Source: a virus
Strand: one strand, 5' to 3'
Length of the DNA stretch: 57,620 nucleotides
IMG/VR virus record: IMGVR_UViG_3300031951_000180
Location: 1-57,620 of that record
The position numbers were made by a program, and so were the translations under genes. The notes beneath the pieces were generated by a model. It made no database searches. It was given only the letters and a program-made list of their open reading frames with translations, and was not told the origin of the DNA. This document shows positions 1 to 57,620 of this stretch, in pieces; within the stretch, counting starts at the first letter, position 1; the number at the start of each line of letters is the position of its first letter.

Positions 1-180
1 CAGCTGGGCCGGCTCGATCGATCGCCCGACGTCGTCGGCTGCACCCTGGCTGCGGTCTGCCAGCTGGGCCGGCTCGATCGATCGCCCGACGTCGTCGGCT
101 GCACCCTGGCTGCGGTCTGCCAGCTGGGCCGGCTCGATCGATCGCCCGACGTCGTCGGCTGCACCCTGGCTGCGGTCTGC
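1..180. repeat. Three perfect 60-bp tandem repeats
   Basis: Positions 1-60, 61-120 and 121-180 are identical. The unit contains short palindromes (CAGCTG, CGATCGATCG, CGACGTCG). Its length is a multiple of three and the frames I checked stay open, so it could encode a 20-residue repeat running in from the left (plus frame 1 stops at 190-192), but there is no start codon or neighbour to support a gene. It could also be a contig-end assembly artefact or a terminal repeat. No copy is seen elsewhere in the window. Confidence 0.95.
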
Positions 181-297
181 CCCCGACCGTAGCAACCCCG
201 ACCGTAGCAACCAGAACCCCGACCGTAGCAACCCCGACCGTGAAAACCCGGAAATTCTCACGCTACCAAATGTCCATTCGACCCCCGATCGTAGAAA
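181..297. repeat. Degenerate 15-bp repeats (CCCCGACCGTAGCAA)
   Basis: Perfect copies lie at 181-195, 196-210 and 217-231; diverged copies lie at 232-246 and 283-297. The core CCCCGANCGT resembles the first half of the leaders found before the following plus-strand genes. The stretch 181-418 holds no convincing gene. The array could be iterons, protein-binding sites or decayed leader copies. Confidence 0.85.
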
Positions 298-329
298 CCC
301 GCGAAGAAAACGAGAAATAGATTTTAGGC

Positions 330-357
330 TTGACTCTGCAAGTGACGATGCTATTCT
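330..357 (+). promoter_or_regulatory. Putative promoter of the left-arm gene group
   Basis: TTGACT (330-335), 16-bp spacer, TATTCT (352-357). It is the first good sigma70-like pair upstream of the first plus-strand gene and lies just before the leader hairpin at 366-383. Confidence 0.55.
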
Positions 358-365
358 TACTGCGT

Positions 366-418
366 GGCCGGGAAACCCCGGCCGTGGAAACGAGAACCCC
401 GTAAGAGGAAACGCGACG
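366..418 (+). promoter_or_regulatory. Leader module of the first accessory gene
   Basis: A hairpin GGCCGGG-AAAC-CCCGGCC (366-383) is followed by CGTGGAAACGAG and the GA-rich ribosome binding site GTAAGAGGAAACGCGACG just before ATG 419. The loop flank, the middle and the ribosome binding site each carry GGA. Confidence 0.7.
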
Positions 419-850
419 ATGAAAATTTGGGAACAGGCTGACCGCGGCGGCTGCCAGTGTGGCGATTCGACCTGCGAGCCGCGGTGGCGGTATAGCTGGA
501 TGGTCGATCGTGCATATTCGACCCGGCGTGAAATGGTCGCGCTGGGGTGGAAATGGATCGGCGGGCGCCCGCGTGGCGTATGGGTGACGAATGACGCCGC
601 GGCCGTCGATGCATTCCGCCGGAGGATGGCGGCATCCAACCCCGGCGGCACGATGCCGGAGATCGTGAGCAACGGTACCCATGCGGCGATCGGCGCCCCC
701 ATGCACGACCTGCACGCCGCCCGCGTGGCGCTCGCCCGCGAATACCGCACCGCCGGCCTCGACGCCACCGTCGAAGTCGAGAACTTCGACGCGCTCACCG
801 CGGCCGAGCTGGCCGATGAGGTAGCCTACCTCGCAGACTTTCAAGGCTAG
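419..850 (+). CDS. Hypothetical accessory protein (143 aa)
   Basis: No family recognised. The N-terminus holds a C-x-C-x4-C cluster (GGCQCGDSTC, about residues 11-20) and several tryptophans, followed by a basic RRR stretch and an acidic, alanine-rich C-terminus. The start is set by the shared leader ending AGAGGAAACGCGACG-ATG. It is the first of a run of small plus-strand genes that probably act early in infection; that timing is inferred from position only. Confidence 0.8.
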   Translation: MKIWEQADRGGCQCGDSTCEPRWRYSWMVDRAYSTRREMVALGWKWIGGRPRGVWVTNDAAAVDAFRRRMAASNPGGTMPEIVSNGTHAAIGAPMHDLHAARVALAREYRTAGLDATVEVENFDALTAAELADEVAYLADFQG

Positions 851-869
851 AGCATACTGTTGACGATTA

Positions 870-928
870 CGCTCCGGCCAGCGTGGCCGGAGCGCGGAAA
901 CCCGGAACCCGTAAGAGGAAACGCGACG
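870..928 (+). promoter_or_regulatory. Leader module with 11-bp hairpin
   Basis: CGCTCCGGCCA (870-880), loop GCG, TGGCCGGAGCG (884-894), then GCGGAAACCCGGAAC and the ribosome binding site TAAGAGGAAACGCGACG before ATG 929. The stem starts 20 nt after the previous stop and has no U-tract, so it is not a classical intrinsic terminator. Confidence 0.7.
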
Positions 929-1567
929 ATGAAACAGAATGAAATCAAAATCGGGATGGTGGCGGTCGTGAAGGTCGGCGGCCGCCTGGCCCGCGTCACG
1001 GTGCTGCGCGAGCTGCCGACCCGATACGATCGCCGCCGGAAGTTTGCCTGCCTCACGCACGATACCCGTCGCGAGATCACGGCCACCGCGGCCCGTCTGC
1101 GGCCCGCGCCCGGCTCGCCGGAAGATGATGCCAGCCGGAGCCGAGCGGCCGCCGCGGCGGCTCGCAGGAGCCGGCAGGAGGAGCCGCGGGCATTCGCGCT
1201 GCCCGAGGGAATAACGGCCGCCCTCGTCGATGCCCGGCCCGTGCCCGGCATGATCTCCCGAGTCGGTCGCATGCCCGTGATGGCGATTTATGAAACCGAC
1301 CGCGCCGGCGTCGATCGCCTGGTCGATCGCCTGCATTGTGCCGAGTCGGCGGTCGAGGTCTGCCGCCGCATCCGCCGCGGCCTGGAGCGGTTCCAGTGGC
1401 ATACGATCCCGGCCACACTGCGGCGCGCTCTGATGCTCGCCGGCCTGGAGCGCCACGCCGCCAACGGGCAGCTCTACCGGGAAACGATGGGGCACGCCCC
1501 GCTGCCCAGTGAGCGCATGGTGGCCGATGCCGTCGGCATGGCCTGCGGCCTGGGCCGATGCCCGTGA
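929..1567 (+). CDS. Hypothetical accessory protein (212 aa)
   Basis: The longest left-arm gene. An in-frame ATG lies 69 nt upstream, but ATG 929 directly follows the conserved leader ribosome binding site, so I use it. The first 50 residues (IKIGMVAVVKVGGRLARVTV) look like a small beta-barrel such as a KOW/SH3-like fold. The middle is Arg/Ala-rich and probably disordered, and the C-terminal third is helical. No family or catalytic motif recognised. Confidence 0.8.
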   Translation: MKQNEIKIGMVAVVKVGGRLARVTVLRELPTRYDRRRKFACLTHDTRREITATAARLRPAPGSPEDDASRSRAAAAAARRSRQEEPRAFALPEGITAALVDARPVPGMISRVGRMPVMAIYETDRAGVDRLVDRLHCAESAVEVCRRIRRGLERFQWHTIPATLRRALMLAGLERHAANGQLYRETMGHAPLPSERMVADAVGMACGLGRCP

Positions 1568-1586
1568 GGCTACAGAAGACGACTAA

Positions 1587-1655
1587 GGTGGCCGGCGCGG
1601 TGCCGGCCACCCTGGACCGTGGAAACCCGAGAACCCCGATAGAGGAAACGAGACG
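1587..1655 (+). promoter_or_regulatory. Leader module with 10-bp hairpin
   Basis: GGTGGCCGGC (1587-1596), loop GCGGT, GCCGGCCACC (1602-1611), then CTGGACCGTGGAAAC and the ribosome binding site GATAGAGGAAACGAGACG before ATG 1656. Confidence 0.7.
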
Positions 1656-1928
1656 ATGAACACGACCCCGAAGAGCTACCGACTCGAGACGAACGGCGCC
1701 GACGACGGCCTGGAGGATGCGCGGTTCGCCACCCTCGCCGAGGCGCAGGAGCTGGTGACCGCGACGGAATACGGCGGCGACGGCTACCTCGTGCCGAAGA
1801 TCGTGCCGAGCGGCGACGAGCCGAACATCACCGCGGCCGACTTCCTGGCCGCGGCGTGGCCCGAGTATCCCGGCCCATGCCCCGAGGGAACCGATCCCGA
1901 GGACTGGTTCGCCGGCGCGAACGACTGA
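1656..1928 (+). CDS. Hypothetical acidic protein (90 aa)
   Basis: A small, strongly acidic protein with no recognised domain. The sequence DDGLEDARFATLAEAQELV resembles short phage proteins that carry a strand-helix repeat. The C-terminus is rich in Pro, Asp and Glu. It begins directly after a copy of the shared leader. Confidence 0.75.
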   Translation: MNTTPKSYRLETNGADDGLEDARFATLAEAQELVTATEYGGDGYLVPKIVPSGDEPNITAADFLAAAWPEYPGPCPEGTDPEDWFAGAND

Positions 1929-1945
1929 CCCGGCCGCCCCTGGTC

Positions 1946-2031
1946 CCGCCGGCGCCTGCGGCCGGCGGCGAGGGGGATGCCGGCGACGAGCCTGCCCCGT
2001 GGATGGAAACCCCGACCGAGGAAACCAGACG
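1946..2031 (+). promoter_or_regulatory. Leader module with 8-bp hairpin
   Basis: CCGCCGGC (1946-1953), loop GCCTGCG, GCCGGCGG (1961-1968). The conserved half GGATGGAAACCCCGACCG and ribosome binding site AGGAAACCAGACG precede ATG 2032. Confidence 0.6.
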
Positions 2032-2286
2032 ATGCCCAGCTATCTGATCAGATTCGACCGCGGCGGCGACGACGAGCGCTTCGATGCCGTCACCGACGAT
2101 GCCGCCCGCGATTACGTTCGCGAGCTGCTGCTCGACGAGGGCGCCGAAGAGGGCGACGGCGGATGCCTCTACCGCTGCGACGAGGGCGGCCGAGGCGAGG
2201 AGGAGTTCGTGGCCGAGGTTCGCCTGGGTGACGACGCAGAGCCGATCGACGACCCCTACTGCGCTGGCTGGGGGGGCAACGAATGA
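2032..2286 (+). CDS. Hypothetical acidic protein (84 aa)
   Basis: The start is placed at ATG 2032 because it follows the leader ribosome binding site; an in-frame ATG 33 nt upstream would put the leader inside the gene. The N-terminus SYLIRFDRGGDDERFDAVTDDAA resembles a beta-strand followed by a helix. There is a Cys pair around CLYRC. No family recognised. The stop overlaps the next start (ATGA). Confidence 0.75.
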   Translation: MPSYLIRFDRGGDDERFDAVTDDAARDYVRELLLDEGAEEGDGGCLYRCDEGGRGEEEFVAEVRLGDDAEPIDDPYCAGWGGNE

Positions 2287-2597
2287 CCCCGACCGCAGAA
2301 ACCTACCAGCTCTCCCCGCGCATCGCGCTCGCCCCCGGCGACGTCTTCCGCGTGGCCGGCGGCCCCTACTACCGCCTTGCAGACGGCCGCCGCGTGCCGA
2401 TGGCTGCCCGCGGCACCTTCCGCCTGGTGGAGGTCGTGCGGCAGCGGAGCCGCGTGTATCTGCTGGGCTACGGCCGCGAGGGCTGGGCGCTGCTGCACGT
2501 CGAGGGCCGCCGGCGGTCGGCGGTGCCGGGCCTCGTGGCTCGCCCGTATCGCGTGCGGCGGCTGAAAAAAATTCCGGCGGCGCGCAAGACGAATTGA
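2283..2597 (+). CDS. Hypothetical basic protein (104 aa)
   Basis: Coupled to the previous gene by ATGA. The first codons contain the sequence CCCCGACCGCAGAAAC, so a copy of the leader core is part of this coding region. The predicted fold is beta-rich (APGDVFRVAGGPYYRLADG), suggesting a small SH3/KOW-like barrel, with a basic tail RRLKKIPAARK that could bind nucleic acid. The function is unknown. Confidence 0.75.
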   Translation: MTPTAETYQLSPRIALAPGDVFRVAGGPYYRLADGRRVPMAARGTFRLVEVVRQRSRVYLLGYGREGWALLHVEGRRRSAVPGLVARPYRVRRLKKIPAARKTN

Positions 2598-2622
2598 CTA
2601 CTGGCGTAATTAAGTCTAGAGT
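2594..2622 (+). promoter_or_regulatory. Putative promoter overlapping the end of the preceding gene
   Basis: TTGACT (2594-2599), 17-bp spacer, TAGAGT (2617-2622). The -35 hexamer overlaps the stop codon of the 104-aa gene, and the promoter lies just upstream of the leader palindrome at 2650-2665. Confidence 0.55.
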
Positions 2623-2649
2623 TAGCACAGTCAGTGACGATACAAAGCA

Positions 2650-2708
2650 GGGGCGACGTCGCCCCGAACGTGGAAACGAGCACTACCCCCGAGTGGAGGA
2701 ACGCGACG
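2650..2708 (+). promoter_or_regulatory. Leader module with perfect 16-bp palindrome
   Basis: GGGGCGACGTCGCCCC (2650-2665) is a perfect palindrome that could be an operator or form a hairpin. It is followed by GAACGTGGAAACGAG and the ribosome binding site GTGGAGGAACGCGACG before ATG 2709. Confidence 0.65.
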
Positions 2709-2984
2709 ATGGGAGCCATGAAACGGTTTTACGAGGATTGTGCGGAGGCTGGCCGGTGCCCGCTGACGCGGGAGACGTTCGACTGGCTGGATGACGTCGA
2801 GTGCCTGCACCAGCTCGACTGGATCGGCTACTGCGAGCACGACCTGTTCGACGCCTCTGGCCGGATGATCGGCTACGAGGACTGCATCACGATGGAGTCG
2901 GCTCGCCGGCTCGTGGCCGAGGGGCTGGCGAACGACGAGATCAAGTTTTTTGTGGAGTGCTTCGGGGACTACTGCCCCGTCTGA
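2709..2984 (+). CDS. Hypothetical cysteine-rich acidic protein (91 aa)
   Basis: ATG 2709 follows the leader ribosome binding site; an upstream in-frame ATG at 2634 would swallow the leader. Seven cysteines are spread through the chain (EDCAEAGRC, VEC, GYC, EDC, VEC, DYC), so a metal-binding or disulphide-stabilised fold is possible. No family recognised. Confidence 0.75.
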   Translation: MGAMKRFYEDCAEAGRCPLTRETFDWLDDVECLHQLDWIGYCEHDLFDASGRMIGYEDCITMESARRLVAEGLANDEIKFFVECFGDYCPV

Positions 2985-3041
2985 CGACTGCCGCCCCGGC
3001 TCGTTGCCTGGGCGGTGCGATTGAGCGATGATTTCACCAGA

Positions 3042-3073
3042 CCCCCGGATGGGGGAACGAGAAGGAAAAGGGG
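3042..3073 (+). promoter_or_regulatory. Leader hairpin with GGA in its loop
   Basis: CCCCC (3042-3046), loop GGAT (3047-3050), GGGGG (3051-3055), followed by AACGAGAAGGAAAAGGGG before ATG 3074. A GGA exposed in a short hairpin loop close to a start codon is the arrangement known for CsrA/RsmA sites. Confidence 0.65.
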
Positions 3074-3532
3074 ATGACGATGATGACGCACGAAAACCTG
3101 ACCTGGCACCAGCTCCCGCGCGATGCGGGGCAGATTGTGGACGTGACCTACGCCGCCGACTGGGAGAGCGGCACGCTCTACCGTCGCTCGCACGATCGCA
3201 GCGACGGCGAGCAAAGCATCGAGGCTGCGACGATCACGGGCGGCGTGTTCGAGCCGCAGAACGGCATCCTGCCGGATGTCAGCGAGTGGGTGACCGGCGA
3301 AGCGGTGTACGAGTGGACGATCCGCACCGACGCCGGCACAACGACCGTCACGGCCCCCGACGCCGACGCCGCTGCGGTGGCCTGGGCGGCCGGCGAGGGC
3401 GTGGCCGGAGTGCATGACCTTGGCTCGCTGATCTCGCACATTGAGGGCATCGACGGCGCGTGGCTGTGGATCGAGAGCACGATGGCGCCGGACGGCGAGC
3501 GAGTCTACGCCGGCCGCGAGAATATGCCCTGA
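3074..3532 (+). CDS. Hypothetical protein (152 aa)
   Basis: Three ATGs lie within the first four codons (3074, 3080, 3083); the first has the best-placed GA-rich site. The C-terminal half contains TIRTDAGTTTVTAPDADAAAVAWAAGEGV, a strand-strand-helix pattern similar to that in the 125-aa gene that follows (residues TTQVEAEASTYAEATALAAK), so the two may share a small alpha/beta module. No known family. Confidence 0.75.
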   Translation: MTMMTHENLTWHQLPRDAGQIVDVTYAADWESGTLYRRSHDRSDGEQSIEAATITGGVFEPQNGILPDVSEWVTGEAVYEWTIRTDAGTTTVTAPDADAAAVAWAAGEGVAGVHDLGSLISHIEGIDGAWLWIESTMAPDGERVYAGRENMP

Positions 3533-3584
3533 CGACCCGCCCGCAACCCCCGCCCGGCGAAACGCTGGCACGGGGGCGACGGGC

Positions 3585-3640
3585 GGGCCGACGCGGCCCC
3601 GAGCGTGGAAACCTAAACACTAGAGACGAGGAGAACGACG
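3585..3640 (+). promoter_or_regulatory. Leader module
   Basis: GGGCCG (3585-3590), loop ACG, CGGCCC (3594-3599), then CGAGCGTGGAAACC and the ribosome binding site GACGAGGAGAACGACG before ATG 3641. Confidence 0.65.
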
Positions 3641-4018
3641 ATGGACTACACGATTCAGCGCGAGAACGGAGCGGCCGTCAGCGCCTCTTATCAAGAGGCT
3701 GAGATGATCGAGGCCGCGACCCTGCGGTGGACGGGAGCCGCCGACCTGCCGGACGGCACCGAGTTCGCTGTCCTTGAGTTCGGCGGCGTGAAGTTCAAGG
3801 TGTATCGGTCTGCCGCTCCGGCGGCCGTGCGAGTGGTCTACTGGGCCGGCACGACGCAGGTCGAGGCCGAGGCGAGCACCTACGCCGAGGCGACCGCGCT
3901 TGCGGCGAAGAACCGGAACGCTCACGACCCCAGCTTCTACCAAATCGCCACGGGCAAAGAGCTGTTCGACGACGGCCGCGGCCTCCGCGGCGAGGATGAC
4001 GAGTTCTATACGGTCTGA
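3641..4018 (+). CDS. Hypothetical protein (125 aa)
   Basis: A small beta-rich protein (FAVLEFGGVKFKVYRS) followed by the strand-helix module VVYWAGTTQVEAEASTYAEATALAAK that also occurs in the preceding gene, and an acidic tail. Its start follows a copy of the leader module. No family recognised. Confidence 0.75.
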   Translation: MDYTIQRENGAAVSASYQEAEMIEAATLRWTGAADLPDGTEFAVLEFGGVKFKVYRSAAPAAVRVVYWAGTTQVEAEASTYAEATALAAKNRNAHDPSFYQIATGKELFDDGRGLRGEDDEFYTV

Positions 4019-4026
4019 TTCACACT

Positions 4027-4064
4027 GCCGCCCCCCGAGCGGCGAAACCAGAGGAGAGAAGACG
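4027..4064 (+). promoter_or_regulatory. Leader module
   Basis: GCCGC (4027-4031), loop CCCCCGA, GCGGC (4039-4043), GAAACCAG, then the ribosome binding site AGGAGAGAAGACG before ATG 4065. Confidence 0.6.
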
Positions 4065-4427
4065 ATGCGAGTCACGAGGCGAAAAGTTCCTGGCGAGGAG
4101 CGGTGGATCGTCAAGCTTGACGGCACCGCGGTGGGTGAGGTGCGCGTTCAGAACACGGCGGGCGGCACGTTCATGCCGTATCGCCCGTATCGCTACACCG
4201 ACAAGGTTGCGGATGACGGAGACAGCGTACTTCGGGCGCTTACTGCCCAGAGCACGCTGGATGGCGCCGTGGAGGCTCTGGCGATCGCCGGCAGGAAGCC
4301 GGCCAGTGCGGCAGTCAGTGATCGCGTGACGTTCGTTGGAGTTGGCATGGGCCAGAAAAAGACCGACGAGTACGCCGCCGGCATCCGCCGGCGGATGCTT
4401 GACGACCAGAATGGAGGCGACCGATGA
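4065..4427 (+). CDS. Hypothetical protein (120 aa)
   Basis: Begins after the leader ribosome binding site; longer in-frame starts overlap the previous gene. The N-terminus RVTRRKVPGEERWIVKLDGTAVGEVRV looks like two or three beta-strands, and the rest is helical with a basic C-terminal stretch (IRRRMLDD). It overlaps the next gene by ATGA. No family recognised. Confidence 0.75.
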   Translation: MRVTRRKVPGEERWIVKLDGTAVGEVRVQNTAGGTFMPYRPYRYTDKVADDGDSVLRALTAQSTLDGAVEALAIAGRKPASAAVSDRVTFVGVGMGQKKTDEYAAGIRRRMLDDQNGGDR

Positions 4428-4801
4428 TCTACTGGATTCTGTCCGACGTCGCCGGCGAGCATGGCCGGCGGCACGATGGTGACTGGGAGCCGCTCACGAA
4501 GCGTGATCCTGCGAGCGACGAGGTGGAGCGGTTCCACCGGCACCGCGATGCCGCGGCGAAGGCGAAGAAGCTCAAGGCGAAGGGCTGCCACTGCAAGCCG
4601 CTGCGGCAGGAGGGCGTCGTGTTCTTCTGGCGGCTGCCCGAGCGGGCCGGCGAGAGCGATCTCGTCGATATCGTCGAGTTCCGGTCGGCACGGCAGGCGG
4701 CGGCCTGGCAGAAGCGGGCCGTGGCCGAGGGCTGCGAGGTGATCGAGTGCCTGGGGGCGGCGAAGGCCCGTCCGGCGAAACGGAAGGGAGCCAAGAAATG
4801 A
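4424..4801 (+). CDS. Hypothetical protein (125 aa)
   Basis: Coupled to both neighbours by ATGA overlaps. There is a lysine-rich middle (AAAKAKKLKAKGCHC) and a lysine/arginine-rich tail ending RPAKRKGAKK, so nucleic-acid binding is possible. The fold between them (VVFFWRLPE, VDIVEFRSARQAAAW) is alpha/beta. The function is unknown. Confidence 0.75.
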   Translation: MIYWILSDVAGEHGRRHDGDWEPLTKRDPASDEVERFHRHRDAAAKAKKLKAKGCHCKPLRQEGVVFFWRLPERAGESDLVDIVEFRSARQAAAWQKRAVAEGCEVIECLGAAKARPAKRKGAKK

Positions 4802-4992
4802 CCAACCGCGTCACCCCCTACGAGGCCGGCTGGCTCACGCTGCTGGTGCGGCAGGGCATCTGCTCCGAAGACGAGGCTCGAGCGGCCTTTAACAGGGTCG
4901 CGCAGGCCGCCATCGACCAGCTCGAGGCCCGCCGGGCGGCGAAACGAGAATTGCGCCGCAGGCTCAAGAAACGGAAGCCCAAAGACGAGTAA
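4798..4992 (+). CDS. Small helical basic protein (64 aa)
   Basis: Start chosen at ATG 4798, which overlaps the previous stop (ATGA). The protein is almost entirely helical, with a very basic tail (RRAAKRELRRRLKKRK). It could be a small nucleic-acid-binding or accessory protein. It ends the coupled triplet that begins at 4065. Confidence 0.75.
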   Translation: MTNRVTPYEAGWLTLLVRQGICSEDEARAAFNRVAQAAIDQLEARRAAKRELRRRLKKRKPKDE

Positions 4993-5020
4993 TTGCCTAC
5001 AGGTCAGCAGTACGGATAAC
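4993..5020 (+). promoter_or_regulatory. Putative promoter of the 5112-5958 group
   Basis: TTGCCT (4993-4998), 16-bp spacer, GATAAC (5015-5020) followed by CTAC. The same GATAAC-CTAC -10 region occurs before the capsid gene. Confidence 0.55.
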
Positions 5021-5060
5021 CTACAGGCCAGCGTTACGCCGCGGACGCTGGCCGCCGGCA

Positions 5061-5111
5061 GGGGCGATGGACGCCCCCGACCGGAGAAACGAGCGGCAGG
5101 AGGATCGAAGC
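5061..5111 (+). promoter_or_regulatory. Leader module, GGA in hairpin loop, strong SD
   Basis: GGGGCG (5061-5066), loop ATGGA, CGCCCC (5072-5077), then CCGACCGGAGAAACGAG and AGGAGG (5098-5103), 8 nt before ATG 5112. Confidence 0.65.
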
Positions 5112-5420
5112 ATGGAAGGTGAGAAGATGTTCAAGGCGATCGCGTTCGTCGGCGACCGCGGCGAGCCTCGCGCCCACGTCGATGAGGTGACGATCATTGC
5201 CCGCGAGGATGACCGGATGCTGTTCGAGAACGAGCACGGCACGCGGCACTGGACGCACCCGTTCATCACCTGCGAGTCGATGCACCAGACGCGAGAAGCC
5301 GCCGAACTCTGGTGCGCCGACCGCCTGGAGGCCGAGGCGGCGCCGACGCTCGCCCTTGTCGCCAAGCTCCGCGAGCAGGCCGCCGCCCGCGTTGCCCGCG
5401 AGGAGGTCGTGAGCGTATGA
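5112..5420 (+). CDS. Hypothetical protein (102 aa)
   Basis: The AGGAGG site fixes ATG 5112 rather than an upstream ATG at 5067 inside the leader hairpin. The N-terminal half is beta-rich (MFKAIAFVGDRGEPRAHVDEVTIIARE) and the C-terminal half is a helix with coiled-coil character. No family recognised. The stop overlaps the next gene by ATGA. Confidence 0.75.
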   Translation: MEGEKMFKAIAFVGDRGEPRAHVDEVTIIAREDDRMLFENEHGTRHWTHPFITCESMHQTREAAELWCADRLEAEAAPTLALVAKLREQAAARVAREEVVSV

Positions 5421-5680
5421 TTGACCTAGCCCGTGACACCTGGCGAGCCGTGCTCGTCGTGATCGTCGCCGTGCTGCTCCGCGAGGTCTTCGCAGAGCGG
5501 CCGGCGGCGGCACCGGCACCCCCGACCGTGCCAACGAATGTGCAGTTTCAAGCCATGCCGGCGTGGCCGCAGCCGCAGCCCCCTGCGTGGCAACCAGTGG
5601 AACCTGACCGACCGCTGCGGCGCGTGGCCGCGGCATTGACCGAACTGGGAGACAGCGTGATAGGAGTCGTGCGACGATGA
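5417..5680 (+). CDS. Small single-pass membrane protein (87 aa)
   Basis: Start at ATG 5417, overlapping the previous stop. One membrane segment lies near residues 8-22 (WRAVLVVIVAVLL), followed by a long Pro/Ala-rich linker (PAPPTVPTNVQFQAMPAWPQ) and a short amphipathic helix. The layout fits an N-in membrane anchor with an exposed tail. Its role is unknown. Confidence 0.7.
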   Translation: MIDLARDTWRAVLVVIVAVLLREVFAERPAAAPAPPTVPTNVQFQAMPAWPQPQPPAWQPVEPDRPLRRVAAALTELGDSVIGVVRR

Positions 5681-5958
5681 GCAAAATAGACACAAGCCAG
5701 TATCTGACGATCGACGAGGCCGCCGAGGCCGTCGGCTGCAACCGGCGGGCACTGTACCGCTGCTTTCATCGCGTCGGCATCGACACCGTCACGACGATGC
5801 TCTTCGGCAAGAGGCTCGTGCTGCGGAACAAGCTCGACCTGATCAAGGCGAACTATTTCCCCTACTACTCAGAGACGCATCAGGCGATGGTGAAGACCTG
5901 GGGGGCGGCCGGCGGAACGGCGAAGGCGGCGAATCGGCGGAAGGCGCAGCAGGGCTAG
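5677..5958 (+). CDS. Helix-turn-helix DNA-binding protein (93 aa)
   Basis: The N-terminal residues 8-35 (YLTIDEAAEAVGCNRRALYRCFHRVG) look like a MerR/excisionase-type helix-turn-helix. The C-terminus is basic (KAANRRKAQQG). Likely a small regulator or excisionase-like factor. It is the last plus-strand gene of the left arm and its final codon overlaps the end of the convergent HNH gene by 4 bp. Confidence 0.7.
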   Translation: MSKIDTSQYLTIDEAAEAVGCNRRALYRCFHRVGIDTVTTMLFGKRLVLRNKLDLIKANYFPYYSETHQAMVKTWGAAGGTAKAANRRKAQQG

Positions 5959-6248
5959 CGCAGCCGATCCAAAGCGTGGCGACGCGAGTGGCAGGAGCGG
6001 TGGACGAGCCGCAGATTCTCAAGCTCGTCGCCACCACCGTCGGCCTTCTCTTTGATGTGATCTATATGGGCGTCTCTGTCGTCACCCTGCACCAGTTTGA
6101 AACACAACTGACAGACACCCCCGTCGCGGGCGATCACGGCGAGCCTGGTGCGCTGCCACGCGGCCGTGCCGTAGCCCCGCTGGGCTGAGTTGGGCCGCCG
6201 CTCGACGAGCCGCCGTCGTGGCCTAAACGTCGGGATTCGCCGAGGCAT
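5955..6248 (-). CDS. HNH endonuclease (97 aa)
   Basis: A compact HNH nuclease. The sequence shows RGYGTAAWQRTRLAVIARDGGVCQLC, then HIDHIKEKADGGGDELENLRLVHRSCHSRRH, which matches the H-N-H core with zinc cysteines of free-standing phage HNH proteins. Such proteins often help terminase, but this one is far from the terminase genes and may be a homing or host-DNA-cleaving nuclease. It is convergent with the HTH gene, with a 4-bp overlap. Confidence 0.9.
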   Translation of the reverse strand: MPRRIPTFRPRRRLVERRPNSAQRGYGTAAWQRTRLAVIARDGGVCQLCFKLVQGDDRDAHIDHIKEKADGGGDELENLRLVHRSCHSRRHALDRLR

Positions 6249-6558
6249 TTTTGGCCCACCCGGCCATGAGAACGCGATGGCTGTTCCGCGAGAACCACCA
6301 TTCGATGACGAGCTTCACGATCACGTTGATAAACGCCGACAAGACGATCATTCCGAGAACGCTGCCGTAACGCTTCCTAGCCTTCAGGCGGATGCGGGCG
6401 CGGACGACGTCTTCGACCTGCTCGAGCGGGCAGTCGGTCGGCCAGTCGGCGACGATCTGCTCGACGATGGAGTCGCGCAGGCCACCGTGCATGGCAAGAC
6501 GGAAGCCGCCGCGGCGGGCGACGTAGTCTTTCAACGGACGATAGTGCGCGTCGTGCAT
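6223..6558 (-). CDS. Small C-terminal membrane protein, holin-like (111 aa)
   Basis: Start placed at ATG 6558, 28 bp inside the preceding gene; a longer in-frame form is arginine-rich and unlikely. The N-terminus is soluble with heptad-like character (DSIVEQIVADWPTDCPLEQVEDVV). One hydrophobic segment near the C-terminus (SVLGMIVLSAFINVIVKLVI) is followed by WWFSRN. Its place after the lipoprotein and papain-like genes is compatible with a lysis role, but no holin family is recognised. Confidence 0.6.
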   Translation of the reverse strand: MHDAHYRPLKDYVARRGGFRLAMHGGLRDSIVEQIVADWPTDCPLEQVEDVVRARIRLKARKRYGSVLGMIVLSAFINVIVKLVIEWWFSRNSHRVLMAGWAKNASANPDV

Positions 6559-6881
6559 GTGCCGCTCGTGCAAGTGGGTGATACGCGGATCGTGGAGGCC
6601 GGAGGCGCCGGCGGTGCGACGAGCACGCTCTTCTTTTTCTTCCCGGTGCCGCCACAATCGGTGCAGGTCATTCGGACTTGGCTTACATCGCCCACGACCC
6701 CGCTGCCGTGGCACGATTCGCAAACGTCCGACAGGGGCTTCGGTGCGGCCTTATCGGCCTCGGCTGCAAGGATTGAGTAGTAGCCGGTGACGGCGATGAG
6801 CGGCTCGATGTCGCTCGTATCGGCCGGCGGCATGGTGCAGCCGCCGATCATCACGATGGCGGCGAAGACGACGGTTCTCAT
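6531..6881 (-). CDS. Lipoprotein with DnaJ-type zinc finger (116 aa)
   Basis: Start at ATG 6881, overlapping the protease stop by ATGA. Residues 1-16 form a signal with lipobox (VVFAAIVMIGGC), so the mature protein should be lipidated at that Cys. Near residues 53-80 are CESCHGSG and CTDCGGTG, the CxxCxGxG pair of DnaJ cysteine-rich domains, followed by a KKKK stretch and a Ser/Thr/Cys-rich tail. A role as an outer spanin-like lipoprotein is possible; the zinc finger is odd for that. Confidence 0.7.
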   Translation of the reverse strand: MRTVVFAAIVMIGGCTMPPADTSDIEPLIAVTGYYSILAAEADKAAPKPLSDVCESCHGSGVVGDVSQVRMTCTDCGGTGKKKKSVLVAPPAPPASTIRVSPTCTSGTCTTRTIVR

Positions 6882-7882
6882 ATGTTCCCCGTCGCCCCGT
6901 AGGTGGTGTGCTTCCGACGAGGCCAGCCGGCGACGCTTGATAGCGCGATGCACTGGCAGCGGTCGATCGTGCTCGCCAACGCCCAGAAGGCGCCGTGCGG
7001 AATGTCGATGTCGGTGCCGCGGACGCGGCGCGGGCCGGAGTTCCAGCTTTTTCCCCATGAATTCTGCCACCCCACCAGCGGCTGGCCGTATTTCTTCACA
7101 GTCTCTGGCCGGTCGTCATACGAGTGGAAGAGTTGCGCATGATGCCAGACCGTCGTGACGCGACTGAATCCGTCCTCGTTTCTCGTCCGCTCGAAGCCCA
7201 ACGCCGAACAGTTAAACACGCCATATCCGGCGGCGAGGAAGTCACGCACCTGCTCGCGGCCACGAACGAACGTCGCGGTTCTGGCAACGTGCTTCTTACT
7301 CTCCTCGAGCCACTTGTCGCTCGGCTTGCGAGCACCGCCGAGCTGGAGCGTTTGGTTCGTGTAGTTCGTCAGGTCGATGCCGAGGTTCTGATATGGCTTC
7401 CGAATCAAGAAGCCCTGCTCCGACGCGACCTTCGCCGCCTCCGAACAGACCCAGCCATCCCCAGAATATCCACGCCAAGCCCACAGGCTTTCAGAAGCGA
7501 CAACCCCCGCTCGGATGCCGGCCTCCGGCAACTCAGGCGGGCCTTCGGCGCGACCCGTCACCTCGTCAGGCTTGCCTTCGGCGATCTCCATGCCGAGCGA
7601 CGTCAGCAAACAGTTCGAGGCTGCTCGAGCGACGCAGTCGCCGGTCAACTGTGCCGGGCCTGGGAAGCACTCAGGGAATACTTCCATCACCTTCGGAAAC
7701 AGCAGCGTCAGCTTCCCCTCGCCTTTGCCGGCGAACTCCCATTCATGGGCGATATTGCCGCCGTCGGGGTCGCCGCCGTGACGGATTATGTAATCCGCGA
7801 ACATCTCGTCGGCGCGTGGGTTAGCACGGCAGCCGACGAGGCCGGCGGAATACGCACTCAGCGGATCGAATTCATTCGCCAT
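6878..7882 (-). CDS. Papain-like (C1) cysteine protease (334 aa)
   Basis: Papain-family residues are visible in order: Gln78 and Cys83 in PAQLTGDCVARAASN, His248 in VWHHAQLFHSY, and Asn274 in GWQNSWGKSWNSG, the hallmark NSWG motif. No signal peptide or clear propeptide is present. It sits between a membrane-anchored protein and a lipoprotein, all ATGA- or short-overlap-coupled, so it may act on the cell envelope or on phage proteins. Fold assignment is strong; substrate is unknown. Confidence 0.8.
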   Translation of the reverse strand: MANEFDPLSAYSAGLVGCRANPRADEMFADYIIRHGGDPDGGNIAHEWEFAGKGEGKLTLLFPKVMEVFPECFPGPAQLTGDCVARAASNCLLTSLGMEIAEGKPDEVTGRAEGPPELPEAGIRAGVVASESLWAWRGYSGDGWVCSEAAKVASEQGFLIRKPYQNLGIDLTNYTNQTLQLGGARKPSDKWLEESKKHVARTATFVRGREQVRDFLAAGYGVFNCSALGFERTRNEDGFSRVTTVWHHAQLFHSYDDRPETVKKYGQPLVGWQNSWGKSWNSGPRRVRGTDIDIPHGAFWALASTIDRCQCIALSSVAGWPRRKHTTYGATGNI

Positions 7883-8354
7883 GAATGCTGAACGTCCACG
7901 AGAGCACGCCGCAGGCGACGACCAGATTTCGCCGCACCTTTTCGTCCACCTTCACGACGTCAGCGCCGTTGGCCTTGACGAACGCCATATCAATGGCCTC
8001 GCCGAGGCCGTCGTATTTGCCGACGTCGCTTTTGTTGATTGCCAGACGCAGGCTGCCGCCGTGGAACGCGGAGAACTTCTCGGTATCCGAGATGATCGGC
8101 TTGTCGCGGTCGCCGTCGCGGAGCAGGACGAACGCCATCGCGTCATAAAAGTGAGCCAGATACCGCCGGTCGCTGGGCGTCATCTTGGGCAGAATCTTGC
8201 CGACGTCGGCGGCGAGCTTCATCAGCTCTGGCTCTGGCTTCGGCACCTTGATGGCCGACACCGGCAGCGGCGGCCACTGGACGTTCAGCTCCGACCCCCG
8301 CCACGCGAACACGAGCAGCACCGCAGCCACGGCAATTCCTGCGAACTTGGTCAC
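7872..8354 (-). CDS. Membrane-anchored or secreted protein (160 aa)
   Basis: Residues 5-18 (AGIAVAAVLLVFAW) form a signal anchor or uncleaved signal. The remaining soluble domain has alternating helices and charged segments (VPKPEPELMKLAADVGKILPKMTPSDRRYLAHFYDAMA). No family recognised. Stop and start overlaps with both neighbours place it in the putative lysis/envelope operon. Confidence 0.7.
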   Translation of the reverse strand: MTKFAGIAVAAVLLVFAWRGSELNVQWPPLPVSAIKVPKPEPELMKLAADVGKILPKMTPSDRRYLAHFYDAMAFVLLRDGDRDKPIISDTEKFSAFHGGSLRLAINKSDVGKYDGLGEAIDMAFVKANGADVVKVDEKVRRNLVVACGVLSWTFSIHGE

Positions 8355-8629
8355 TTGTCGCTCCCCGCCAGCAGCGCCAGCGTCAACGTCTCAATGGCCT
8401 CGGTCGCGTCCTTCGACAACGCCGACGTTTCGACGAGCCGCAGCCGCACGTCAGCCAGGTTGAGCATCGCCTCTTGATACGTCGGACCGCGCCGCTTCGC
8501 CGGGGCGTGATCGTGATCGTCGGAGAACGCCCGCCCGATCACCGACTCGGCGACATACCAGAGGTCGCCGCGGAACACCCAGAGCAGGACGCCAGCGGCC
8601 ACCAGAATAGACGCGACCTGTAGGCTCAC
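8351..8629 (-). CDS. Small N-anchored membrane protein (92 aa)
   Basis: An N-terminal membrane segment (VASILVAAGVLLWVF) is followed by a charged, His-rich linker (DDHDHAPAKRRG) and a helical domain (EAMLNLADVRLRLVETSALSKDATEAIETLTLALL). Coupled by 4-bp overlaps to both neighbours. It could be a holin/antiholin or i-spanin-like component; this is inference from topology and position. Confidence 0.7.
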   Translation of the reverse strand: MSLQVASILVAAGVLLWVFRGDLWYVAESVIGRAFSDDHDHAPAKRRGPTYQEAMLNLADVRLRLVETSALSKDATEAIETLTLALLAGSDK

Positions 8630-8916
8630 AGCGCACCGTCGATTTTGGCGACGACCCAGTTAAAGAACGCCTGGCCCTCCGGCGACTTGAGAACGGCCTC
8701 AAGGTGCTCGAGAGCCTCGTCGTCCACCTGCGTGCCGCTCTTGCCTGCGGCCCACTGGAGGGTGTCGATGACAGCGACCGCCCGTGCGTGCGGCGTGTCG
8801 GCCGAGAGGATGGCCTGCATCCTGGCGAGGAGCGGCGACCACTCGGCGAGGAGCTTCAGCTTCTCGAGCAGCGGCAGTCCCGCGCCGAACTCTTCGGGCA
8901 GTTGGTCTTCTGACAT
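8626..8916 (-). CDS. Hypothetical helical protein (96 aa)
   Basis: ATG 8916 has a strong AAGGAGG site at 8923-8929; longer in-frame starts are arginine-rich and unlikely. The protein is all-helical and acidic (PLLEKLKLLAEWSPLLARMQAIL, HLEAVLKSPEGQAFFNWVVAKIDG). No family recognised. Confidence 0.75.
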   Translation of the reverse strand: MSEDQLPEEFGAGLPLLEKLKLLAEWSPLLARMQAILSADTPHARAVAVIDTLQWAAGKSGTQVDDEALEHLEAVLKSPEGQAFFNWVVAKIDGAL

Positions 8917-9086
8917 TTCGAGCCTCCTTGCAAAAACCGCAGATATTCCGCAGAACACGTCCGTCCTTGGCTCGTGATCTTGCCCCAATGGCTGGGCGGT
9001 GCCTCCGGCACCAAATTCATCAGCGGGGGCGAGTCGTCGCCGATCCACTGGATCGAGATTTCATCTTCATTCGGCGGCATCGCCAT
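8856..9086 (-). CDS. Possible small protein (up to 76 aa)
   Basis: An open frame whose first 55 residues (MPPNEDEISIQWIGDDSPPLMNLVPEAPP) look protein-like and whose start overlaps the end of the preceding 66-aa gene by 20 bp. The C-terminal 20 residues lie over the start of the next gene and look like a shadow. It is kept because otherwise about 150 bp upstream of 8916 would be empty. Low certainty. Confidence 0.4.
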   Translation of the reverse strand: MAMPPNEDEISIQWIGDDSPPLMNLVPEAPPSHWGKITSQGRTCSAEYLRFLQGGSKCQKTNCPKSSARDCRCSRS

Positions 9087-9267
9087 GTACGCAGTGGTTC
9101 ATGAAATCGTACCAATCGTCGAATGCGGCCCGCGCCGCCTGCTTCGCCTCCGTCCGACTGATCGCGCGTGGAGCCTTCCACAGCTCATCCTCGATGATGT
9201 CATCACCATTCTTGAGGATCAGCCGCATCTCCTTCGGCGCGATCACGAGCCGTACTTCCGCCAGCAC
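9067..9267 (-). CDS. Small hypothetical protein (66 aa)
   Basis: GTG start at 9267 with a GGAG element about 9 nt upstream. A beta-hairpin-like N-terminus (LAEVRLVIAPKEMRLILKNGDDI) is followed by a helix (RTEAKQAARAAFDDWYDFMNHC). It overlaps the end of the upstream helix-turn-helix gene by 65 bp. No family recognised. Confidence 0.6.
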   Translation of the reverse strand: MLAEVRLVIAPKEMRLILKNGDDIIEDELWKAPRAISRTEAKQAARAAFDDWYDFMNHCVHGDAAE

Positions 9268-9604
9268 TGTTGTTCACTCCAGTAGCACTATCTAGTGTAC
9301 CACCCCAGGCGTTCTTGAGCCGGGCTTCCCGCTCGGCCTGCGTCCACCCCGCGCGGATGCCTGCGGCGGCCAGCCGAATCTCTTCCGGCGACGGCGGCGG
9401 CGGCACGTCGGGCCGGGGGCCGAGGCAGAGAAACATCGCCGCCCGCAGCACCGCCGGCACGTCGAATTCCTCGACTTCGGCGACTTCGCCTTTCAGCGAC
9501 CACTCGTACGTACTGAACGTCAGATCGCTCGCGATCTCGTCCAGCGTCAAATTCTCATCCCAGAGCCTGCGCAAAGCCCGTTTTTGGTTGGCGGTGAGCT
9601 TCAC
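9203..9604 (-). CDS. GcrA-like helix-turn-helix protein (133 aa)
   Basis: GTG start at 9604 overlaps the upstream stop (GTGA), with AGAGGAA just before it. Residues 1-35 (KLTANQKRALRRLWDENLTLDEIASDLTFSTYE) match the helix-turn-helix at the N-terminus of GcrA and sigma-like regulators: a basic helix, LWxxxxTxxEIAxxL, then the recognition helix. A second helical part (PSPEEIRLAAAGIRAGWTQAEREARL) follows. Probable transcription regulator; the target is unknown. Confidence 0.65.
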   Translation of the reverse strand: MKLTANQKRALRRLWDENLTLDEIASDLTFSTYEWSLKGEVAEVEEFDVPAVLRAAMFLCLGPRPDVPPPPSPEEIRLAAAGIRAGWTQAEREARLKNAWGGTLDSATGVNNSAGGSTARDRAEGDAADPQEW

Positions 9605-10470
9605 GGTTCCTCTGGGAGAATCGCGACGTAGCGGCAGCCGGGATTGAGCCACAAGCCGTAGCCGGCCTGCCGCATGGCCTTATGTGCCACGACGTGTTCG
9701 CAGTCGCCGCCGCCGTACAGGCAGTGACGAAACGCCTCGGCTTTGTAGACGGCGAGGCCGCCGAAGGCCGAATACATCGGGATCGGGTCGCCGCCGACCG
9801 GCGGAAGGAGGGCGTGAAACCACGCCTGGCCCGTCTTTTCGCGCCGATCCTCCCACCACGAGAGCCGCGCGGCGTAGGCGTCATAGTGGGCGATCTCGGT
9901 TTGCCCTTCGTCATTCTGGCGGACGAACAGCGAGTAGCTCGCCATGCAGCCGACCTCGCAGGTCCGCTGCACCCGGCTCTGGTATTCCCGCATCCAGCCG
10001 ATGCTGTTGAGCACGCCATTGACTGAAAAGCCGCCGTGCGGGTCCATATCCAAGACGATGACGTACTGGGCATCCGGGGCGTGATGCTCCACCCAGAGGC
10101 GGCAGCGGTTGCGGTACTCGGCCAGCGCCACCGTCCGCTGCTCCTCGAACCCGCGGTAGTCTGGCCGCAGGAGCGTGTCGTGCTCGATCGTCACCCACGG
10201 CCTGGTGGCCGCGAAGGCGTCGAGCACCTTGGCGGTGTCATCGTTGGAGTCGTTCTCGAAGCAGTAGAATTTCGCTTCCTGAAACTTCGCCGCCAGCTCG
10301 TCGATGAGGCCGAGCGTATTCATGCCGTATGGCAGCGCGTTTCTGGCGATGGCGACGATTGCCACCTTCGACCGCTCCGCCTCCTCGGCCCCGTAGCCGA
10401 CGTAGCGGTCGTATTGATCCTGATACCCGTCCTCGACGGGCCAGAATTCTTCAGGCCGACTGACTGGCAT
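9601..10470 (-). CDS. GT-A-fold glycosyltransferase (289 aa)
   Basis: Resembles the CMT1-type alpha-1,3-mannosyltransferase family: an early YCFENDSNDDTAKVLDAF segment, ALAEYRNRCRLWV, and the nucleotide-sugar DxD motif VIVLDMDPHGG (Asp141, Asp143). Presumably transfers a sugar from an activated donor in the cytoplasm. It is followed by the GcrA-like gene (GTGA overlap) and preceded by a second glycosyltransferase (20-bp overlap). The acceptor could be host surface glycan, a virion protein or modified DNA. Confidence 0.8.
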   Translation of the reverse strand: MPVSRPEEFWPVEDGYQDQYDRYVGYGAEEAERSKVAIVAIARNALPYGMNTLGLIDELAAKFQEAKFYCFENDSNDDTAKVLDAFAATRPWVTIEHDTLLRPDYRGFEEQRTVALAEYRNRCRLWVEHHAPDAQYVIVLDMDPHGGFSVNGVLNSIGWMREYQSRVQRTCEVGCMASYSLFVRQNDEGQTEIAHYDAYAARLSWWEDRREKTGQAWFHALLPPVGGDPIPMYSAFGGLAVYKAEAFRHCLYGGGDCEHVVAHKAMRQAGYGLWLNPGCRYVAILPEEP

Positions 10471-11095
10471 GAATCGCCCCCTTCATTGCTGCTAAACGGT
10501 CGTCGAACATCGTCGCGTGAAAGAACCTCGCAGCCCGCGGGATGCCGCGAGGGTCGCGCTTGTGCGGGTTCCACTCGTAGGGCAACTCGGCCCAGAGCGG
10601 CCCCGGCGGCACCGCCACCGGAGTCGCGTCTGGGTCGCCGCCCAGGGCGTGGATCACGGCTGCCTGCTCCCACCAGCCGCCAGACCGCATGAACTCAGGC
10701 GCCTCCCAGAGGTTGTCGAGGAACTGCTTCGCCTGCCTCCGAACGAGCCAGACGCCGCAGTTCGGCACCGCACCGTCTTCTGTGTGATGCACGACCATGT
10801 GCATCGGCGCGTCCGTCGCCTCTTCGATGATGTCGGTGTCGTGGCGGATCACGGCCACGTCGGCATCGAGCCACAAGACCACGTCATAGGAGTCGAGCAG
10901 GCTGTGAATCAGGGCGACCTTGAACCAGCTTGCCGGCCGCCCCCAGACCTTCGGAAACCGGCCGACCGCCGGCATCTGCGGCACGACGAGGTCATACCCG
11001 TGCCTCTCGCAGTAGCGGAGGTGCGTCGGCAACGCCAGCCGCAAGAGGGCCGCGGCGTCGTCTCCGAATCCGAAGGTGGCTAGGCACTTGCGCAT
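10451..11095 (-). CDS. Glycosyltransferase, GMA12/MNN10-like (214 aa)
   Basis: ATG 11095 lies inside the end of the upstream methyltransferase gene; longer forms are arginine-rich shadows. The GT-A features are an N-terminal strand (CLATFGF), THLRYCERHGYDLVVP, SWFKVALIHSLLDSYDVVLWLDADVAV with DxD at Asp77/Asp79, and later AARFFHA. This pattern fits the galactosyl transferase GMA12/MNN10 family. It forms a sugar cassette with the neighbouring glycosyltransferase and SAM methyltransferase. Confidence 0.75.
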   Translation of the reverse strand: MRKCLATFGFGDDAAALLRLALPTHLRYCERHGYDLVVPQMPAVGRFPKVWGRPASWFKVALIHSLLDSYDVVLWLDADVAVIRHDTDIIEEATDAPMHMVVHHTEDGAVPNCGVWLVRRQAKQFLDNLWEAPEFMRSGGWWEQAAVIHALGGDPDATPVAVPPGPLWAELPYEWNPHKRDPRGIPRAARFFHATMFDDRLAAMKGAIHASQSA

Positions 11096-11679
11096 GCGTC
11101 GATGGCCCTCATGTGGTCGTTGACGTCGCGGCAGAGGATCGCGAGGCCGCGGTGCGTCCGCTGCCCCGGCCGCGGCAGGCAGTCGATGGCGACGCGGTAG
11201 CCGACCTTCTGGAAGAGGTGCATGAACCAGCACGGGCCTTCGCAGCCGGGATCGCGGTTCGTCACGTCGTGGAGGATGATGGCCCGCGGGCCGACCTCGT
11301 AGCAGATGTCCGATTCGATGTCGGCGCAGGCCATGCTGTGATCGCCGTCCAAAATCACGACGCTCTCGGCCGTCAAATACTTCGCCAGCAGCTCGGCGCT
11401 CGTGCCTTCGCAGAGCGACACCCGCTTCGGCGGTGCCTCGGCCACCATCGCCTTCAGGCTGGGCTGATGCACGGGGTCGATCAGCACGACGTGAGCGTCG
11501 ATCTCGTCGGCCGCGGCGAGCACCTCGGCCGTCGAGACGCCAAAGCAGCAGCCGACTTCGACGACTTCGCTGATGCCCTTGCACTGCCGCAGGAACTTCC
11601 CGATCGCCACTGCGTGCCGCCGATCCATCGACATCTGGTGCGTCTCAAAGAACGAGGCGTGGCGGCGGTAGTCGGTCAT
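11080..11679 (-). CDS. Class I SAM-dependent methyltransferase (199 aa)
   Basis: ATG 11679 overlaps the upstream stop by ATGA. Motif I is ISEVVEVGCCFGVSTAEVL, followed by HVVLIDPVHQPSLKAMV, and SVVILDGDHSMACADIESDICYEVGPRAIILHDV, typical of the Methyltransf_24 family that often modifies sugars or small metabolites. The linked glycosyltransferases support methylation of a glycan. Confidence 0.8.
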   Translation of the reverse strand: MTDYRRHASFFETHQMSMDRRHAVAIGKFLRQCKGISEVVEVGCCFGVSTAEVLAAADEIDAHVVLIDPVHQPSLKAMVAEAPPKRVSLCEGTSAELLAKYLTAESVVILDGDHSMACADIESDICYEVGPRAIILHDVTNRDPGCEGPCWFMHLFQKVGYRVAIDCLPRPGQRTHRGLAILCRDVNDHMRAIDACASA

Positions 11680-11957
11680 CTCACGCTCTCCAGAAACGCC
11701 CGTGCCTCGCTGGCACTGGTCACCCACGTCACGGCGGCCCCGGCGTCGGCCAGTTGCCGCATCCGGTGCCGCTGAACCTTGGTCGGCTCCTCGCCCGGCA
11801 CCTTGCACTCCAAAAAAGCCACCTTCCCGCCGCGGATCGCCATCACGTCGGGCATCCCGGCGATGCCGAACGCATTGCCGTGGAGCTTCCCTGCCCACCA
11901 TCCAGCCGCCTTTGCCGTCGCGATGACTTTCGCGACGATCGTGCTTTCTTTTGGCAA
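11676..11957 (-). CDS. VRR-NUC domain nuclease (93 aa)
   Basis: A compact PD-(D/E)XK-type nuclease of the VRR-NUC family: GIAGMPDVMAIRGGKVAFLECKVPGEEPTKVQRHRMRQLADAGAAVTWV, with catalytic Asp in MPD and Glu-x-Lys in LECK. Stand-alone phage VRR-NUC proteins are Holliday-junction-resolvase-like and act in recombination or packaging. Its position away from the terminase suggests a recombination role. It overlaps the next gene by ATGA. Confidence 0.9.
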   Translation of the reverse strand: MPKESTIVAKVIATAKAAGWWAGKLHGNAFGIAGMPDVMAIRGGKVAFLECKVPGEEPTKVQRHRMRQLADAGAAVTWVTSASEARAFLESVR

Positions 11958-11964
11958 GTAGGGT

Positions 11965-12315
11965 CTACGGCAAGCCGCACTCCGCGAAGGCGACGTGACG
12001 CCCGTCGAAGGCGTAGTTCTTCATCTGCGGCCGACCGTTCTTGCCGACGAGCCGACGCTCGGCGACCTCGGGTGTCCACGATGCCTGAATCTTCGCAGCC
12101 CGATGGCGGATCAGCTCCTCGTCGGGGTCGCCGGGGGCGCGCTCACCGTCCTCGACCTTTACCTGGCCCCGATTGGGCAGCTTCAGCCTGCGGGCCAGGA
12201 TGTAAAGCTGGCTGTTCGAGCAGCCGAGCCTCTGGCAGATGCGGTCGTTCGTCATCGGCGAATGCCAGAGACGAGTCACCTCGCGGGCGTCGAAATATCG
12301 CTCCTTGATCATCAT
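11965..12315 (-). CDS. GcrA-like helix-turn-helix protein (116 aa)
   Basis: A good AAGGAGG ribosome binding site precedes the double ATG. The N-terminus contains VTRLWHSPMTNDRICQRLGCSNSQLYILARRLKLPNRG, a helix-turn-helix of the GcrA type. The C-terminal half is charged (HRAAKIQASWTPEVAERRLVGK). It resembles the 133-aa protein at 9203-9604 in domain type and in the shared motif SWTPEVAERRL versus GWTQAEREARL, so the two are probably distant paralogues. Confidence 0.7.
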   Translation of the reverse strand: MMIKERYFDAREVTRLWHSPMTNDRICQRLGCSNSQLYILARRLKLPNRGQVKVEDGERAPGDPDEELIRHRAAKIQASWTPEVAERRLVGKNGRPQMKNYAFDGRHVAFAECGLP

Positions 12316-12330
12316 CGGAAACCTCCTTGT

Positions 12331-12546
12331 TTACTTGCTCGGCCGCAGGCCGAAGAGAACCCAGCACAAACCCACCAGCGAGCACGCCTCGCCGAAGGAC
12401 AATTCGCTCACAGTGAACGCCGACGCCACCGAGCCACGCCAGAAATACTGGGCGGCCGCGGCACTGACGAGAAACAGGACGACGGCGCCAGCGAGGCCCA
12501 GAACCGTCGCGGTCAGGACAGCGCCGATGGTGTCGGAGTCGTTCAC
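12331..12546 (-). CDS. Small two-segment membrane protein (71 aa)
   Basis: GTG start at 12546 overlaps the upstream stop (GTGA). There are two hydrophobic stretches: IGAVLTATVLGLAGAVVLFLV and a second near FGEACSLVGLCWVLFGL. The size and topology resemble a class II holin, but it is coupled to the Tat-signal gene rather than to a recognised lysin. Confidence 0.65.
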   Translation of the reverse strand: MNDSDTIGAVLTATVLGLAGAVVLFLVSAAAAQYFWRGSVASAFTVSELSFGEACSLVGLCWVLFGLRPSK

Positions 12547-13025
12547 AGATTCACCCCCATCCATTCGACGAGAATCTCGTACCGGCCAGGCGTCGGCACC
12601 GACATCAAACGCCACTCGCCGTCGGCCCCGAGATGGTCGAGGTCGGTGTAGTCGGCCATGCAGCTTACTTCGATGCTGCGCGGCTTCGCGTTTTCGACGA
12701 TCTTCGCGACCTGCCGATCCAGATCGGACTTCTCGAAGTCCTTGCCGGCGTAGGCGTAGCGGACGCTCATCATCGGGATGTCGCTGACGTGCCAATACTG
12801 ATCCATCGACACCACGCGGCACTGCTTGAGCAGGTCGATTGCCTCGTCTACGGCAGACGGGACAGGTGGCTTCTTCTTGCGGCGTTTAGGCGTCTTAATC
12901 GCCGCAGCCGGCGGCGGCAGCGTCAGCGCCGGCTTCGGAGAGGTGGCGACGGAGGCGGATGCGCCGACAGCCGAAAGGCCGGCTGCGGCTGCGAACAAGC
13001 TCTGGAGAAATCCTCGTCGTTGCAT
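12543..13025 (-). CDS. Protein with twin-arginine (Tat) signal (160 aa)
   Basis: The N-terminus MQRRGFLQSLFAAAAGLSAVGASA has the RRxFL twin-arginine core, a hydrophobic region and a small-residue cleavage region, so export through the Tat pathway is expected. A basic linker (IKTPKRRKKKPPVPS) is followed by a soluble domain with SVRYAYAGKDF, SIEVSCMADYTDLDHLG and GRYEILVEWMGVNL. No family recognised. The same genome encodes a TatA-like protein at 17500-17688. Confidence 0.75.
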   Translation of the reverse strand: MQRRGFLQSLFAAAAGLSAVGASASVATSPKPALTLPPPAAAIKTPKRRKKKPPVPSAVDEAIDLLKQCRVVSMDQYWHVSDIPMMSVRYAYAGKDFEKSDLDRQVAKIVENAKPRSIEVSCMADYTDLDHLGADGEWRLMSVPTPGRYEILVEWMGVNL

Positions 13026-13032
13026 GGCGGTA

Positions 13033-13061
13033 GTTATCCGTTTCTGTAGGCTCAAGGTCAA
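13033..13061 (-). promoter_or_regulatory. Promoter of the Tat-signal gene
   Basis: On the minus strand: TTGACC (13056-13061), 17-bp spacer, GATAAC (13033-13038). The predicted +1 falls within 1-2 nt of ATG 13025, and there is no SD, so the transcript may be leaderless. Confidence 0.6.
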
Positions 13062-13071
13062 GACTAATCGG

Positions 13072-13293
13072 CTAGAGATCGTCGCCCTGGAGGAGCCGCC
13101 GCTCGCAGACTCTGGTGAACACCTCAAGCGAGTCCTTCAGGTGGCTGGCGGCCACGACGATCTCAGATTTCTTCTGGAGCTGCATCTCGGCGATGAACTC
13201 ATCGAGCGTCTCGCCGGTCGCGTTGCAGAAGTGCCTGAATGCGGCCACGCGGGCCGACACGACCGCGGGGTCTGGAGTCACTGCCTCTCCCAT
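13072..13293 (-). CDS. Small helical protein (73 aa)
   Basis: Start uncertain: ATG 13293, or GTG 13302. Both lie inside the end of the GNAT gene. The product is helical and charged (VVSARVAAFRHFCNATGETLDEFIAEMQLQKKSEIVVAASHLKDSLEVF). No family recognised. Confidence 0.6.
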   Translation of the reverse strand: MGEAVTPDPAVVSARVAAFRHFCNATGETLDEFIAEMQLQKKSEIVVAASHLKDSLEVFTRVCERRLLQGDDL

Positions 13294-13718
13294 CTCACGC
13301 ACTTTCTTTTCTTGAATAAGGTCGGATAGAACCCGGCCCGTCGGGCGACGAGCAGCATGTGCGGGTGGAAGACGGCGACCGAGTCGCCATAGCCGGCGAA
13401 CAGTGCCGAATACAGCCCCGAGGCGGCGAAGGCGGCGATGCCGCGGCGGCGGTAATTCTTGTGAACGAACGCCTCCAGCGTGTCCCACCGATTGGCAAAG
13501 TCCTCGACCCACTTCTCCGTCCTGGCCCAGCCGATGATCTCGCCTTGATCCTCGACCAGGGCGATGTAGCCGTCGGCCTCCGTCGGCTCGGATGAGTCAA
13601 AGAGCCAGGAGTCCAGCTTCCGCTGGAAGTCGCTGCCTGGCTTCGTCAGATGGTCGCGGACGTATTCGGCGGCGCCGGAGTCAAGGAAGTCGGTGGCGAA
13701 TTGGATGGTGCAGTTCAT
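13278..13718 (-). CDS. GNAT-type acetyltransferase (146 aa)
   Basis: Contains a GNAT core: YIALVEDQGEIIGWARTEKW, then LEAFVHKNYRRRGIAAFAASGLYSALF, where YRRRGIA matches the acetyl-CoA-binding R/QxxGxA loop. The C-terminal VARRAGFYPTLF resembles the usual final strand. It presumably transfers an acetyl group from acetyl-CoA to an unknown amine. Neighbouring modification genes suggest a modifying role. ATGA overlap with the upstream GIY-YIG gene. Confidence 0.75.
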   Translation of the reverse strand: MNCTIQFATDFLDSGAAEYVRDHLTKPGSDFQRKLDSWLFDSSEPTEADGYIALVEDQGEIIGWARTEKWVEDFANRWDTLEAFVHKNYRRRGIAAFAASGLYSALFAGYGDSVAVFHPHMLLVARRAGFYPTLFKKRKCVRWERQ

Positions 13719-14266
13719 GTTAAAGCAGGCTCCTTGGCAGCGATTTTGGGTGTAAGCTTTCTTACAGGCGGAATGCTGACTGGAGGAAGTTTTTCCAAAA
13801 TCCTCGCAACCTCCTCCTTTGGGCTTGGGAACTGCTCAAGCAGAGCTTTCACCTCGGCGACGGCGGCGTCTTGAAGGCTTTTGTCCCTAGAGTCCCACCC
13901 ACGGCACGCACGCTCCCTGTCAACGCATCGCTTAACAAGCTCGGCGTACTCGTTATCAAAGGTGAAGAACTTGCACCCAATGAACGTGACCCCATAAACA
14001 GCAAGCATGGCTATGGCCTGCTCTGCGGTGCATGAAAACCACTCGCCGTGACTGCGGACCTTGCGCATTTGAAAATGCAGTTCGCTCTCAAGCGATGCCG
14101 CGGTGCTCGGCGGCAGTTTTCCGAGCGCAACGATCGGATCAATCCTTGACGGGCAGCCGCACTGAATCTGTCGGATTCGTGACTGGACATTATTTGATCG
14201 GCCGACCTTCACAAAGCCAGCCGCGTATAGCAAGTAGACAAACTGAGTCGCGACTGGATAGCTCAT
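13715..14266 (-). CDS. GIY-YIG-like (MUG113/T5orf172) nuclease-domain protein (183 aa)
   Basis: The N-terminal 80 residues show the derived GIY-YIG pattern FVYLLYAAGFVKVGRSNNVQSRIRQIQCGCP, then LESELHFQMRKVRSHGEWFSC, typical of MUG113/T5orf172 proteins. The C-terminal 90 residues are helical and proline-rich with no known domain. It may cleave DNA or bind branched structures; function of the family in phages is poorly known. Confidence 0.75.
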   Translation of the reverse strand: MSYPVATQFVYLLYAAGFVKVGRSNNVQSRIRQIQCGCPSRIDPIVALGKLPPSTAASLESELHFQMRKVRSHGEWFSCTAEQAIAMLAVYGVTFIGCKFFTFDNEYAELVKRCVDRERACRGWDSRDKSLQDAAVAEVKALLEQFPSPKEEVARILEKLPPVSIPPVRKLTPKIAAKEPALT

Positions 14267-15021
14267 GCCGTAGCCTCCAGTTGTCGCTTCGCATCAATCG
14301 CTTGCTCAACCCGCCTCGCGGCGATGTAGACGTACTCTGGGTTGAGATCAATTCCGATCGCGCTTCGCCCCAGGCCGGCGGCAACGGCAGGGACGGTGCC
14401 GGAGCCGGCGAACGGGTCGAGCACCGTGTCGCCGTGGTTGCTCGAGACGCGGATGATCCGCTCGACAAGCTCCTCTGGCAGTTGCGTCGGCACGCCCTTC
14501 ACTCGCTCGCGGAATGTGCCGCAGACGCGATTGACCTGCCACACGTCGCCCATGATCTTGCCGGCAGGGTTTGCCCGCTTGTCGCCGTACTTCTCCTGGC
14601 GAGACGACGGCACCGTCACGGCGTCGGCGTTGAACGTGAAATTCTTCGCGCCCTTCACAGCGTAGTAGATGGGTCTGGAGCACCGGCCGAATTTCTTGTG
14701 GCAGTAGACGCCGAACGTCTCGTGCCATGTGATGCGGTTTCGCATCGTCATGCCGGCGTTCTGCATCGCGATGTCGATGAAGGCGCCGTATTCCTGACCG
14801 CTGATGATCCACATGGAGCCTGTTGACTTGAGCGCCCGGTAGCACCCGCCGATCCACCGCTGGCACCAGAGGTCATAGTCGGGCCGGCGGTCGGCCTTCG
14901 CCCCAGAGCCGTAGTCGATGCCGATGTTGTACGGTGGATCGGTGACGACGAGATCGACGCTGTGCTTGTCAAGCGTTTGCAGACCTTCGATGCAGTCGCC
15001 GGTGATGATGCAGTGGCTCAC
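14263..15021 (-). CDS. N6-adenine/N4-cytosine DNA methyltransferase (252 aa)
   Basis: GTG start at 15021 overlaps the upstream stop (GTGA). Motif IV TDPPYN (residues 27-32) comes first and motif I DPFAGSGT near residue 205, the beta-class order. It transfers methyl from SAM to exocyclic A or C amino groups. No cognate endonuclease is nearby, so protection of phage DNA is more likely than a restriction system. There is an ATGA overlap with the GIY-YIG gene. Confidence 0.9.
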   Translation of the reverse strand: MSHCIITGDCIEGLQTLDKHSVDLVVTDPPYNIGIDYGSGAKADRRPDYDLWCQRWIGGCYRALKSTGSMWIISGQEYGAFIDIAMQNAGMTMRNRITWHETFGVYCHKKFGRCSRPIYYAVKGAKNFTFNADAVTVPSSRQEKYGDKRANPAGKIMGDVWQVNRVCGTFRERVKGVPTQLPEELVERIIRVSSNHGDTVLDPFAGSGTVPAVAAGLGRSAIGIDLNPEYVYIAARRVEQAIDAKRQLEATA

Positions 15022-15227
15022 TTCGCCCTCCCCCAGCCAATCGAATTCGCCGCGCTCTTCGTCTCCGGGTGATCGCCGAGGCCGACGCGGTCGAGCAGCG
15101 TCACGAGCATGGCAATGTGATACCTGTAGCCGGACGCCTGCCTCTTCGACGAATTGAGCTTCCGCCGAAGCCTCGCGTTGCCACGAACCTGCCCACGCAA
15201 TTCGTCGAGATAGGTCTTCGTCCTCAT
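15018..15227 (-). CDS. Small basic protein (69 aa)
   Basis: ATG 15227 is chosen because a longer frame (to 15287) would run through the tRNA-like element. Basic N-terminal half (LRGQVRGNARLRRKLNSSKRQASGYRYH), then a helix (IAMLVTLLDRVGLG). The stop overlaps the DNA methylase start. No family recognised. Confidence 0.6.
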   Translation of the reverse strand: MRTKTYLDELRGQVRGNARLRRKLNSSKRQASGYRYHIAMLVTLLDRVGLGDHPETKSAANSIGWGRAK

Positions 15228-15232
15228 CAAAA

Positions 15233-15324
15233 CGCCCCGAGCGGGAGTCGAACCCGCGTTTCGGCTATTAATGCCGCGTTCTACCAATGCACGGTGGCTG
15301 CCGCCGTGTCCGAACTATCGGTGC
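15233..15324 (-). tRNA. tRNA-like element with hairpin inserted in the D-loop
   Basis: Read on the minus strand: acceptor GCACCGA/TCGGGGC (one mismatch), TA, D-stem GTTC/GAAC (perfect), anticodon stem CGGC/GCCG with 7-nt loop ATTAATA, variable AAAC, T-arm GCGGG-TTCGACT-CCCGC, discriminator G, no encoded CCA. The D-loop is 30 nt instead of about 8; the extra bases contain CACGG...CCGTG, which can pair. The anticodon in this register is TAA, but tRNA-Leu should have a long variable arm, so identity is not assignable. It could be a decayed or unusual tRNA, or a tRNA-derived attachment site. Confidence 0.5.
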
Positions 15325-15329
15325 AATCA

Positions 15330-15527
15330 CTACTGAAAAACCCCTGCCTGCTTCATCATTTCAATCTGCTCAAGGCTGAATGGCTGAATGCCGCCGTCCG
15401 TCGGCATGTGCGGCTTGACGTACTTCCTGAATGCGTATTCGATGCCAACGTCCAGCTTGACGGCGATGATCGCCGCAGTGACGTAGTAGTCCAGCAACGA
15501 CTTTGATGACTTTTTCCTTGCAACCAC
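15330..15527 (-). CDS. Small hypothetical protein (65 aa)
   Basis: GTG start at 15527 with AGGAGG 7 nt upstream. Basic N-terminus (VARKKSSKSLLDYY) and helical body ending FSLEQIEMMKQAGVFQ. No family recognised. It lies directly upstream of the tRNA-like element on the same strand. Confidence 0.65.
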   Translation of the reverse strand: MVARKKSSKSLLDYYVTAAIIAVKLDVGIEYAFRKYVKPHMPTDGGIQPFSLEQIEMMKQAGVFQ

Positions 15528-15538
15528 TTCCAGACCTC

Positions 15539-15997
15539 CTATCTGAGCTTCAAAAGACGTGAGCCAAGCTCCTCCATCGGCCGCAGCGCCTCGCGCCGCA
15601 TGAACCTTGAGTCGATGCCGTGGCCGAGGTCGCGGACTTCGGCAGCCGCAAGCTGCTTGCCCCAGACCCAGCCAACCAGCTCGCCCTGATTCCCGTCCGC
15701 ATACGCCAGGACGTAGATGTCGGCGGCCACCGGCTTGTCGAGCCTGTGAATCAGATTCCTCCCAGGCTCAGTCGTCTTGACGTCCACCGTGTAGAGCAGA
15801 GGAATGACGAAGTCGATGCCGCCGTCGCCGTTCTTGCGGTCAAACGCGAAGTCGGGACAGACGCCGGAGAACTTGCCGAACTCGACCTCGCCGACCATGC
15901 CGAGATCGTCGCAATCGCTGCGGATCGCGGCGTGCTTCGGATGCCGGTCGGCGTGCGACTCGGTTCGCTTCGCGGCGAGGTATGAGAGGATGGTCAT
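15539..15997 (-). CDS. PD-(D/E)XK nuclease-like protein (152 aa)
   Basis: ATG 15997 overlaps the upstream stop (ATGA). Residues in the middle follow the PD-(D/E)XK plan: SGVCPDFAFDRKNGDGGIDFVIPLLYTVDVKTTEPG, with Asp in GGID and D-x-K in VDVKTT, then IYVLAYADGNQGELVGWVWGKQL as later core strands. Likely a DNA or RNA nuclease; family below this level not recognised. Confidence 0.6.
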   Translation of the reverse strand: MTILSYLAAKRTESHADRHPKHAAIRSDCDDLGMVGEVEFGKFSGVCPDFAFDRKNGDGGIDFVIPLLYTVDVKTTEPGRNLIHRLDKPVAADIYVLAYADGNQGELVGWVWGKQLAAAEVRDLGHGIDSRFMRREALRPMEELGSRLLKLR

Positions 15998-16650
15998 GGC
16001 TTGATAGCGATCCGCCCCGTGTAGTCGATCTCGTCGAATCGCAGGCTGCCGCCGAAATACTCGTCCACGGCCTTCTTGGCGCCACGCCAATGACCGTAGT
16101 CGTCGATGATCAAGACGCCGCCTGAGACGAGCCTCGGATAGAGATGCTCAAGCTCGTGCTTCGTGGATGCGTACCAGTCGGTGTCCAGCCGTAGCACGGC
16201 GATCGACTCCGGCGCCTCGGCCGGCACGGTGTCCTCCACCATGCCGGCGACGAGCCGGCAGTGCGGATACCCCGTCGATGCCATGTTCCGCTCGACCTCC
16301 TCGGCCGGGCAGGCCGACCAGACGTCGCCGGTCGCCTTGTCCTGGGACGCAAGCAGGCCGGCGGCGGCGCTGCCGGCGAGGTCGATGTCCTCGGCCCCCG
16401 GCGGCGGCATCCCGTCGAACGTGTCGAACAGGTGAATCATGCGGCTCTCGCCCGCCTCAGCCAGCACCATTGCCGCAGCCATCATGCTGCCGCCACGCCA
16501 GACGCCGCATTCGACGATGTCGCCGATGACGCCTAAGTCGCAGATTCGACGAGTCGCCGAGATCAAGGCCAGAAGCCGCTCGCGGCTCGTCTTCGTGTAC
16601 GGCGAGCACGCGGCGATGATCTGGTTGTCGGTTTTTGCGGTGGTGGTCAT
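15994..16650 (-). CDS. TylF/macrocin-type O-methyltransferase (218 aa)
   Basis: Matches the TylF family: GDIVECGVWRGGSMMAAAMVL (SAM loop), MIHLFDTFDGMPPPG, VEDTVPAEAPESIAVLRLDTDWYASTKHELEHLYPRLVSGGVLIIDDYGHWRGAKKAVDEYF with the metal-binding Asp cluster. TylF enzymes methylate sugar hydroxyls, so it probably completes the glycan-modifying set with the glycosyltransferases at 9601-11095. Overlaps both neighbours by 4 bp. Confidence 0.9.
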   Translation of the reverse strand: MTTTAKTDNQIIAACSPYTKTSRERLLALISATRRICDLGVIGDIVECGVWRGGSMMAAAMVLAEAGESRMIHLFDTFDGMPPPGAEDIDLAGSAAAGLLASQDKATGDVWSACPAEEVERNMASTGYPHCRLVAGMVEDTVPAEAPESIAVLRLDTDWYASTKHELEHLYPRLVSGGVLIIDDYGHWRGAKKAVDEYFGGSLRFDEIDYTGRIAIKP

Positions 16651-16844
16651 TTGCCGGCCCTCGCCTCTTCTCGTTCATTGGCGAGAGCCTGCTCCTCGAG
16701 CCGTCGCGTCAGGTCGCGGATGACCGCAGCGATGCCGGCCCAGTTCCTGTTCGTCATGCTGTCGGCCTGGCTGAACCTCACCAAGAAGTCGAGGTAGAGC
16801 AGAGCGCTGGGGACGTCGGAGACTGGGTGCGGGTCGTGGATCAT
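16647..16844 (-). CDS. Small helical protein (65 aa)
   Basis: Flanked by ATGA overlaps on both sides. Helical, with a charged C-terminus (LTRRLEEQALANEREEARAG) and no membrane segment or recognised motif. Confidence 0.7.
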   Translation of the reverse strand: MIHDPHPVSDVPSALLYLDFLVRFSQADSMTNRNWAGIAAVIRDLTRRLEEQALANEREEARAGK

Positions 16845-16948
16845 TCGTCACCCCGCGTCATGTACGGAATCAACGTGGCATACGTCACCGCCCCTGCCAA
16901 GACGAGGACGGTGGCGACGTTGAACCAGACGTGCAGAGCGGCTTCCAT
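16841..16948 (-). CDS. 35-aa single-pass membrane peptide
   Basis: A very small gene: ATG 16948 preceded by GGAGG, and stop TGA (16841-16843) overlapping the next start by ATGA. It encodes MEAALHVWFNVATVLVLAG and a short tail ending MTRGDE, with one membrane segment. The overlap and SD make it convincing despite its length. The role is unknown. Confidence 0.7.
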   Translation of the reverse strand: MEAALHVWFNVATVLVLAGAVTYATLIPYMTRGDE

Positions 16949-16950
16949 GC

Positions 16951-17154
16951 CTATCCTCCGAAAAGGCTCCAGAATGACTTTTGCTTCTGCTGACGCAGGA
17001 ACTCGACCTCTTGTTCAAGATTCGCGATCCGCGAACGCAGGCTGTCGAGGGCGACGTGGAACTCGCTGAAGGCGACGTCTACGGCGATGTCCGAAGTGGC
17101 CGGCACCGGCGGAGGAAACGGAACCGACTTCTTCGCTGGCTTCTTCTTGCTCAT
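16951..17154 (-). CDS. Small coiled-coil protein (67 aa)
   Basis: Start ATG 17154; a longer frame is a shadow. Basic N-terminus SKKKPAKKSVPFPPPVP, then heptads (FSEFHVALDSLRSRIANLEQEVEFLRQQKQK) that form a coiled coil, ending FWSLFGG. It resembles small phage structural or lysis-accessory coiled-coil proteins, but no family is assigned. Confidence 0.7.
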   Translation of the reverse strand: MSKKKPAKKSVPFPPPVPATSDIAVDVAFSEFHVALDSLRSRIANLEQEVEFLRQQKQKSFWSLFGG

Positions 17155-17164
17155 GTGGTTGCCC

Positions 17165-17482
17165 TCACTCGTACCGAACGACGGCGACCCAGCCGCGACG
17201 CAGCGGACACCAGGCCGTGCCGATCTCACGCACGCGGCGCTGGCCCCAGTAGCAGGCCCGCCGGCAGGCGGCGTCGGGGCTGACCGTCGAGAAACCCAGC
17301 CCCTCGTAGCCGCCGCCACGGCGACCGCAGTGGACGAACGTGTTTGTCGCCGCGAGGTGGTTGGCGTGATCCTGCGCCGAGACGACGCCGGCGGTGCGGC
17401 GGCCATTCACGACCACGGTCGTGTCGGCAGCGGCGAAGGCGGCGAAAGAGGCGAGGAACAGGGAAAGGACGATGGAACGCAT
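17165..17482 (-). CDS. Secreted cysteine-containing protein (105 aa)
   Basis: Residues 1-19 (RSIVLSLFLASFAAFAAA) form a Sec-type signal peptide with AxA cleavage. The mature part has four cysteines (VHC, AACRRAC, AWC) and TTVVVNGRRTAGVV, with AQDHANHLAATNTFVHCG. Likely periplasmic or secreted with disulphides. No family recognised. It lies downstream of tatA in the same direction. Confidence 0.7.
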   Translation of the reverse strand: MRSIVLSLFLASFAAFAAADTTVVVNGRRTAGVVSAQDHANHLAATNTFVHCGRRGGGYEGLGFSTVSPDAACRRACYWGQRRVREIGTAWCPLRRGWVAVVRYE

Positions 17483-17499
17483 GATGCTTCTCCTAGGGG

Positions 17500-17688
17500 T
17501 TAGGACTGAACCTTCGAATCAATGGCTCGCTCGATCTCGCGGCATTCGGCGTCTACTTCCAGAAATCCGCGCTTGAACTCGACGATCGACTGGCCGACGC
17601 TGCGGGCCACCTTCGGCAGACGCCCGCCAAAGAGCATCACGGCGATGCTGCCGATCACACACATTTCGATGGTGCCTATTCCGAACAT
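17500..17688 (-). CDS. tatA: TatA/Hcf106-family protein (62 aa)
   Basis: A TatA-like pore component of the twin-arginine translocase. The sequence has the short N-terminal membrane helix with Glu8 (FGIGTIEMCVIGSIAVMLFGG), the FG hinge at Phe20-Gly21, the LP of RLPKVARSVGQSIVEFKRGF at Leu24-Pro25 and the amphipathic helix. It is shorter than many bacterial TatA proteins and lacks the long acidic tail. AAGGAG precedes ATG 17688, which lies 13 bp inside csrA, so translation is coupled. A phage protein with a Tat signal is encoded at 12543-13025. Confidence 0.85.
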   Translation of the reverse strand: MFGIGTIEMCVIGSIAVMLFGGRLPKVARSVGQSIVEFKRGFLEVDAECREIERAIDSKVQS

Positions 17689-17885
17689 TCGACTGCTCCT
17701 TCAGGGGAATGAATCTTGGCCTCCGACAGCCGCATCACCAGCTCGTCGCGGGTCACCTTGACGTGCGAAGGTGCCTTGATCACCAACTTCACCGTCTTGC
17801 CGACGACGGAATCGACGATGATTTCGATGCGAGGCCGCTCAAGAATGAGCTTTTGGCCTGGGCGACGAGTCAGAACGAGTGCCAT
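17676..17885 (-). CDS. csrA: CsrA-family RNA-binding regulator (69 aa)
   Basis: Carbon storage regulator homologue. ALVLTRRPGQKLIL matches the N-terminal strand and L-T-R-x-x-G motif, and VKLVIKAPSHVKVTRDEL matches the beta4-beta5 region with the RNA-contacting Arg46 (equivalent to Arg44). CsrA dimers bind GGA in hairpin loops near ribosome binding sites and repress or stabilise mRNAs. This phage has many GGA-rich leaders on its left arm. Has its own promoter; overlaps tatA by 13 bp. Confidence 0.93.
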   Translation of the reverse strand: MALVLTRRPGQKLILERPRIEIIVDSVVGKTVKLVIKAPSHVKVTRDELVMRLSEAKIHSPEGAVECSE

Positions 17886-17914
17886 GCGGAGTCCTTTCCG
17901 TTGTGCTGGGCAGT

Positions 17915-17943
17915 AGGTTATGCGTCGGGCCGATTGAGGTCAA
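17915..17943 (-). promoter_or_regulatory. Promoter of csrA-tatA
   Basis: Minus strand: TTGACC (17938-17943), 17-bp spacer, TAACCT (17915-17920); an alternative -10 is ATAACC one base upstream with a 16-bp spacer. The -35 lies in the end of the preceding gene. A leader of about 24 nt carries AAAGGA. Confidence 0.6.
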
Positions 17944-18424
17944 GCCATGTTCGGACGGATTCTCTGACGGCCTGCTCCTTGTGGTGCTCGGAAACCCACT
18001 TCAGGTACTCAATCGCCCCGGGTTGCGAAGCGGCCTCAGACACTGTCATGCCGGGGTATCTGCCTGCGGCGAACACAAACTCGCCAGATGGCTTCTTTTC
18101 CTCCTCTGCTGGACGCTCCTCTCTCGCCGCCACCCACTGGCCTGTTCCACAAAAGCAGCACTCAATTTTCCACGCCTTCTTCTTTTTCCCTGATTCGTCG
18201 ATCTCGGCCCACCCGCGCTCAATGACATCGTGTGCCTCGCCGCCGCAGCTTTCGTCAGCGCAGGCGATGTCATCGAGCCGTCCAATGATCGGGGCGACGT
18301 CTCCCGCAGCGCCGGGCGGCCGCAGGCCGGCTTCTGCCTCGACGGCGACCGACGCAGGCGCCGGCCTCGCCCTCTTCTTTTTCTTTCGCGATTCGTCGGC
18401 TCCGAGGTCAAAAAGCGTGCTCAT
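17918..18424 (-). CDS. DUF3820-like protein with Cys-pair region (168 aa)
   Basis: ATG 18424 overlaps the helicase stop (ATGA). An N-terminal lysine-rich linker (SRKKKKRARPAPA), a Cys region (CADESCGG, then CCFCGTGQW) likely binding zinc, then a C-terminal domain GEFVFAAGRYPGMTVSEAASQPGAIEYLKWVSEHH. The last part resembles the DUF3820/ExoX C-terminal domain (GKxxGxxxxEVxxxDPxYLxWL), which is linked to exonucleases. Coupling to the helicase suggests a DNA-processing partner. Confidence 0.65.
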   Translation of the reverse strand: MSTLFDLGADESRKKKKRARPAPASVAVEAEAGLRPPGAAGDVAPIIGRLDDIACADESCGGEAHDVIERGWAEIDESGKKKKAWKIECCFCGTGQWVAAREERPAEEEKKPSGEFVFAAGRYPGMTVSEAASQPGAIEYLKWVSEHHKEQAVRESVRTWLDLNRPDA

Positions 18425-20067
18425 ATCGGCAACCTCATCTTGTAGTCTGCCCCAGTTTCCGTAGCCACAATCAGCTTTCTCCTGGCTCTCGTGACGCCGA
18501 CGTATTCGATCCGCCGCTCCTCGTCGTGCTGATCCGAGTCGATGCCTTGGGCCTCGTGAATCCGTCGGCTCACGGTCGTGGATAGCACGACGTTGTCGGA
18601 CTCCATCCCCTTCGCGGCGTGGATCGTTCCCACCCTGATCGCCGGCTTCGTCGCAAGTTCTGGCCCGTATTTGATCGCGGCGTTTCGCCACCGCTCGCCG
18701 CCGTGAAACAGGTCGCCCCACCCGCCTTTTCGCAGCTTGTCCGCGAACTCCGGCTTCATCCCGGCCCCCTCCAAATCGGACGGAAGCACGACCTCCCATC
18801 GCCGCAGCGTGTCGTCGCGCCCCCAGGCTGCCTTCGTTCCCTTGACCATGTTCCCCATCGCCGGCAATAGATCGACGGCCGCCGCGAAATCTTCGGGAGT
18901 AGCATGTCTGCCGTTTTCAAGCTCCCACAAGGCGTTCACGGCCCGCAGGAACTTCGTATTGTCCTTGGCCTTCAGCTTTGCGAACGGCAGCCTCTTTTTT
19001 GCGAGCACTGCCTCCCACATCTCGACGATGTAGTTGCACCGAGCGATCACGAGCGTCTGCTCGGTGGCAGACAAGCCTGCGGCCACCGTTTCGGCGTATC
19101 CGCCGCGGACAACTTCACCAGCGTGATCGGCCGGCGCGATCCCCCGATCCCAGTATCCGCTCCGCATCCGCTTCAGGCAGGCTTCGCCAAGTTCGTGGAT
19201 CGGAGCAGGGCATCGCCAGGTCTTCGGCATCACCCGCTCCTTGTCCACCTGCCAGCTCATAAAGTGCCGTGAATCGCTCCCTCCGAAGCCGAAGATGGAC
19301 TGCATGGGATCGCCGGCGAGGTACACCCACTGCACGTTATCGCCGCTGGCAAGGCGTCGGCAGCAGCGGTCAACGAGTGCCGAGGCGTCCTGCTGCTCGT
19401 CCATGATCCACGCCTTGACGTTGGGCGGCAGCTCGCCCTCTGGGTCGGTTTCCTCGAATCCCTCTGGAGAGAACCTGACGCCAGAAAACCTCGCCAACAA
19501 GTCGGTGAAGTCGCAGCGGCACTCCAGCCGCTTCGCGGCCTCGTACTTGTCGATGTATTGCTTGCACACCGCGTACGATGGCACGTCTTCGCCAAGCCTG
19601 GCTGCACGCCGGATCGTGGACTCCAGCGGCTCGAGGCGGCTCCGGCACTGCTCCCAGGCGTTCAAGGCCGCGGCAGCCGACTTCTCGCCGGCAAACCGGC
19701 TGTACCCAGAATCGTCGTCGATGATCGTCCTGACGCTAACGCCGAGGGCGTCGGCGATCCACGAGGCCGAAGCCTTGCTGTCATCCAGAAGCTCGCCTCG
19801 CTTGATGCCGAGCTGCCGGTGGGCAATGGCGTGAACCGTCTTGAACCACCCATCCTTCGCCAGAACTTCACCCGGCACGTTCCAGGCCGAGCTGACGCGA
19901 TCGACGGCCTCGGCGCGGGCCGCCCTCGTGAAGCTGGTGAATCCGATGGAAAACGGGCTTCCGCCGAGGGCGGATTTGGCCGCTTCCATGATCCGAACAA
20001 GCTCGGTTGTCTTTCCCGTGCCTGCCCCGCCTACCAATCTTGCCTTCTTTAACGCTGCCATGACCAT
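18421..20067 (-). CDS. UvrD/Rep-like superfamily 1 DNA helicase (548 aa)
   Basis: ATP-dependent 3'-5' type helicase. Motif I is LVGGAGTGKTT (residues 12-21), motif II WIMDEQQDAS, motif III YLAGDPMQSIFGFGGSD, motif IV TWRCP, motif V VGTIHAAKGMESDNVVL and motif VI EYVGVTRARRKLIVA. Motif II is DEQQD, a known variant of DExQD. Likely unwinds DNA in replication or recombination with the primase-polymerase upstream. Start taken as the first of two nearby ATGs. Confidence 0.9.
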   Translation of the reverse strand: MVMAALKKARLVGGAGTGKTTELVRIMEAAKSALGGSPFSIGFTSFTRAARAEAVDRVSSAWNVPGEVLAKDGWFKTVHAIAHRQLGIKRGELLDDSKASASWIADALGVSVRTIIDDDSGYSRFAGEKSAAAALNAWEQCRSRLEPLESTIRRAARLGEDVPSYAVCKQYIDKYEAAKRLECRCDFTDLLARFSGVRFSPEGFEETDPEGELPPNVKAWIMDEQQDASALVDRCCRRLASGDNVQWVYLAGDPMQSIFGFGGSDSRHFMSWQVDKERVMPKTWRCPAPIHELGEACLKRMRSGYWDRGIAPADHAGEVVRGGYAETVAAGLSATEQTLVIARCNYIVEMWEAVLAKKRLPFAKLKAKDNTKFLRAVNALWELENGRHATPEDFAAAVDLLPAMGNMVKGTKAAWGRDDTLRRWEVVLPSDLEGAGMKPEFADKLRKGGWGDLFHGGERWRNAAIKYGPELATKPAIRVGTIHAAKGMESDNVVLSTTVSRRIHEAQGIDSDQHDEERRIEYVGVTRARRKLIVATETGADYKMRLPI

Positions 20068-20156
20068 GTTTCCAAGGGGGGGTAGAAAATGTGGTCAGAC
20101 GCAAGTCCTTGTGCGACAACCACTTGTGACTCAAAAACCACTTTTCCAAAAATCCA

Positions 20157-21878
20157 TCACTTTTTTTGGATTTCGTTTTGGAATTCCGCGTGAATAGAAA
20201 AGGCGGTTTCGGCCTCGGCCCCGAACTCGCCCGCGGCAAGCCGCTCCAGAACGCGCATGTGCTCGTTGGTGAACCGGACGAACCTTCGGCTCCTGCCGCC
20301 CTCTCCGGCCGCCCTGGAGGCCGGGAGAGCCTTCTGGCCCGATCCGGCGAGGATCATCTTCTTGATCTTCAGGATGTCGCCGTCCTCGAGCTTTCGCCGG
20401 CCGCGGTCAACCATTTCCCACGCCTTCGACCAGCCGAACCAGAGTTCCCAGACGCCGTCCTTCCCTCGAACCCACGCCGGCATCCCGGTGACGTCTGGCG
20501 AGCCGTCCTCCTCCTCGTCGGCGTCGGGCTGCGGCGTCATCGAAAGCACCTCCATAAACCAGCCTGCGACGGTGGCGAATCGGCAGTTCTCGGCGGTCGC
20601 CGATTCCTGAATTGCCTCGTCCATCAGCTTCGCCTTCAGCCCGCGGATCGCCTTGGTCTGGCCCTTCTTCTTTCCCTGGCCGTTCCAGATGCCGAACCAC
20701 TCCTCTGGCACGGCATCGACGATGACCGTGTGCGTCGCCTCCAGAATGGCCTGGGCGACCTTGGCGGCCGAGCGGAAACTCTCCGCACACAGCGGGACGT
20801 GAACACTCACGGTTTTCTGCTCGCCGTTCACCTCCCTGAACACCGGCACCGTGAGGGTGTAGGACACCGGGTCGGAGTGGATGACCTTCAGTTTCCACTG
20901 CCCAGGCCACCACTCGGTGCCGTCATACCGCAGGCCGGTGATCGTGAACGGAAGCGACGACTCTCCGTCCTCTTGCGGAGGATCGGCACCCTTTTCCATT
21001 CGCTCGGAGACTGCCTGCTTCTTCTCCTCGTCTTCGATGACGCCGTGCGCCCTCTTTCGCGTCGCCCACGCCAGTTCGTGACGGAAGATGTCCTCGATCT
21101 CCTTGTCACCCTTCGGCGGGTTGCACCGCTGCATATTCATCGCCCGAATCATGGCGAGAACGTCCTGCTGCTCGATCGGGTCGTGGACGTCAACCATGTT
21201 GATGCACTGGCGTGCCGCAAACCGGACGAGCGAGTCGTGGCGGTCGCCCTCGTTCATCGACTGGTGCAGAATCTTGTTGGCGCTATCGCGCCGCTCGCCG
21301 CCTTCGCCGACATCATTAACGATCGCGGTCAGCAACTCCTTCGGAAGTTCTGCGACCTCGCACTCGTCTGGACTCATGCCGGCAACCCACGAATACGAAA
21401 CGCCGCTCGAGTGCGAGCTGGGAGGCATGATCGACTGCGCCCCCTTCTTGCCGCCGCCGATGCGAATCTCAAGGCCAGCCAGCTTGTAGACGGCCTGCTG
21501 CGGAAGCCTGCGGTCCCACTTAAACAGGCGGTGCGTCGATCGCTTTGAGGTGAAGGTTGGCGTATATGCCTTATCAAGGCCGAAGCGCTCGGCTGTCTTC
21601 CGGCCTTGCTCAGAGTCGAACTCGATGTCGATGATCCCGCTGCGCTCGCCTAGCTGAACTCCGATGTTGTAGTTCTTGGTTCCGTCATACCACTGGCCCA
21701 GCTCGTCCTCGTCGATTGTGGCCTTGTGCTGCCACGCCGCCATGATCGGGTGCTTGCCAGGCGTCTGACAGTTTGGGTTTCGGCAGGTGCATTTCTCGCC
21801 GTTCGATCCGTAGCAGACGACGATGTACCAGCCGCGGGCTGCGTATTGCGCCGCCCACTTGAATGTGTTGTCGCTCAT
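20157..21878 (-). CDS. Bifunctional DNA primase/polymerase (Prim-Pol) (573 aa)
   Basis: N-terminal archaeo-eukaryotic primase domain: ARGWYIVVCYG, CTCRNPNCQTPGKHPIMAAW (zinc-like insert), catalytic IIDIEFD, STHRLFKWD, and LEIRIGGGKKGAQSIMPPSSHSSGVSY. A helical PriCT-like part follows (DRHDSLVRFAARQ), then a long phage-specific C-terminal region with no helicase domain. It probably primes and starts phage replication. 89 bp separate it from the helicase. Confidence 0.85.
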   Translation of the reverse strand: MSDNTFKWAAQYAARGWYIVVCYGSNGEKCTCRNPNCQTPGKHPIMAAWQHKATIDEDELGQWYDGTKNYNIGVQLGERSGIIDIEFDSEQGRKTAERFGLDKAYTPTFTSKRSTHRLFKWDRRLPQQAVYKLAGLEIRIGGGKKGAQSIMPPSSHSSGVSYSWVAGMSPDECEVAELPKELLTAIVNDVGEGGERRDSANKILHQSMNEGDRHDSLVRFAARQCINMVDVHDPIEQQDVLAMIRAMNMQRCNPPKGDKEIEDIFRHELAWATRKRAHGVIEDEEKKQAVSERMEKGADPPQEDGESSLPFTITGLRYDGTEWWPGQWKLKVIHSDPVSYTLTVPVFREVNGEQKTVSVHVPLCAESFRSAAKVAQAILEATHTVIVDAVPEEWFGIWNGQGKKKGQTKAIRGLKAKLMDEAIQESATAENCRFATVAGWFMEVLSMTPQPDADEEEDGSPDVTGMPAWVRGKDGVWELWFGWSKAWEMVDRGRRKLEDGDILKIKKMILAGSGQKALPASRAAGEGGRSRRFVRFTNEHMRVLERLAAGEFGAEAETAFSIHAEFQNEIQKK

Positions 21879-22086
21879 CCTGACCCCTCCTTGTGTGATG
21901 AAAGCCCCTCCCCGGCCCCCGATTTCTCAGGGGCCGGAGAGGGCCAAAGTCGCCAGACGGGCCTGTGGAAAGTGGAGAAACACAGGTGATCCGCCCGACT
22001 TCCGCCGTTACCACGCCACTAAGCGGCATAGGCGACCGGCCGGCTCCGATGAACAGCCGGTGAGGCTGCCGGCCCAGCGCTGACCA
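21879..22086. other. Intergenic region with a 14-bp GC hairpin
   Basis: No gene seen. A near-perfect inverted repeat at about 21905-21942 pairs CCCTCCCCGGCCCC with GGGGCCGGAGAGGG (13 of 14 pairs) around a 10-nt loop. It lacks a U-tract on either strand. It lies in the leader of the Prim-Pol gene and could be an attenuator, an RNA-stability element or part of a replication origin. Confidence 0.6.
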
Positions 22087-22869
22087 CTACTCGTCGCCGA
22101 GGTCGTCGGCGGCGACGGTGGCGCCGCTCGGCGGCGCCTGGAACATCGCCGTGAGGGGCTTGTGATAGACCCTCTCAGCCATCTCACCCTGCTCCTCGCT
22201 GATCAGGCCGACGAGACGCGGCACGATCTGGGAGTAGGGCTGACCGCCGGCGTTCTTGACCTTGACGAGCTTCAGGCCGATCACGCACTCGTACATGAAG
22301 CTGGGCAACCGCTTGCGGAACGGCAGCCAGTTCGCGAGCGAGCCGGCCCCGACGGTCACGAGGAGCGGCCACGTTTCGCCGTCACGCAGGATGGCGAGCA
22401 CGCGGGACTCCTTGACCTTCCGGCTCCGGCCGCCACCCTTGCCGCTCCCCCAGCCGAACTCAGGCCCGGTGGAGAGCGCCGCCCAGTCATAGCGGCGATC
22501 GCCGATACGGTAGCGTTCCAGAGCTGGTGCGGAGCAATCCCCCAGATCATCAGACACGCGGTAGCCGACGAGGAGGTCGTGCGACACGATCACGGGCCGC
22601 ATCTCGCTCGGGTCATCCTTGGGCCAAAGGACGCCGCGGCGGCCCTCGGCGACGAGGATGCCGACGATCTCCTCGGTCGTCTCGACGTTCCCCTGGTTGT
22701 CGATCGACCAGACCGTGCCGCCGCCCGCTGGCGTCGGAACACGAATCAGGTCTTGCTCCCGCATCGGCTCACCCTCGAGGTTCGCCGCGATCACCCTGGC
22801 CTGCCGACTGGTCGGCGAGAGGGCCGGGAAATCAATCGTCTTCACGGTCGTCGAAATCGCAGTGCTCAT
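22087..22869 (-). CDS. Hypothetical protein of the replication module (260 aa)
   Basis: ATG 22869 is used since the preceding residues are an arginine-rich shadow. The sequence has an N-terminal linker, IVSHDLLVGYRVSDDLGDCSAPALERY, a glycine/basic loop (GWGSGKGGGRSRKVKESR) and LANWLPFRKRLPSFMYECVIGLKLVKVKNAGGQPYSQIVPRLVG. No family recognised. Its position between primase and helicase suggests a DNA-binding or replication-accessory role. Confidence 0.75.
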   Translation of the reverse strand: MSTAISTTVKTIDFPALSPTSRQARVIAANLEGEPMREQDLIRVPTPAGGGTVWSIDNQGNVETTEEIVGILVAEGRRGVLWPKDDPSEMRPVIVSHDLLVGYRVSDDLGDCSAPALERYRIGDRRYDWAALSTGPEFGWGSGKGGGRSRKVKESRVLAILRDGETWPLLVTVGAGSLANWLPFRKRLPSFMYECVIGLKLVKVKNAGGQPYSQIVPRLVGLISEEQGEMAERVYHKPLTAMFQAPPSGATVAADDLGDE

Positions 22870-22925
22870 GGTCTTTCTCCTAGAGCGTCCTTCTGAACCA
22901 GCCGGCCGCGACGTGCGGCAGGCAA

Positions 22926-23375
22926 TCAACCAACCTTCAAGTGCCGGAGAACCGGCCGAACGAACTCGCTGACGATGCCGGCGAACGGCGTGCCGTCAGC
23001 CCAAGGCGCACGGGCGTCCTTGCCCGCTGCCTTCGACAACTCCTTGAGCAGGCTCTTCAGCCGAGTCGTGTTCACACCGACGAGCTGTGCTTCCATGCCG
23101 GCCTTTCGTGCCGCGGCGAGAATCGCGTCCTGCATTTCTCCCGTAGCGGAAACCGAGTGCTCCCACTCAATCCGCCAACTCCTTCCGGCGACTCGAACTC
23201 CGTCGAGCCTCCCCGCCGTCATCTCCTCGACGGCGACTTCCGCGAGCGCCTCGCGACGCTTTTTCAGTTCCTTCACCGCCAGCTCGGCCGCGTCGATTTC
23301 GCGGTCGATCTGCGTGATCCGTTCAAGCGCTTCCGAGAGCGCGTTGTTGTGGCGAGTATCCTCTGACAACTGCAT
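22926..23375 (-). CDS. Coiled-coil protein of the replication module (149 aa)
   Basis: Residues 10-50 form a coiled coil (ALERITQIDREIDAAELAVKELKKRREALAEVAVEEM). A small beta segment (GVRVAGRSWRIEWEHSV) and a second helical region follow. The layout resembles Gp157-type phage accessory proteins, but I cannot assign it. It overlaps the upstream helicase gene by 53 bp. Confidence 0.7.
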   Translation of the reverse strand: MQLSEDTRHNNALSEALERITQIDREIDAAELAVKELKKRREALAEVAVEEMTAGRLDGVRVAGRSWRIEWEHSVSATGEMQDAILAAARKAGMEAQLVGVNTTRLKSLLKELSKAAGKDARAPWADGTPFAGIVSEFVRPVLRHLKVG

Positions 23376-24714
23376 CTATCACCTCTCTTCTTTCTCGAAG
23401 GGCTTCGTACACGCGGCCATCCGCAGTTTTCTTCGTCTGTAGGGTACTGACCAACGCAAAGAATCGCGTGGGTCGTTCTTGCCCTGGTCGGTGCAGGCGG
23501 GCGATGGCCTGGAGCCATTCGGCGAGCGAGTGGCCGAGGGAATACCAGACGCCGACAGAAGCGCGAGTGAGATCAATGCCGATGCCGCCCGACTGGATTT
23601 GCGCGACCAGTACGGCGGTCTTTCCGGCCTGCCACTCGGCAAGATTGTCGATCTTACCAGACAGCTCGCTCACGGTGCGGCCGAGCGACTCGCACACAGC
23701 GATGACGCTGTCGATGTCAGACCTGAACCGGCAGAACACGACGATCGGCTCGTTCTCCGGCAAGTCCTCGAGCATATCCGCAAAGGCGGCTCGCTTACTC
23801 GGCGTTTCGTCGATTTGGCGAGCCGTCGATTCGTCGTCGATCCGCGTGAACCCTTGGCAGGCTTGCAGCATCCGCAGGAGCGAAACCATCGCGTTTTGCG
23901 GCGTGACGAACTTGCCGGCCTCGACCTCGGCACAGAACTCTCTCTCAAGCTGCTTGTAGACGTGGGCTTCCTTGGCCGTCAGTTCGACGGGGATTTCAAC
24001 GTGATGGATCGGGGGGAGGTCGAGTACGTCTTCCGACCGTCGGTGGAAGGTGGTCGCCGCGATCTTCTCGGCGAACTGCTTCTGGTTGCGATAGCCGATG
24101 ACCATGCCGGGGATATGCGGATTGGTGATCGCGTAGTTCGCCTTGAACAGCGTGTAGGTCTGGCCGAACGTCGGGCACTCCGGCGATTCGACGGCTCGGT
24201 AGACGCCGAAGGCGTCGAGGAGCGAGTGAGCGAGCAGGGTGCCTGATAGGCCGATCCGCTTTGCCGTCGGATTTTTCTTGCCCATGCGGGCCGCCCACCG
24301 GCTGGCCGAGCCGCTCGGGCTTTTGAGGCGATGAACCTCGTCGTAGACCAAGACGTCCCAGGCGATCTTTTCCGTTTCCTTGATCCGCCAGAGCGACTCG
24401 TAGTTGGCGACGACGAGCAGGGGAGAGGTGTCGGCGAGGGCCGCCATGATCTTCTTGCCCTTCTCGGCCGACGTTCCCTTGGTCAGCGAGAGGATGCGAA
24501 GTTCAGGAAGCCAGAGGGCCACCTGCTTCGACCAGGCGGGAATTACAGCCCGCGGGCAGCCGCAGAGAATGCGGCTGATGGACCCGGCGATCATCAGCTC
24601 CTTGATGATCTCAAGGGCGACGCGGGTTTTCCCGCATCCCATCCCCAAGTGCAAGAGGGCTTCCCGGCGGCCCCTGGCCCACTCGATAGCTTCCTGCTGA
24701 TGTATCCAGAGCAC
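23323..24714 (-). CDS. SNF2-like superfamily 2 helicase (463 aa)
   Basis: GTG start with GAGAGG upstream. Motif I is LHLGMGCGKT (residues 22-30), motif II YDEVHRL (DEVH at 125-128), motif III LSGTLLAHS, with later VVFCRF, VLVAQIQSGGIGIDLTRASVGVWYSLGHSLAEWLQAIARLHRPGQ, typical of SNF2/DEAD-type phage helicases. Probably remodels or unwinds DNA in replication or recombination. The C-terminus is unusual in overlapping the next gene by 53 bp. Confidence 0.9.
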   Translation of the reverse strand: MLWIHQQEAIEWARGRREALLHLGMGCGKTRVALEIIKELMIAGSISRILCGCPRAVIPAWSKQVALWLPELRILSLTKGTSAEKGKKIMAALADTSPLLVVANYESLWRIKETEKIAWDVLVYDEVHRLKSPSGSASRWAARMGKKNPTAKRIGLSGTLLAHSLLDAFGVYRAVESPECPTFGQTYTLFKANYAITNPHIPGMVIGYRNQKQFAEKIAATTFHRRSEDVLDLPPIHHVEIPVELTAKEAHVYKQLEREFCAEVEAGKFVTPQNAMVSLLRMLQACQGFTRIDDESTARQIDETPSKRAAFADMLEDLPENEPIVVFCRFRSDIDSVIAVCESLGRTVSELSGKIDNLAEWQAGKTAVLVAQIQSGGIGIDLTRASVGVWYSLGHSLAEWLQAIARLHRPGQERPTRFFALVSTLQTKKTADGRVYEALRERREVIDAVVRGYSPQQRALGSA

Positions 24715-24741
24715 GGTTACCTCTCCGTAGGTTGGCGGGAG

Positions 24742-24770
24742 AGAGTATCGGCTCAGAGGCTACTTGTCAA
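24742..24770 (-). promoter_or_regulatory. Promoter of the helicase/primase operon
   Basis: Minus strand: TTGACA (24765-24770), 17-bp spacer, TACTCT (24742-24747). A leader of roughly 20 nt carries CCTAC and GAGAGG. Confidence 0.65.
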
Positions 24771-24780
24771 CAGAATGATT

Positions 24781-25317
24781 TCAGGCCCGCTTCAATCGGC
24801 TGCGCGGTCGGCCGATTTTCTTGCCGGAGGCGGCCAGACGCTTGGCCGCCGAGGCAGCGGCTTCGCAGCTCTTCCTGCTGAATATCCACCGGCGAGCCGC
24901 CGACGCCCGCTCACTGAGCAGAAGACGGCCGACGACTTCTTTCTTTCGGGCCATCCGCACGGCCCACGGGATCGTCACGCCGAGGATTTCAGCGGCCTCG
25001 ACGGAGCCGATGGCGTCGTGGAAGTCGATTTCCACCGTCATCTTTGCCAGCTTTCGCTGCATGGCGGGCCGCTCGTCGGCGTGGGCGCGAGGCCGGCGAA
25101 CCGTGCCGTCGGCCTGCCGCCGCTCATACTCCCGCCAGTCCTCCTCGCAGCTTCGCGACGAGTAGACGGCGACTTCTCGGACACTTTCCGCCTGATCCGA
25201 TTGGCTGCGGACGAGGCGGGTCTTCAAAAGCCCTTTTCGGGCCATCGCCGCCGGCTGGGTGAAATGGACTCCGAGGAGGCAGGCGGCCTCGAAGCTTCCG
25301 ATGGCAGTGTCTTTCAC
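24781..25317 (-). CDS. DNA-binding protein with duplicated helix-turn-helix unit (178 aa)
   Basis: GTG start. Two similar units are seen: DTAIGSFEAACLLGVHFTQPAAMARKGLLKTRLV near the N-terminus, and DAIGSVEAAEILGVTIPWAVRMARKKEVVGRLLLSERASAARRWIFSRKSCE near residue 100. Each looks like an AlpA/excisionase-type helix-turn-helix with a small wing. The tail is basic (KKIGRPRSRLKRA). Probable regulator or excisionase; it is next to the integrases and divergent from the 25421-25639 gene. Confidence 0.65.
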   Translation of the reverse strand: MKDTAIGSFEAACLLGVHFTQPAAMARKGLLKTRLVRSQSDQAESVREVAVYSSRSCEEDWREYERRQADGTVRRPRAHADERPAMQRKLAKMTVEIDFHDAIGSVEAAEILGVTIPWAVRMARKKEVVGRLLLSERASAARRWIFSRKSCEAAASAAKRLAASGKKIGRPRSRLKRA

Positions 25318-25348
25318 GATTACACCGTGTTTTTCGCGGGCCAGTGAC

Positions 25349-25376
25349 TTGCCCTTGTCGAAATGGAGGATAGGGG
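25349..25376 (+). promoter_or_regulatory. Weak putative promoter for the 72-aa gene
   Basis: TTGCCC (25349-25354), 16-bp spacer, TAGGGG (25371-25376) in the divergent intergenic region. Weak match. Confidence 0.35.
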
Positions 25377-25420
25377 ATTATTGTTCCTCGCTGGCGGAAA
25401 TAACTCGGAAGGAACCGAAT

Positions 25421-25639
25421 ATGCCGACAGCAACGAACTATACGGTTTTGGTTGAGTGGGAAGATCAGGGAATTTGCGACGCTGACGAGATCGTAGTGCG
25501 GGCGCGAACGAAAAGCGAAGCCAACTCGATAGCACGGCAGCGCTGGTGGAAGACCAACCTTGCCGAGTGGCCCTCCTGTCGAATTCGCACCGTCCGCACG
25601 ATCCGCGAAAACGGTCGCCTGTTGATTGACAGCGATTGA
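25421..25639 (+). CDS. Small hypothetical protein (72 aa)
   Basis: AAGGAA lies about 7 nt before ATG 25421; upstream in-frame starts are shadows of the divergent gene. The sequence NYTVLVEWEDQGICDADEIVVRARTKSEANSIARQRWW has the strand-strand-helix pattern of small acidic phage proteins. No family recognised. A 66-nt gap separates it from the integrase. Confidence 0.7.
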   Translation: MPTATNYTVLVEWEDQGICDADEIVVRARTKSEANSIARQRWWKTNLAEWPSCRIRTVRTIRENGRLLIDSD

Positions 25640-25705
25640 TTTTTTCCGCATGAGGCGGATTGACCCCCCGCAAGGATGTGGCACCTTTGAGCGGGGAGAT
25701 ACGCC

Positions 25706-26596
25706 ATGAGTTTGCGTCTAGTTGATGTGCTGAATGACTACTACGCTCCCGTCAAAGGGATTTCGGAGCGGACGGTGAAGCTCTACGGCTTCACGCTGAA
25801 GAGCTTCGGCGAGCACCTCGGGATCGAAGAAGGCTGCGGCTACCGCGAGCCGACGACCGAAGACCTTGAGCAATACAAGGTCGCGAGGTTCTTGGCATGG
25901 CGGCTGCGCGAGCGTGAGCCTGCAACCGCCGCAAAAGACCGTGCCCAGCTTCGCGCCCTCTGGGCCTTCGCCTTTTCAGAGGCTCTGCCTGGTGTGGCCC
26001 GCGGGCCGCAGGTGCGGCCGGTCATCGTGCCGGAGCGTGTGCCGGAGGCGTGGCTCGAGGATCAGATGCGGGCGCTCATTCAGGCCGCCTCTGCGGAGCC
26101 TGGGAGCATCTGCGGCATCAAGGCGTCGGATTGGTGGCGATCGCTCTTACTCTGTTGCTTCGACACGGCTGAACGAATTTCGGCCACGCGGTCGCTGACG
26201 TTCGCCGACGTCCGCGGGACACTTGTGATTTTCCGCGCCGACGAGCGCAAGGGCCGCCGCCGCGACATCGCCCGCACGATCTCGTCGGACACGGCGATCG
26301 CGATCGACGCGATTGCGGAGCCGCGACGGAAGCTCGTCTGGCCCTGCGACGTTGGCGCCCCGGCCCTGTACCACCGCTTCGACCGGATTCTCAAGCGAGC
26401 TGGCCTGCCGACGGATCGGTGGAGCAAGTTCCACCGGATCAGGAAGACGACGGCCTCCTATTACGAGGCTGCCGGCGGCAACGCACAGTCGCTGCTTGAC
26501 CACTCGTCGCCCGCGGTGACGAGGCGATACCTTGATCCGCGGATCGTGATGCCGGAGATCGGCGATGCGCCGTCGCGGTTGCCGAAGGTTGTCTAG
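25706..26596 (+). CDS. int: Tyrosine recombinase/integrase A (296 aa)
   Basis: Phage-type integrase. An N-terminal SAM-like DNA-binding part (ISERTVKLYGFTLKSFGEHLG) is followed by the catalytic domain: Arg157 in DTAERISATRSL, Lys182 in ERKGRRRDI, His243-Arg246 in FHRIRKT, His266 in LLDHSSPAV and the nucleophile Tyr275 in TRRYLDP. It should catalyse integration or excision at attP. Its stop overlaps the end of the second recombinase by 4 bp. Confidence 0.9.
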   Translation: MSLRLVDVLNDYYAPVKGISERTVKLYGFTLKSFGEHLGIEEGCGYREPTTEDLEQYKVARFLAWRLREREPATAAKDRAQLRALWAFAFSEALPGVARGPQVRPVIVPERVPEAWLEDQMRALIQAASAEPGSICGIKASDWWRSLLLCCFDTAERISATRSLTFADVRGTLVIFRADERKGRRRDIARTISSDTAIAIDAIAEPRRKLVWPCDVGAPALYHRFDRILKRAGLPTDRWSKFHRIRKTTASYYEAAGGNAQSLLDHSSPAVTRRYLDPRIVMPEIGDAPSRLPKVV

Positions 26597-27405
26597 CCAG
26601 CCAACTCCGGCGTCCTCGGCATCTCGCGGCGAACCTGAGTCCAGTCGATGTATGCCTTGGCGGCAAGGTCGAGCGTCCGGTGGCCGAGATGGTGACGGGC
26701 CTTGCCAGGCTCCCTGATCTCGATGTGGGTCGCCCCAGAGCGTCTCAGCCATTTGCTCGAGCCGCCGACGCCGCAGTCGTCAAGGAACTTCCGCATGATC
26801 CGCATCTGTTGCCGCTGGCCGCAGACCCAGCCGAGCACGGTGCCGTCGGGAGATACGGCGAGCATCTCGCGGACGGCGGCGATGCAGGCTTTCGTGAGCA
26901 CCTTGTTGATCGGATCGCCGGTTTTGTGCTGCGTCCACCGGAGCGCGTCGCCATCGAAGTCTTCGGCCCGCAGCGAAAACAGGTCGCCGCGGCGGGCGCC
27001 GGCCTCATAGCCAAGCAAAACCCAGCACCGCAGGAATGACCCCAGCCTCGCACCGCTGCGGAGCACGCCCGTCATCTCGGCCGTTCTGGTGAGCAGTAGT
27101 CTGCATTGCTCCTCAGTCCACGCCTTCGTCGGCTTCCTGATCGGCTTGATGCGGAGGATGCCCCGCGGCGGCTGCTCGACGAGCTTGTTGTCCCACGCCC
27201 ATCGCCAGAGGCAGAGCAGGATCGTCCGCTCCGTCTTCGCCGTGATCGTCGAAACCGCCTGCAATCTGGCCTTTAGGTAGGCGTTGATGCGGTCGGCCGA
27301 CAGCTCGCCGCACTTCTCGGCGACTCGTGTGACGTTCTTCTCGTGCTGCGCCGAGACGTTGCGGGCGGCGAGATATTGCTTCGCCAGGGCAGTCAGGCTT
27401 TCCAT
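26593..27405 (-). CDS. Tyrosine recombinase/integrase B (270 aa)
   Basis: Catalytic residues: Arg138 in GYEAGARRGDLFSLR, Lys161 in QHKTGDP, Arg221 in KWLRRSGATH (the usual preceding His is replaced by Lys218), His242 in HHLGHRTL and Tyr252 in AAKAYIDW. Good AAGGAG upstream of the start. It differs clearly from recombinase A, so the pair is not a recent duplication. Could be an excision partner, a second integrase or a relic of another element. Confidence 0.85.
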   Translation of the reverse strand: MESLTALAKQYLAARNVSAQHEKNVTRVAEKCGELSADRINAYLKARLQAVSTITAKTERTILLCLWRWAWDNKLVEQPPRGILRIKPIRKPTKAWTEEQCRLLLTRTAEMTGVLRSGARLGSFLRCWVLLGYEAGARRGDLFSLRAEDFDGDALRWTQHKTGDPINKVLTKACIAAVREMLAVSPDGTVLGWVCGQRQQMRIMRKFLDDCGVGGSSKWLRRSGATHIEIREPGKARHHLGHRTLDLAAKAYIDWTQVRREMPRTPELAG

Positions 27406-27436
27406 GCCGTGCTCCTTCGGGTTGTGGGAGTCAGTA

Positions 27437-27510
27437 GGGTATCAGCAGCGGCGGAAGACGCAAGAGGCGGGCTGGATATCGCCGCTGTATGGTCATACCC
27501 GTTTGGGTAT
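27437..27510. promoter_or_regulatory. GGGTAT half-sites upstream of integrase B
   Basis: A perfect inverted repeat ATACCC-GTTT-GGGTAT lies at 27495-27510, and another GGGTAT at 27437-27442 overlaps GATACCCTAC, the likely -10 region for integrase B. This looks like operator half-sites. The -35 is not clear. Confidence 0.4.
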
Positions 27511-27524
27511 AGCCGCACTTTCGC

Positions 27525-27803
27525 TCAGTAACGCACTGGCATCCTGCTCAGGATGCCGCGAATCGCACTTGCTCGCTCATCCGCACCTTCGGCCTGCGAG
27601 CGGACTGGACCTTCCCACTCGGCCCACTTCAGGGCATCGTGCTCGGCTGGCGTCAGCGATGCCAACTCCAGCAACTGCTCTAGGCAATGCCTCGCGTCCA
27701 CCATGACATTGCCGACCTCGCGTTCGCGGTCGGTGTTCCAAGGCCCGCCAGCCAACCGCTTCAGTTCTGCGATCACGCGGTCAACGGTGGGGAAGTCGCT
27801 CAT
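27525..27803 (-). CDS. Hypothetical protein (92 aa)
   Basis: ATG 27803 chosen (AGAGAG upstream); ATG 27830 gives nine more residues. Helical (FPTVDRVIAELKRLAGG, DARHCLEQLLELASLTPAEHDALKWAEWEG). No family recognised. The 194 bp up to the next gene hold only a short hairpin, CGACG-TTTTT-CGTCG, at 27885-27899. Confidence 0.6.
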   Translation of the reverse strand: MSDFPTVDRVIAELKRLAGGPWNTDREREVGNVMVDARHCLEQLLELASLTPAEHDALKWAEWEGPVRSQAEGADERASAIRGILSRMPVRY

Positions 27804-27997
27804 CGCTCTCTCTGCGGCGTGTACTGTCATGTTCTTTGACAGAAAAACTATCGCGGACTTCTTACCGAATCCATATTGGCAATCCGACGTTTTTCGTCGT
27901 TTTGCCGATACGATTCGGGCTTTCCCGCTCGGGCTGATTCCCGCCGTGGCGGCCGGATTGTCCCGCTCGGTGCAGCCTAGCGGACCCGTCAATCGGG

Positions 27998-28219
27998 TCA
28001 ACGCTCGTCTGCGTTGGCGATCCGCTTGGCGGCCTCTGGATCGAAGGCGTCGGCCCGGCCCAGGTCGAACCAGAGCGGGTAATGGCGAAGGAGCCGCCTA
28101 GCCTCCTCGCGGACGGGCGTCGGCACTCCCTTGATGCCGCCGTTGTAGGGCGAGGTCAGCCGCAGGAGGAAATCCTGCGTGCTCAGGACGGCTCGCGTTC
28201 GCTCGTGCGGGAGTGTCAT
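27998..28219 (-). CDS. BPSL0761-like small protein (73 aa)
   Basis: ATG 28219 preceded by GGAA. The sequence TLPHERTRAVLSTQDFLLRL, then VREEARRLLRHYPLWFDL, matches the pattern of the BPSL0761 family (ERTRAV..T..FL..L, VR.EARRLLRHYP), small proteins of unknown function found in proteobacteria and mobile elements. Confidence 0.7.
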   Translation of the reverse strand: MTLPHERTRAVLSTQDFLLRLTSPYNGGIKGVPTPVREEARRLLRHYPLWFDLGRADAFDPEAAKRIANADER

Positions 28220-28478
28220 TTTCCAGATTCCAGAATTGCGAAAGCCCGGCCGCAGGCGTTGCAAAGCCACTGGGGCGGCCCACTCGTCGCCTGTCCCTTT
28301 GTATCGGGCCGCGCACGTCTCGCCCCTGCCCGCCGCCAGCCTGCACAAGGCGATAGCTCCAGTGTGGCACTGGGCGACTGGCGGAAGGCTTAGTGTTCGG
28401 TACTACCTAATTTACTACGCAGTTCGCTCCGATCCTACGCAGTTCCTGCGCGACAACACCTACGGTGAGTAGCGTCGT
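28220..28478. other. Gene-poor interval with direct repeats
   Basis: No supported gene. CTACGCAGTTC occurs at 28415-28425 and 28435-28445, exactly 20 bp apart (about two helical turns). The shorter form CTACGCAG recurs at 28746-28753. Possible protein-binding sites. Confidence 0.5.
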
Positions 28479-28727
28479 TCAGGACAGCCGCTCCAGCAGC
28501 CCGCGCAACGAGGCGGCGTGGTTTGTGTCAAACATATGCAGTGCGTTCAGCTCAATAGACGCCACGATAATCGCCTCACGCTCTTGGTCGGTGAGCCGCA
28601 TCCCGTCGATCTCGGACGCGGCCCGCTCCAGTTGCTCCCGCCACTCCTTGCCTATTCGCTCAACCGCAGCGACGGCCTCATCGCCGCCGTTGTGGATCGT
28701 GATGTGCAGGTCTTGCATTTGTCCCAT
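28479..28727 (-). CDS. Hypothetical protein (82 aa)
   Basis: Helical protein (DEAVAAVERIGKEWREQLERAASEIDGMRLTDQEREAIIVASIELNALHMF). No family recognised. It lies 18 bp downstream of the C5 methylase stop on the same strand. Confidence 0.65.
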   Translation of the reverse strand: MGQMQDLHITIHNGGDEAVAAVERIGKEWREQLERAASEIDGMRLTDQEREAIIVASIELNALHMFDTNHAASLRGLLERLS

Positions 28728-28745
28728 TAGACCGTCTAGGGCGCA

Positions 28746-29438
28746 CTACGCAGCTGCTCGCGTCTCCAAGATGTGCCGCATAGCCTGCTCGCCAACGTGG
28801 CGAGTGTAGGCCGGCGGAAAACCTTCCTTGAGTTCGTCCCAAGGGATAACGCGATCCACTCCCATAGCCTGGATGCCTTCCTGCTCCGTCTTCGCAGTCG
28901 AACCGCCAACGACCAGCTTGCCGGTCTTGCGGTCGATCCCCTTACAGGTGTCGCCCATTCGGTGGTAGACGCCCACTGGCTTGCCCTGCTGCGAGTGGAA
29001 ACAGCCAGAGCCGACGAGCGGAAAAGACGCTAGGAAAAGCCGGTGGCGGCGAACCTTCAGCCCATAGGCCGATCCGCACTCAACGACGGCATCTTCCATA
29101 CCTGGGGCACCGGGCACATTTTCCACCACCCACGGAATGTCATAGGTGCGAAGCAGCCGCAGCGTCGGCGTCAGCAGGTCGCCGTACTGGCTGACGCCGC
29201 CCTGTGCAGCTCGGAGGTGCTTCGCCCGCGTGTGCAGCTGGCACGGCGGCGAGGCGTGTATGAGGTCGAACTGCTCTACGAACTTCCTGTCGGCCAGAAC
29301 GCCGAGAGCGCTGCCCCATTTGAACTGATACGGGTATCCAGGGCGGATGACTATGTCCACGCCTGTGACATCGAAGCCCGCCTGGGCGTAACCGTCGCCG
29401 GCCATCCCTGCGCCACAAAAGAGATCAAGCACTCGCAT
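28746..29438 (-). CDS. C5-cytosine DNA methyltransferase (230 aa)
   Basis: Compact phage-type Dcm: motif I VLDLFCGAGMAGDGY (residues 3-17), motif IV ASPPCQ with catalytic Cys66, motif VI VVENVPG with Glu106, motif VIII RRHRLFLA. The target-recognition region is short, so specificity is unclear. With the N4/N6 methylase at 14263-15021 it would protect phage DNA against host restriction. No restriction endonuclease partner is visible. Confidence 0.9.
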   Translation of the reverse strand: MRVLDLFCGAGMAGDGYAQAGFDVTGVDIVIRPGYPYQFKWGSALGVLADRKFVEQFDLIHASPPCQLHTRAKHLRAAQGGVSQYGDLLTPTLRLLRTYDIPWVVENVPGAPGMEDAVVECGSAYGLKVRRHRLFLASFPLVGSGCFHSQQGKPVGVYHRMGDTCKGIDRKTGKLVVGGSTAKTEQEGIQAMGVDRVIPWDELKEGFPPAYTRHVGEQAMRHILETRAAA

Positions 29439-29444
29439 GCCCGC

Positions 29445-29472
29445 AGCCTATGCGATGGGTCAACTAGGTCAA
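29445..29472 (-). promoter_or_regulatory. Promoter of the C5 methylase
   Basis: Minus strand: TTGACC (29467-29472), 16-bp spacer, TAGGCT (29445-29450). A second TTGACC lies at 29458-29463. The predicted +1 coincides with ATG 29438 and there is no SD, suggesting leaderless mRNA. Confidence 0.55.
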
Positions 29473-29514
29473 CGCTCGTTCAGCCCCGCGCGTCTGTACT
29501 CTGTGGGTGTAAAG

Positions 29515-29835
29515 TCACTCACCCATCGGCGGATCGGGCGGCAGCAACGCCACCGCTTCGGCCCAAGGCAGCACCTCTACCGCCGCGTTCAGGACGTTTT
29601 TGTCCGCTGCCTCCCACATGGCGTGGAGCAGGCCACCGGGTTCGATCTCAGTCAGAACGTCGGCGCACAGCATGAGCCGCCCATCGGCCAGCACGCTAGG
29701 CACCGGCACGCATTTCTGCGTGCCATGCTGGGCGTGTAGCTCCGCGAGCCGACCGGCAAGCTGCGGCGTGAACACCAACGCCAACTGGCGGGCGTCTTCG
29801 TAGCTGATCGGGAGCGTCAGGTCACCCAACTTCAT
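29515..29835 (-). CDS. Hypothetical protein of the tail-tip region (106 aa)
   Basis: No family recognised. The sequence SYEDARQLALVFTPQLAGRLAELHAQHG is helical, followed by beta segments (RLMLCADVLTEIEPGG). It overlaps the upstream LamG-like gene by 4 bp, so it may be a tail-fibre chaperone or accessory; that is inferred from position only. Confidence 0.7.
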   Translation of the reverse strand: MKLGDLTLPISYEDARQLALVFTPQLAGRLAELHAQHGTQKCVPVPSVLADGRLMLCADVLTEIEPGGLLHAMWEAADKNVLNAAVEVLPWAEAVALLPPDPPMGE

Positions 29836-30623
29836 GGGATCGCGGCTCCGATGGCGTTGTAGAGCGTAGTCAGGCGTGAGTCTAAAGCCGCGAGCGATAG
29901 CGATTCGCCAATGGAGTAGAAGGCAAGTCTCGCTACGGAATGGCTAGATGCGCCGCCTGGGGTGTTACGGGCAAAAACAAATGAGTTCCTGCTTGGCGGC
30001 GCGACGCTGGTGGCGGATGTGTTTGTGGCGTCGCTACCGAAACCGCGCGCCGTAAATGCAGACGACGTTGATCGCGCGGCCCCAAAAAAACCTGGTTGCG
30101 ATGTGCGGGCTATAACTCCCGCCCCTCTGGCGTATGCGAAGTGAGTGCTGTTGAACAGCTGGAGCAAATTCCCATTGCCTGATGCAAAGTCTCCTAAGTA
30201 GTCCTGGTTGTTACCACCAGTGGTTATGTAAACAGAAAGATGGAAATTATTTTGGGGATCACTGTTGAGCGATCTGTTGCTGTCCAGGTACTTAGTCGAT
30301 CCGTTTCCGACCAGCCCCGTCTTGCGGTTGTAGTCTCCAGAAACAAAGTTGAAATTAGTCGGTGCCGCCCCGACCAGCGGCGTCAACGCACCGGACAGCG
30401 TGCGAGCGCCCATCAAAATGCAGGAGGCTTTGATGGCCGACCAGATGCCGTCTGCCTTGCAGCCGATCACAAAGGCGTCGATGGCAAGCTGCGTGGCCTG
30501 TTCAAGCGGTTGCCCATCGGCTGCGTTTACCGCTGCGATGTAGGCCCGCGCGTCTGCGTCGGTGGCAAAAATTGCAGACGCCCCAGAGGCTCGCGGGCGA
30601 AGCAATCTAGGCGACATAGGCAT
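29832..30623 (-). CDS. Tail-fibre-like protein, LamG/ConA-like fold (263 aa)
   Basis: The N-terminal 60 residues (FATDADARAYIAAVNAADGQPLEQATQLAIDAFVIGCKADGIW) form a helical module seen in phage tail proteins. A beta-rich region follows: KTGLVGNGSTKYLDSNR, NNFHLSVYITTGGNNQDYLGDF, with C-terminal FYSIGESLSLAALDSRLTTLYNAIGAAI. This layout is common in phage proteins with concanavalin-like domains that bind receptors. Confidence 0.7.
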   Translation of the reverse strand: MPMSPRLLRPRASGASAIFATDADARAYIAAVNAADGQPLEQATQLAIDAFVIGCKADGIWSAIKASCILMGARTLSGALTPLVGAAPTNFNFVSGDYNRKTGLVGNGSTKYLDSNRSLNSDPQNNFHLSVYITTGGNNQDYLGDFASGNGNLLQLFNSTHFAYARGAGVIARTSQPGFFGAARSTSSAFTARGFGSDATNTSATSVAPPSRNSFVFARNTPGGASSHSVARLAFYSIGESLSLAALDSRLTTLYNAIGAAIP

Positions 30624-30654
30624 GGAAGTGCGCTACCGTAAGGGATGTAAGGCC

Positions 30655-30951
30655 TTAGTTCGGCTGCGAATCCGACTCGACCGCCCTCACCGTGACGGCC
30701 CGGTCGCCGCTCTTCGGCTGAAGGGCGTAGAGCAGTTTCGTCTGCTCGGTGACGGCCTCGGCGATCTCCCGCTGCGTTTCCCTGACTTCCTTCAAAGTCA
30801 GCCGGTGCTCCTCGAGCAACGGGAGGAGCAAATCCGACCTGATGAACCAGGCCAGCGCGATCGCGGCGAGGGTAGGAAGACCCCACCTCTCCAAGATGCC
30901 GAACAGCGTATCCTTCGTTTCTGCCGTCACCTTCTGCTTCCTCCCGCTCAC
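30655..30951 (-). CDS. Single-pass membrane/coiled-coil protein, holin-like (98 aa)
   Basis: GTG start overlapping the upstream stop (GTGA). One membrane segment (WGLPTLAAIALAWFI, residues 23-37) is followed by a coiled coil (LLEEHRLTLKEVRETQREIAEAVTEQTKLL). The shape resembles small phage holin or membrane-tether proteins. It sits in the tail region, so a membrane role at adsorption is also possible. Confidence 0.6.
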   Translation of the reverse strand: MSGRKQKVTAETKDTLFGILERWGLPTLAAIALAWFIRSDLLLPLLEEHRLTLKEVRETQREIAEAVTEQTKLLYALQPKSGDRAVTVRAVESDSQPN

Positions 30952-31304
30952 GTCTTGAGGAGGACGACGCAGGATGCCGACGTCGAGTTCGTGCTGGCCG
31001 ACACGATCTTGATGGCCCCGCAGCCATACGTCTCGTCGGGCAGGGCGTAAATCCGCGGCTCCGTCGAAGACGCCGACAGGGTCAGGTCTGCGGCCGAGCC
31101 GTCTACCTTGCGAAGCCGGCCGAAGGTGCCATCGACGCGGTCGCTGGCCCAGAGCTGGAGCGTCGTCACGTTCGTGCTCGACGTTCCCATCAAGAGGGCG
31201 CCGCCGGCGACGTCATCCCAGCGGAGGGTCGTGGCGATCTGCGTAGCCGTCGAAAGAGTGACGGGAACGCTCTTAAACTTGCGACGAATCTTCGGCTCAG
31301 ACAT
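30948..31304 (-). CDS. Minor structural protein (118 aa)
   Basis: ATG 31304 with GGAGG 5 nt upstream. Beta-rich (PVTLSTATQIATTLRWDDVAGGALLMG, TTLQLWASDRVDGTFGRLRKVDGSAADLTL), like small phage tail or capsid-decoration domains. The function is inferred from context. Confidence 0.65.
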   Translation of the reverse strand: MSEPKIRRKFKSVPVTLSTATQIATTLRWDDVAGGALLMGTSSTNVTTLQLWASDRVDGTFGRLRKVDGSAADLTLSASSTEPRIYALPDETYGCGAIKIVSASTNSTSASCVVLLKT

Positions 31305-31364
31305 TTGCACCTCCCAGTGCGTTGCGGGCCTCGGCGGGCCGCTCGTGGCGTGTCACGGGTCTTA

Positions 31365-31934
31365 TTACATTGTAACAGCCAGTAGTCTCTCGCAGTGGCG
31401 TTCTGCGGCCAGCGCCGTCATTATCTGCCCCTCGAAGGCGTCGAGATCGCCGTCGTTGTAAATCCGGCGGCTGATGTGACGCTCGTCGATGCCGGCTTCG
31501 CTGGAGTGCCTCGCCGCCTCGCCGCCGATCCAGTGCTCGGAGCGGTAGATGCGCCAGATTTTGCCCCCGGCGGCGAGGATCGCCTCGGCCTCGTCGTTGA
31601 AGCGTACGTCGCAGACCGTCACGCCGCGGCCCGCGGCCGTCCAGTGCTCGACCTGCCGCATCAGCCGGTCGATCCAGATGGTCTGGCCGACCATGCCGCG
31701 CCCCCACTCGGTTCCGAGCGTCTGGAGCAGATAGCGAGGCGACTTGCCGATGCCGGGGATCGGCAGTTCCTTCGTGGCCCGGTCTTGCAGCGTCTCGACG
31801 GGCAGGCCCGTAATGGCCGCCAGAGCCTCGTAGAGGGGCGCGGCGAGCGCCAGCGGCACGAACCCCTCCCGCTCCAGAAAAGCCGCAGCCGTCGATTTCC
31901 CGCACCCTGCCTGCCCGCATAGACCGATGATCAC
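31365..31934 (-). CDS. Deoxynucleoside monophosphate kinase-like (189 aa)
   Basis: GTG start at 31934 overlaps the deaminase stop (GTGA). P-loop GQAGCGKST near residues 7-15, then LALAAPLYEALAAITGL, TLGTEWGRGMVGQTIWIDRL, and VTVCDVRFNDEAEAILAAGGKIWRIYR. These match phage dNMP kinases of the T4/T5 type that phosphorylate deoxynucleoside monophosphates for DNA synthesis. It forms a nucleotide-metabolism operon with the deaminase. Confidence 0.85.
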   Translation of the reverse strand: MIIGLCGQAGCGKSTAAAFLEREGFVPLALAAPLYEALAAITGLPVETLQDRATKELPIPGIGKSPRYLLQTLGTEWGRGMVGQTIWIDRLMRQVEHWTAAGRGVTVCDVRFNDEAEAILAAGGKIWRIYRSEHWIGGEAARHSSEAGIDERHISRRIYNDGDLDAFEGQIMTALAAERHCERLLAVTM

Positions 31935-32413
31935 AGTTGCAGCTCCTTGCCGTCGAATCGAATCGTCACCCCCAGCGGCTCCGCGAGCCACCGCATCGCG
32001 ATGCCAGCCTCACGCAGCATGGCCTCGGCGAACTGAATTTCCTTCTCCCACCGCTCCGGCGTCGCCTGGCGGGCGGCGACCGAGCCGACCACCTCGCGGA
32101 CCTCGGCCCCGATGATCGCCCTGGCGCAGTCAGCGCAGGCGAACCACGGGCAGTAGAGCACTGAACCTCGCGTCCTAGCCCCGCAGGCGGCGGCCTTCAA
32201 GATCACGGCGCGTTCGGCGTGTTCGATCCAGCGGTATTTCTCTGGAGCCTCGAGCCGCTCGGGCCGCGACTCGACGCCCAGCGGCAGCCAGTTGGCGGCG
32301 GTGAGCCAGCGGCCGGAGTCGAGCAGGAGCGTCGCGCCATTCTGCGTGCGAGAGTCTTCGGAGTGCTCGGCGGCTTCCTCGGCCGCCTTGCGGAGCAGGA
32401 AGGTATCGTTCAC
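31931..32413 (-). CDS. dCMP deaminase-family protein (160 aa)
   Basis: GTG start at 32413 overlaps the upstream stop (GTGA). The zinc motif is His65-Ala-Glu67 in WIEHAERAVI and Cys93/Cys96 in CPWFACADCAR. Deaminases of this type convert dCMP to dUMP for dTTP synthesis. The substrate is inferred from the neighbouring kinase; other cytidine-type substrates are possible. Confidence 0.85.
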   Translation of the reverse strand: MNDTFLLRKAAEEAAEHSEDSRTQNGATLLLDSGRWLTAANWLPLGVESRPERLEAPEKYRWIEHAERAVILKAAACGARTRGSVLYCPWFACADCARAIIGAEVREVVGSVAARQATPERWEKEIQFAEAMLREAGIAMRWLAEPLGVTIRFDGKELQL

Positions 32414-33492
32414 GACGCCCCCCGCAGGTCGCGGTCGCACCAGATCGGCATCGCCTTCGTGACTTCGTTGCGGGAGTGGTCAATCACGACCGCGGCCTGG
32501 CAGGGAGCCTCGTGGCCGGCTTTGATGCGCACGGTGTAGCTAGAGTGGCCGATGACGCTGCCGTTCGAGACGTAGCGGCCGCCGCGGAGCCAGCCAAACG
32601 AGTGGTAGTGGCCGAAGCAGGTGAGGTCGGCGCGCCGACTCGCATCCCACGCCGAGATCGCCTTCATCGCCGGCAAGGCGAGGCCGTAGACGCCGCCGCT
32701 GTATTTGATGGAGAACCCGTGCAGGAAGCGAACCGTGAAGCCGTCGAGATCGACGTAGTTCAGTTCGCCCTCGGCCACTTGCCAGTGGACGTTCTTCCGC
32801 GTCTCCGCGGCGGCCATCGTCAGATATAGGTTCTGCTCGAAGCTGTGCTCCAGCTCTGTTTGGCAGCGCAGCTTGGGGGTGCTCCTGCCATGATTCCCGC
32901 TGGAAGTCGCCACCACGACTTGATCGGCGTTATCGCTGACGGCGTCGATGAACCGCCGCATCCTGGCGCCGATCCAGCGGCAGGCCGGCATCGGGGCAAG
33001 CTGGCTCTTCTCGGCCAGTTCCTCATGGATATGCCCACTGACGAGGTCGCCGCCGAGCCAGACGACGACGCGGCCGATGTCGGCGAGATGCCGCTCGTGC
33101 TCGAGGAGCGTGAAGAACCGCTCCTGAAGCTCGGCCAGTCGCTTCTCGCAGATGTCGAGGGAATACTGGTTCAGCCCGTTCGTCTCGGCCAACGACACAG
33201 GCTCCTCGCAGTGAATGTCGGAGAGCAGCACCATCATCGTCGCTGGGTTGCGGCGACCGCTCTTCTTGAGCGTCGGAAGCTTCTTCGCCGCCTTGATGCC
33301 CTGCATCCCGACGATCTGATCGGCCTTCGCCTTGGCGGCGTCAACCTGCTTCAGCGCCGCTTCGTACTTCCGACGCATTGTCGTCAGTTCGTCGCGGAGC
33401 CGGGCGGCCTCGGCGTCCTTGGCGATGTCGATCTCGCGGTCTAGGAATTCAGCCAGTCCCTTATCGTGCCGACGCTTTTTGGTTCCGGCCAT
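32410..33492 (-). CDS. Calcineurin-like metallophosphoesterase (360 aa)
   Basis: ATG 33492 has AAGGAGGAAGG upstream. N-terminal coiled-coil (residues 10-65), basic linker, then the metal sites: LLSDIHCEE (Asp92, His94), VVWLGGDLVSGH (Asp149), SSGNHGR (Asn200, His201), RFLHGFS and CFGHYHSFGW. Phage members of this family can be phosphatases or nucleases. Its operon partners handle nucleotides. Confidence 0.9.
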   Translation of the reverse strand: MAGTKKRRHDKGLAEFLDREIDIAKDAEAARLRDELTTMRRKYEAALKQVDAAKAKADQIVGMQGIKAAKKLPTLKKSGRRNPATMMVLLSDIHCEEPVSLAETNGLNQYSLDICEKRLAELQERFFTLLEHERHLADIGRVVVWLGGDLVSGHIHEELAEKSQLAPMPACRWIGARMRRFIDAVSDNADQVVVATSSGNHGRSTPKLRCQTELEHSFEQNLYLTMAAAETRKNVHWQVAEGELNYVDLDGFTVRFLHGFSIKYSGGVYGLALPAMKAISAWDASRRADLTCFGHYHSFGWLRGGRYVSNGSVIGHSSYTVRIKAGHEAPCQAAVVIDHSRNEVTKAMPIWCDRDLRGAS

Positions 33493-33710
33493 CCTTCCTC
33501 CTTGCATCTGGCGATTGCGGCTCTGTGAATGATCGCGACAGAAACGCCGCGATATTGGCCGGCGGCATACCGGCTCTTGATCTCGGCAAAGTCCTGCTGC
33601 GCCTCCTTGGGCAGCTTGGAGAACCAAGACCGCTGCGGGCCGTTGGCCTGCGAGTGCTTGATGGCCGCGTCGAGCGCGGCGATGGCGGAACGCTTCGCCA
33701 TAGAGTTCAC
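33441..33710 (-). CDS. Hypothetical protein, possible regulator (89 aa)
   Basis: GTG start overlapping the upstream stop (GTGA). Helical, with SKLPKEAQQDFAEIKSRYAAGQYRGVSVAIIHRAAIARCKEEGWPEPKSVGTIRDWL; the C-terminus looks like a helix-turn-helix (GVSVAIIHRAAI...). It overlaps the phosphoesterase start by 52 bp. No family recognised. Confidence 0.65.
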   Translation of the reverse strand: MNSMAKRSAIAALDAAIKHSQANGPQRSWFSKLPKEAQQDFAEIKSRYAAGQYRGVSVAIIHRAAIARCKEEGWPEPKSVGTIRDWLNS

Positions 33711-33967
33711 TCCGTTTCGCGGTAGCCCAGCGCCCAGAGGACGCGGGCGATATCTCTGGCCGACTCGGTCACATGGGCCTCATCGACCGCTGGGCCTCCT
33801 GGGCAGACGTGGAGACATTCGTGGATGATGGTTTCCAGCTTCGACCGCCCACGCAGACGCTCGTCGATGAGTATCTTCCTGGCGAGCTTTGGGTTCTTGG
33901 CGTCAGGGACGTAGGCCCATCCGGCCGCCAGCCCACGCAGCCGCGTGAAGCGGAAAAGCCACTTCAT
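33707..33967 (-). CDS. Small HExxH zinc-protease-like protein (86 aa)
   Basis: Start ATG 33967 is preferred over ATG 34000 because the promoter's -10 ends near 34009. The motif TIIHECLHVCPGGPAVDEAHVTESARDIARVL contains HECLH (the HExxH zinc motif) and downstream Glu/His residues, as in small phage metalloproteases. Catalytic use is plausible, but the protein is short. Confidence 0.6.
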   Translation of the reverse strand: MKWLFRFTRLRGLAAGWAYVPDAKNPKLARKILIDERLRGRSKLETIIHECLHVCPGGPAVDEAHVTESARDIARVLWALGYRETE

Positions 33968-34008
33968 ACCGGCCAGCGTAAAATGGTGGTCGCATGGCAT
34001 GGGCCTTT

Positions 34009-34036
34009 ATTGTGGGGTGTAGGCTCACGGGGTCAA
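34009..34036 (-). promoter_or_regulatory. Promoter of the 33967-31365 operon
   Basis: Minus strand: TTGACC (34031-34036), 16-bp spacer, CACAAT (34009-34014), also containing GAGCCTACA, as in the promoter at 13033-13061. Confidence 0.55.
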
Positions 34037-34091
34037 GGGAGTTTGGGGCGAATTGCCTAGACTTAGCCGGCAGGAGACGCAAGCAGCGAGG

Positions 34092-34976
34092 CTACAGCCC
34101 CCATTTTGCCATCAGGTACGACTCTACCGCTTCGCGGTCAGTGGCTGAGAGGGCCACGTTGTACGTGATGAGTTCGGCGAGGTCGCCGTGAAAGGTAGAC
34201 CCAAAGTACGAGCTACCAAGGACCGCACTGTTGACTGTGTTAACCGCAGTGGCGGCCCCTGACGCCGTGCCGGCCTCCCCGTTTACGTGCACCGCGATAG
34301 TGGAGTCATGACGCGACGTGACAGCTGCCCAACTTCCGACAGTTAGCGAGCGCGACGCTTTTACTCTTGTTGCGCTCCAATCACTTATGACAAGCGTCCC
34401 AACGACTCCAGACGACCGAAGGTACATGATCGAATAAACGGGGCCGCCGTCAGAAAGAATTGACACGTTTAAATATGCGTCGTCAGACGAGTCGTTCGTT
34501 GACACCGACTCCGCCTTAAAGACGGCAAAGACAGTGTGCGCGGCCGCGGACACGAGCAGACCTATGTTTGGCGTCCACACGCTGAAAGACATTGAATCGT
34601 CGGTGCCATCAAACCGAAGAACATCGCGGGAATTGCGAACGCCTGTTTTTCGCGCTGGCATAGACGTACCCACGTCCTGATACCAGTGATTGCCTGCGCC
34701 GCTCTTGTCTTCCCATCTGGCAACAGTGCCATCGGCGGCGACCTGCGATCCGCCAGACGTAGCATCAAATAACGTCGAAGAGTCCGAGGCGTCCCACCAG
34801 CCGGTCAGTCCGCTGATGGAAGCCGGGTCAAGGTCAAGTGGATTCGGGAACATCGCCGGCGGCGCCGACGGCCAGAGGCTGGCGGATCGGTACCCATGAA
34901 CTTCACCCGGCGACCAGATGCCGGATGCCGACGATGTCGTGGGCGACGGCGTGAATCCGATATACCGGCTCGTCAC
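34092..34976 (-). CDS. Tail protein with LamG/ConA-like domain (294 aa)
   Basis: GTG start at 34976 overlaps the upstream stop (GTGA). The hydrophobic/aromatic pattern ISGLTGWWDASDSSTLFD, VARWEDKSGAGNHWYQ, RDVLRFDGTDDSMSF, HTVFAVFKAES, AVTSRHDSTIAVHVNGEAG and HGDLAELITYNVALSATDREAVESYLMAKWG is the classic concanavalin-like/LamG fold of phage tail fibres. Likely a receptor-binding or baseplate component. Confidence 0.75.
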   Translation of the reverse strand: MTSRYIGFTPSPTTSSASGIWSPGEVHGYRSASLWPSAPPAMFPNPLDLDPASISGLTGWWDASDSSTLFDATSGGSQVAADGTVARWEDKSGAGNHWYQDVGTSMPARKTGVRNSRDVLRFDGTDDSMSFSVWTPNIGLLVSAAAHTVFAVFKAESVSTNDSSDDAYLNVSILSDGGPVYSIMYLRSSGVVGTLVISDWSATRVKASRSLTVGSWAAVTSRHDSTIAVHVNGEAGTASGAATAVNTVNSAVLGSSYFGSTFHGDLAELITYNVALSATDREAVESYLMAKWGL

Positions 34977-35323
34977 GAGATTTCCTCGTAGCTTCCAGTG
35001 AGGTGGATTGCGTTCTCGGCGTCGCACACCGCCTCGATCTTCTCGCCTTCCTTGAGGTAGGCGGGGTTCTCGCGGGTGATGCACAAGAGCGTCGCGTTGT
35101 CGGGCACGGCGATGCTCGCCATCATCGAATGCGTCGCCGTGCCGTCGTCGAACCGCAGGCTGATCGACGACGCCGTCGCCGTCACGTTGGCGGCCATCAA
35201 CGACGAAACCTTGATCGACTTGTTGGACGGGCAGGTCACGACCGTCAGGTTCGACGTGCCTACCGACGTGCCAATGCTTTTCAGGACAATCGAAGTCGGC
35301 GAGACGATGTTGGGAGACGGCAT
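34973..35323 (-). CDS. Minor structural protein (116 aa)
   Basis: AAAGGTG precedes ATG 35323. Beta-rich (LTVVTCPSNKSIKVSSLMAANVTATASSISLRFDDGTATHSMMASIAVPDNATLLCITRENPAYLKEGEKIEAVCDA), which resembles small tail or capsid-decoration domains. It overlaps the LamG-like gene by GTGA and so is probably part of the tail-tip operon. Confidence 0.7.
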   Translation of the reverse strand: MPSPNIVSPTSIVLKSIGTSVGTSNLTVVTCPSNKSIKVSSLMAANVTATASSISLRFDDGTATHSMMASIAVPDNATLLCITRENPAYLKEGEKIEAVCDAENAIHLTGSYEEIS

Positions 35324-35333
35324 TTAGGCACCT

Positions 35334-36278
35334 TTAGCCAAACAGGTATGACATGGCGATCCCGCCGCCGGAGGCTGCGGTAGACGCCGAAATGATGATG
35401 CTCGACGAAGACGTCGAAACGGTCAGGCCGGAGCCGACGATCGACACGGCACCCGTGAGTCCTCCGACGCTTGACACCGGCGGCGTGGCCGACGCGACCG
35501 TGATCCCGCTCGTGGACGTCGAGACGGTAACATTGCCGCCGCCAAGAATGCTGATCGCGCCGGTCTGTCCGTTGACGCTAGCCACTGGCGGCGACGCTGA
35601 ACTGACGGTGATGCCGCTCGTCGATGTGGATACAGTGACGTTGCTGCCGCCAAGGATGTTTAGGACGCCAGTGCGCCCATTGACGCTGACGACGTTCGCG
35701 ACGCTCGTCAGGTTCGCGATGTCGGCCGCGGATAGGACGACCGTGCCGGTGCGGCCGGCGACGCTTGACACTGGTGCCGCGGCAGCCGCCACGGTGATGC
35801 CGCTCGTCGATGTGGATACAGTGACGTTGCTGCCGCCAAGGATGTTTAGGACGCCAGTGCGCCCATTGACGCTGACGACGTTCGCGACGCTCGTCAGGTT
35901 CGCGATGTCGGCCGCGGATAGGACGACCGTGCCGGTGCGGCCGGCGACGCTTGACACTGGTGCATTCGCCACCACCTTCGACTGGAAGTCGGCGATGTCG
36001 GATGCCTGGTGCGTGTGTGAGGCGGGGGCGGCAGACAATTCGCCACGAGTGATAACTACGTTGCCCGTCCTGCCGTTCACGCTGGTGACTGGCGGGTCGC
36101 GTCCTATAACTGTGAACGACCCGCTGGTCGTCGTCACCGTCATGTTGGCGCCAGCCTCGACGAGGAGCGACGGCACCTGGGCCTGCCACGCCGTGCCGAC
36201 GCCGACGTTGACCGTTTCGTTGTTGGTGATGAGCGTCGTGATCCCCGTGGAGCCGACGACGTTGACGTTGATACTCAC
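35334..36278 (-). CDS. Repeat-rich tail-fibre-like protein (314 aa)
   Basis: Built of repeats of the type VSSVAGRTGTVVLSAADIANL and VVSVNGRTGVLNILGGSNVT, followed by VSTSTSGITV. VNGxTG-type repeats are known in trimeric beta-helical tail fibres. The N-terminus carries INVNVVGSTGITTLI, and residues 88-100 contain SHTHQASDIADF, a fibre motif. Two copies of a 62-residue module are encoded by identical DNA. Confidence 0.85.
   Translation of the reverse strand: MSINVNVVGSTGITTLITNNETVNVGVGTAWQAQVPSLLVEAGANMTVTTTSGSFTVIGRDPPVTSVNGRTGNVVITRGELSAAPASHTHQASDIADFQSKVVANAPVSSVAGRTGTVVLSAADIANLTSVANVVSVNGRTGVLNILGGSNVTVSTSTSGITVAAAAAPVSSVAGRTGTVVLSAADIANLTSVANVVSVNGRTGVLNILGGSNVTVSTSTSGITVSSASPPVASVNGQTGAISILGGGNVTVSTSTSGITVASATPPVSSVGGLTGAVSIVGSGLTVSTSSSSIIISASTAASGGGIAMSYLFG
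35605..35963. repeat. 186-bp tandem repeat in the fibre gene
   Basis: Positions 35605-35777 and 35791-35963 are identical over 173 bp, with a period of 186 bp (62 codons). Identity at synonymous positions points to a recent duplication or gene conversion. Confidence 0.9.
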
Positions 36279-36643
36279 GGGTTCACCACCGTAACTGTTC
36301 CAGACAGGACGGTTCTGGTCACCAGTGCCGGGTCAATCCACCGCATGTACCAGCGGTAGGCGATGCCAGGGGAAAGCTGGGAGGTCTGCGACTCAGAGAG
36401 GCCGAGCAAAAGCTGCCCCTGCGCGAGGTTTGTCGGGCTGACCGCAAACGTCGCCGCCGTTTCGCCGACTGTCGTGACAAAGCTTGACCCGCCGCCCCCG
36501 GCCGCGAACACATTCGTAACGTAGACCACCGTGCTGACGGTAAAGCCCGTCAGGTCGCGGTCAAAATCCAGCGCAATCGACACTTCGTCGCCCTGGACGA
36601 ACGTGATGTCAAGCGAGCCAGGAAGCTGCGTAAAGGTAGACAT
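36275..36643 (-). CDS. Tail-tip structural protein (122 aa)
   Basis: Beta-rich (ITFVQGDEVSIALDFDRDLTGFTVSTVVYVTNVF, LLLGLSESQTSQLSPGIAYRWYMRWIDPALVTRTVLSGTVTVV), similar to baseplate-associated Ig-like proteins of the BppU/tail-fibre-adaptor type. Coupled to the repeat fibre by ATGA. Function inferred. Confidence 0.7.
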   Translation of the reverse strand: MSTFTQLPGSLDITFVQGDEVSIALDFDRDLTGFTVSTVVYVTNVFAAGGGGSSFVTTVGETAATFAVSPTNLAQGQLLLGLSESQTSQLSPGIAYRWYMRWIDPALVTRTVLSGTVTVVNP

Positions 36644-36651
36644 AGTAGTTT

Positions 36652-36657
36652 ATTGTA
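36652..36657 (-). promoter_or_regulatory. Extended -10 upstream of the tail-tip gene
   Basis: TGC-TACAAT on the minus strand, 8 nt before ATG 36643, without a clear -35. A leaderless or very short-leader transcript would result. Confidence 0.4.
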
Positions 36658-36703
36658 GCATTGCGAATCAGGCGGCATGAGGCTTCCCCCGCCGACCGCT
36701 TCC

Positions 36704-37126
36704 CTAGATTGCCTTCTGGTTTTCGGCCTTCGCTCTGGCCCTGCGGCAGGCAAGTTTGACAAGCTGCGCGGCCCCAAAGTCAGTCCACGGGAGCTTGGTG
36801 CGGCCATCCGCCCGCCGTTTGCCGTGCTCGTCACGCATGACGCCGAGAATCTCTGCGAGGCCGGCGGCGGACTCGCACCAGTCGGGGCCGAGATGATTCA
36901 TTTTCGCCGCCATTGAATTGCACTCACAACCCGGCGTCGCCGTAATTCCGAGCCATTCTTCAAGAAGAGACTTGAGTTCGGTGCCTGGGCCGGGTTGGGC
37001 GAAGAAAGCACGATGCTCTCCGCAACCAGCCACTGGCGGCGTCTCGCTCCATTTGGTCGCGTGTCGGCCGCACGCGGTGCATTTCCATGCACCGCCATTG
37101 TCAACAAACGCACAAAGCTTGCTCAT
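36704..37126 (-). CDS. Cysteine-rich putative zinc-binding protein (140 aa)
   Basis: Zinc-ribbon-like CTAC at residues 16-19 with later C and H residues, then the region GTELKSLLEEWLGITATPGCECNSMAAKMNHLGPDWCES, a pattern shared by hypothetical proteins in tail gene regions of phages. Coupled to the upstream gene by ATGA. May aid fibre assembly; inferred. Confidence 0.7.
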   Translation of the reverse strand: MSKLCAFVDNGGAWKCTACGRHATKWSETPPVAGCGEHRAFFAQPGPGTELKSLLEEWLGITATPGCECNSMAAKMNHLGPDWCESAAGLAEILGVMRDEHGKRRADGRTKLPWTDFGAAQLVKLACRRARAKAENQKAI

Positions 37127-37674
37127 GGCAGTTTGATTTCATAAGTCGCCGTGAATGGGACGCAGTTTGCTGGGGTAACTGTTCCCGTGATCGGAAAGGC
37201 GCGCGAACACAGCGCTGACGCCGGAAATGACCCGACTGACCGCCCTCCGGTGACCTCGCCTCCGAAGATCGAGTCTTGTGGGATGTAGTCGGCAACAGCA
37301 ATACTTACAGATACTCCTGGCCCGCTTATTATGAGCAATATGATGAGCTTGTAGGCGCAGCCGACGAAGCAAAAGTTATCAAAGAGCACGCACGGAGCTA
37401 GCGGCGGTTCGTTCGGAAAAAATCCCTTTGTATATACGGAGCACCCAGTTTCATCGACCGGAATAATGTAGTCGCCAACCGGATTTAGACTTATGCTGCC
37501 AAAACCGTAGCTAAATGTTTTTATCGAAAACAACAGCTCACTAGGCAGGCCAACCCCTGGCAGCGAAAACCTGTCGCACGATTTCGGGCATGGTCGGCAG
37601 CAGCAAGCATCTCCGACACTAAGCCTTCCAGGCTCTCGCACCAGAAGACCATTCCCTTTTACCGCAAGCCCCAT
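37123..37674 (-). CDS. Cysteine-rich structural protein (183 aa)
   Basis: A Cys cluster CCCRPCPKSC near residues 24-33 and further Cys pairs, within a beta-rich chain (FSIKTFSYGFGSISLNPVGDYIIPVDETG). No family recognised. Its position among tail-tip genes suggests a minor tail protein. It has lower GC and less biased codons than its neighbours, as seen by eye. Confidence 0.65.
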   Translation of the reverse strand: MGLAVKGNGLLVREPGRLSVGDACCCRPCPKSCDRFSLPGVGLPSELLFSIKTFSYGFGSISLNPVGDYIIPVDETGCSVYTKGFFPNEPPLAPCVLFDNFCFVGCAYKLIILLIISGPGVSVSIAVADYIPQDSIFGGEVTGGRSVGSFPASALCSRAFPITGTVTPANCVPFTATYEIKLP

Positions 37675-37687
37675 AAGTGCGCACCGA

Positions 37688-38272
37688 TTAAGAGCACGTT
37701 GTTATTGAGATGCTTAGAGAGCCACCAGTGCTGACGCCGAGCACCCTAACCAGCCGCGTGTCAAAGTTAAGCGACGCGGTGCCAAGGGTAGCGCCAACGA
37801 TCACGCCCTGTGGCGTCAGTGGAATAAAGCTGCCAAACGAAGTCGCTGTGCCGATGGCTGCAACCGGGATGGATACAAAGCTAAGGCCGCCTGTTGAGAG
37901 CGATGCCTGGTTGATGGCCGCCGCAGCGTTCCACTGCCACTGAACTAGGTGCCAATCCTTGCCATCCTTCGCAATCGCGCAGTCGCGCTCGCCGTTGTCT
38001 GGCAGACTCAGGAAGAGGTTTGTCGCAGCAACTGTGTTCGGTGTTGTGGTCTGGTACTTAAACTTCACCGACTTCGTGTCGCCCATGCTCCACGCGCCGG
38101 TGTATGTGCAGATGCGGAAAGACTTCCCGCCACCGCCACCCGGCATCATTTCCTGATGCACAACCTGCGACTTCACCCCACGCTCCCGATCCATCATCCC
38201 GTCAACCCGCGTGATCGTTTCACGCAGTTTGTCGCGGAGGCCGGGGCCGATGAAGTAGCGTTCTTGGGACAT
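37688..38272 (-). CDS. Structural protein (194 aa)
   Basis: An N-terminal helix (RDKLRETITRVDGMMDRERGVKSQ) is followed by a glycine-rich hinge (MPGGGGGKSFR) and beta-rich regions. No family recognised. Likely a tail-tip component from its position between two structural genes. Confidence 0.65.
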   Translation of the reverse strand: MSQERYFIGPGLRDKLRETITRVDGMMDRERGVKSQVVHQEMMPGGGGGKSFRICTYTGAWSMGDTKSVKFKYQTTTPNTVAATNLFLSLPDNGERDCAIAKDGKDWHLVQWQWNAAAAINQASLSTGGLSFVSIPVAAIGTATSFGSFIPLTPQGVIVGATLGTASLNFDTRLVRVLGVSTGGSLSISITTCS

Positions 38273-38280
38273 GGAGGGTA

Positions 38281-39402
38281 TTAGCCAAGCCTAAGATTCA
38301 GCGTCGTCTTAAAGTCGATCTCTTCAGTCACCTTGTATCGCTTTACGATGACTTTTGGGGTCGCGGTGCTTGACCTTGGCGTCCCGTCGTCATTCAGCGG
38401 GATCGGCTGGGCGCACGGCAACTGCGAAGCGCCGCCTGATTCATAGGAGTGAACAAGAATCATGCCGCGAACCTTGCGGTTATTGGTTCCTGGCGCGAGG
38501 CTGGGGTCGTCGGGCCAGTCTTTGATTTTGTAGTCCTCGTGCTCAAGCAGCAGGCTGCCAATCTCGTGAATGCCGCCGCCTAGGGCCTCGTCTTTGTTGA
38601 TGATGTTCAATCCAGTCTGCGGCACGGCGATATCCCATCCGATGTCGGCGGTCTGGTTGTCGCTTTCCCCCAGCCGAAGCCCGGCTATGCGGTTTAGCCG
38701 AAACGCAAACTCATAGCTGACAGCCCACCCGCGGTACAAGATGTCGCCGTACTGCTCAACGAACGGCCTAGCTTGAACGCTCCTCAGCATGACCGTCCTT
38801 CGCGGGCACGAGAGCGACCCGATGTCTATGACATTTTCGTTTGTTTTGCCGACGTGCATGACGTGCCTCGTCGGGTCAATCAGCTCCTGCTGCTCCACTG
38901 TAATCGTAACGACCGGCTCGAGCTTTGTGACGCCGTCGTACATATCGCCGCATGGATTTGCGGCAGGCTCCTCCGGCTCAAAGTCGCCGCCCTCATTAAC
39001 GACCTCTGCCCAGGAATACGCTGGCACCTCCACCATCGACGATGAAATTGACCAGTTTGCAGGCCGTATCTGAGGATTTGTCGATAGTCGCCCGCCACCA
39101 CCACCGCCGGAGCCACCGCCCTCGCCCCCCCACGCCACGTCGGCCGTGTAGGTGAACGTGGCGATGAGCACCATCCGGCTCTCGCCTTCGTACTGACCTT
39201 GAAAGTCGGTGCAGACGAGATACGTCTCCCTCGGGTGCGGCGACCCAGCTAGCACGTTGCACGCCGCTTGGAGATCGACGTATTCGCCTGGCGAACTGAG
39301 CAGAATGCGAAACACGCGGGTCAGCGACGCGCCTACGCCGCCTTCTGACGCCGTAAACTGGAACTGCTGCCCTGGTGTTATTTCGCTTACAAGACGCGGC
39401 AT
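38281..39402 (-). CDS. Tail-tip/distal tail-like protein (373 aa)
   Basis: Beta-rich N-terminal domain (EITPGQQFQFTASEGGVGASLTRVFRILLSS), a long glycine linker (GGEGGGSGGGGGG, about residues 91-105), and a C-terminal domain with ILYRGWAVSYEFAFRLNR. No specific family recognised. Location next to the tape measure suggests distal tail or tail-lysin-associated protein. Confidence 0.6.
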   Translation of the reverse strand: MPRLVSEITPGQQFQFTASEGGVGASLTRVFRILLSSPGEYVDLQAACNVLAGSPHPRETYLVCTDFQGQYEGESRMVLIATFTYTADVAWGGEGGGSGGGGGGRLSTNPQIRPANWSISSSMVEVPAYSWAEVVNEGGDFEPEEPAANPCGDMYDGVTKLEPVVTITVEQQELIDPTRHVMHVGKTNENVIDIGSLSCPRRTVMLRSVQARPFVEQYGDILYRGWAVSYEFAFRLNRIAGLRLGESDNQTADIGWDIAVPQTGLNIINKDEALGGGIHEIGSLLLEHEDYKIKDWPDDPSLAPGTNNRKVRGMILVHSYESGGASQLPCAQPIPLNDDGTPRSSTATPKVIVKRYKVTEEIDFKTTLNLRLG

Positions 39403-39407
39403 GGTGC

Positions 39408-39776
39408 CTACCCTTCCGTAATGTCAACGCGCAGGCGGGCGCCAGAAGAACCGATCGCTTGGTACGAAGAACCAGCCGACAGCCGCATGATTGCCGGCTC
39501 GCCGGCCCGCAGTGTCGCGAACGGGACGAATGAGCCACCTGCGGAGATTCCGATCTGAACCGTCGCTGACGCTGCCGTGGAAATGTTCCGCATGAACGCA
39601 ACGCCAGCCTGAGACAGGTTTGCCGTCGAGATGCTGACGGCTTCCGCCGAGAGCGTGTAGGTGTCGCTCTTTAGGCCAGAATTGCTCATCGACGCAGTGA
39701 CGCCGTTGGCCTGGATGTTGCTTGACAGGAAGTCCTTGGAAACATTCAGCGAAATGTTGTACGTGATGTCTGGCAT
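39408..39776 (-). CDS. Minor tail protein (122 aa)
   Basis: Beta-rich protein with DITYNISLNVSKDFLSSNIQANGVTASMSNSGLKSDTYTLSAEAVSISTANLSQAG, then GGSFVPFATLRAGEPAIMRLSAGSSYQAIGSSGARLRVDITEG. The second half has the look of phage tail or capsid-decoration domains. It lies directly after the tape measure. Confidence 0.65.
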   Translation of the reverse strand: MPDITYNISLNVSKDFLSSNIQANGVTASMSNSGLKSDTYTLSAEAVSISTANLSQAGVAFMRNISTAASATVQIGISAGGSFVPFATLRAGEPAIMRLSAGSSYQAIGSSGARLRVDITEG

Positions 39777-39785
39777 TGCATCTCC

Positions 39786-42700
39786 TTACTTGAGGTCTAC
39801 TACGACCCCCATCTTTTGCTCGACCTTAGTCATTACCTCAATGATCTTGATGAGGCTTTGGTTCTGCCTCTCAAGCTGGGCGATGTTGACGTTCCTCGCC
39901 GCATCGTCGCCACGAAGCAGTCGCGTCAACTCCCGTGACCCTTCGGCCTGGGAGACGTCGGCGACGTTGAGTGCCGCGCGGGACGGGCCTTGCGCGGCCG
40001 CGTTTTGGACGGCGTCGAAGAGTTCGGCGATGGCTGGGGCAAGCCCGCGGGCCGTGGCGCTTGCGGCTTCGCTCGCAGCGATTGTGAGCTGATCTAGGTT
40101 GATCGCGCCAGCGTCGAACGCCGCACTTAGGTCGTTGAGCGTTCTCTGGAGAGCCTCGCCTGCTTGCTGCGCTGGCGTGATCGCAGCCTCCATGCCACGG
40201 CGCACGGCGTCTTGGTTCTGGTTGAAGTCTTGGTTGCGAACGTCGTTTGCGTCCGCCTGCTGGCGAAGCCGCTGGACGTCGGGCGTCGCCTCTGCGAGCT
40301 GCCGCAGGCGGCGGCGGTTGCCTTCAAGCTCGGGCCGCAGGCGATCCTGCTCCTGGGCCTCGACCGGCGTGCGAGGCAGCTTCGCCAGCGTCGCCTCAAG
40401 CTCTTGAATGCGGCGGGCGAGGGCGGCCGCTTCCGGGTCGCCGCGGCCAGCGCGGGCCTGCCCCTCAAACTGCCTAATGATTCGCTGCTCTTCGGCAACG
40501 ATCCTCTGCCGCTCCTGCTCGGTTCGGCGAGCCTCCGCTTCGGCCTCCTGCTGCTGGCGGCGAGCTACCTGCGCCCTCGGATCGTTCGGGCCGAACTCTG
40601 CCTCGGCTGCATTCGCCGCCCGCCGCTGCGATACGGCTCGGCTGCTGGCCTCCTGCTCGACGGCGCGGGCGAGGTCGGTGGCCGCCGACTGCAAGGCGTC
40701 AAAGAAGGCCCGTGCCTGCTCGGCCGCCTGCTCAAGGATCACCTCGACGGCATTGACTTGCTGAAGCTTGTTGTTGAATTCCTCAAACGAGATCGCACCG
40801 CTGGACACGGCGTTCTCAAGTCGCTCAATCTGCTGCCTGAGAATCTGGCTCGCGGCGTCCACCTGTGAAACGCCGTCGATCCCCTGCGTCCTGTCTTGGA
40901 TGCGGTTTAGGCCGCCGACGATCGACTGGCTGCGTTCGGCCCCAAGCCTGGCCGATGCGTCGGCAAGCCGCGAAATCGTGTTCTCGATGACGGCGAGTTC
41001 GCGGGCGAGGCGGCTGACTTCAGCCTCGTCGCCACGGCGAGCCGCCGCGTTGATGTCTCGCTGCACAGTCTCGCGCGGGCCGCCTCGCCCAAGAAGCGCG
41101 CGCCGGGCGCCGTCGATGCCACCGCGACCCTGAATGAGAGCGTCGGCGTTCTCTGCGCCGCGCCGCTCGATATCGTCGATCTCGCGGCGCGCGGCGAGGT
41201 CGGCGGCGTTGCGTCGCTCGATGAGGCGGCGACGAGTGGCGGCGTTCTGCTCCGTCTCAAGCTGCCGATCAATCTCCGCGATCCGGCCGCGCTGCTGGGC
41301 GATCTGCGGGCTATTGGCCTCGATGGCGGCGCGGCGGCGCTCTTCTTGCTGCCGCTGGACGGCGTCGATCTGCTCCCGTTGCTGGCGCTCGTTCCTGAAC
41401 CGCTCCGGCTCGCCGGCCTCGGCGATTGACTTCGCCAGGTCGCGGTACACGTCGCGGAGTTGCTCGGCGAGTTGCCGCTGACGCTCCAGGGCGGAATTCG
41501 TCGAAGAGAGGGCGTCCTTCAGCTCCCGCTGCCGCTTCTCGGCGTCTTCGGTGACGCCACTCCACCTGATGATGGCGGCGACAAGCTGGGCGCCGATGGC
41601 GACTGAGATGCCCGTGATGAGGCCGGTCGTGCCGCCGAGCACGAAGCCGAGCTGCGAGATGTTATTGCCGGCAGCGCGGATGCGCTGGTCAAGGCCGCCT
41701 GTGACCGAGAAGAAGTCTTCAATGGCGAACGCTGCCTGCTGGACGCCGAGGCTCAAGTTGGCAAAGCCTTGGCGGCCGACGTCGCCAGCGCGAGCGACGG
41801 TTCGGCCAAGTGCTGCTGGACTCAAGCCACTGGCTACGGCGGTTGCTCGCGTCGCATCAGCGAGAAGCCGCTGGATTTGCAGGCGCGCTGCCTCAGTGTC
41901 AATGGTTCCTCGCCGCATCTGCTCTGAAATCACAGCGCCTAGCCGAGCGATAGCGGCCACGGCTGGGCCGCGGGCTTGCCCAGAAACCCTCGCCAGTTCG
42001 CCCTGAAGAATCTGAACCTGCGCCGTGTACCCGCGAAGTTGCTGCGTCTGAAGCGTGCCGATGATTGCGTCGCGACTGCCGAATGAGCGGCGGAAATTCA
42101 GCGCCTCGGATGCGCGGCCCGCTTCCCTAGTGAGTTGGAGCAATCGCTGGCGGGCAATGTCGATCGCGACGGCAGACTGGTTCGGCGCGGCGGCAAGCCT
42201 GCGGAATTCAGCCTCGGCAGACGCGATCGCTGGGATGAACTGCTGACGGAGGCCGGCAGGAAGTTGGTCGATCTGGCCTTTTACTGAAACGATGCCGGAG
42301 CGGAGTGCGTCAAGTTGGCGCTGCGGGTCATTGATGGCCGCACCCAAGTCGAATTGCGGCGGTATCGTTGGCGGCCCAAACGTGCCGGTGGCGTTTCCTG
42401 CCGTCGCGGAAGCTGCTGCGGCGTTTCCGGTGATCGTTCTTGCCCGCCCAGCCAGCGTCGTGATTGCCTGGTTGCGTAGCGTGCCTTCTGGGATGCTCGA
42501 CAAGGCGAGTATGTCGCCGCGCAGCCGCTGAAGCTCGTCTCCGAGGTCTACGCCAGCGAGCGTATTGCCGAGTTTTCTCACAGCCGCGTCGGCGTCTCGT
42601 GAGGCGACGGCGAGAAGCTGCATCGGGTCGCTCGGTTCGCCGATTGCGTCAGCGATCCCTGCCAGCTTCGCCTTAAATGAATCAAGGCGGCGGGAGGCGT

Positions 42701-43838
42701 CAGCGACGTCTACGTTGACCTGAATGGCCGTCTCGGCTGCCGACCGAAGCGCGGCGATCTTCTTCCTGGCCTCGTCAAGATTGCCGCTCGCGGCTGCGTC
42801 CAGAGCCTCGACAGCGAGCGGCTGAATCCTTGCGTTCTGAGCATTGGTTAGGCGATCGCGCAACGCAAGGACTCGCTGAAGCTCGTCTTGCATCTGCCTT
42901 GCGTTCTGGAAGTCACCAGTGATCCTAAACTCTTCCGCTGCCCTAATCTGAGCGATGGCTTCTTGAATAGTGTCAAGGTCTTTCTTCGCCTTCTCAGCGT
43001 CGATGAATAGCTGGTACTTCTGATTCAGCCTTGCGATGGTTCGCTCGAGTACGGCATTGAGCCTTTCGTAGTCCTGCTGCGCGGCCTGCGCCTCAGAGCC
43101 TCCGAACGCGCCTTTGACGCGGGCAGCGGCAGCTACGGCCAGCTCAGAGACGCGGTTGATCTGCGCCGTTAGTTGGGCAATCTGCGGATCGGACTCGATG
43201 ACTCGCTGAGGCAGGGCCACCGCTCGCTGGCCGGCAGTGGCCGCGGCGTTCAGATTCGCCGACAGCCTAGGGTCGCTGAATGCCAGCTCCCGCCCAGTGG
43301 GCAGTGCAGAAACCCTCTGCGACGCCTCGGCGAGCTGCCTAATCGAGGCTATGGTCTGATTGACCTGTGCCGTGACAGCGCGAAAGCCGGCCTCGCCGCC
43401 ATCAGTGGCCGTCTGAACGGTATCCCTGACGCGAATCAGTTCAGCCTGCGTCCGCGACAACGCGCTGCCAAACCCCTGCTGCACTGAAAGCGCCAAGCCG
43501 TCGAACTGCTTCGTCGCCGCTCCCAGCGGCGTCGCCAACTGTCTTGCCGCTAGGGCGAGCTGCTCAACCGTCCTAATCTGCTCCTTCAGTTCTGGCGTAT
43601 TGCCAAGGTTGAAGTCGGCTCGCCTTGACGCCTCCAGCGCCCGCTGGAGCTTCTGAAACGGCGTGAAGATGTTGTCGAACGACTTGCCGGCGTCCCGCGT
43701 CGCCTGCTCGATCGCGCGTCGCATCCCCTGTGCATAGGTCTGCGCTTCTTTGCCAGAGCGATTAAACGCCCGCGAAGCGTCAGCGGTATTCACCGTGACG
43801 ATCGCGGAAATCTTGCCGATGTAACCCCTACCGCTCAT
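39786..43838 (-). CDS. Tail tape measure protein (1350 aa)
   Basis: By far the longest gene, mostly helical coiled coil. A segment near residues 700-760 has AFAIEDFFSVTGGLDQRIRAAGNNISQLG and then a hydrophobic stretch (FVLGGTTGLITGISVAIGAQLVAAII), both typical of tape measure proteins. Its length would set tail length; about 1.35 k residues suggests a tail around 200 nm by the usual rule. Long Gln/Arg/Glu-rich repeats follow. Confidence 0.92.
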   Translation of the reverse strand: MSGRGYIGKISAIVTVNTADASRAFNRSGKEAQTYAQGMRRAIEQATRDAGKSFDNIFTPFQKLQRALEASRRADFNLGNTPELKEQIRTVEQLALAARQLATPLGAATKQFDGLALSVQQGFGSALSRTQAELIRVRDTVQTATDGGEAGFRAVTAQVNQTIASIRQLAEASQRVSALPTGRELAFSDPRLSANLNAAATAGQRAVALPQRVIESDPQIAQLTAQINRVSELAVAAAARVKGAFGGSEAQAAQQDYERLNAVLERTIARLNQKYQLFIDAEKAKKDLDTIQEAIAQIRAAEEFRITGDFQNARQMQDELQRVLALRDRLTNAQNARIQPLAVEALDAAASGNLDEARKKIAALRSAAETAIQVNVDVADASRRLDSFKAKLAGIADAIGEPSDPMQLLAVASRDADAAVRKLGNTLAGVDLGDELQRLRGDILALSSIPEGTLRNQAITTLAGRARTITGNAAAASATAGNATGTFGPPTIPPQFDLGAAINDPQRQLDALRSGIVSVKGQIDQLPAGLRQQFIPAIASAEAEFRRLAAAPNQSAVAIDIARQRLLQLTREAGRASEALNFRRSFGSRDAIIGTLQTQQLRGYTAQVQILQGELARVSGQARGPAVAAIARLGAVISEQMRRGTIDTEAARLQIQRLLADATRATAVASGLSPAALGRTVARAGDVGRQGFANLSLGVQQAAFAIEDFFSVTGGLDQRIRAAGNNISQLGFVLGGTTGLITGISVAIGAQLVAAIIRWSGVTEDAEKRQRELKDALSSTNSALERQRQLAEQLRDVYRDLAKSIAEAGEPERFRNERQQREQIDAVQRQQEERRRAAIEANSPQIAQQRGRIAEIDRQLETEQNAATRRRLIERRNAADLAARREIDDIERRGAENADALIQGRGGIDGARRALLGRGGPRETVQRDINAAARRGDEAEVSRLARELAVIENTISRLADASARLGAERSQSIVGGLNRIQDRTQGIDGVSQVDAASQILRQQIERLENAVSSGAISFEEFNNKLQQVNAVEVILEQAAEQARAFFDALQSAATDLARAVEQEASSRAVSQRRAANAAEAEFGPNDPRAQVARRQQQEAEAEARRTEQERQRIVAEEQRIIRQFEGQARAGRGDPEAAALARRIQELEATLAKLPRTPVEAQEQDRLRPELEGNRRRLRQLAEATPDVQRLRQQADANDVRNQDFNQNQDAVRRGMEAAITPAQQAGEALQRTLNDLSAAFDAGAINLDQLTIAASEAASATARGLAPAIAELFDAVQNAAAQGPSRAALNVADVSQAEGSRELTRLLRGDDAARNVNIAQLERQNQSLIKIIEVMTKVEQKMGVVVDLK

Positions 43839-43841
43839 TGC

Positions 43842-44151
43842 TCATCCTTGAGGCTGCTGGAGCTTCATCAGCTCGTTGAGCATTTCCGCCTGCGTCTGCT
43901 CCGCCTTCTTGCTCGCCGGAATAAAGACCTTTTCCTCCGGCAACTTCTTGTAGTTGCCGGAGGCCGCCATGATCGTTCTCGCCAACCTCGCCGTCTGCCA
44001 CCACGGGTCAGGGAGAGGCCACCGCTGGTCGAAGGCAATCCACTCGGACAGCTCCTCGGAATCCAGCGAATCAAGCAACTCCCTAACCGTCTTGCCCAGA
44101 GCCAGCGCTAACCTGAAGAGGAAGCGTCGCTCGGGGCGTTTTGCGAACCTT
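43842..44151 (-). CDS. Tail assembly chaperone GT extension (-1 frame)
   Basis: Open in the -1 frame from the slippery region near 44152-44156 to the stop at 43842. It begins GRFAKRPERRFLFRLALALGKTVRELLDSLDSEELSEWIAFDQRWPLPDPWW, which closely matches the T part of gpGT chaperones. Made only if ribosomes shift frame in the upstream G gene, giving a G-T fusion of about 211 residues that recruits the tape measure. It has no convincing start of its own (TTG 44078 has no SD). Confidence 0.75.
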
Positions 44152-44482
44152 CCCCCAAGGCATCAACTGCCTCCTGAGTGAAGGCGTTGAGTTTCCATGC
44201 CGCGTCGAACACGCGATTGATCTCGACACTCGACCGCTCGCCCAGCGCGTCCATATCGGAGTCGGCGAGGATCGGCTTCCCCTCCTCGTCGCAGAGCGTA
44301 AGCACGAGGAACCGCAGGCGGAAGTTCTTCATCTTCTCCTGCGAATACGCCTCCTCGAACTGCTCGCGGGCCTTGCCGCTGATGACGCGGAGGTAGTACG
44401 TCCCGCCCCAGGCGGGGATGTCGATCGCCTCGACCTTGATGTCGTTGGCGTTCAGAAGCCGCTTACGAAGATCAACTGCCAT
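44108..44482 (-). CDS. Tail assembly chaperone G (124 aa)
   Basis: Located between tail-tube and tape-measure genes as expected. VEAIDIPAWGGTYYLRVISGKAREQFEEAY and LRFLVLTLCDEEGKPILADSDMDALGERSSVEINRVFDAAWKLNAFT fit the gpG family of tail chaperones. Translation usually ends at 44108; a -1 shift near codon 109 produces the longer GT protein. Confidence 0.85.
   Translation of the reverse strand: MAVDLRKRLLNANDIKVEAIDIPAWGGTYYLRVISGKAREQFEEAYSQEKMKNFRLRFLVLTLCDEEGKPILADSDMDALGERSSVEINRVFDAAWKLNAFTQEAVDALGEGSQNAPSDASSSG
44150..44158 (-). promoter_or_regulatory. Putative -1 frameshift slippery site
   Basis: Minus strand TTGGGGGAA (0-frame TTG GGG GAA). GGG in the P site can re-pair as GGG after a -1 slip. 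The -1 frame is open from here to 43842. It is not an ideal X-XXY-YYZ heptamer. Confidence 0.55.
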
Positions 44483-44492
44483 TTACTTGCTC

Positions 44493-44852
44493 CTACGCGA
44501 AGTCCGTTGGTTTCAGTTTGAATCTCAATCGCAGCAGCTCGCCAACGCGACCCTCTGCTGACGCGGATTCACAAATCACGTTCCTCGTGACAGTTCCGAG
44601 AGGCGTGGCAAACACTGCTGCGCCAGCGACTCCGATAAAAGTTTTTGGGTCAGCGAATCCAAATGCTTCGACGTCGATGCTTCCCGTGTCCGTGTATCCA
44701 CCCGTAGCAACCAGCACCCTGTGGCTCACAGGAGCACCGCCTGGCGTCATATCAACGATCTCGGCTGTCGGCCCCTCGACGGACACTGATGTCACGTCGA
44801 AGGTTGTTCCGGCGAAGCTAAATGTCGAGTTGTGCGACAGTGAGAACGGCAT
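44493..44852 (-). CDS. Tail-tube-like protein C (119 aa)
   Basis: The N-terminus FSLSHNSTFSFAGTTFDVTSVSVEGP resembles the next two genes (both MAGVSxQGxxFSFGG...). The beta-rich chain (VDMTPGGAPVSHRVLVATGGYTDTGSIDVEAFGF) fits a small tail-tube or tail-decoration fold. One of three tandem paralogues. Confidence 0.7.
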   Translation of the reverse strand: MPFSLSHNSTFSFAGTTFDVTSVSVEGPTAEIVDMTPGGAPVSHRVLVATGGYTDTGSIDVEAFGFADPKTFIGVAGAAVFATPLGTVTRNVICESASAEGRVGELLRLRFKLKPTDFA

Positions 44853-44856
44853 TCGG

Positions 44857-45264
44857 TCAAATCCTCAACCTGAATGACGCCGTGCCGCGGACTACGTCTC
44901 CCGTTTGCGCGATAATTGAAGACCCAGTGCAGGTCGCCGCCCCAGACACAGAAATCCGCCCGGTGACAGAAATAGAGCCGGACGTTCCGGCTGGCGGCGC
45001 GGTCTGCCCAATAAACTCAACGTCCACCGTCTTGGTGCGATCCTCGCCGCCGCCGCCTTGGCCGGTCGGGTCAGGGAACCAGAGCGGGATATACGGTTCG
45101 TAGAAATTGGGGTTCGACGCCAGCGTGGCAGCCGACACTCGCTGCCGTTGCAGCGAGCCGCCACTGCCGCCGCCACTGAACCCGTCGTTGACGGTGATGC
45201 TCGTCGCCGTATAGACGGCGCCGCCGAACGAGAAGTAGGTGCCTTGCGACGATACTCCAGCCAT
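44857..45264 (-). CDS. Tail-tube-like protein B (135 aa)
   Basis: Begins MAGVSSQGTYFSFGGAVYTATSITVND, nearly the same start as its neighbour, followed by a Gly/Ser-rich insert (FSGGGSGGSLQRQRV) and an aromatic loop (NPNFYEPYIPLWFPDP) absent from the others. TKTVDVEFIGQTAPPAGTSGSISVTGRI aligns with the beta core of A and C. Possibly a decorated tail-tube subunit. Confidence 0.7.
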   Translation of the reverse strand: MAGVSSQGTYFSFGGAVYTATSITVNDGFSGGGSGGSLQRQRVSAATLASNPNFYEPYIPLWFPDPTGQGGGGEDRTKTVDVEFIGQTAPPAGTSGSISVTGRISVSGAATCTGSSIIAQTGDVVRGTASFRLRI

Positions 45265-45267
45265 CGC

Positions 45268-45603
45268 TTACGCGACGCGGAAGGTCGCACTCCCGCTGAT
45301 GAGGGCGCCGACGGAGCCGCCGATCGAGGCCGACGCGATGGTCGCAGAGCCGCTGAACGCCACCGGGCCTGAGATCGACAGGGTGCCTGAGGTGCCAGCC
45401 GTGAGCACGTTCGTCGAGATGTAGTCGCAGGTGACTTCGCGGTCGGTGGCGAAGCCGCCGACGAACTCCCGGCGGCCGTTTGGCGCGATGCCGAGGTGCG
45501 AGCCGTCGATGAGGTCTTGCGTGTCATTGACCTGAAACGAGGTGACGGTGAGATTGCTGCCACCGAACGAGAACGTCAGTCCCTGTGCTGAAACGCCGGC
45601 CAT
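45268..45603 (-). CDS. Tail-tube-like protein A (111 aa)
   Basis: Begins MAGVSAQGLTFSFGGSNLTVTSFQVND. DGSHLGIAPNGRREFVGGFATDREVTCDYIST is reminiscent of the small tail-tube family found before tail chaperones. It is the shortest and simplest of the three paralogues, so a good candidate for the main tube subunit. Confidence 0.75.
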   Translation of the reverse strand: MAGVSAQGLTFSFGGSNLTVTSFQVNDTQDLIDGSHLGIAPNGRREFVGGFATDREVTCDYISTNVLTAGTSGTLSISGPVAFSGSATIASASIGGSVGALISGSATFRVA

Positions 45604-45630
45604 ATGTGTTGCGCCTCCTTGCGCCAGTTA

Positions 45631-46062
45631 CTAAGTGGCAGATTCCTGCCACCTAATCTGATACAGTTGCCTCACCTCGTAGGCCGGCGGCAGTTGCGCC
45701 CCAGCCACGGTCGGGTCGAGGAAGTCGTCGGTTTCCGACACCAACCTCATATCCTCAATAGTAGCATTTGCGAGTGTGCCGGTGTGGCCGTCGAGGGCCA
45801 GCCGCACCTCGTCGCCAAGCTCCCTGACTCCGTCATACGTCAGCGCCCACGACGAAATCTGGAGGCTAACCAGCGGCATGAACATCGGCCCCGACAGCGA
45901 CGACTCCCGCGTGATATTCGACCGCTTGTAAACGATGAACGGCAGGCTGGCGACGGGCTTCGCCGGCACGGCGATGGGGTAGACCTGAAAGCCCACCAGC
46001 CGCACGACGCCAGGCGTGGAGATGAGCTTCAGGTAGACGTGCTTTTCGGGTGAGATGAGCAT
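45631..46062 (-). CDS. Tail terminator/completion protein, DUF3168-like (143 aa)
   Basis: The sequence YPIAVPAKPVASLPFIVYKRSN, VSLQISSWALTYDGVRELGDEVRLALDGHTG matches the DUF3168 tail-completion family (gpU-like fold). It caps the tail at its head-proximal end. Positioned between the HK97 gp10-like protein and the tail-tube genes, as expected. Confidence 0.85.
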   Translation of the reverse strand: MLISPEKHVYLKLISTPGVVRLVGFQVYPIAVPAKPVASLPFIVYKRSNITRESSLSGPMFMPLVSLQISSWALTYDGVRELGDEVRLALDGHTGTLANATIEDMRLVSETDDFLDPTVAGAQLPPAYEVRQLYQIRWQESAT

Positions 46063-46787
46063 CAGAGATTCGCCATCCGCCTGGAGATTGCGTTATTGAG
46101 TAAGGTCTGCACGACGTTTGCCGACTCGCGGATGGTGTTTTCCATCGGGTGTTGTGCTCGCATGGGGGCGATGGTGTCGCCTGGGCCGAGCGTGATCGGG
46201 CCGAAGTCGTGCGGGTAGCCGCTGCCACGCCGCGCCTGCCGCGTCGGCTCGTCCCTACTGCCCATGATGAAGTAATATCCGGCGCCGGAGCGAGCGAACT
46301 GCTCGTCGTTCATGGTCTGCGTACGCTTCATCCGGCCGTTGATCTGCTGGTGGACGTTGACGTAGGTGCGACGGCCCTGTGTGCCGGGCCTGCGGCGGCC
46401 CGTGCCGAACTCGACCAGCCAGGCGTGATTGCCGCTGCCTTCTTCTGGGTCAGAGCCGCGATTGCCCGACTGCGCCGGCCCCGTGACCGCGACGTAGATG
46501 CCGTTGCCGTAGTTCCTCGTCTTTGTTCTGACCGACTTCCGCAGGTTCCCGGTGACGTCGCGAACCTTGTTGATGTAGCCGACTCGGATAGGCTCCGAGG
46601 CGTTGCGGACGGCCCGAAGGAAGAAGGCCGACTGATCCTTGCCCAGCGCGTCGGCCGCCTTTTGCAGGCGGGCGGCGAATTCGTTGACTCCAGTAATTTG
46701 AACACGCGCGAAGGCGCTGGCCGTCTCGCGGCCGGTGAGGCCGCCGTCCAGAATCCTCGGCACGGTATTCGGCGTGACGATTGCCAT
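46062..46787 (-). CDS. HK97 gp10-like neck/tail-completion protein (241 aa)
   Basis: ITGVNEFAARLQKAADALGKDQSAFFLRAVRNASEPIRVGYINKV matches the HK97 gp10/tail-component pattern, followed by GNLRKSVRTKTR and HAWLVEFGTGRRR. The C-terminal half (GPITLGPGDTIAPMRAQHPMENTIRESANVV) is longer than usual for the family. Essential for joining tail to head in related phages. Confidence 0.85.
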   Translation of the reverse strand: MAIVTPNTVPRILDGGLTGRETASAFARVQITGVNEFAARLQKAADALGKDQSAFFLRAVRNASEPIRVGYINKVRDVTGNLRKSVRTKTRNYGNGIYVAVTGPAQSGNRGSDPEEGSGNHAWLVEFGTGRRRPGTQGRRTYVNVHQQINGRMKRTQTMNDEQFARSGAGYYFIMGSRDEPTRQARRGSGYPHDFGPITLGPGDTIAPMRAQHPMENTIRESANVVQTLLNNAISRRMANL

Positions 46788-47104
46788 TACTGCATCTCTC
46801 GCACGAGCATTTCCATCATTGTGCGGTGCTGCCGCTCAGTCACGCTGGCGATCTCAAGGGTTTTGCCTCGCCAGACGATCCGGTGCTGGACCGTCACCGA
46901 CGCGCGGTAGCGGATGATGACCTTGTGGGTGGCGACGACGTTGGCCTGCTGGGCCTGGAGGATGTCCCGGCTCGACAAGCCTTCGACGTAGGCCCAGACC
47001 GTGCCGGCACTCGCCCACGACAGCGTGACCTCGCCCATCGGACTCCGAATCTCCGTCGGAGCCTGGATCGTCACTCGCTCATTGAGCATCCCGGCTTTGA
47101 TCAC
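46787..47104 (-). CDS. Head-tail adaptor / head closure protein (105 aa)
   Basis: GTG 47104 overlaps the upstream stop (GTGA); ATG 47089 is the alternative. GMLNERVTIQAPTEIRSPMGEVTLSWASAGTVWAYVEGLSSRDIL...VRYRASVTVQHRIVWRGKTLEI is the signature of phage head-tail adaptors (SPP1 gp16-like, PF05521). Confidence 0.9.
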   Translation of the reverse strand: MIKAGMLNERVTIQAPTEIRSPMGEVTLSWASAGTVWAYVEGLSSRDILQAQQANVVATHKVIIRYRASVTVQHRIVWRGKTLEIASVTERQHRTMMEMLVREMQ

Positions 47105-47568
47105 GTTACGGTGCCCTCGCCGATGATGACGATCTCGTAAGTCGTGCCTGCCGTGGCAGTGATGAAGTGATTCACGGCCGCCCCGATATTGCTCGTCGCG
47201 CCAGTGTTGCTCGGATTTACGACCAAGAAGACGCCGCCGGGCACGACGCCGATCGAGTTGTTCAAGGAAGTGCTCAGTCCTAGCAAGTTCGTGGCGTGCG
47301 TGTTTCGCACATACAACGCTTTCACCGCCGTGAACGAAACCGTTACCGCCGCGCCGTCTCTGGTGTCAGGAAGCGACGAGAGCTGAATCGTGTCGTTGCC
47401 TGCGCACACGCGGACGGCGCTCCACACCACCTGGGCCTGGTTCGCCGCCGTGCCGTCGGTGAACAGCATGGCGTAGGTGGCCGGCGTGACCCGCATCGCC
47501 CGCGACAGATCGCCAGCGGCGGTTTCGTGGGCCACGATGGATACGGCGACTTGGGCATTCAGAGGCAT
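47101..47568 (-). CDS. Structural protein (155 aa)
   Basis: Beta-rich, with SIVAHETAAGDLSRAMRVTPATYAMLFTDGTAANQAQVVWSAVRVCAG and C-terminal GGVFLVVNPSNTGATSNIGAAVNHFITATAGTTYEIVIIGEG. It resembles the neighbouring 162-aa protein in layout and in the terminal EIVIIGEG/EIYVMGN. Perhaps a head-decoration or neck protein. Confidence 0.7.
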   Translation of the reverse strand: MPLNAQVAVSIVAHETAAGDLSRAMRVTPATYAMLFTDGTAANQAQVVWSAVRVCAGNDTIQLSSLPDTRDGAAVTVSFTAVKALYVRNTHATNLLGLSTSLNNSIGVVPGGVFLVVNPSNTGATSNIGAAVNHFITATAGTTYEIVIIGEGTVT

Positions 47569-47571
47569 CGG

Positions 47572-48060
47572 TCAGTTTCCCATGACGTAGATTTCGTATT
47601 GCTCGCCCTGCACGCCGCCAATGCGGAGTATGCTGCCGCCCGAAGTCGTCGCGAAGCCGCTCGAGTTCGGGCAGGAAAGCAGGAAGGCGCCGCCCTCGCG
47701 GATCGGATAGCCCCTCAAAGTCAGCGAGCCGAGGTTGATCATCGGCGAGAAGTTCCAGCCCACGAAGTCCTGCACGAAGTTGCGGAAGTCGGTGCCGCTC
47801 CAGCCAGCCGTCATCGCGATAGCCGACGTTTTCGACAGATTCTTGATGCAGATGAGCTTGACGATCGCGATGCCGCTTGAGAGCAGGTCGATATCGTCGT
47901 GGCCGATGGCGCCGAACGTGCGGCGGTCGCTCCAGACCTTCGAGCAGTCGCCGACGTCGAACGAGAACGAGACGGGATGCTCAGTGGAGGCCCGCGTCAG
48001 CCCGACCTGCTCGGTGCGGGTGGCCGACACGTTCGCCTGCACCGTCGCCGTCAGGCTCAT
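47572..48060 (-). CDS. Structural protein (162 aa)
   Basis: ATG 48060 overlaps the upstream stop (ATGA). LTATVQANVSATRTEQVGLTRASTEHPVSFSFDVGDCSKVWSDRRTFG, then AIVKLICIKNLSKTSAIAMTAGWSG and GGAFLLSCPNSSGFATTSGGSILRIGGVQGEQYEIYVMGN. Shared layout with the 155-aa neighbour suggests a diverged paralogue pair with a jelly-roll-like fold. Confidence 0.7.
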   Translation of the reverse strand: MSLTATVQANVSATRTEQVGLTRASTEHPVSFSFDVGDCSKVWSDRRTFGAIGHDDIDLLSSGIAIVKLICIKNLSKTSAIAMTAGWSGTDFRNFVQDFVGWNFSPMINLGSLTLRGYPIREGGAFLLSCPNSSGFATTSGGSILRIGGVQGEQYEIYVMGN

Positions 48061-48713
48061 CGGTAGCCCCCCCAGCCAGAAGCCGCCAGGAGCGTCTGGA
48101 ACGTCATCGGGATGTTCTGAATCTGGAGATTCGCAGGCGTTACCGGCTCCCGGTTGGCGTACCAATGGGCCACCAGAAGCAGAATCAGGTGCTTGAGCGT
48201 CGCCGGCACAGTCGATCCGCTCGAGCCGTAGCCAGCCGTCCAGCGGACGAGCACGCTGTTCTCGTCGCCCCGCACCGCCGGCCAGACGCCGTTGTAGAGC
48301 GGGTAGATTCGGCCGGGGGTGGCGTAGACGTCCACCTGAAAGGCGTTCGCGGCACTCGTGATCGTGTTCTCGGCCCCGCCTTCGTCGCGGTAGACGACCG
48401 TCACCGTCTGCGGCTGCATCGGAGGCCGCGGCAGCGTGATCTCCCAGAGCGGGAAGGCGTCATAGCGGGCCTCCCAGACGGTCGAAATCATCGACACGTC
48501 CAGAATGTCCTCGACGTAGACGCGAGCCGCCGTGATCAGCGTGGAGAGGTAGGCGTCGTCGTCGCTGACATCGACGCGGCAGTGGGCCTTCGCCTCGGCC
48601 AGCGTCACCGGCTCGACCGCCGGCTCGGTGTGACGCCGAAGGCTGCGATACGGCGTCAAGCCGACCGACGGCGACTGCGGGACGACGTAGACCAGACCGT
48701 TTCCGGTGATCAT
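48057..48713 (-). CDS. Head-tail connector protein, gp6/gp8-like (218 aa)
   Basis: EPVTLAEAKAHCRVDVSDDDAYLSTLITAARVYVEDILDVSMIS is the hallmark of phage head-tail connector gp6/phiE125 gp8 proteins, followed by a beta-rich part (VTVVYRDEGGAENTITSAANAFQVD) and a C-terminal helix (TLKHLILLLVAHWYANREPV). Forms the ring below the portal. Confidence 0.9.
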   Translation of the reverse strand: MITGNGLVYVVPQSPSVGLTPYRSLRRHTEPAVEPVTLAEAKAHCRVDVSDDDAYLSTLITAARVYVEDILDVSMISTVWEARYDAFPLWEITLPRPPMQPQTVTVVYRDEGGAENTITSAANAFQVDVYATPGRIYPLYNGVWPAVRGDENSVLVRWTAGYGSSGSTVPATLKHLILLLVAHWYANREPVTPANLQIQNIPMTFQTLLAASGWGGYR

Positions 48714-48907
48714 TTCGGCTGCCTCTTCCTAGGACGGGTATCAATCATGGCCCGCTCCGACCGCTGCTCGACGACGGCGGCTTCGACTCGCTCCTCCACC
48801 GGCGCGACGAGGCCGCGGCCGATGTAGAGGCGGGCGATGCCGTCGCCCCAGTCGAATTCCTGGCCTGCCTTGTAGCCGCCGAACGACCGCAAAACCTTGA
48901 TCTTCAT
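48710..48907 (-). CDS. Small head/neck-region protein (65 aa)
   Basis: ATG 48907 overlaps the glycosyltransferase stop (ATGA). MKIKVLRSFGGYKAGQEFDWGDGIARLYIGRGLVAPV matches short beta-rich phage proteins found between capsid and connector genes (gp5-like). The tail is basic (RPRKRQPK). Confidence 0.7.
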   Translation of the reverse strand: MKIKVLRSFGGYKAGQEFDWGDGIARLYIGRGLVAPVEERVEAAVVEQRSERAMIDTRPRKRQPK

Positions 48908-49629
48908 TCGACCACCCCCCACGCCTTGGCGTGCGGCTTCCGCTCGGCCCAGTAGTCCGTCGTGTGCTGCTGCACCTTGCCGTCCTCGGCCTCCCGCGAC
49001 GGCCAGGTGATCATCAATTCGGCGTGGCCGATGCTGATGTTCGTGGCGATGCCCAGCTTGTTGCCGGCCGCCTCGAACTTCCGCCACATATAGATGTCTT
49101 CGTCGGTGTGCCCGCCCGTCCACTCGCCCTGCTCATTGGCGACCGAGAGGAACCACGGCTTCTCCATCTTCTTGAGCGCCGCCGTCTTGATCGGCGTGCA
49201 GCCGAAGTGAGCCGTCGAGACGGGCTGGACGGGCTTAGAGAACCAGTCGTCGCCCACGGTCGTCTGCTCCTCCGGCGTCTTGCCGGCGAGAGCGAACATC
49301 ACCGCGTTCGCCTCGCGCTTGGTCTGGAGCGGGGCGATGGCGTCATAGCCGCTCCAGTAAAGCAGCGTGATCAGCGCCTCGACCGTCTTCGCCGTGAAGA
49401 TGCTGTCGTAGTCGATCGTCAGAATGACGTCATAGTCATTGATGACGGTTTCCATCGAACGCTGGACGCATTGACCCCAGAACGCACCGGAGTGCTTGAT
49501 GATGGGAATCTTGTGGGGCGTCAGCGCCTGCGAGACGCAGAAGAAATTGTCAGTGAAGCCGAGGCGAGGGGTGCTCATCAGAGCACAGACCTTCACCTCG
49601 GCTTCACAGTTACCGACACGCAGCATCAT
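48904..49629 (-). CDS. GT-A glycosyltransferase in the head module (241 aa)
   Basis: KVCALMSTPRLGFTDNFFCVSQALTPHKIPIIKHSGAFWGQCVQRSMETVINDYDVILTIDYDSIF has the GT-A donor-binding strand and the DxD motif at Asp73/Asp75; THTDEDIYMWRKFEAAGNKLGI resembles the base region. Third glycosyltransferase of the window and the only one set between capsid and connector genes, so virion-protein glycosylation is a good guess. Coupled to the neighbouring 65-aa gene. Confidence 0.8.
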   Translation of the reverse strand: MMLRVGNCEAEVKVCALMSTPRLGFTDNFFCVSQALTPHKIPIIKHSGAFWGQCVQRSMETVINDYDVILTIDYDSIFTAKTVEALITLLYWSGYDAIAPLQTKREANAVMFALAGKTPEEQTTVGDDWFSKPVQPVSTAHFGCTPIKTAALKKMEKPWFLSVANEQGEWTGGHTDEDIYMWRKFEAAGNKLGIATNISIGHAELMITWPSREAEDGKVQQHTTDYWAERKPHAKAWGVVE

Positions 49630-49636
49630 GGGGTTC

Positions 49637-49707
49637 GCTCCTTATGAGGAGCGGGCGCGCATCCTTGCGCCTTACCCGGCCATCATGGCCGTCCCGCTTG
49701 TACGGGA
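49637..49707 (-). ncRNA. Four consecutive hairpins between structural genes
   Basis: The 78-nt gap before the 148-aa gene is almost wholly paired: GCTCC/GGAGC (49637-49652), GGCGC/GCGCC (49654-49671), CGGCC/GGCCG (49677-49691), TCCCG/CGGGA (49692-49707). No U-tract follows. Candidate structured mRNA region, for example a processing or stabilising element. Confidence 0.5.
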
Positions 49708-50154
49708 TCAGCCACGGACCCAGGCCAGCGAACCGGCCTGCGACGCATTCTCGGGCGACGTCTCAGCACGCGACAGCCGGCCAGTGATGGCGATGTTCGC
49801 CGAAGCGCCGGGGGTGTACGCCACGCGGAGGTAGCGCTTCCGGGCCTTCGTATCGACATCGAGCTTCACGACCGAGGTCGCCGCGGTGCCGGCCGCCGAG
49901 ATGGCCGGAACGGTGAAACCGCTCGCGGCACCCATGACGAGGCCGGTCACGTCGGAGTAGCCAGTGCTGGCGGCGTCGGACTCCTCGACCTTGAGGGCGT
50001 TCGCAAACACCGTCGAGGCATTCGAGGCCCGCATCACGGTGATGCTGGCATGGTCGTAGCCGAGCGTGTCGATGACGAGCGTCGAGGTCGCCGTCGCACC
50101 GACGGCAGCCGCCGAAAGGTCACCGATAACGCGGTCGTTCTGGGAATGGATCAT
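49708..50154 (-). CDS. Capsid-associated structural protein (148 aa)
   Basis: MIHSQNDRVIGDLSAAAVGATATSTLVIDTLGYDHASITVMRASNASTVFANALKVEESD, then LDVDTKARKRYLRVAYTPGASANIAITGRLSRAE. The beta-rich layout with no known motif fits a minor capsid or head-decoration protein, as often found directly after the major capsid gene. Confidence 0.7.
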   Translation of the reverse strand: MIHSQNDRVIGDLSAAAVGATATSTLVIDTLGYDHASITVMRASNASTVFANALKVEESDAASTGYSDVTGLVMGAASGFTVPAISAAGTAATSVVKLDVDTKARKRYLRVAYTPGASANIAITGRLSRAETSPENASQAGSLAWVRG

Positions 50155-50174
50155 GCTTCAGGTGCTCCTTGTGA

Positions 50175-51518
50175 TCACGAGGCCGCCGACTTGAGGGCGA
50201 CCACCGGGCCGACCTCGCTCGTCGAGCCGAGAGAGTGATGGTTGATGTCGAACCGCATGGTTCCCTGGAGGAGAACCTGATCAGTCGTGGCGTAGACCTG
50301 ATCGAACAGCCGCACCGAGAAGTCCCGGCGACGAGCGTAGATCGAGGACAGGCCGAGGTTGCCGAACAGCACCTTCACCCGATTGGCGTCGGCGCCGAGG
50401 GTGCTGTTCATCACATGCACCATCCGCACCGGATAGCCGAGGAAGGTTTCGCCAGCCGCGGAACCAAGCTCGGCCACGCTGCCACCAGCGGCGTACTTCA
50501 GACGAGCGATGCTCGCTGCGTAGCCGGCGGGGCTGACGTACCAGGCCGCACCGCTGCGGGCGTACATCGGCAGCTTGCCCATCGCACCGAGGAAGTCCTC
50601 GATGTCGAGAGTCTCAAAGCCGGTGTTGCCGGGGGCCGCGGAGTGAACCGAAGCCGTGTGGCTGCCGTTGTCGATCTTCGACACGATGCCGCGGATGCCC
50701 CCCACGCTCCCGCTTCCGTCACCAAGCCAGCCACACAGGTCTACCGTGTAGGCCAGGCTGGTCGAGAACTCCTGGGCACAGGCATCTGCCAGCGAAATCA
50801 GGGCGTCTTCGACGACCTCGCTCGACATCCGGCAGGCCACGGCGAGCTTCTTAGCCGTCAGGCTCACGTTGCCGTAGGTCGGCTCGCTCTCGGTGATGGC
50901 CGAGCCTTCGCCGATGAAGTAGGCCGACGTGCCGGTGAGCCGCTTCGGGATCACCATCGTGTCGCGGGTCATCGTCACCGTCTCGACACCGCTGGCAGCG
51001 AACGTGCCATAGGTTTCGACGAGACGAATCACGCGATTGGCGAACTCCTCGGGTACGAGGGCACCGCCGGAGGCGTTGCTGCCCTCGCTGAGAGCGCGGG
51101 CCTCGACGCCGTGATCACGGCACCACCGGAGATCGTCCGAGTTCTTGAACACGTTGCCGCGAATCCAGCGGCCCATCTTGTATGCCTGCTCGACGGCCTC
51201 GGGGCCGTCGTTGAAGGCGCGGAGGGTCGTGTGATGCGGGTAGATCGCCCGAATCTCGGTCTTCCGCTCCTCCGCAGCAGGAGCCGCGGCGGGGGCCGGC
51301 GCCGGGGCGGCCTTCTCGACCACCGCACGGAGTTCAGCCTCCTTCGCAGCGAGCTTGCCCTCGAACTCCAGATCGGACTTGACCTTGTCGGCCTCGTCGG
51401 AGAGCTTCCGCAGCTCGGCGGTCTGATCCTCCGACCGCTCGGCCACATCGGCCAGTTCGTTCATCCGAGCGGCCAGAGCCGCAGCACGATCCTGAAGACG
51501 CTTGAGGTTGCTCGCCAT
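50175..51518 (-). CDS. HK97-type major capsid protein (447 aa)
   Basis: ATG 51518 chosen. Residues 1-75 form the coiled-coil delta domain (ASNLKRLQDRAAALAARMNELADVAERSEDQTAELRKLSDEADKVKSDLEFEGKLAAKEAEL), then an Ala/Pro linker (APAPAPAAAPAAEE), then the HK97 core: GGALVPEEFANRVIRLVETYGTFAASGVETVTM, SSEVVEDALISLADACAQEF, GIRGIVSK, TLDIEDFLGAMGKLP, VRMVHVMNSTLGADANRVKVLFGNLG, QVLLQGTMRFDINHHSLGS. The delta domain is expected to be removed by the protease upstream. Confidence 0.95.
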   Translation of the reverse strand: MASNLKRLQDRAAALAARMNELADVAERSEDQTAELRKLSDEADKVKSDLEFEGKLAAKEAELRAVVEKAAPAPAPAAAPAAEERKTEIRAIYPHHTTLRAFNDGPEAVEQAYKMGRWIRGNVFKNSDDLRWCRDHGVEARALSEGSNASGGALVPEEFANRVIRLVETYGTFAASGVETVTMTRDTMVIPKRLTGTSAYFIGEGSAITESEPTYGNVSLTAKKLAVACRMSSEVVEDALISLADACAQEFSTSLAYTVDLCGWLGDGSGSVGGIRGIVSKIDNGSHTASVHSAAPGNTGFETLDIEDFLGAMGKLPMYARSGAAWYVSPAGYAASIARLKYAAGGSVAELGSAAGETFLGYPVRMVHVMNSTLGADANRVKVLFGNLGLSSIYARRRDFSVRLFDQVYATTDQVLLQGTMRFDINHHSLGSTSEVGPVVALKSAAS

Positions 51519-51673
51519 GTTCGGCCTGCTCCTAACTGAGCCGGCCAGGCGGGCATGACAGATGCGCGACGGCCGGCGGGTGATTGCTTCCCGCAAGCGC
51601 GCCGCGCCTTGAATCCTCAAGGCACTCGCACTGCTCTCGCGACATCCATCGCGAGCGTTGTATCTACTTGTAG
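51519..51673 (-). promoter_or_regulatory. Structured leader of the capsid gene
   Basis: About 155 nt between the promoter and capsid ATG with no gene. Stable hairpins CTCGCGA/TCGCGAG (51636-51655) and CCTTGA/TCAAGG (51607-51622), and further GC-rich pairing near 51565-51600. AGGAGC lies close to ATG 51518. Could set mRNA stability or capsid output. Confidence 0.5.
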
Positions 51674-51701
51674 GTTATCGTGCGTGACGCACGCCGTGCA
51701 A
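51674..51701 (-). promoter_or_regulatory. Promoter of the major capsid gene
   Basis: Minus strand: TTGCAC (51696-51701), 16-bp spacer, GATAAC (51674-51679) followed by CTAC. GATAAC includes the TAA stop of the protease gene. Confidence 0.6.
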
Positions 51702-53000
51702 CGGAGTCGAAAGGATCGCCGCCTTCAGCGCCGCCGCCTTCCCGATGTAGTCGGTGGTATCGACGACCACTTCGGCTGCACGAGCCGACTCGGCCTCAAG
51801 CTGCTTGACCTTCCTCGCCGCCCAGTTCTTCGCCGGTGTGCCGCCCCACAAGAGCCACGCCACGAAACCCGGCTTCTCTTCGCCCGGCGTATCCCAGCCA
51901 GGCGACTTGCTCGCCGACTCGTGCCGCGAGAACCACGCATTCATCTCGCGCACCCAATCGTTGTTCATCTCCTCGCGGCGGGCGAGGCGGTTCGCGCGGG
52001 CCACCGTCTCCGGCTTCAGCCCGTCGCCGCTCTTGCCTTCTTCGTGGAGCCGGAGGCCACGCTTTGCCGCCGCCGCCATGCCGGCCGTCGGCTTCAGGCT
52101 CACGGCGCGTTCGTCGTCTTCTTCGACTTCGGAGACATCGGCGTGGGCCGACAGCTCCGACATCCGCTTGGCGACGAAGTAGTCACTCTCCTCCCACATT
52201 CCGTCATCCGACTCCCAGAGGCGGATCAGGACGGCCGGATCGTCAGGCGTCGCCTCCATCGGCTCCTCGGAATACTCGCCCAACTGCCCCTCGGCCATGA
52301 CGTGCTCGACGCGGCCGACGCCGCCGTCCCACGCCACGAAGTCGCCGGGGGCGTGCATCACAGCCGCGGCCCGCGTCTCACCCGCGGCTTCCACCGCTGC
52401 GTTTTCGCCGGTTTCGGGCTGCGGAACAGCCCCCGCAGAATCTTCGACCACAGGGATATCCGCTCGCTGCTCATTCGCCATCTCCAGGGCACGCTTGCTG
52501 ACGTAGGTTTCGGTTGCCAAATAGGCCGGGGTGTCCACGGGGCCGGCGTCGCCGAGGAACGAAAACCGCTTGATGCGGCGGATCATCCGGCCGTTCACGT
52601 CCCGCGTCCACGACTCGTCCTTCGGATTCGAGCGGAAGGCGAAGCTCGATCCGCGGACATCGCCTCTCTGGATCAGCTCAACCACGTCGGCCGCCGACCG
52701 GGGCGGGTCGATCTCGTACCGCAGGCCACGCTCGTCCACCGCCAGCCGCATGGTGCCGCTGGTGGTGCGGCCGATCACCCGCTCATGGTTGTATTTGCCG
52801 AAGACGTCGGGGTTCGACCGCATGACATCGTCGAACGCGCCGCGTTCCACGATCTCGACGAAGCCTCCCAAGTCCTGGGATTCCGATTCAAAGACGGCGG
52901 CGTAGCCCCGAATGACCGTGCGGCCATTCTGGTCTTCCTTGACTTCCAGCCCCGGCACCTCGCCGATCAGGCGTCGCTCAAGTTCGCTCGATCCGTCCAT
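51675..53000 (-). CDS. HK97-type prohead protease with C-terminal extension (441 aa)
   Basis: Peptidase S78: RGYAAVFESESQDLGGFVEIVERGAFDDVMRSNPDVFGKYNHERVIGRT with catalytic His72 and RGSSFAFR with Ser118/119. After about residue 180 there is an SH3-like part (PGDFVAWDGGVGRVEHVMAEGQ...EESDYFVAKRMSEL) and a C-terminal helical part (VARANRLARREEMNNDWVREMNAWFSRHES...GFVAWLLWGGTPAKNWAARKV). The extension may be a scaffold or a self-removed region. Start ATG 53000. Confidence 0.88.
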   Translation of the reverse strand: MDGSSELERRLIGEVPGLEVKEDQNGRTVIRGYAAVFESESQDLGGFVEIVERGAFDDVMRSNPDVFGKYNHERVIGRTTSGTMRLAVDERGLRYEIDPPRSAADVVELIQRGDVRGSSFAFRSNPKDESWTRDVNGRMIRRIKRFSFLGDAGPVDTPAYLATETYVSKRALEMANEQRADIPVVEDSAGAVPQPETGENAAVEAAGETRAAAVMHAPGDFVAWDGGVGRVEHVMAEGQLGEYSEEPMEATPDDPAVLIRLWESDDGMWEESDYFVAKRMSELSAHADVSEVEEDDERAVSLKPTAGMAAAAKRGLRLHEEGKSGDGLKPETVARANRLARREEMNNDWVREMNAWFSRHESASKSPGWDTPGEEKPGFVAWLLWGGTPAKNWAARKVKQLEAESARAAEVVVDTTDYIGKAAALKAAILSTPLHGVRHAR

Positions 53001-54559
53001 GATCCAGTGACCTCCTCGTAAGACTTGCCACTGCGGTGGCAATCAAGAAGCAAATCCCGCGACTTCTCCATCCAGCCGGATACGAATCCGTCGATATCGC
53101 GGCCAGTAGCCTCTGCGGCGTCGCACAACTCCGTTCGCATCCGCTGCTCGTGCGTCTCGAGCCAGGCCGCCAACTTGGCCGGCTTGTTGCGTCGCTCCAG
53201 AATCCCGTCGGCTTCGATGGCGGCGAGTCGCCGAAGCGTCGAAGTGAAGACGACTTCGGCGGCTCGTGACTCGCCGGCAGCGGCAGGGTCGGTCGGCACC
53301 GGAGCCTCGGGGGCCGGCTCGGCCGCAGGCTGCTCCGACACCTTCGTCGGCGCCGCCGTCGGGTTCCCCGGCGTGTAGTTCTCAAGCAGTTGCATATTGA
53401 CCTGCACGAACCGCTTGTCGCCGCCTTCGACGGGGTTGTAGCCCAGTTGCTGACGCACCTCGTTGGTGCTGAAGACGCCGAGGTTCCACATCTCCCGCAG
53501 GAAACTGGCCCTCGCGGCGAAGTCGCCGACGAGTAGCGCAGAGACGTCGAACTGGGCGAAATACCGCTTGTCATCGACGACCAAGTCGCGGCGGCAGGCG
53601 GCCTCGAGTCGGCGCAAATCCGGCACCAGCGTGAACGTGACGAAGTCGATGGCCTGCTGCTCGACCGACGAATACGAAGACTTCGACAAGTCGCCGATCA
53701 TGTAGGCCGGCACCCGAAAGGCGCGGGCCACCTCCTCGATCTGATGGCGTCGCGTTTCCAGAAGACGATTCGTGTCATTATTGACGGTCATCTCCTTGAG
53801 ATGAGCGCCGTGGGGGAGGACGGCCGTTTTATGGGAGTTCTCTGGGCCGCGGTGCATATCCTCCCATTGCTGCCGGAGTCGCTGGAGCGTCTCGGGCTTC
53901 ATGGGCTGATCGGTTTCAATGACCGTGCCGGCACGCGCGCCGTTGCCGAAGAACGCACCGGAGTGCAGTTCGGCGGCTCTCGCCAGGGCGATCGCGTCCC
54001 GCATCAAGACCGTCGGGATGTAGCAGTTCACGCCGTCGGGCGAGAGGCCGCGATAGGCGAAGACCTGATCCTGCCGGTAATACGTCGGCGTCGGGCTGTT
54101 CGGCTCAGAGTAGGCGTACCGCAGCCGGCCGTTCTTCAGCCGCTCGGGCTTCATCCGCGACGGGTGCAGCGGGATCAACTGATCCACGGCACCTCGCCGG
54201 CCCGGCTTGATCCAGGCGTAGCCGACGCCCCAGAGCATCCGCCACGACTGCATCAGCTCCTTGAACTCAAACGCCGTCATCCAGTCGTTCGGCTCGTGGG
54301 CGAGAACGTCATAGAGCGGGTGCTCCTCGGCAATCCGCTTGCCGTCGCTCGTCCGCTCGTAGAGCTGGAGGGGCAGGCTGGCGACGGATTCGCTGACGAC
54401 CTTGACGGCCGCCAGGATCGCACTGCACTGAAGACTCGCCTCTGGCGTGACGTAGACGCCCGCGGTCGTCTTCTTCTGCTCGATCATCTCCTCGAACACG
54501 CGGGAGATGCCGCTGCGCATTTCGACGATATCTTCGACTGCTTGCGTTTCTTCTGGCAT
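52967..54559 (-). CDS. HK97-family portal protein (530 aa)
   Basis: Start ATG 54559 overlaps the terminase stop (TGATG). AVKVVSESVASLPLQLYERTSDGKR, HPLYDVLAHEPNDWMTAFEFKELMQSWRMLWGVGYAWI, and SVEQQAIDFVTFTLVPDLRRLEAACRRDL are typical of phage_portal (HK97) proteins. The C-terminal 120 residues after a Pro/Ala-rich linker are helical with EVVFTSTLRRLAAIE. It overlaps the protease by 34 bp. Confidence 0.93.
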   Translation of the reverse strand: MPEETQAVEDIVEMRSGISRVFEEMIEQKKTTAGVYVTPEASLQCSAILAAVKVVSESVASLPLQLYERTSDGKRIAEEHPLYDVLAHEPNDWMTAFEFKELMQSWRMLWGVGYAWIKPGRRGAVDQLIPLHPSRMKPERLKNGRLRYAYSEPNSPTPTYYRQDQVFAYRGLSPDGVNCYIPTVLMRDAIALARAAELHSGAFFGNGARAGTVIETDQPMKPETLQRLRQQWEDMHRGPENSHKTAVLPHGAHLKEMTVNNDTNRLLETRRHQIEEVARAFRVPAYMIGDLSKSSYSSVEQQAIDFVTFTLVPDLRRLEAACRRDLVVDDKRYFAQFDVSALLVGDFAARASFLREMWNLGVFSTNEVRQQLGYNPVEGGDKRFVQVNMQLLENYTPGNPTAAPTKVSEQPAAEPAPEAPVPTDPAAAGESRAAEVVFTSTLRRLAAIEADGILERRNKPAKLAAWLETHEQRMRTELCDAAEATGRDIDGFVSGWMEKSRDLLLDCHRSGKSYEEVTGSWTDRANLSDA

Positions 54560-56085
54560 CAGATCAGGAGAATGTTGGGTTCGTCGTCTTGGCCTTGGGC
54601 CTCCGCGGAGCACACGCCCAGCGGCATTATCAAAGCGACAGCGGCGTCAATTCGTCCGGTGGAGTGCGAGTGGCTTTTCGTGGGCTTGATGTTGCCCGCG
54701 TCGTCCTGCTTCACCTGCATGTTGCTGATATGGAGGGCCAGCGGCGGATTGCCCGCATGGCGGATTTTCTGGCCTAAAACCAGGGTTTCGAGCAGCTTCG
54801 TCGGCGCCGACAAGCTGGCGTAGCCCTGTCCATACGGCTTGACATCGACCCCCTCATTGACGAGTTGCGTCGTCAAATGGGTGGCATTCCATCGGTCAAT
54901 GGCAACAGACTTGACCCAGTTCTTCTCGCAAAACGAGAGAACGTAGTCACGAACCGCGTCATAATCCGTCACGTTGCCTTCTGTTAGTGTAACAAAACCA
55001 TCCTTGGCCCATTGGCGATACGGGGCTTCGTCGCGGTCGGCGCTCTCCTCGGGGATGAAGAGATGGGCCATCACGTCGAACGAGCCATCCTCGTCGGGCC
55101 AGATGGCGCAGAACGCCGTCGTGTCGCTCGTGCTCGACAAGTCGAGGCCGCAGTAGCACGGGCGGCCCTCAGTCGGCCGCAGCGGCGAGTTGCACGCTTC
55201 CCACTGGCCTGTGCGGAAGAACTTATTCGCGCCGTTGCTGCACCACATATTCAAATACAAAGTCCGAAATTTGACCTCCTCGGCCACGCTCTCGCGGGCG
55301 AGCATCGCCTCTCGCTCCATGAACTCCTTGCGGACGGTGATGCCGTAGTTCGGATTAGCCTTCTTCCACGTCGATTCGGCGAAGATGTCGTCATCCTGAT
55401 CGGCCGCGAAGATGCACGGCAGAAACGTCGGATCGTTGATGATTCCGTCGCGAACCTTGAGCGCCCGCTGCCACTCCTCGTAGCAGGGGCCGACGCGATC
55501 CATGCCCGCCGTCGTTACATAGATGACGAGCGGCTCGTCCCGCATGCCCATGCCGCTCTCTAATACATCGACGAGATCGCGATTCGGCTGGACGTGATAT
55601 TCGTCTACAATCACCACGCTCGGATTGAAGCCGTGTTTACCTTTGTGCTCGCTGGATAGGAATTGAATTGTGCTATTCTTACCGGGGATAACAATCGACC
55701 CCTTGTATATCTTCGACCGACGCTGCAAGCCTGGGCAGGATTCGATGAACCGCGAAGCCGCCGTGAACAGGAGGCTCGCCTGCTTGCGGTCGCCGGCCGC
55801 GATCAGAATCTGGCCCCCGTCGTCGCCGAAGAAGCCCTCGTAGGCGCCGATTAAGGCGCAAGTCGCGGTCTTTCCGGCCTTCCGGGGGACTGCCAGGAGG
55901 GACCGCTGATACTGCCGGCTGCCATCCGGCCGCTTCGTCTCGTAGAGCCGACGAAGATACTCCTCCTGCCACGGCTGGAGGGTGAAAGGCTCCCCTGCGA
56001 ATCTCCCTTCGCTGTGCCGCAGCCACGAAGCGAACTCACAGATGTCAGGCTTGCTTTCCAAAATACTTGTCGGTTGGGTCGTCAA
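54559..56085 (-). CDS. terL: Terminase large subunit (508 aa)
   Basis: DNA-packaging motor. Walker A-like AVPRKAGKTATC (residues 65-76), Walker B VVIVDEYH (157-164), coupling TTAG, and C-terminal nuclease parts with GLDLSSTSDTTAF and GRIDAAVAL. Belongs to the Terminase_1-like/HK97 group. It overlaps the small subunit gene by 41 bp. The nuclease cuts concatemers at initiation and termination of packaging. Confidence 0.95.
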   Translation of the reverse strand: MTTQPTSILESKPDICEFASWLRHSEGRFAGEPFTLQPWQEEYLRRLYETKRPDGSRQYQRSLLAVPRKAGKTATCALIGAYEGFFGDDGGQILIAAGDRKQASLLFTAASRFIESCPGLQRRSKIYKGSIVIPGKNSTIQFLSSEHKGKHGFNPSVVIVDEYHVQPNRDLVDVLESGMGMRDEPLVIYVTTAGMDRVGPCYEEWQRALKVRDGIINDPTFLPCIFAADQDDDIFAESTWKKANPNYGITVRKEFMEREAMLARESVAEEVKFRTLYLNMWCSNGANKFFRTGQWEACNSPLRPTEGRPCYCGLDLSSTSDTTAFCAIWPDEDGSFDVMAHLFIPEESADRDEAPYRQWAKDGFVTLTEGNVTDYDAVRDYVLSFCEKNWVKSVAIDRWNATHLTTQLVNEGVDVKPYGQGYASLSAPTKLLETLVLGQKIRHAGNPPLALHISNMQVKQDDAGNIKPTKSHSHSTGRIDAAVALIMPLGVCSAEAQGQDDEPNILLI

Positions 56086-56542
56086 CCACCTTCACCGCGC
56101 CGTAGCCGAGGCGGGTGCGATCGGCCGGGGTCAGGCCGAGGACGGTTTCGAGCTGACGCAGTTGTTCGTGGCAGTGATTGCTCTGGGATTGCCACTTGTT
56201 CGGCCGGCTGAAGCGCAGCGAGCCGTCGGGAGCCGTAACCTCGACGTAGCCGCAGCCGTCCTTGGCGAGCTGCATCTCGGCCTCTCGCCAGCGATCCCAG
56301 ATGATCGAGTAGCGGGCGATCACCTCGAGGTCGCTCTCGGCCAGCGTACCCATTCGCTGCGTGTAGCCGCAGACAAGGCGGAACATCTCCTGCGCCGCCG
56401 GCCGCAGCCACTCGGGCGGCTCGGGGAGGGAGTTCAGCGGGGTGCCAAGCTCTTCGCGGTAGTTGGCCTCCTCAGAGCCTCTCAGCTTGAGTTGATGCTT
56501 CGGTATTGGTGCTGGGCCGCGTACCATGCATAGTAGTATCAC
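56045..56542 (-). CDS. terS: Terminase small subunit, P27-like (165 aa)
   Basis: GTG start 56542 overlaps the upstream stop (GTGA), matching the coupling pattern of the genome; ATG 56527 is the alternative. RGPAPIPKHQLKLRGSEEANYREE is the typical N-terminus of phage terminase small subunit P27 family, and LTPADRTRLGYG near the C-terminus fits. Recognises phage DNA for packaging. Confidence 0.88.
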   Translation of the reverse strand: MILLCMVRGPAPIPKHQLKLRGSEEANYREELGTPLNSLPEPPEWLRPAAQEMFRLVCGYTQRMGTLAESDLEVIARYSIIWDRWREAEMQLAKDGCGYVEVTAPDGSLRFSRPNKWQSQSNHCHEQLRQLETVLGLTPADRTRLGYGAVKVVDDPTDKYFGKQA

Positions 56543-57537
56543 TGTGTAGGCAATTGCCCCGCAAGTGAGTCTGACTTCCTAATGTTGCACCTCCAGCACG
56601 CCGCCTGGACGTTGTCGGGCCGGTGGCCTGGGCCTAACGGGCCGAGCGATAGCGGAATGATGTGGTCTATCGTGGGACTTCGCGGGTGCGGCGACTCAGT
56701 ATCGCCGACCTTCGTCCACTTGGGGAGAAGCTCACAGCGGCAAATCTGGCACGTCCAGTTGTCTCGATTGAATATCGACTTTATAGGAAATGACTCGTAG
56801 TGGCACCCATACTTTATGCACCTGTGCTTATGCCCACCCTTATGACACCCCTGATTGAGCGTGTCGGCTGCGTCGTTGCCCCACGAGTGAAACCAAATCC
56901 CAAGCTCATCGCCAACGGTAGTCTCTCGCCTCCTCGTGAGTCTGGCGCACGGGAGTCTCAGCCGCCTCGCCTCGAATGCACACCCTCGCGAACAGTATTT
57001 CCCAGAGTTCCGTCCTGTTGACCGCTTGCGGAACGGCTTCTGGCAGCAAAGACACTGAAGCCTTGCTGGCTTTCTTTTGCCAACTCGCGAGGCGATGACG
57101 CAGGCCGGGGAACAGAACTCCTGGGTTGTGCCGCGGCGCCTAAATGGCTGGCTGCACTGCTTGCAGTTCTTGGTGACGCGATTCGGCTCATACCGGCACT
57201 TATCGCTGCAAAACTTAGCGGTTTTCATCCCAGTGAACGTAACGCCGCAGCGACCGCACACCCTGTCGCAGTATCGCCCTCGGCTCTTCGCAATGTTCCT
57301 GCACTCACTTGAGCAGTAGCCCCGCGAGCGACCCCGCGATCGCGGGTTCTGCTCAACAGGAACCCCGCACGATGAGCACGGGACTGACTGCGGCTTTCGC
57401 TTGCGCCCGCCGCCGATGCGGAGGCACTCTCGAGAGCAGTAGGTGCGCGGCTTGAAGCCGAGCGGCGGCGGCACCGGCGAGGCGCAGACTGGGCATCGTT
57501 TGCCATCCTTGGCGTCTCCTCCGGCGTCTCCACGCAC
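56539..57537 (-). CDS. HNH endonuclease with five zinc-ribbon modules (332 aa)
   Basis: GTG start 57537 is forced by an in-frame TAG 12 nt upstream. Five Cys-pair modules lie between about residues 15 and 185: CPVC...CSREC, CSSC...CSSEC, CGRC...CSDKC, CKQC...CSPAC, CLCC...CSRGC. A C-terminal HNH follows: CQICRCELLPK, TIDHIIPLSLGPLGPGHRPDNVQAACWRCNIRK. HNH next to terminase often aids DNA cleavage at packaging. The zinc-ribbon array is unusual. Confidence 0.85.
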   Translation of the reverse strand: MRGDAGGDAKDGKRCPVCASPVPPPLGFKPRTYCSRECLRIGGGRKRKPQSVPCSSCGVPVEQNPRSRGRSRGYCSSECRNIAKSRGRYCDRVCGRCGVTFTGMKTAKFCSDKCRYEPNRVTKNCKQCSQPFRRRGTTQEFCSPACVIASRVGKRKPARLQCLCCQKPFRKRSTGRNSGKYCSRGCAFEARRLRLPCARLTRRRETTVGDELGIWFHSWGNDAADTLNQGCHKGGHKHRCIKYGCHYESFPIKSIFNRDNWTCQICRCELLPKWTKVGDTESPHPRSPTIDHIIPLSLGPLGPGHRPDNVQAACWRCNIRKSDSLAGQLPTQ

Positions 57538-57620
57538 CCCGACAGCCTACACAAGACGAGTATTTTCTCCAAATCGTCGGGGCAGCGAAAAGGGTACGCC
57601 CTCCGGAGCGCACGCGGCCA

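Follow-up and report, generated by a model that had tools for sequence, protein, structure and literature searches.

A minimal TatA encoded by tailed phages and its linkage to genes with twin-arginine signals

The presence in one phage genome of a gene for a TatA-like protein and a gene for a protein with a twin-arginine signal raises the question of whether the two act together, and in what way. An initial annotation of this DNA had paired them and proposed either that the phage TatA adapts the host Tat pore for export of the phage protein or that it makes membrane lesions as a holin. The window analyzed here is the whole 57,620-base IMG/VR record IMGVR_UViG_3300031951_000180. The contig is that of a tailed phage, perhaps a temperate one, since it encodes a terminase, a portal, an HK97-type capsid protein, and connector proteins (PHROG family matches) along with tyrosine recombinases/integrases (Table 1). 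Two of the recombinase genes, which differ from each other, lie end to end in opposed orientation (25706-26596 on the + strand and 26593-27405 on the - strand).

Table 1. Features of the window discussed in the text
Feature	Position	Strand	Match or remark
Small protein with 2 TM segments (71 aa, GTG start), 4-base overlap with the S1 end	12331..12546	-	
Tat-signal protein, 160 aa, family S1	12543..13025	-	MQRRGFLQSLFAAAAGLSAVG.. signal; RR invariant in homologues
Small ORF with Sec-type signal, next after tatA	17165..17482	-	homologues in L003, L007
tatA, 62 aa; minimal form, lacking the long C-terminal tail seen in host proteins	17500..17688	-	PF02416
csrA-like regulator, overlaps tatA start	17676..17885	-	PF02599 47.4 bits; phrog_9500
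UvrD/Rep-like helicase (named by sequence features), upstream neighbour block of tatA	18421..20067	-	syntenic in L003-L009
Conserved replication-block protein, tatA-independent phage-group marker (A2)	22087..22929	-	
Major capsid protein, HK97 type	50175..51620	-	phrog_10 E 4e-47
Portal	52967..54613	-	phrog_12 E 4e-102
Terminase large subunit	54559..56085	-	phrog_9 E 1.4e-146

The TatA-like protein was confirmed as the product of a real ORF, scoring 34.9 bits against PF02416 (TatA_B_E; cut-off 21, E 8.8e-9). Solved TatA structures were matched by a profile built from the phage TatA family, and no TatA family was returned among the PHROGs for the window proteins. TatA needs a polar residue before its helix for contact with TatC, along with a helix of about 12 residues, an F-G hinge, and an amphipathic helix followed by acidic residues (PMC9527704). 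In the window protein the acidic residue E8 precedes a helix of 12 residues (9-20) followed by F20-G21, and E8, the helix, and F20 G21 are all invariant in an alignment of 9 phage TatA sequences. An amphipathic helix with an acidic stretch after it can be read from RLPKVARSVGQSIVEFKRGFLEVDAECREIE. Judged by these sequence features, the protein is a true TatA.

Relatives were collected by scans using the window TatA and the family alignment, which recovered nine other distinct IMG/VR contigs with TatA as well as one further IMG/VR fragment identical to the window in both TatA and the 160-aa protein. A scan using the tatA-independent marker (alignment A2) returned 60 loci and added two tatA+ records, G022 and G023, which nearly duplicates it; ten distinct IMG/VR phages besides the window carry TatA. 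The PF02416 cut-off was exceeded in the window, in all nine relatives searched, and also in G022 and G023. Identity between the window TatA and the nine other phage TatAs (A1) was 51-85% (69-85% within the group), the most distant sequence (L010, G058; 51%) coming from a low-GC phage. Contamination was rejected as the source of these genes because many contigs share one arrangement of phage genes with tatA among them. A weak TatA-like match in G025 (12.6 bits) looks spurious on reading.

The nearest cellular relatives found were TatAs of Planctomycetota: of the 24 bacterial contigs in which the TatA alignment detected relatives, 23 belong to this phylum, and identity reached 68% over short stretches. 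The group marker had relatives in 2 of the 392 Planctomycetota genomes searched; in one of the two, the relative lies on a contig of 7.8 Mb beside syntenic helicases and a CsrA-like match. The phage group thus probably infects Planctomycetota, a host link that is probable and not proven since the marker search covered this phylum only. The phage proteins resemble the Planctomycetota branch of cellular TatA (PF02416) in fold signature, F-G hinge, amphipathic helix, and core identity (up to 61-63%), and differ from it in being phage-encoded, in their length of 58-70 aa without the long C-terminal tail of the compared host TatAs, and in having Tat cargo and no TatC beside them. A negatively charged residue before the helix occurs in two-component (TatA and TatC) and plant Tat systems (PMC9527704) and is shared by the phage TatA; unlike the two-component systems, the ten tatA+ relatives searched for TatC (PF00902) encode none.

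Matches to TatA in the GenBank phage collection were only marginal, being confined to unverified Listeria/Staphylococcus 'phage' contigs and MT835995 (weak, E 0.09). Two of these unverified 'Listeria' and 'Staphylococcus phage' contigs (OR846728.1 and OR849886.1) hold a tatA-tatC pair and were rejected as cases of phage TatA; given the TatC also present, the regions look like bacterial tatAC operons or contamination. No report of a phage TatA was found in the literature among open-licence papers, which is weak evidence of absence. TatA is an already known family, and what is new, as far as we have seen, is a phage-borne TatA linked to Tat cargo.

The twin-arginine signal ascribed to the 160-aa protein (family S1) also stood up. 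The ORF is real, and its N-terminus, MQRRGFLQSLFAAAAGLSAVGASASVA, is a classical signal with a twin arginine, F-L, and an A-S-A cleavage-like site, the core being uncharged and moderately hydrophobic. A rule written for Tat signals gave 1 match in the window, compared with a mean of 0.15 in dinucleotide-matched simulated windows. The twin arginines are invariant in 10 S1 homologues, though these are only 18-35% identical to the window protein, and an S1 mature-domain profile retrieved only Tat-signal ORFs from the phage records searched. A small membrane ORF similar to that of the window follows S1, with the ends overlapping, in G022, G024, G025, and G051. An AF2 model of the S1 protein predicts with confidence a small alpha/beta core. 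Fold searches with this model gave no match at E 0.001; the best PDB matches were tail-terminator-like (E about 0.2) and the best BFVD matches were uncharacterised entomopoxvirus proteins (E 0.0045, low TM-scores).

In order to compare records with and without tatA, a single Tat-signal rule was run over 39 whole records (11 tatA+ and 28 tatA- of the same phage group). Two revisions of the rule were prompted by inspection of known cases, and it was applied alike to all records; its first version excluded K/Q at the consensus position and missed the window signal. The final rule, whose tuning drew on tatA+ sequences, detected one or more Tat-signal ORFs in 11/11 tatA+ records versus 8/28 tatA- records, and three of these eight hold only matches that were doubtful when judged by eye. 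Tat-signal ORF density was 4.3 per 100 kb in tatA+ records (23 matches) and 0.76 in tatA- records (11 matches), while the control motifs KK, KR, and RK gave 3, 3, and 5 matches in the same 39 records. One record, G025, had no rule match, yet an S1 protein was found there by profile. Fisher's test gave p 4.5e-5 for the association between tatA and Tat signals, a value that ignores relatedness. When kinship was corrected for, 5 supported independent pairs were available; the Tat signal tracked tatA in 3.1-3.5 of them on average and never went in the opposite direction, and five pairs are too few for such a test to reach 0.05.

The two kinds of gene are also linked in position. In 10/11 tatA+ records tatA directly adjoins a Tat-signal ORF: family S2 lies directly upstream in G022, G051, G052, G055, G057, and G059, family S3 takes this upstream place in G053, G054, and G056, and in G058 the adjoining ORF is an unrelated one on the downstream side. 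The window is the sole exception, with csrA overlapping tatA, the Tat-signal gene 4.5 kb off, and no adjoining S2 or S3. Co-occurrence of the two kinds of gene in relatives, which the initial annotation had offered as a check, was therefore observed. Its interpretation was partly upheld; the tie of TatA to the 160-aa protein in particular is looser than implied, given that S1 also occurs in records without tatA (G003, G024, G025, G034, and G039) and that in relatives the closest tie to tatA is that of S2 or S3, which the window is missing. Since S1 is present in tatA- phages, it does not strictly depend on phage TatA, and the TatA of the host is presumably enough. Across the phage group, relatives without tatA included, csrA-like ORFs lie upstream of the site taken by S2 and tatA; the one in the window belongs to the known phage CsrA-like regulators (phrog_9500) and counts here as a neighbour of tatA.

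The twin arginines are invariant in the 6 S2 proteins, for which the predicted structure was poor (pLDDT 61). The S3 genes (G053 39174-39812, equal to L108:19174-19812; G054 41962-42555; G056 22891-23271) include a stretch that resembles an HK97-type major capsid protein (phrog_617, E 3.5e-6), and comparison with the capsid proteins of the group by hhalign gave a probability of 83% (E 8.6e-6).

In two close phage pairs, S2 and tatA are absent together as one block. Where G055 has approximately 757 bp that cover the greater part of a small gene, S2, and almost the whole of tatA, G001 has approximately 29 bp, and this state is a loss of the S2-tatA block because the last tatA codons are kept there. 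The distal Tat cargo of G055 was also not found in G001. In the second pair, S2 and tatA are missing as a block from G024 relative to G022, and the S1 gene is kept. These observations bear on the possibility that tatA and the Tat-signal genes are passengers without a joint role, picked up from hosts rich in such signals. Such an origin would suit the patchy distribution of tatA, which needs 7 changes on the marker-protein tree (6 of them forced by supported branches), and the finding of S1-like signals on unrelated host proteins as well. It is nevertheless quite unlikely in view of the adjacency of tatA and cargo, their joint absence as one block, and dN/dS values of 0.05-0.39 for tatA in the phage pairs where these could be computed, which point to purifying selection; furthermore, the mature S1 domain was not found in 392 Planctomycetota genomes, in which the profile matched only signal-peptide regions of large ORFs.

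The position of tatA also bears on the proposal that it acts as a holin, making membrane lesions for lysis. TatA and holins of the TpeE/BhlA type both have an amphipathic helix behind a short N-terminal membrane helix, and membranes are weakened by TatA clusters (PMC9527704); moreover, the window ORFs that were scanned included no recognisable holin or endolysin. BhlA/TpeE holins are, however, described as unrelated to TatA in sequence (PMC9527704), and unlike them the phage protein matches TatA by profile. The window tatA lies in the replication/csrA region, after the helicase and csrA, and these together with small ORFs are its neighbours, no recognisable lysis gene adjoining it. The residues linked to TatC contact are conserved, tatA tracks Tat cargo, and it has been lost in very close relatives. 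A lytic function consequently found no support and is very improbable. Of the two ideas first put forward, adaptation of the host Tat pore is the better one, a preference that follows from the co-occurrence and adjacency in relatives.

The economical reading of neighbouring cargo and of the lack of a TatC in the ten relatives is that the phage TatA joins the host TatC and helps to export phage proteins. We consider it probable that Tat capacity for phage cargo is raised or retuned in this manner. The phage would make an extra, minimal TatA, and since no TatC was found in the relatives this TatA would have to use that of the host, docking on it and so entering the host Tat translocase. The capacity gained or altered would serve small phage-encoded twin-arginine proteins, encoded beside tatA in relatives (S2 and S3) or a few kilobases away (S1, as in the window), which may then be exported and work outside the cytoplasm. 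Our best guess for the role of the cargo is a change to the envelope or superinfection exclusion, and such a role would suit a stable tatA accompanied by cargo that varies.

The same components could instead sabotage the host, with the short phage TatA and the signal peptides competing for host TatC and blocking or diverting host Tat export, so that the envelope is weakened or a host protein that would harm the phage is no longer delivered. A phage TatA without the long tail of the compared host proteins and the several Tat signals per phage would agree with this, but the tail is reported to be dispensable for TatA activity (PMC9527704), and the mature domains of S1 and S2 are conserved across phages, which a decoy would not need. 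Sabotage is on balance unlikely.

The reading in which the phage TatA joins host TatC could be taken further. As a tentative extension, which we consider possible but rather doubtful, tatA and interchangeable folded cargo would form a mobile Tat cassette that retunes the host translocase in infection or lysogeny and places phage proteins in the periplasm of the planctomycete, where they might, for example, keep out other phages. In three phages the cargo includes a piece similar to the major capsid protein of the phage itself. A phage with a Tat translocase subunit and its cargo would, if true, be a step beyond using the host exporter unchanged. A natural minimal TatA matched to defined cargo would be informative about the recruitment of TatA to its substrates, and the system would offer a first handle on phage activity in the unusual cell envelope of Planctomycetota.

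Other genes were noted around the Tat genes of the window. A TylF-like methyltransferase (PF05711) is encoded at 15994-16650 and a weak glycosyltransferase match, below the cut-off, falls at 9601-11584; these are possibly genes of surface modification. Proteins with a Sec-type signal, like the one encoded next after tatA in the window, are encoded directly before S1 in L061 (18866-19177), L063 (20205-20561), and L064 (15972-16256), and a conserved C-terminal pattern is shared by these small proteins and their counterpart in the window.
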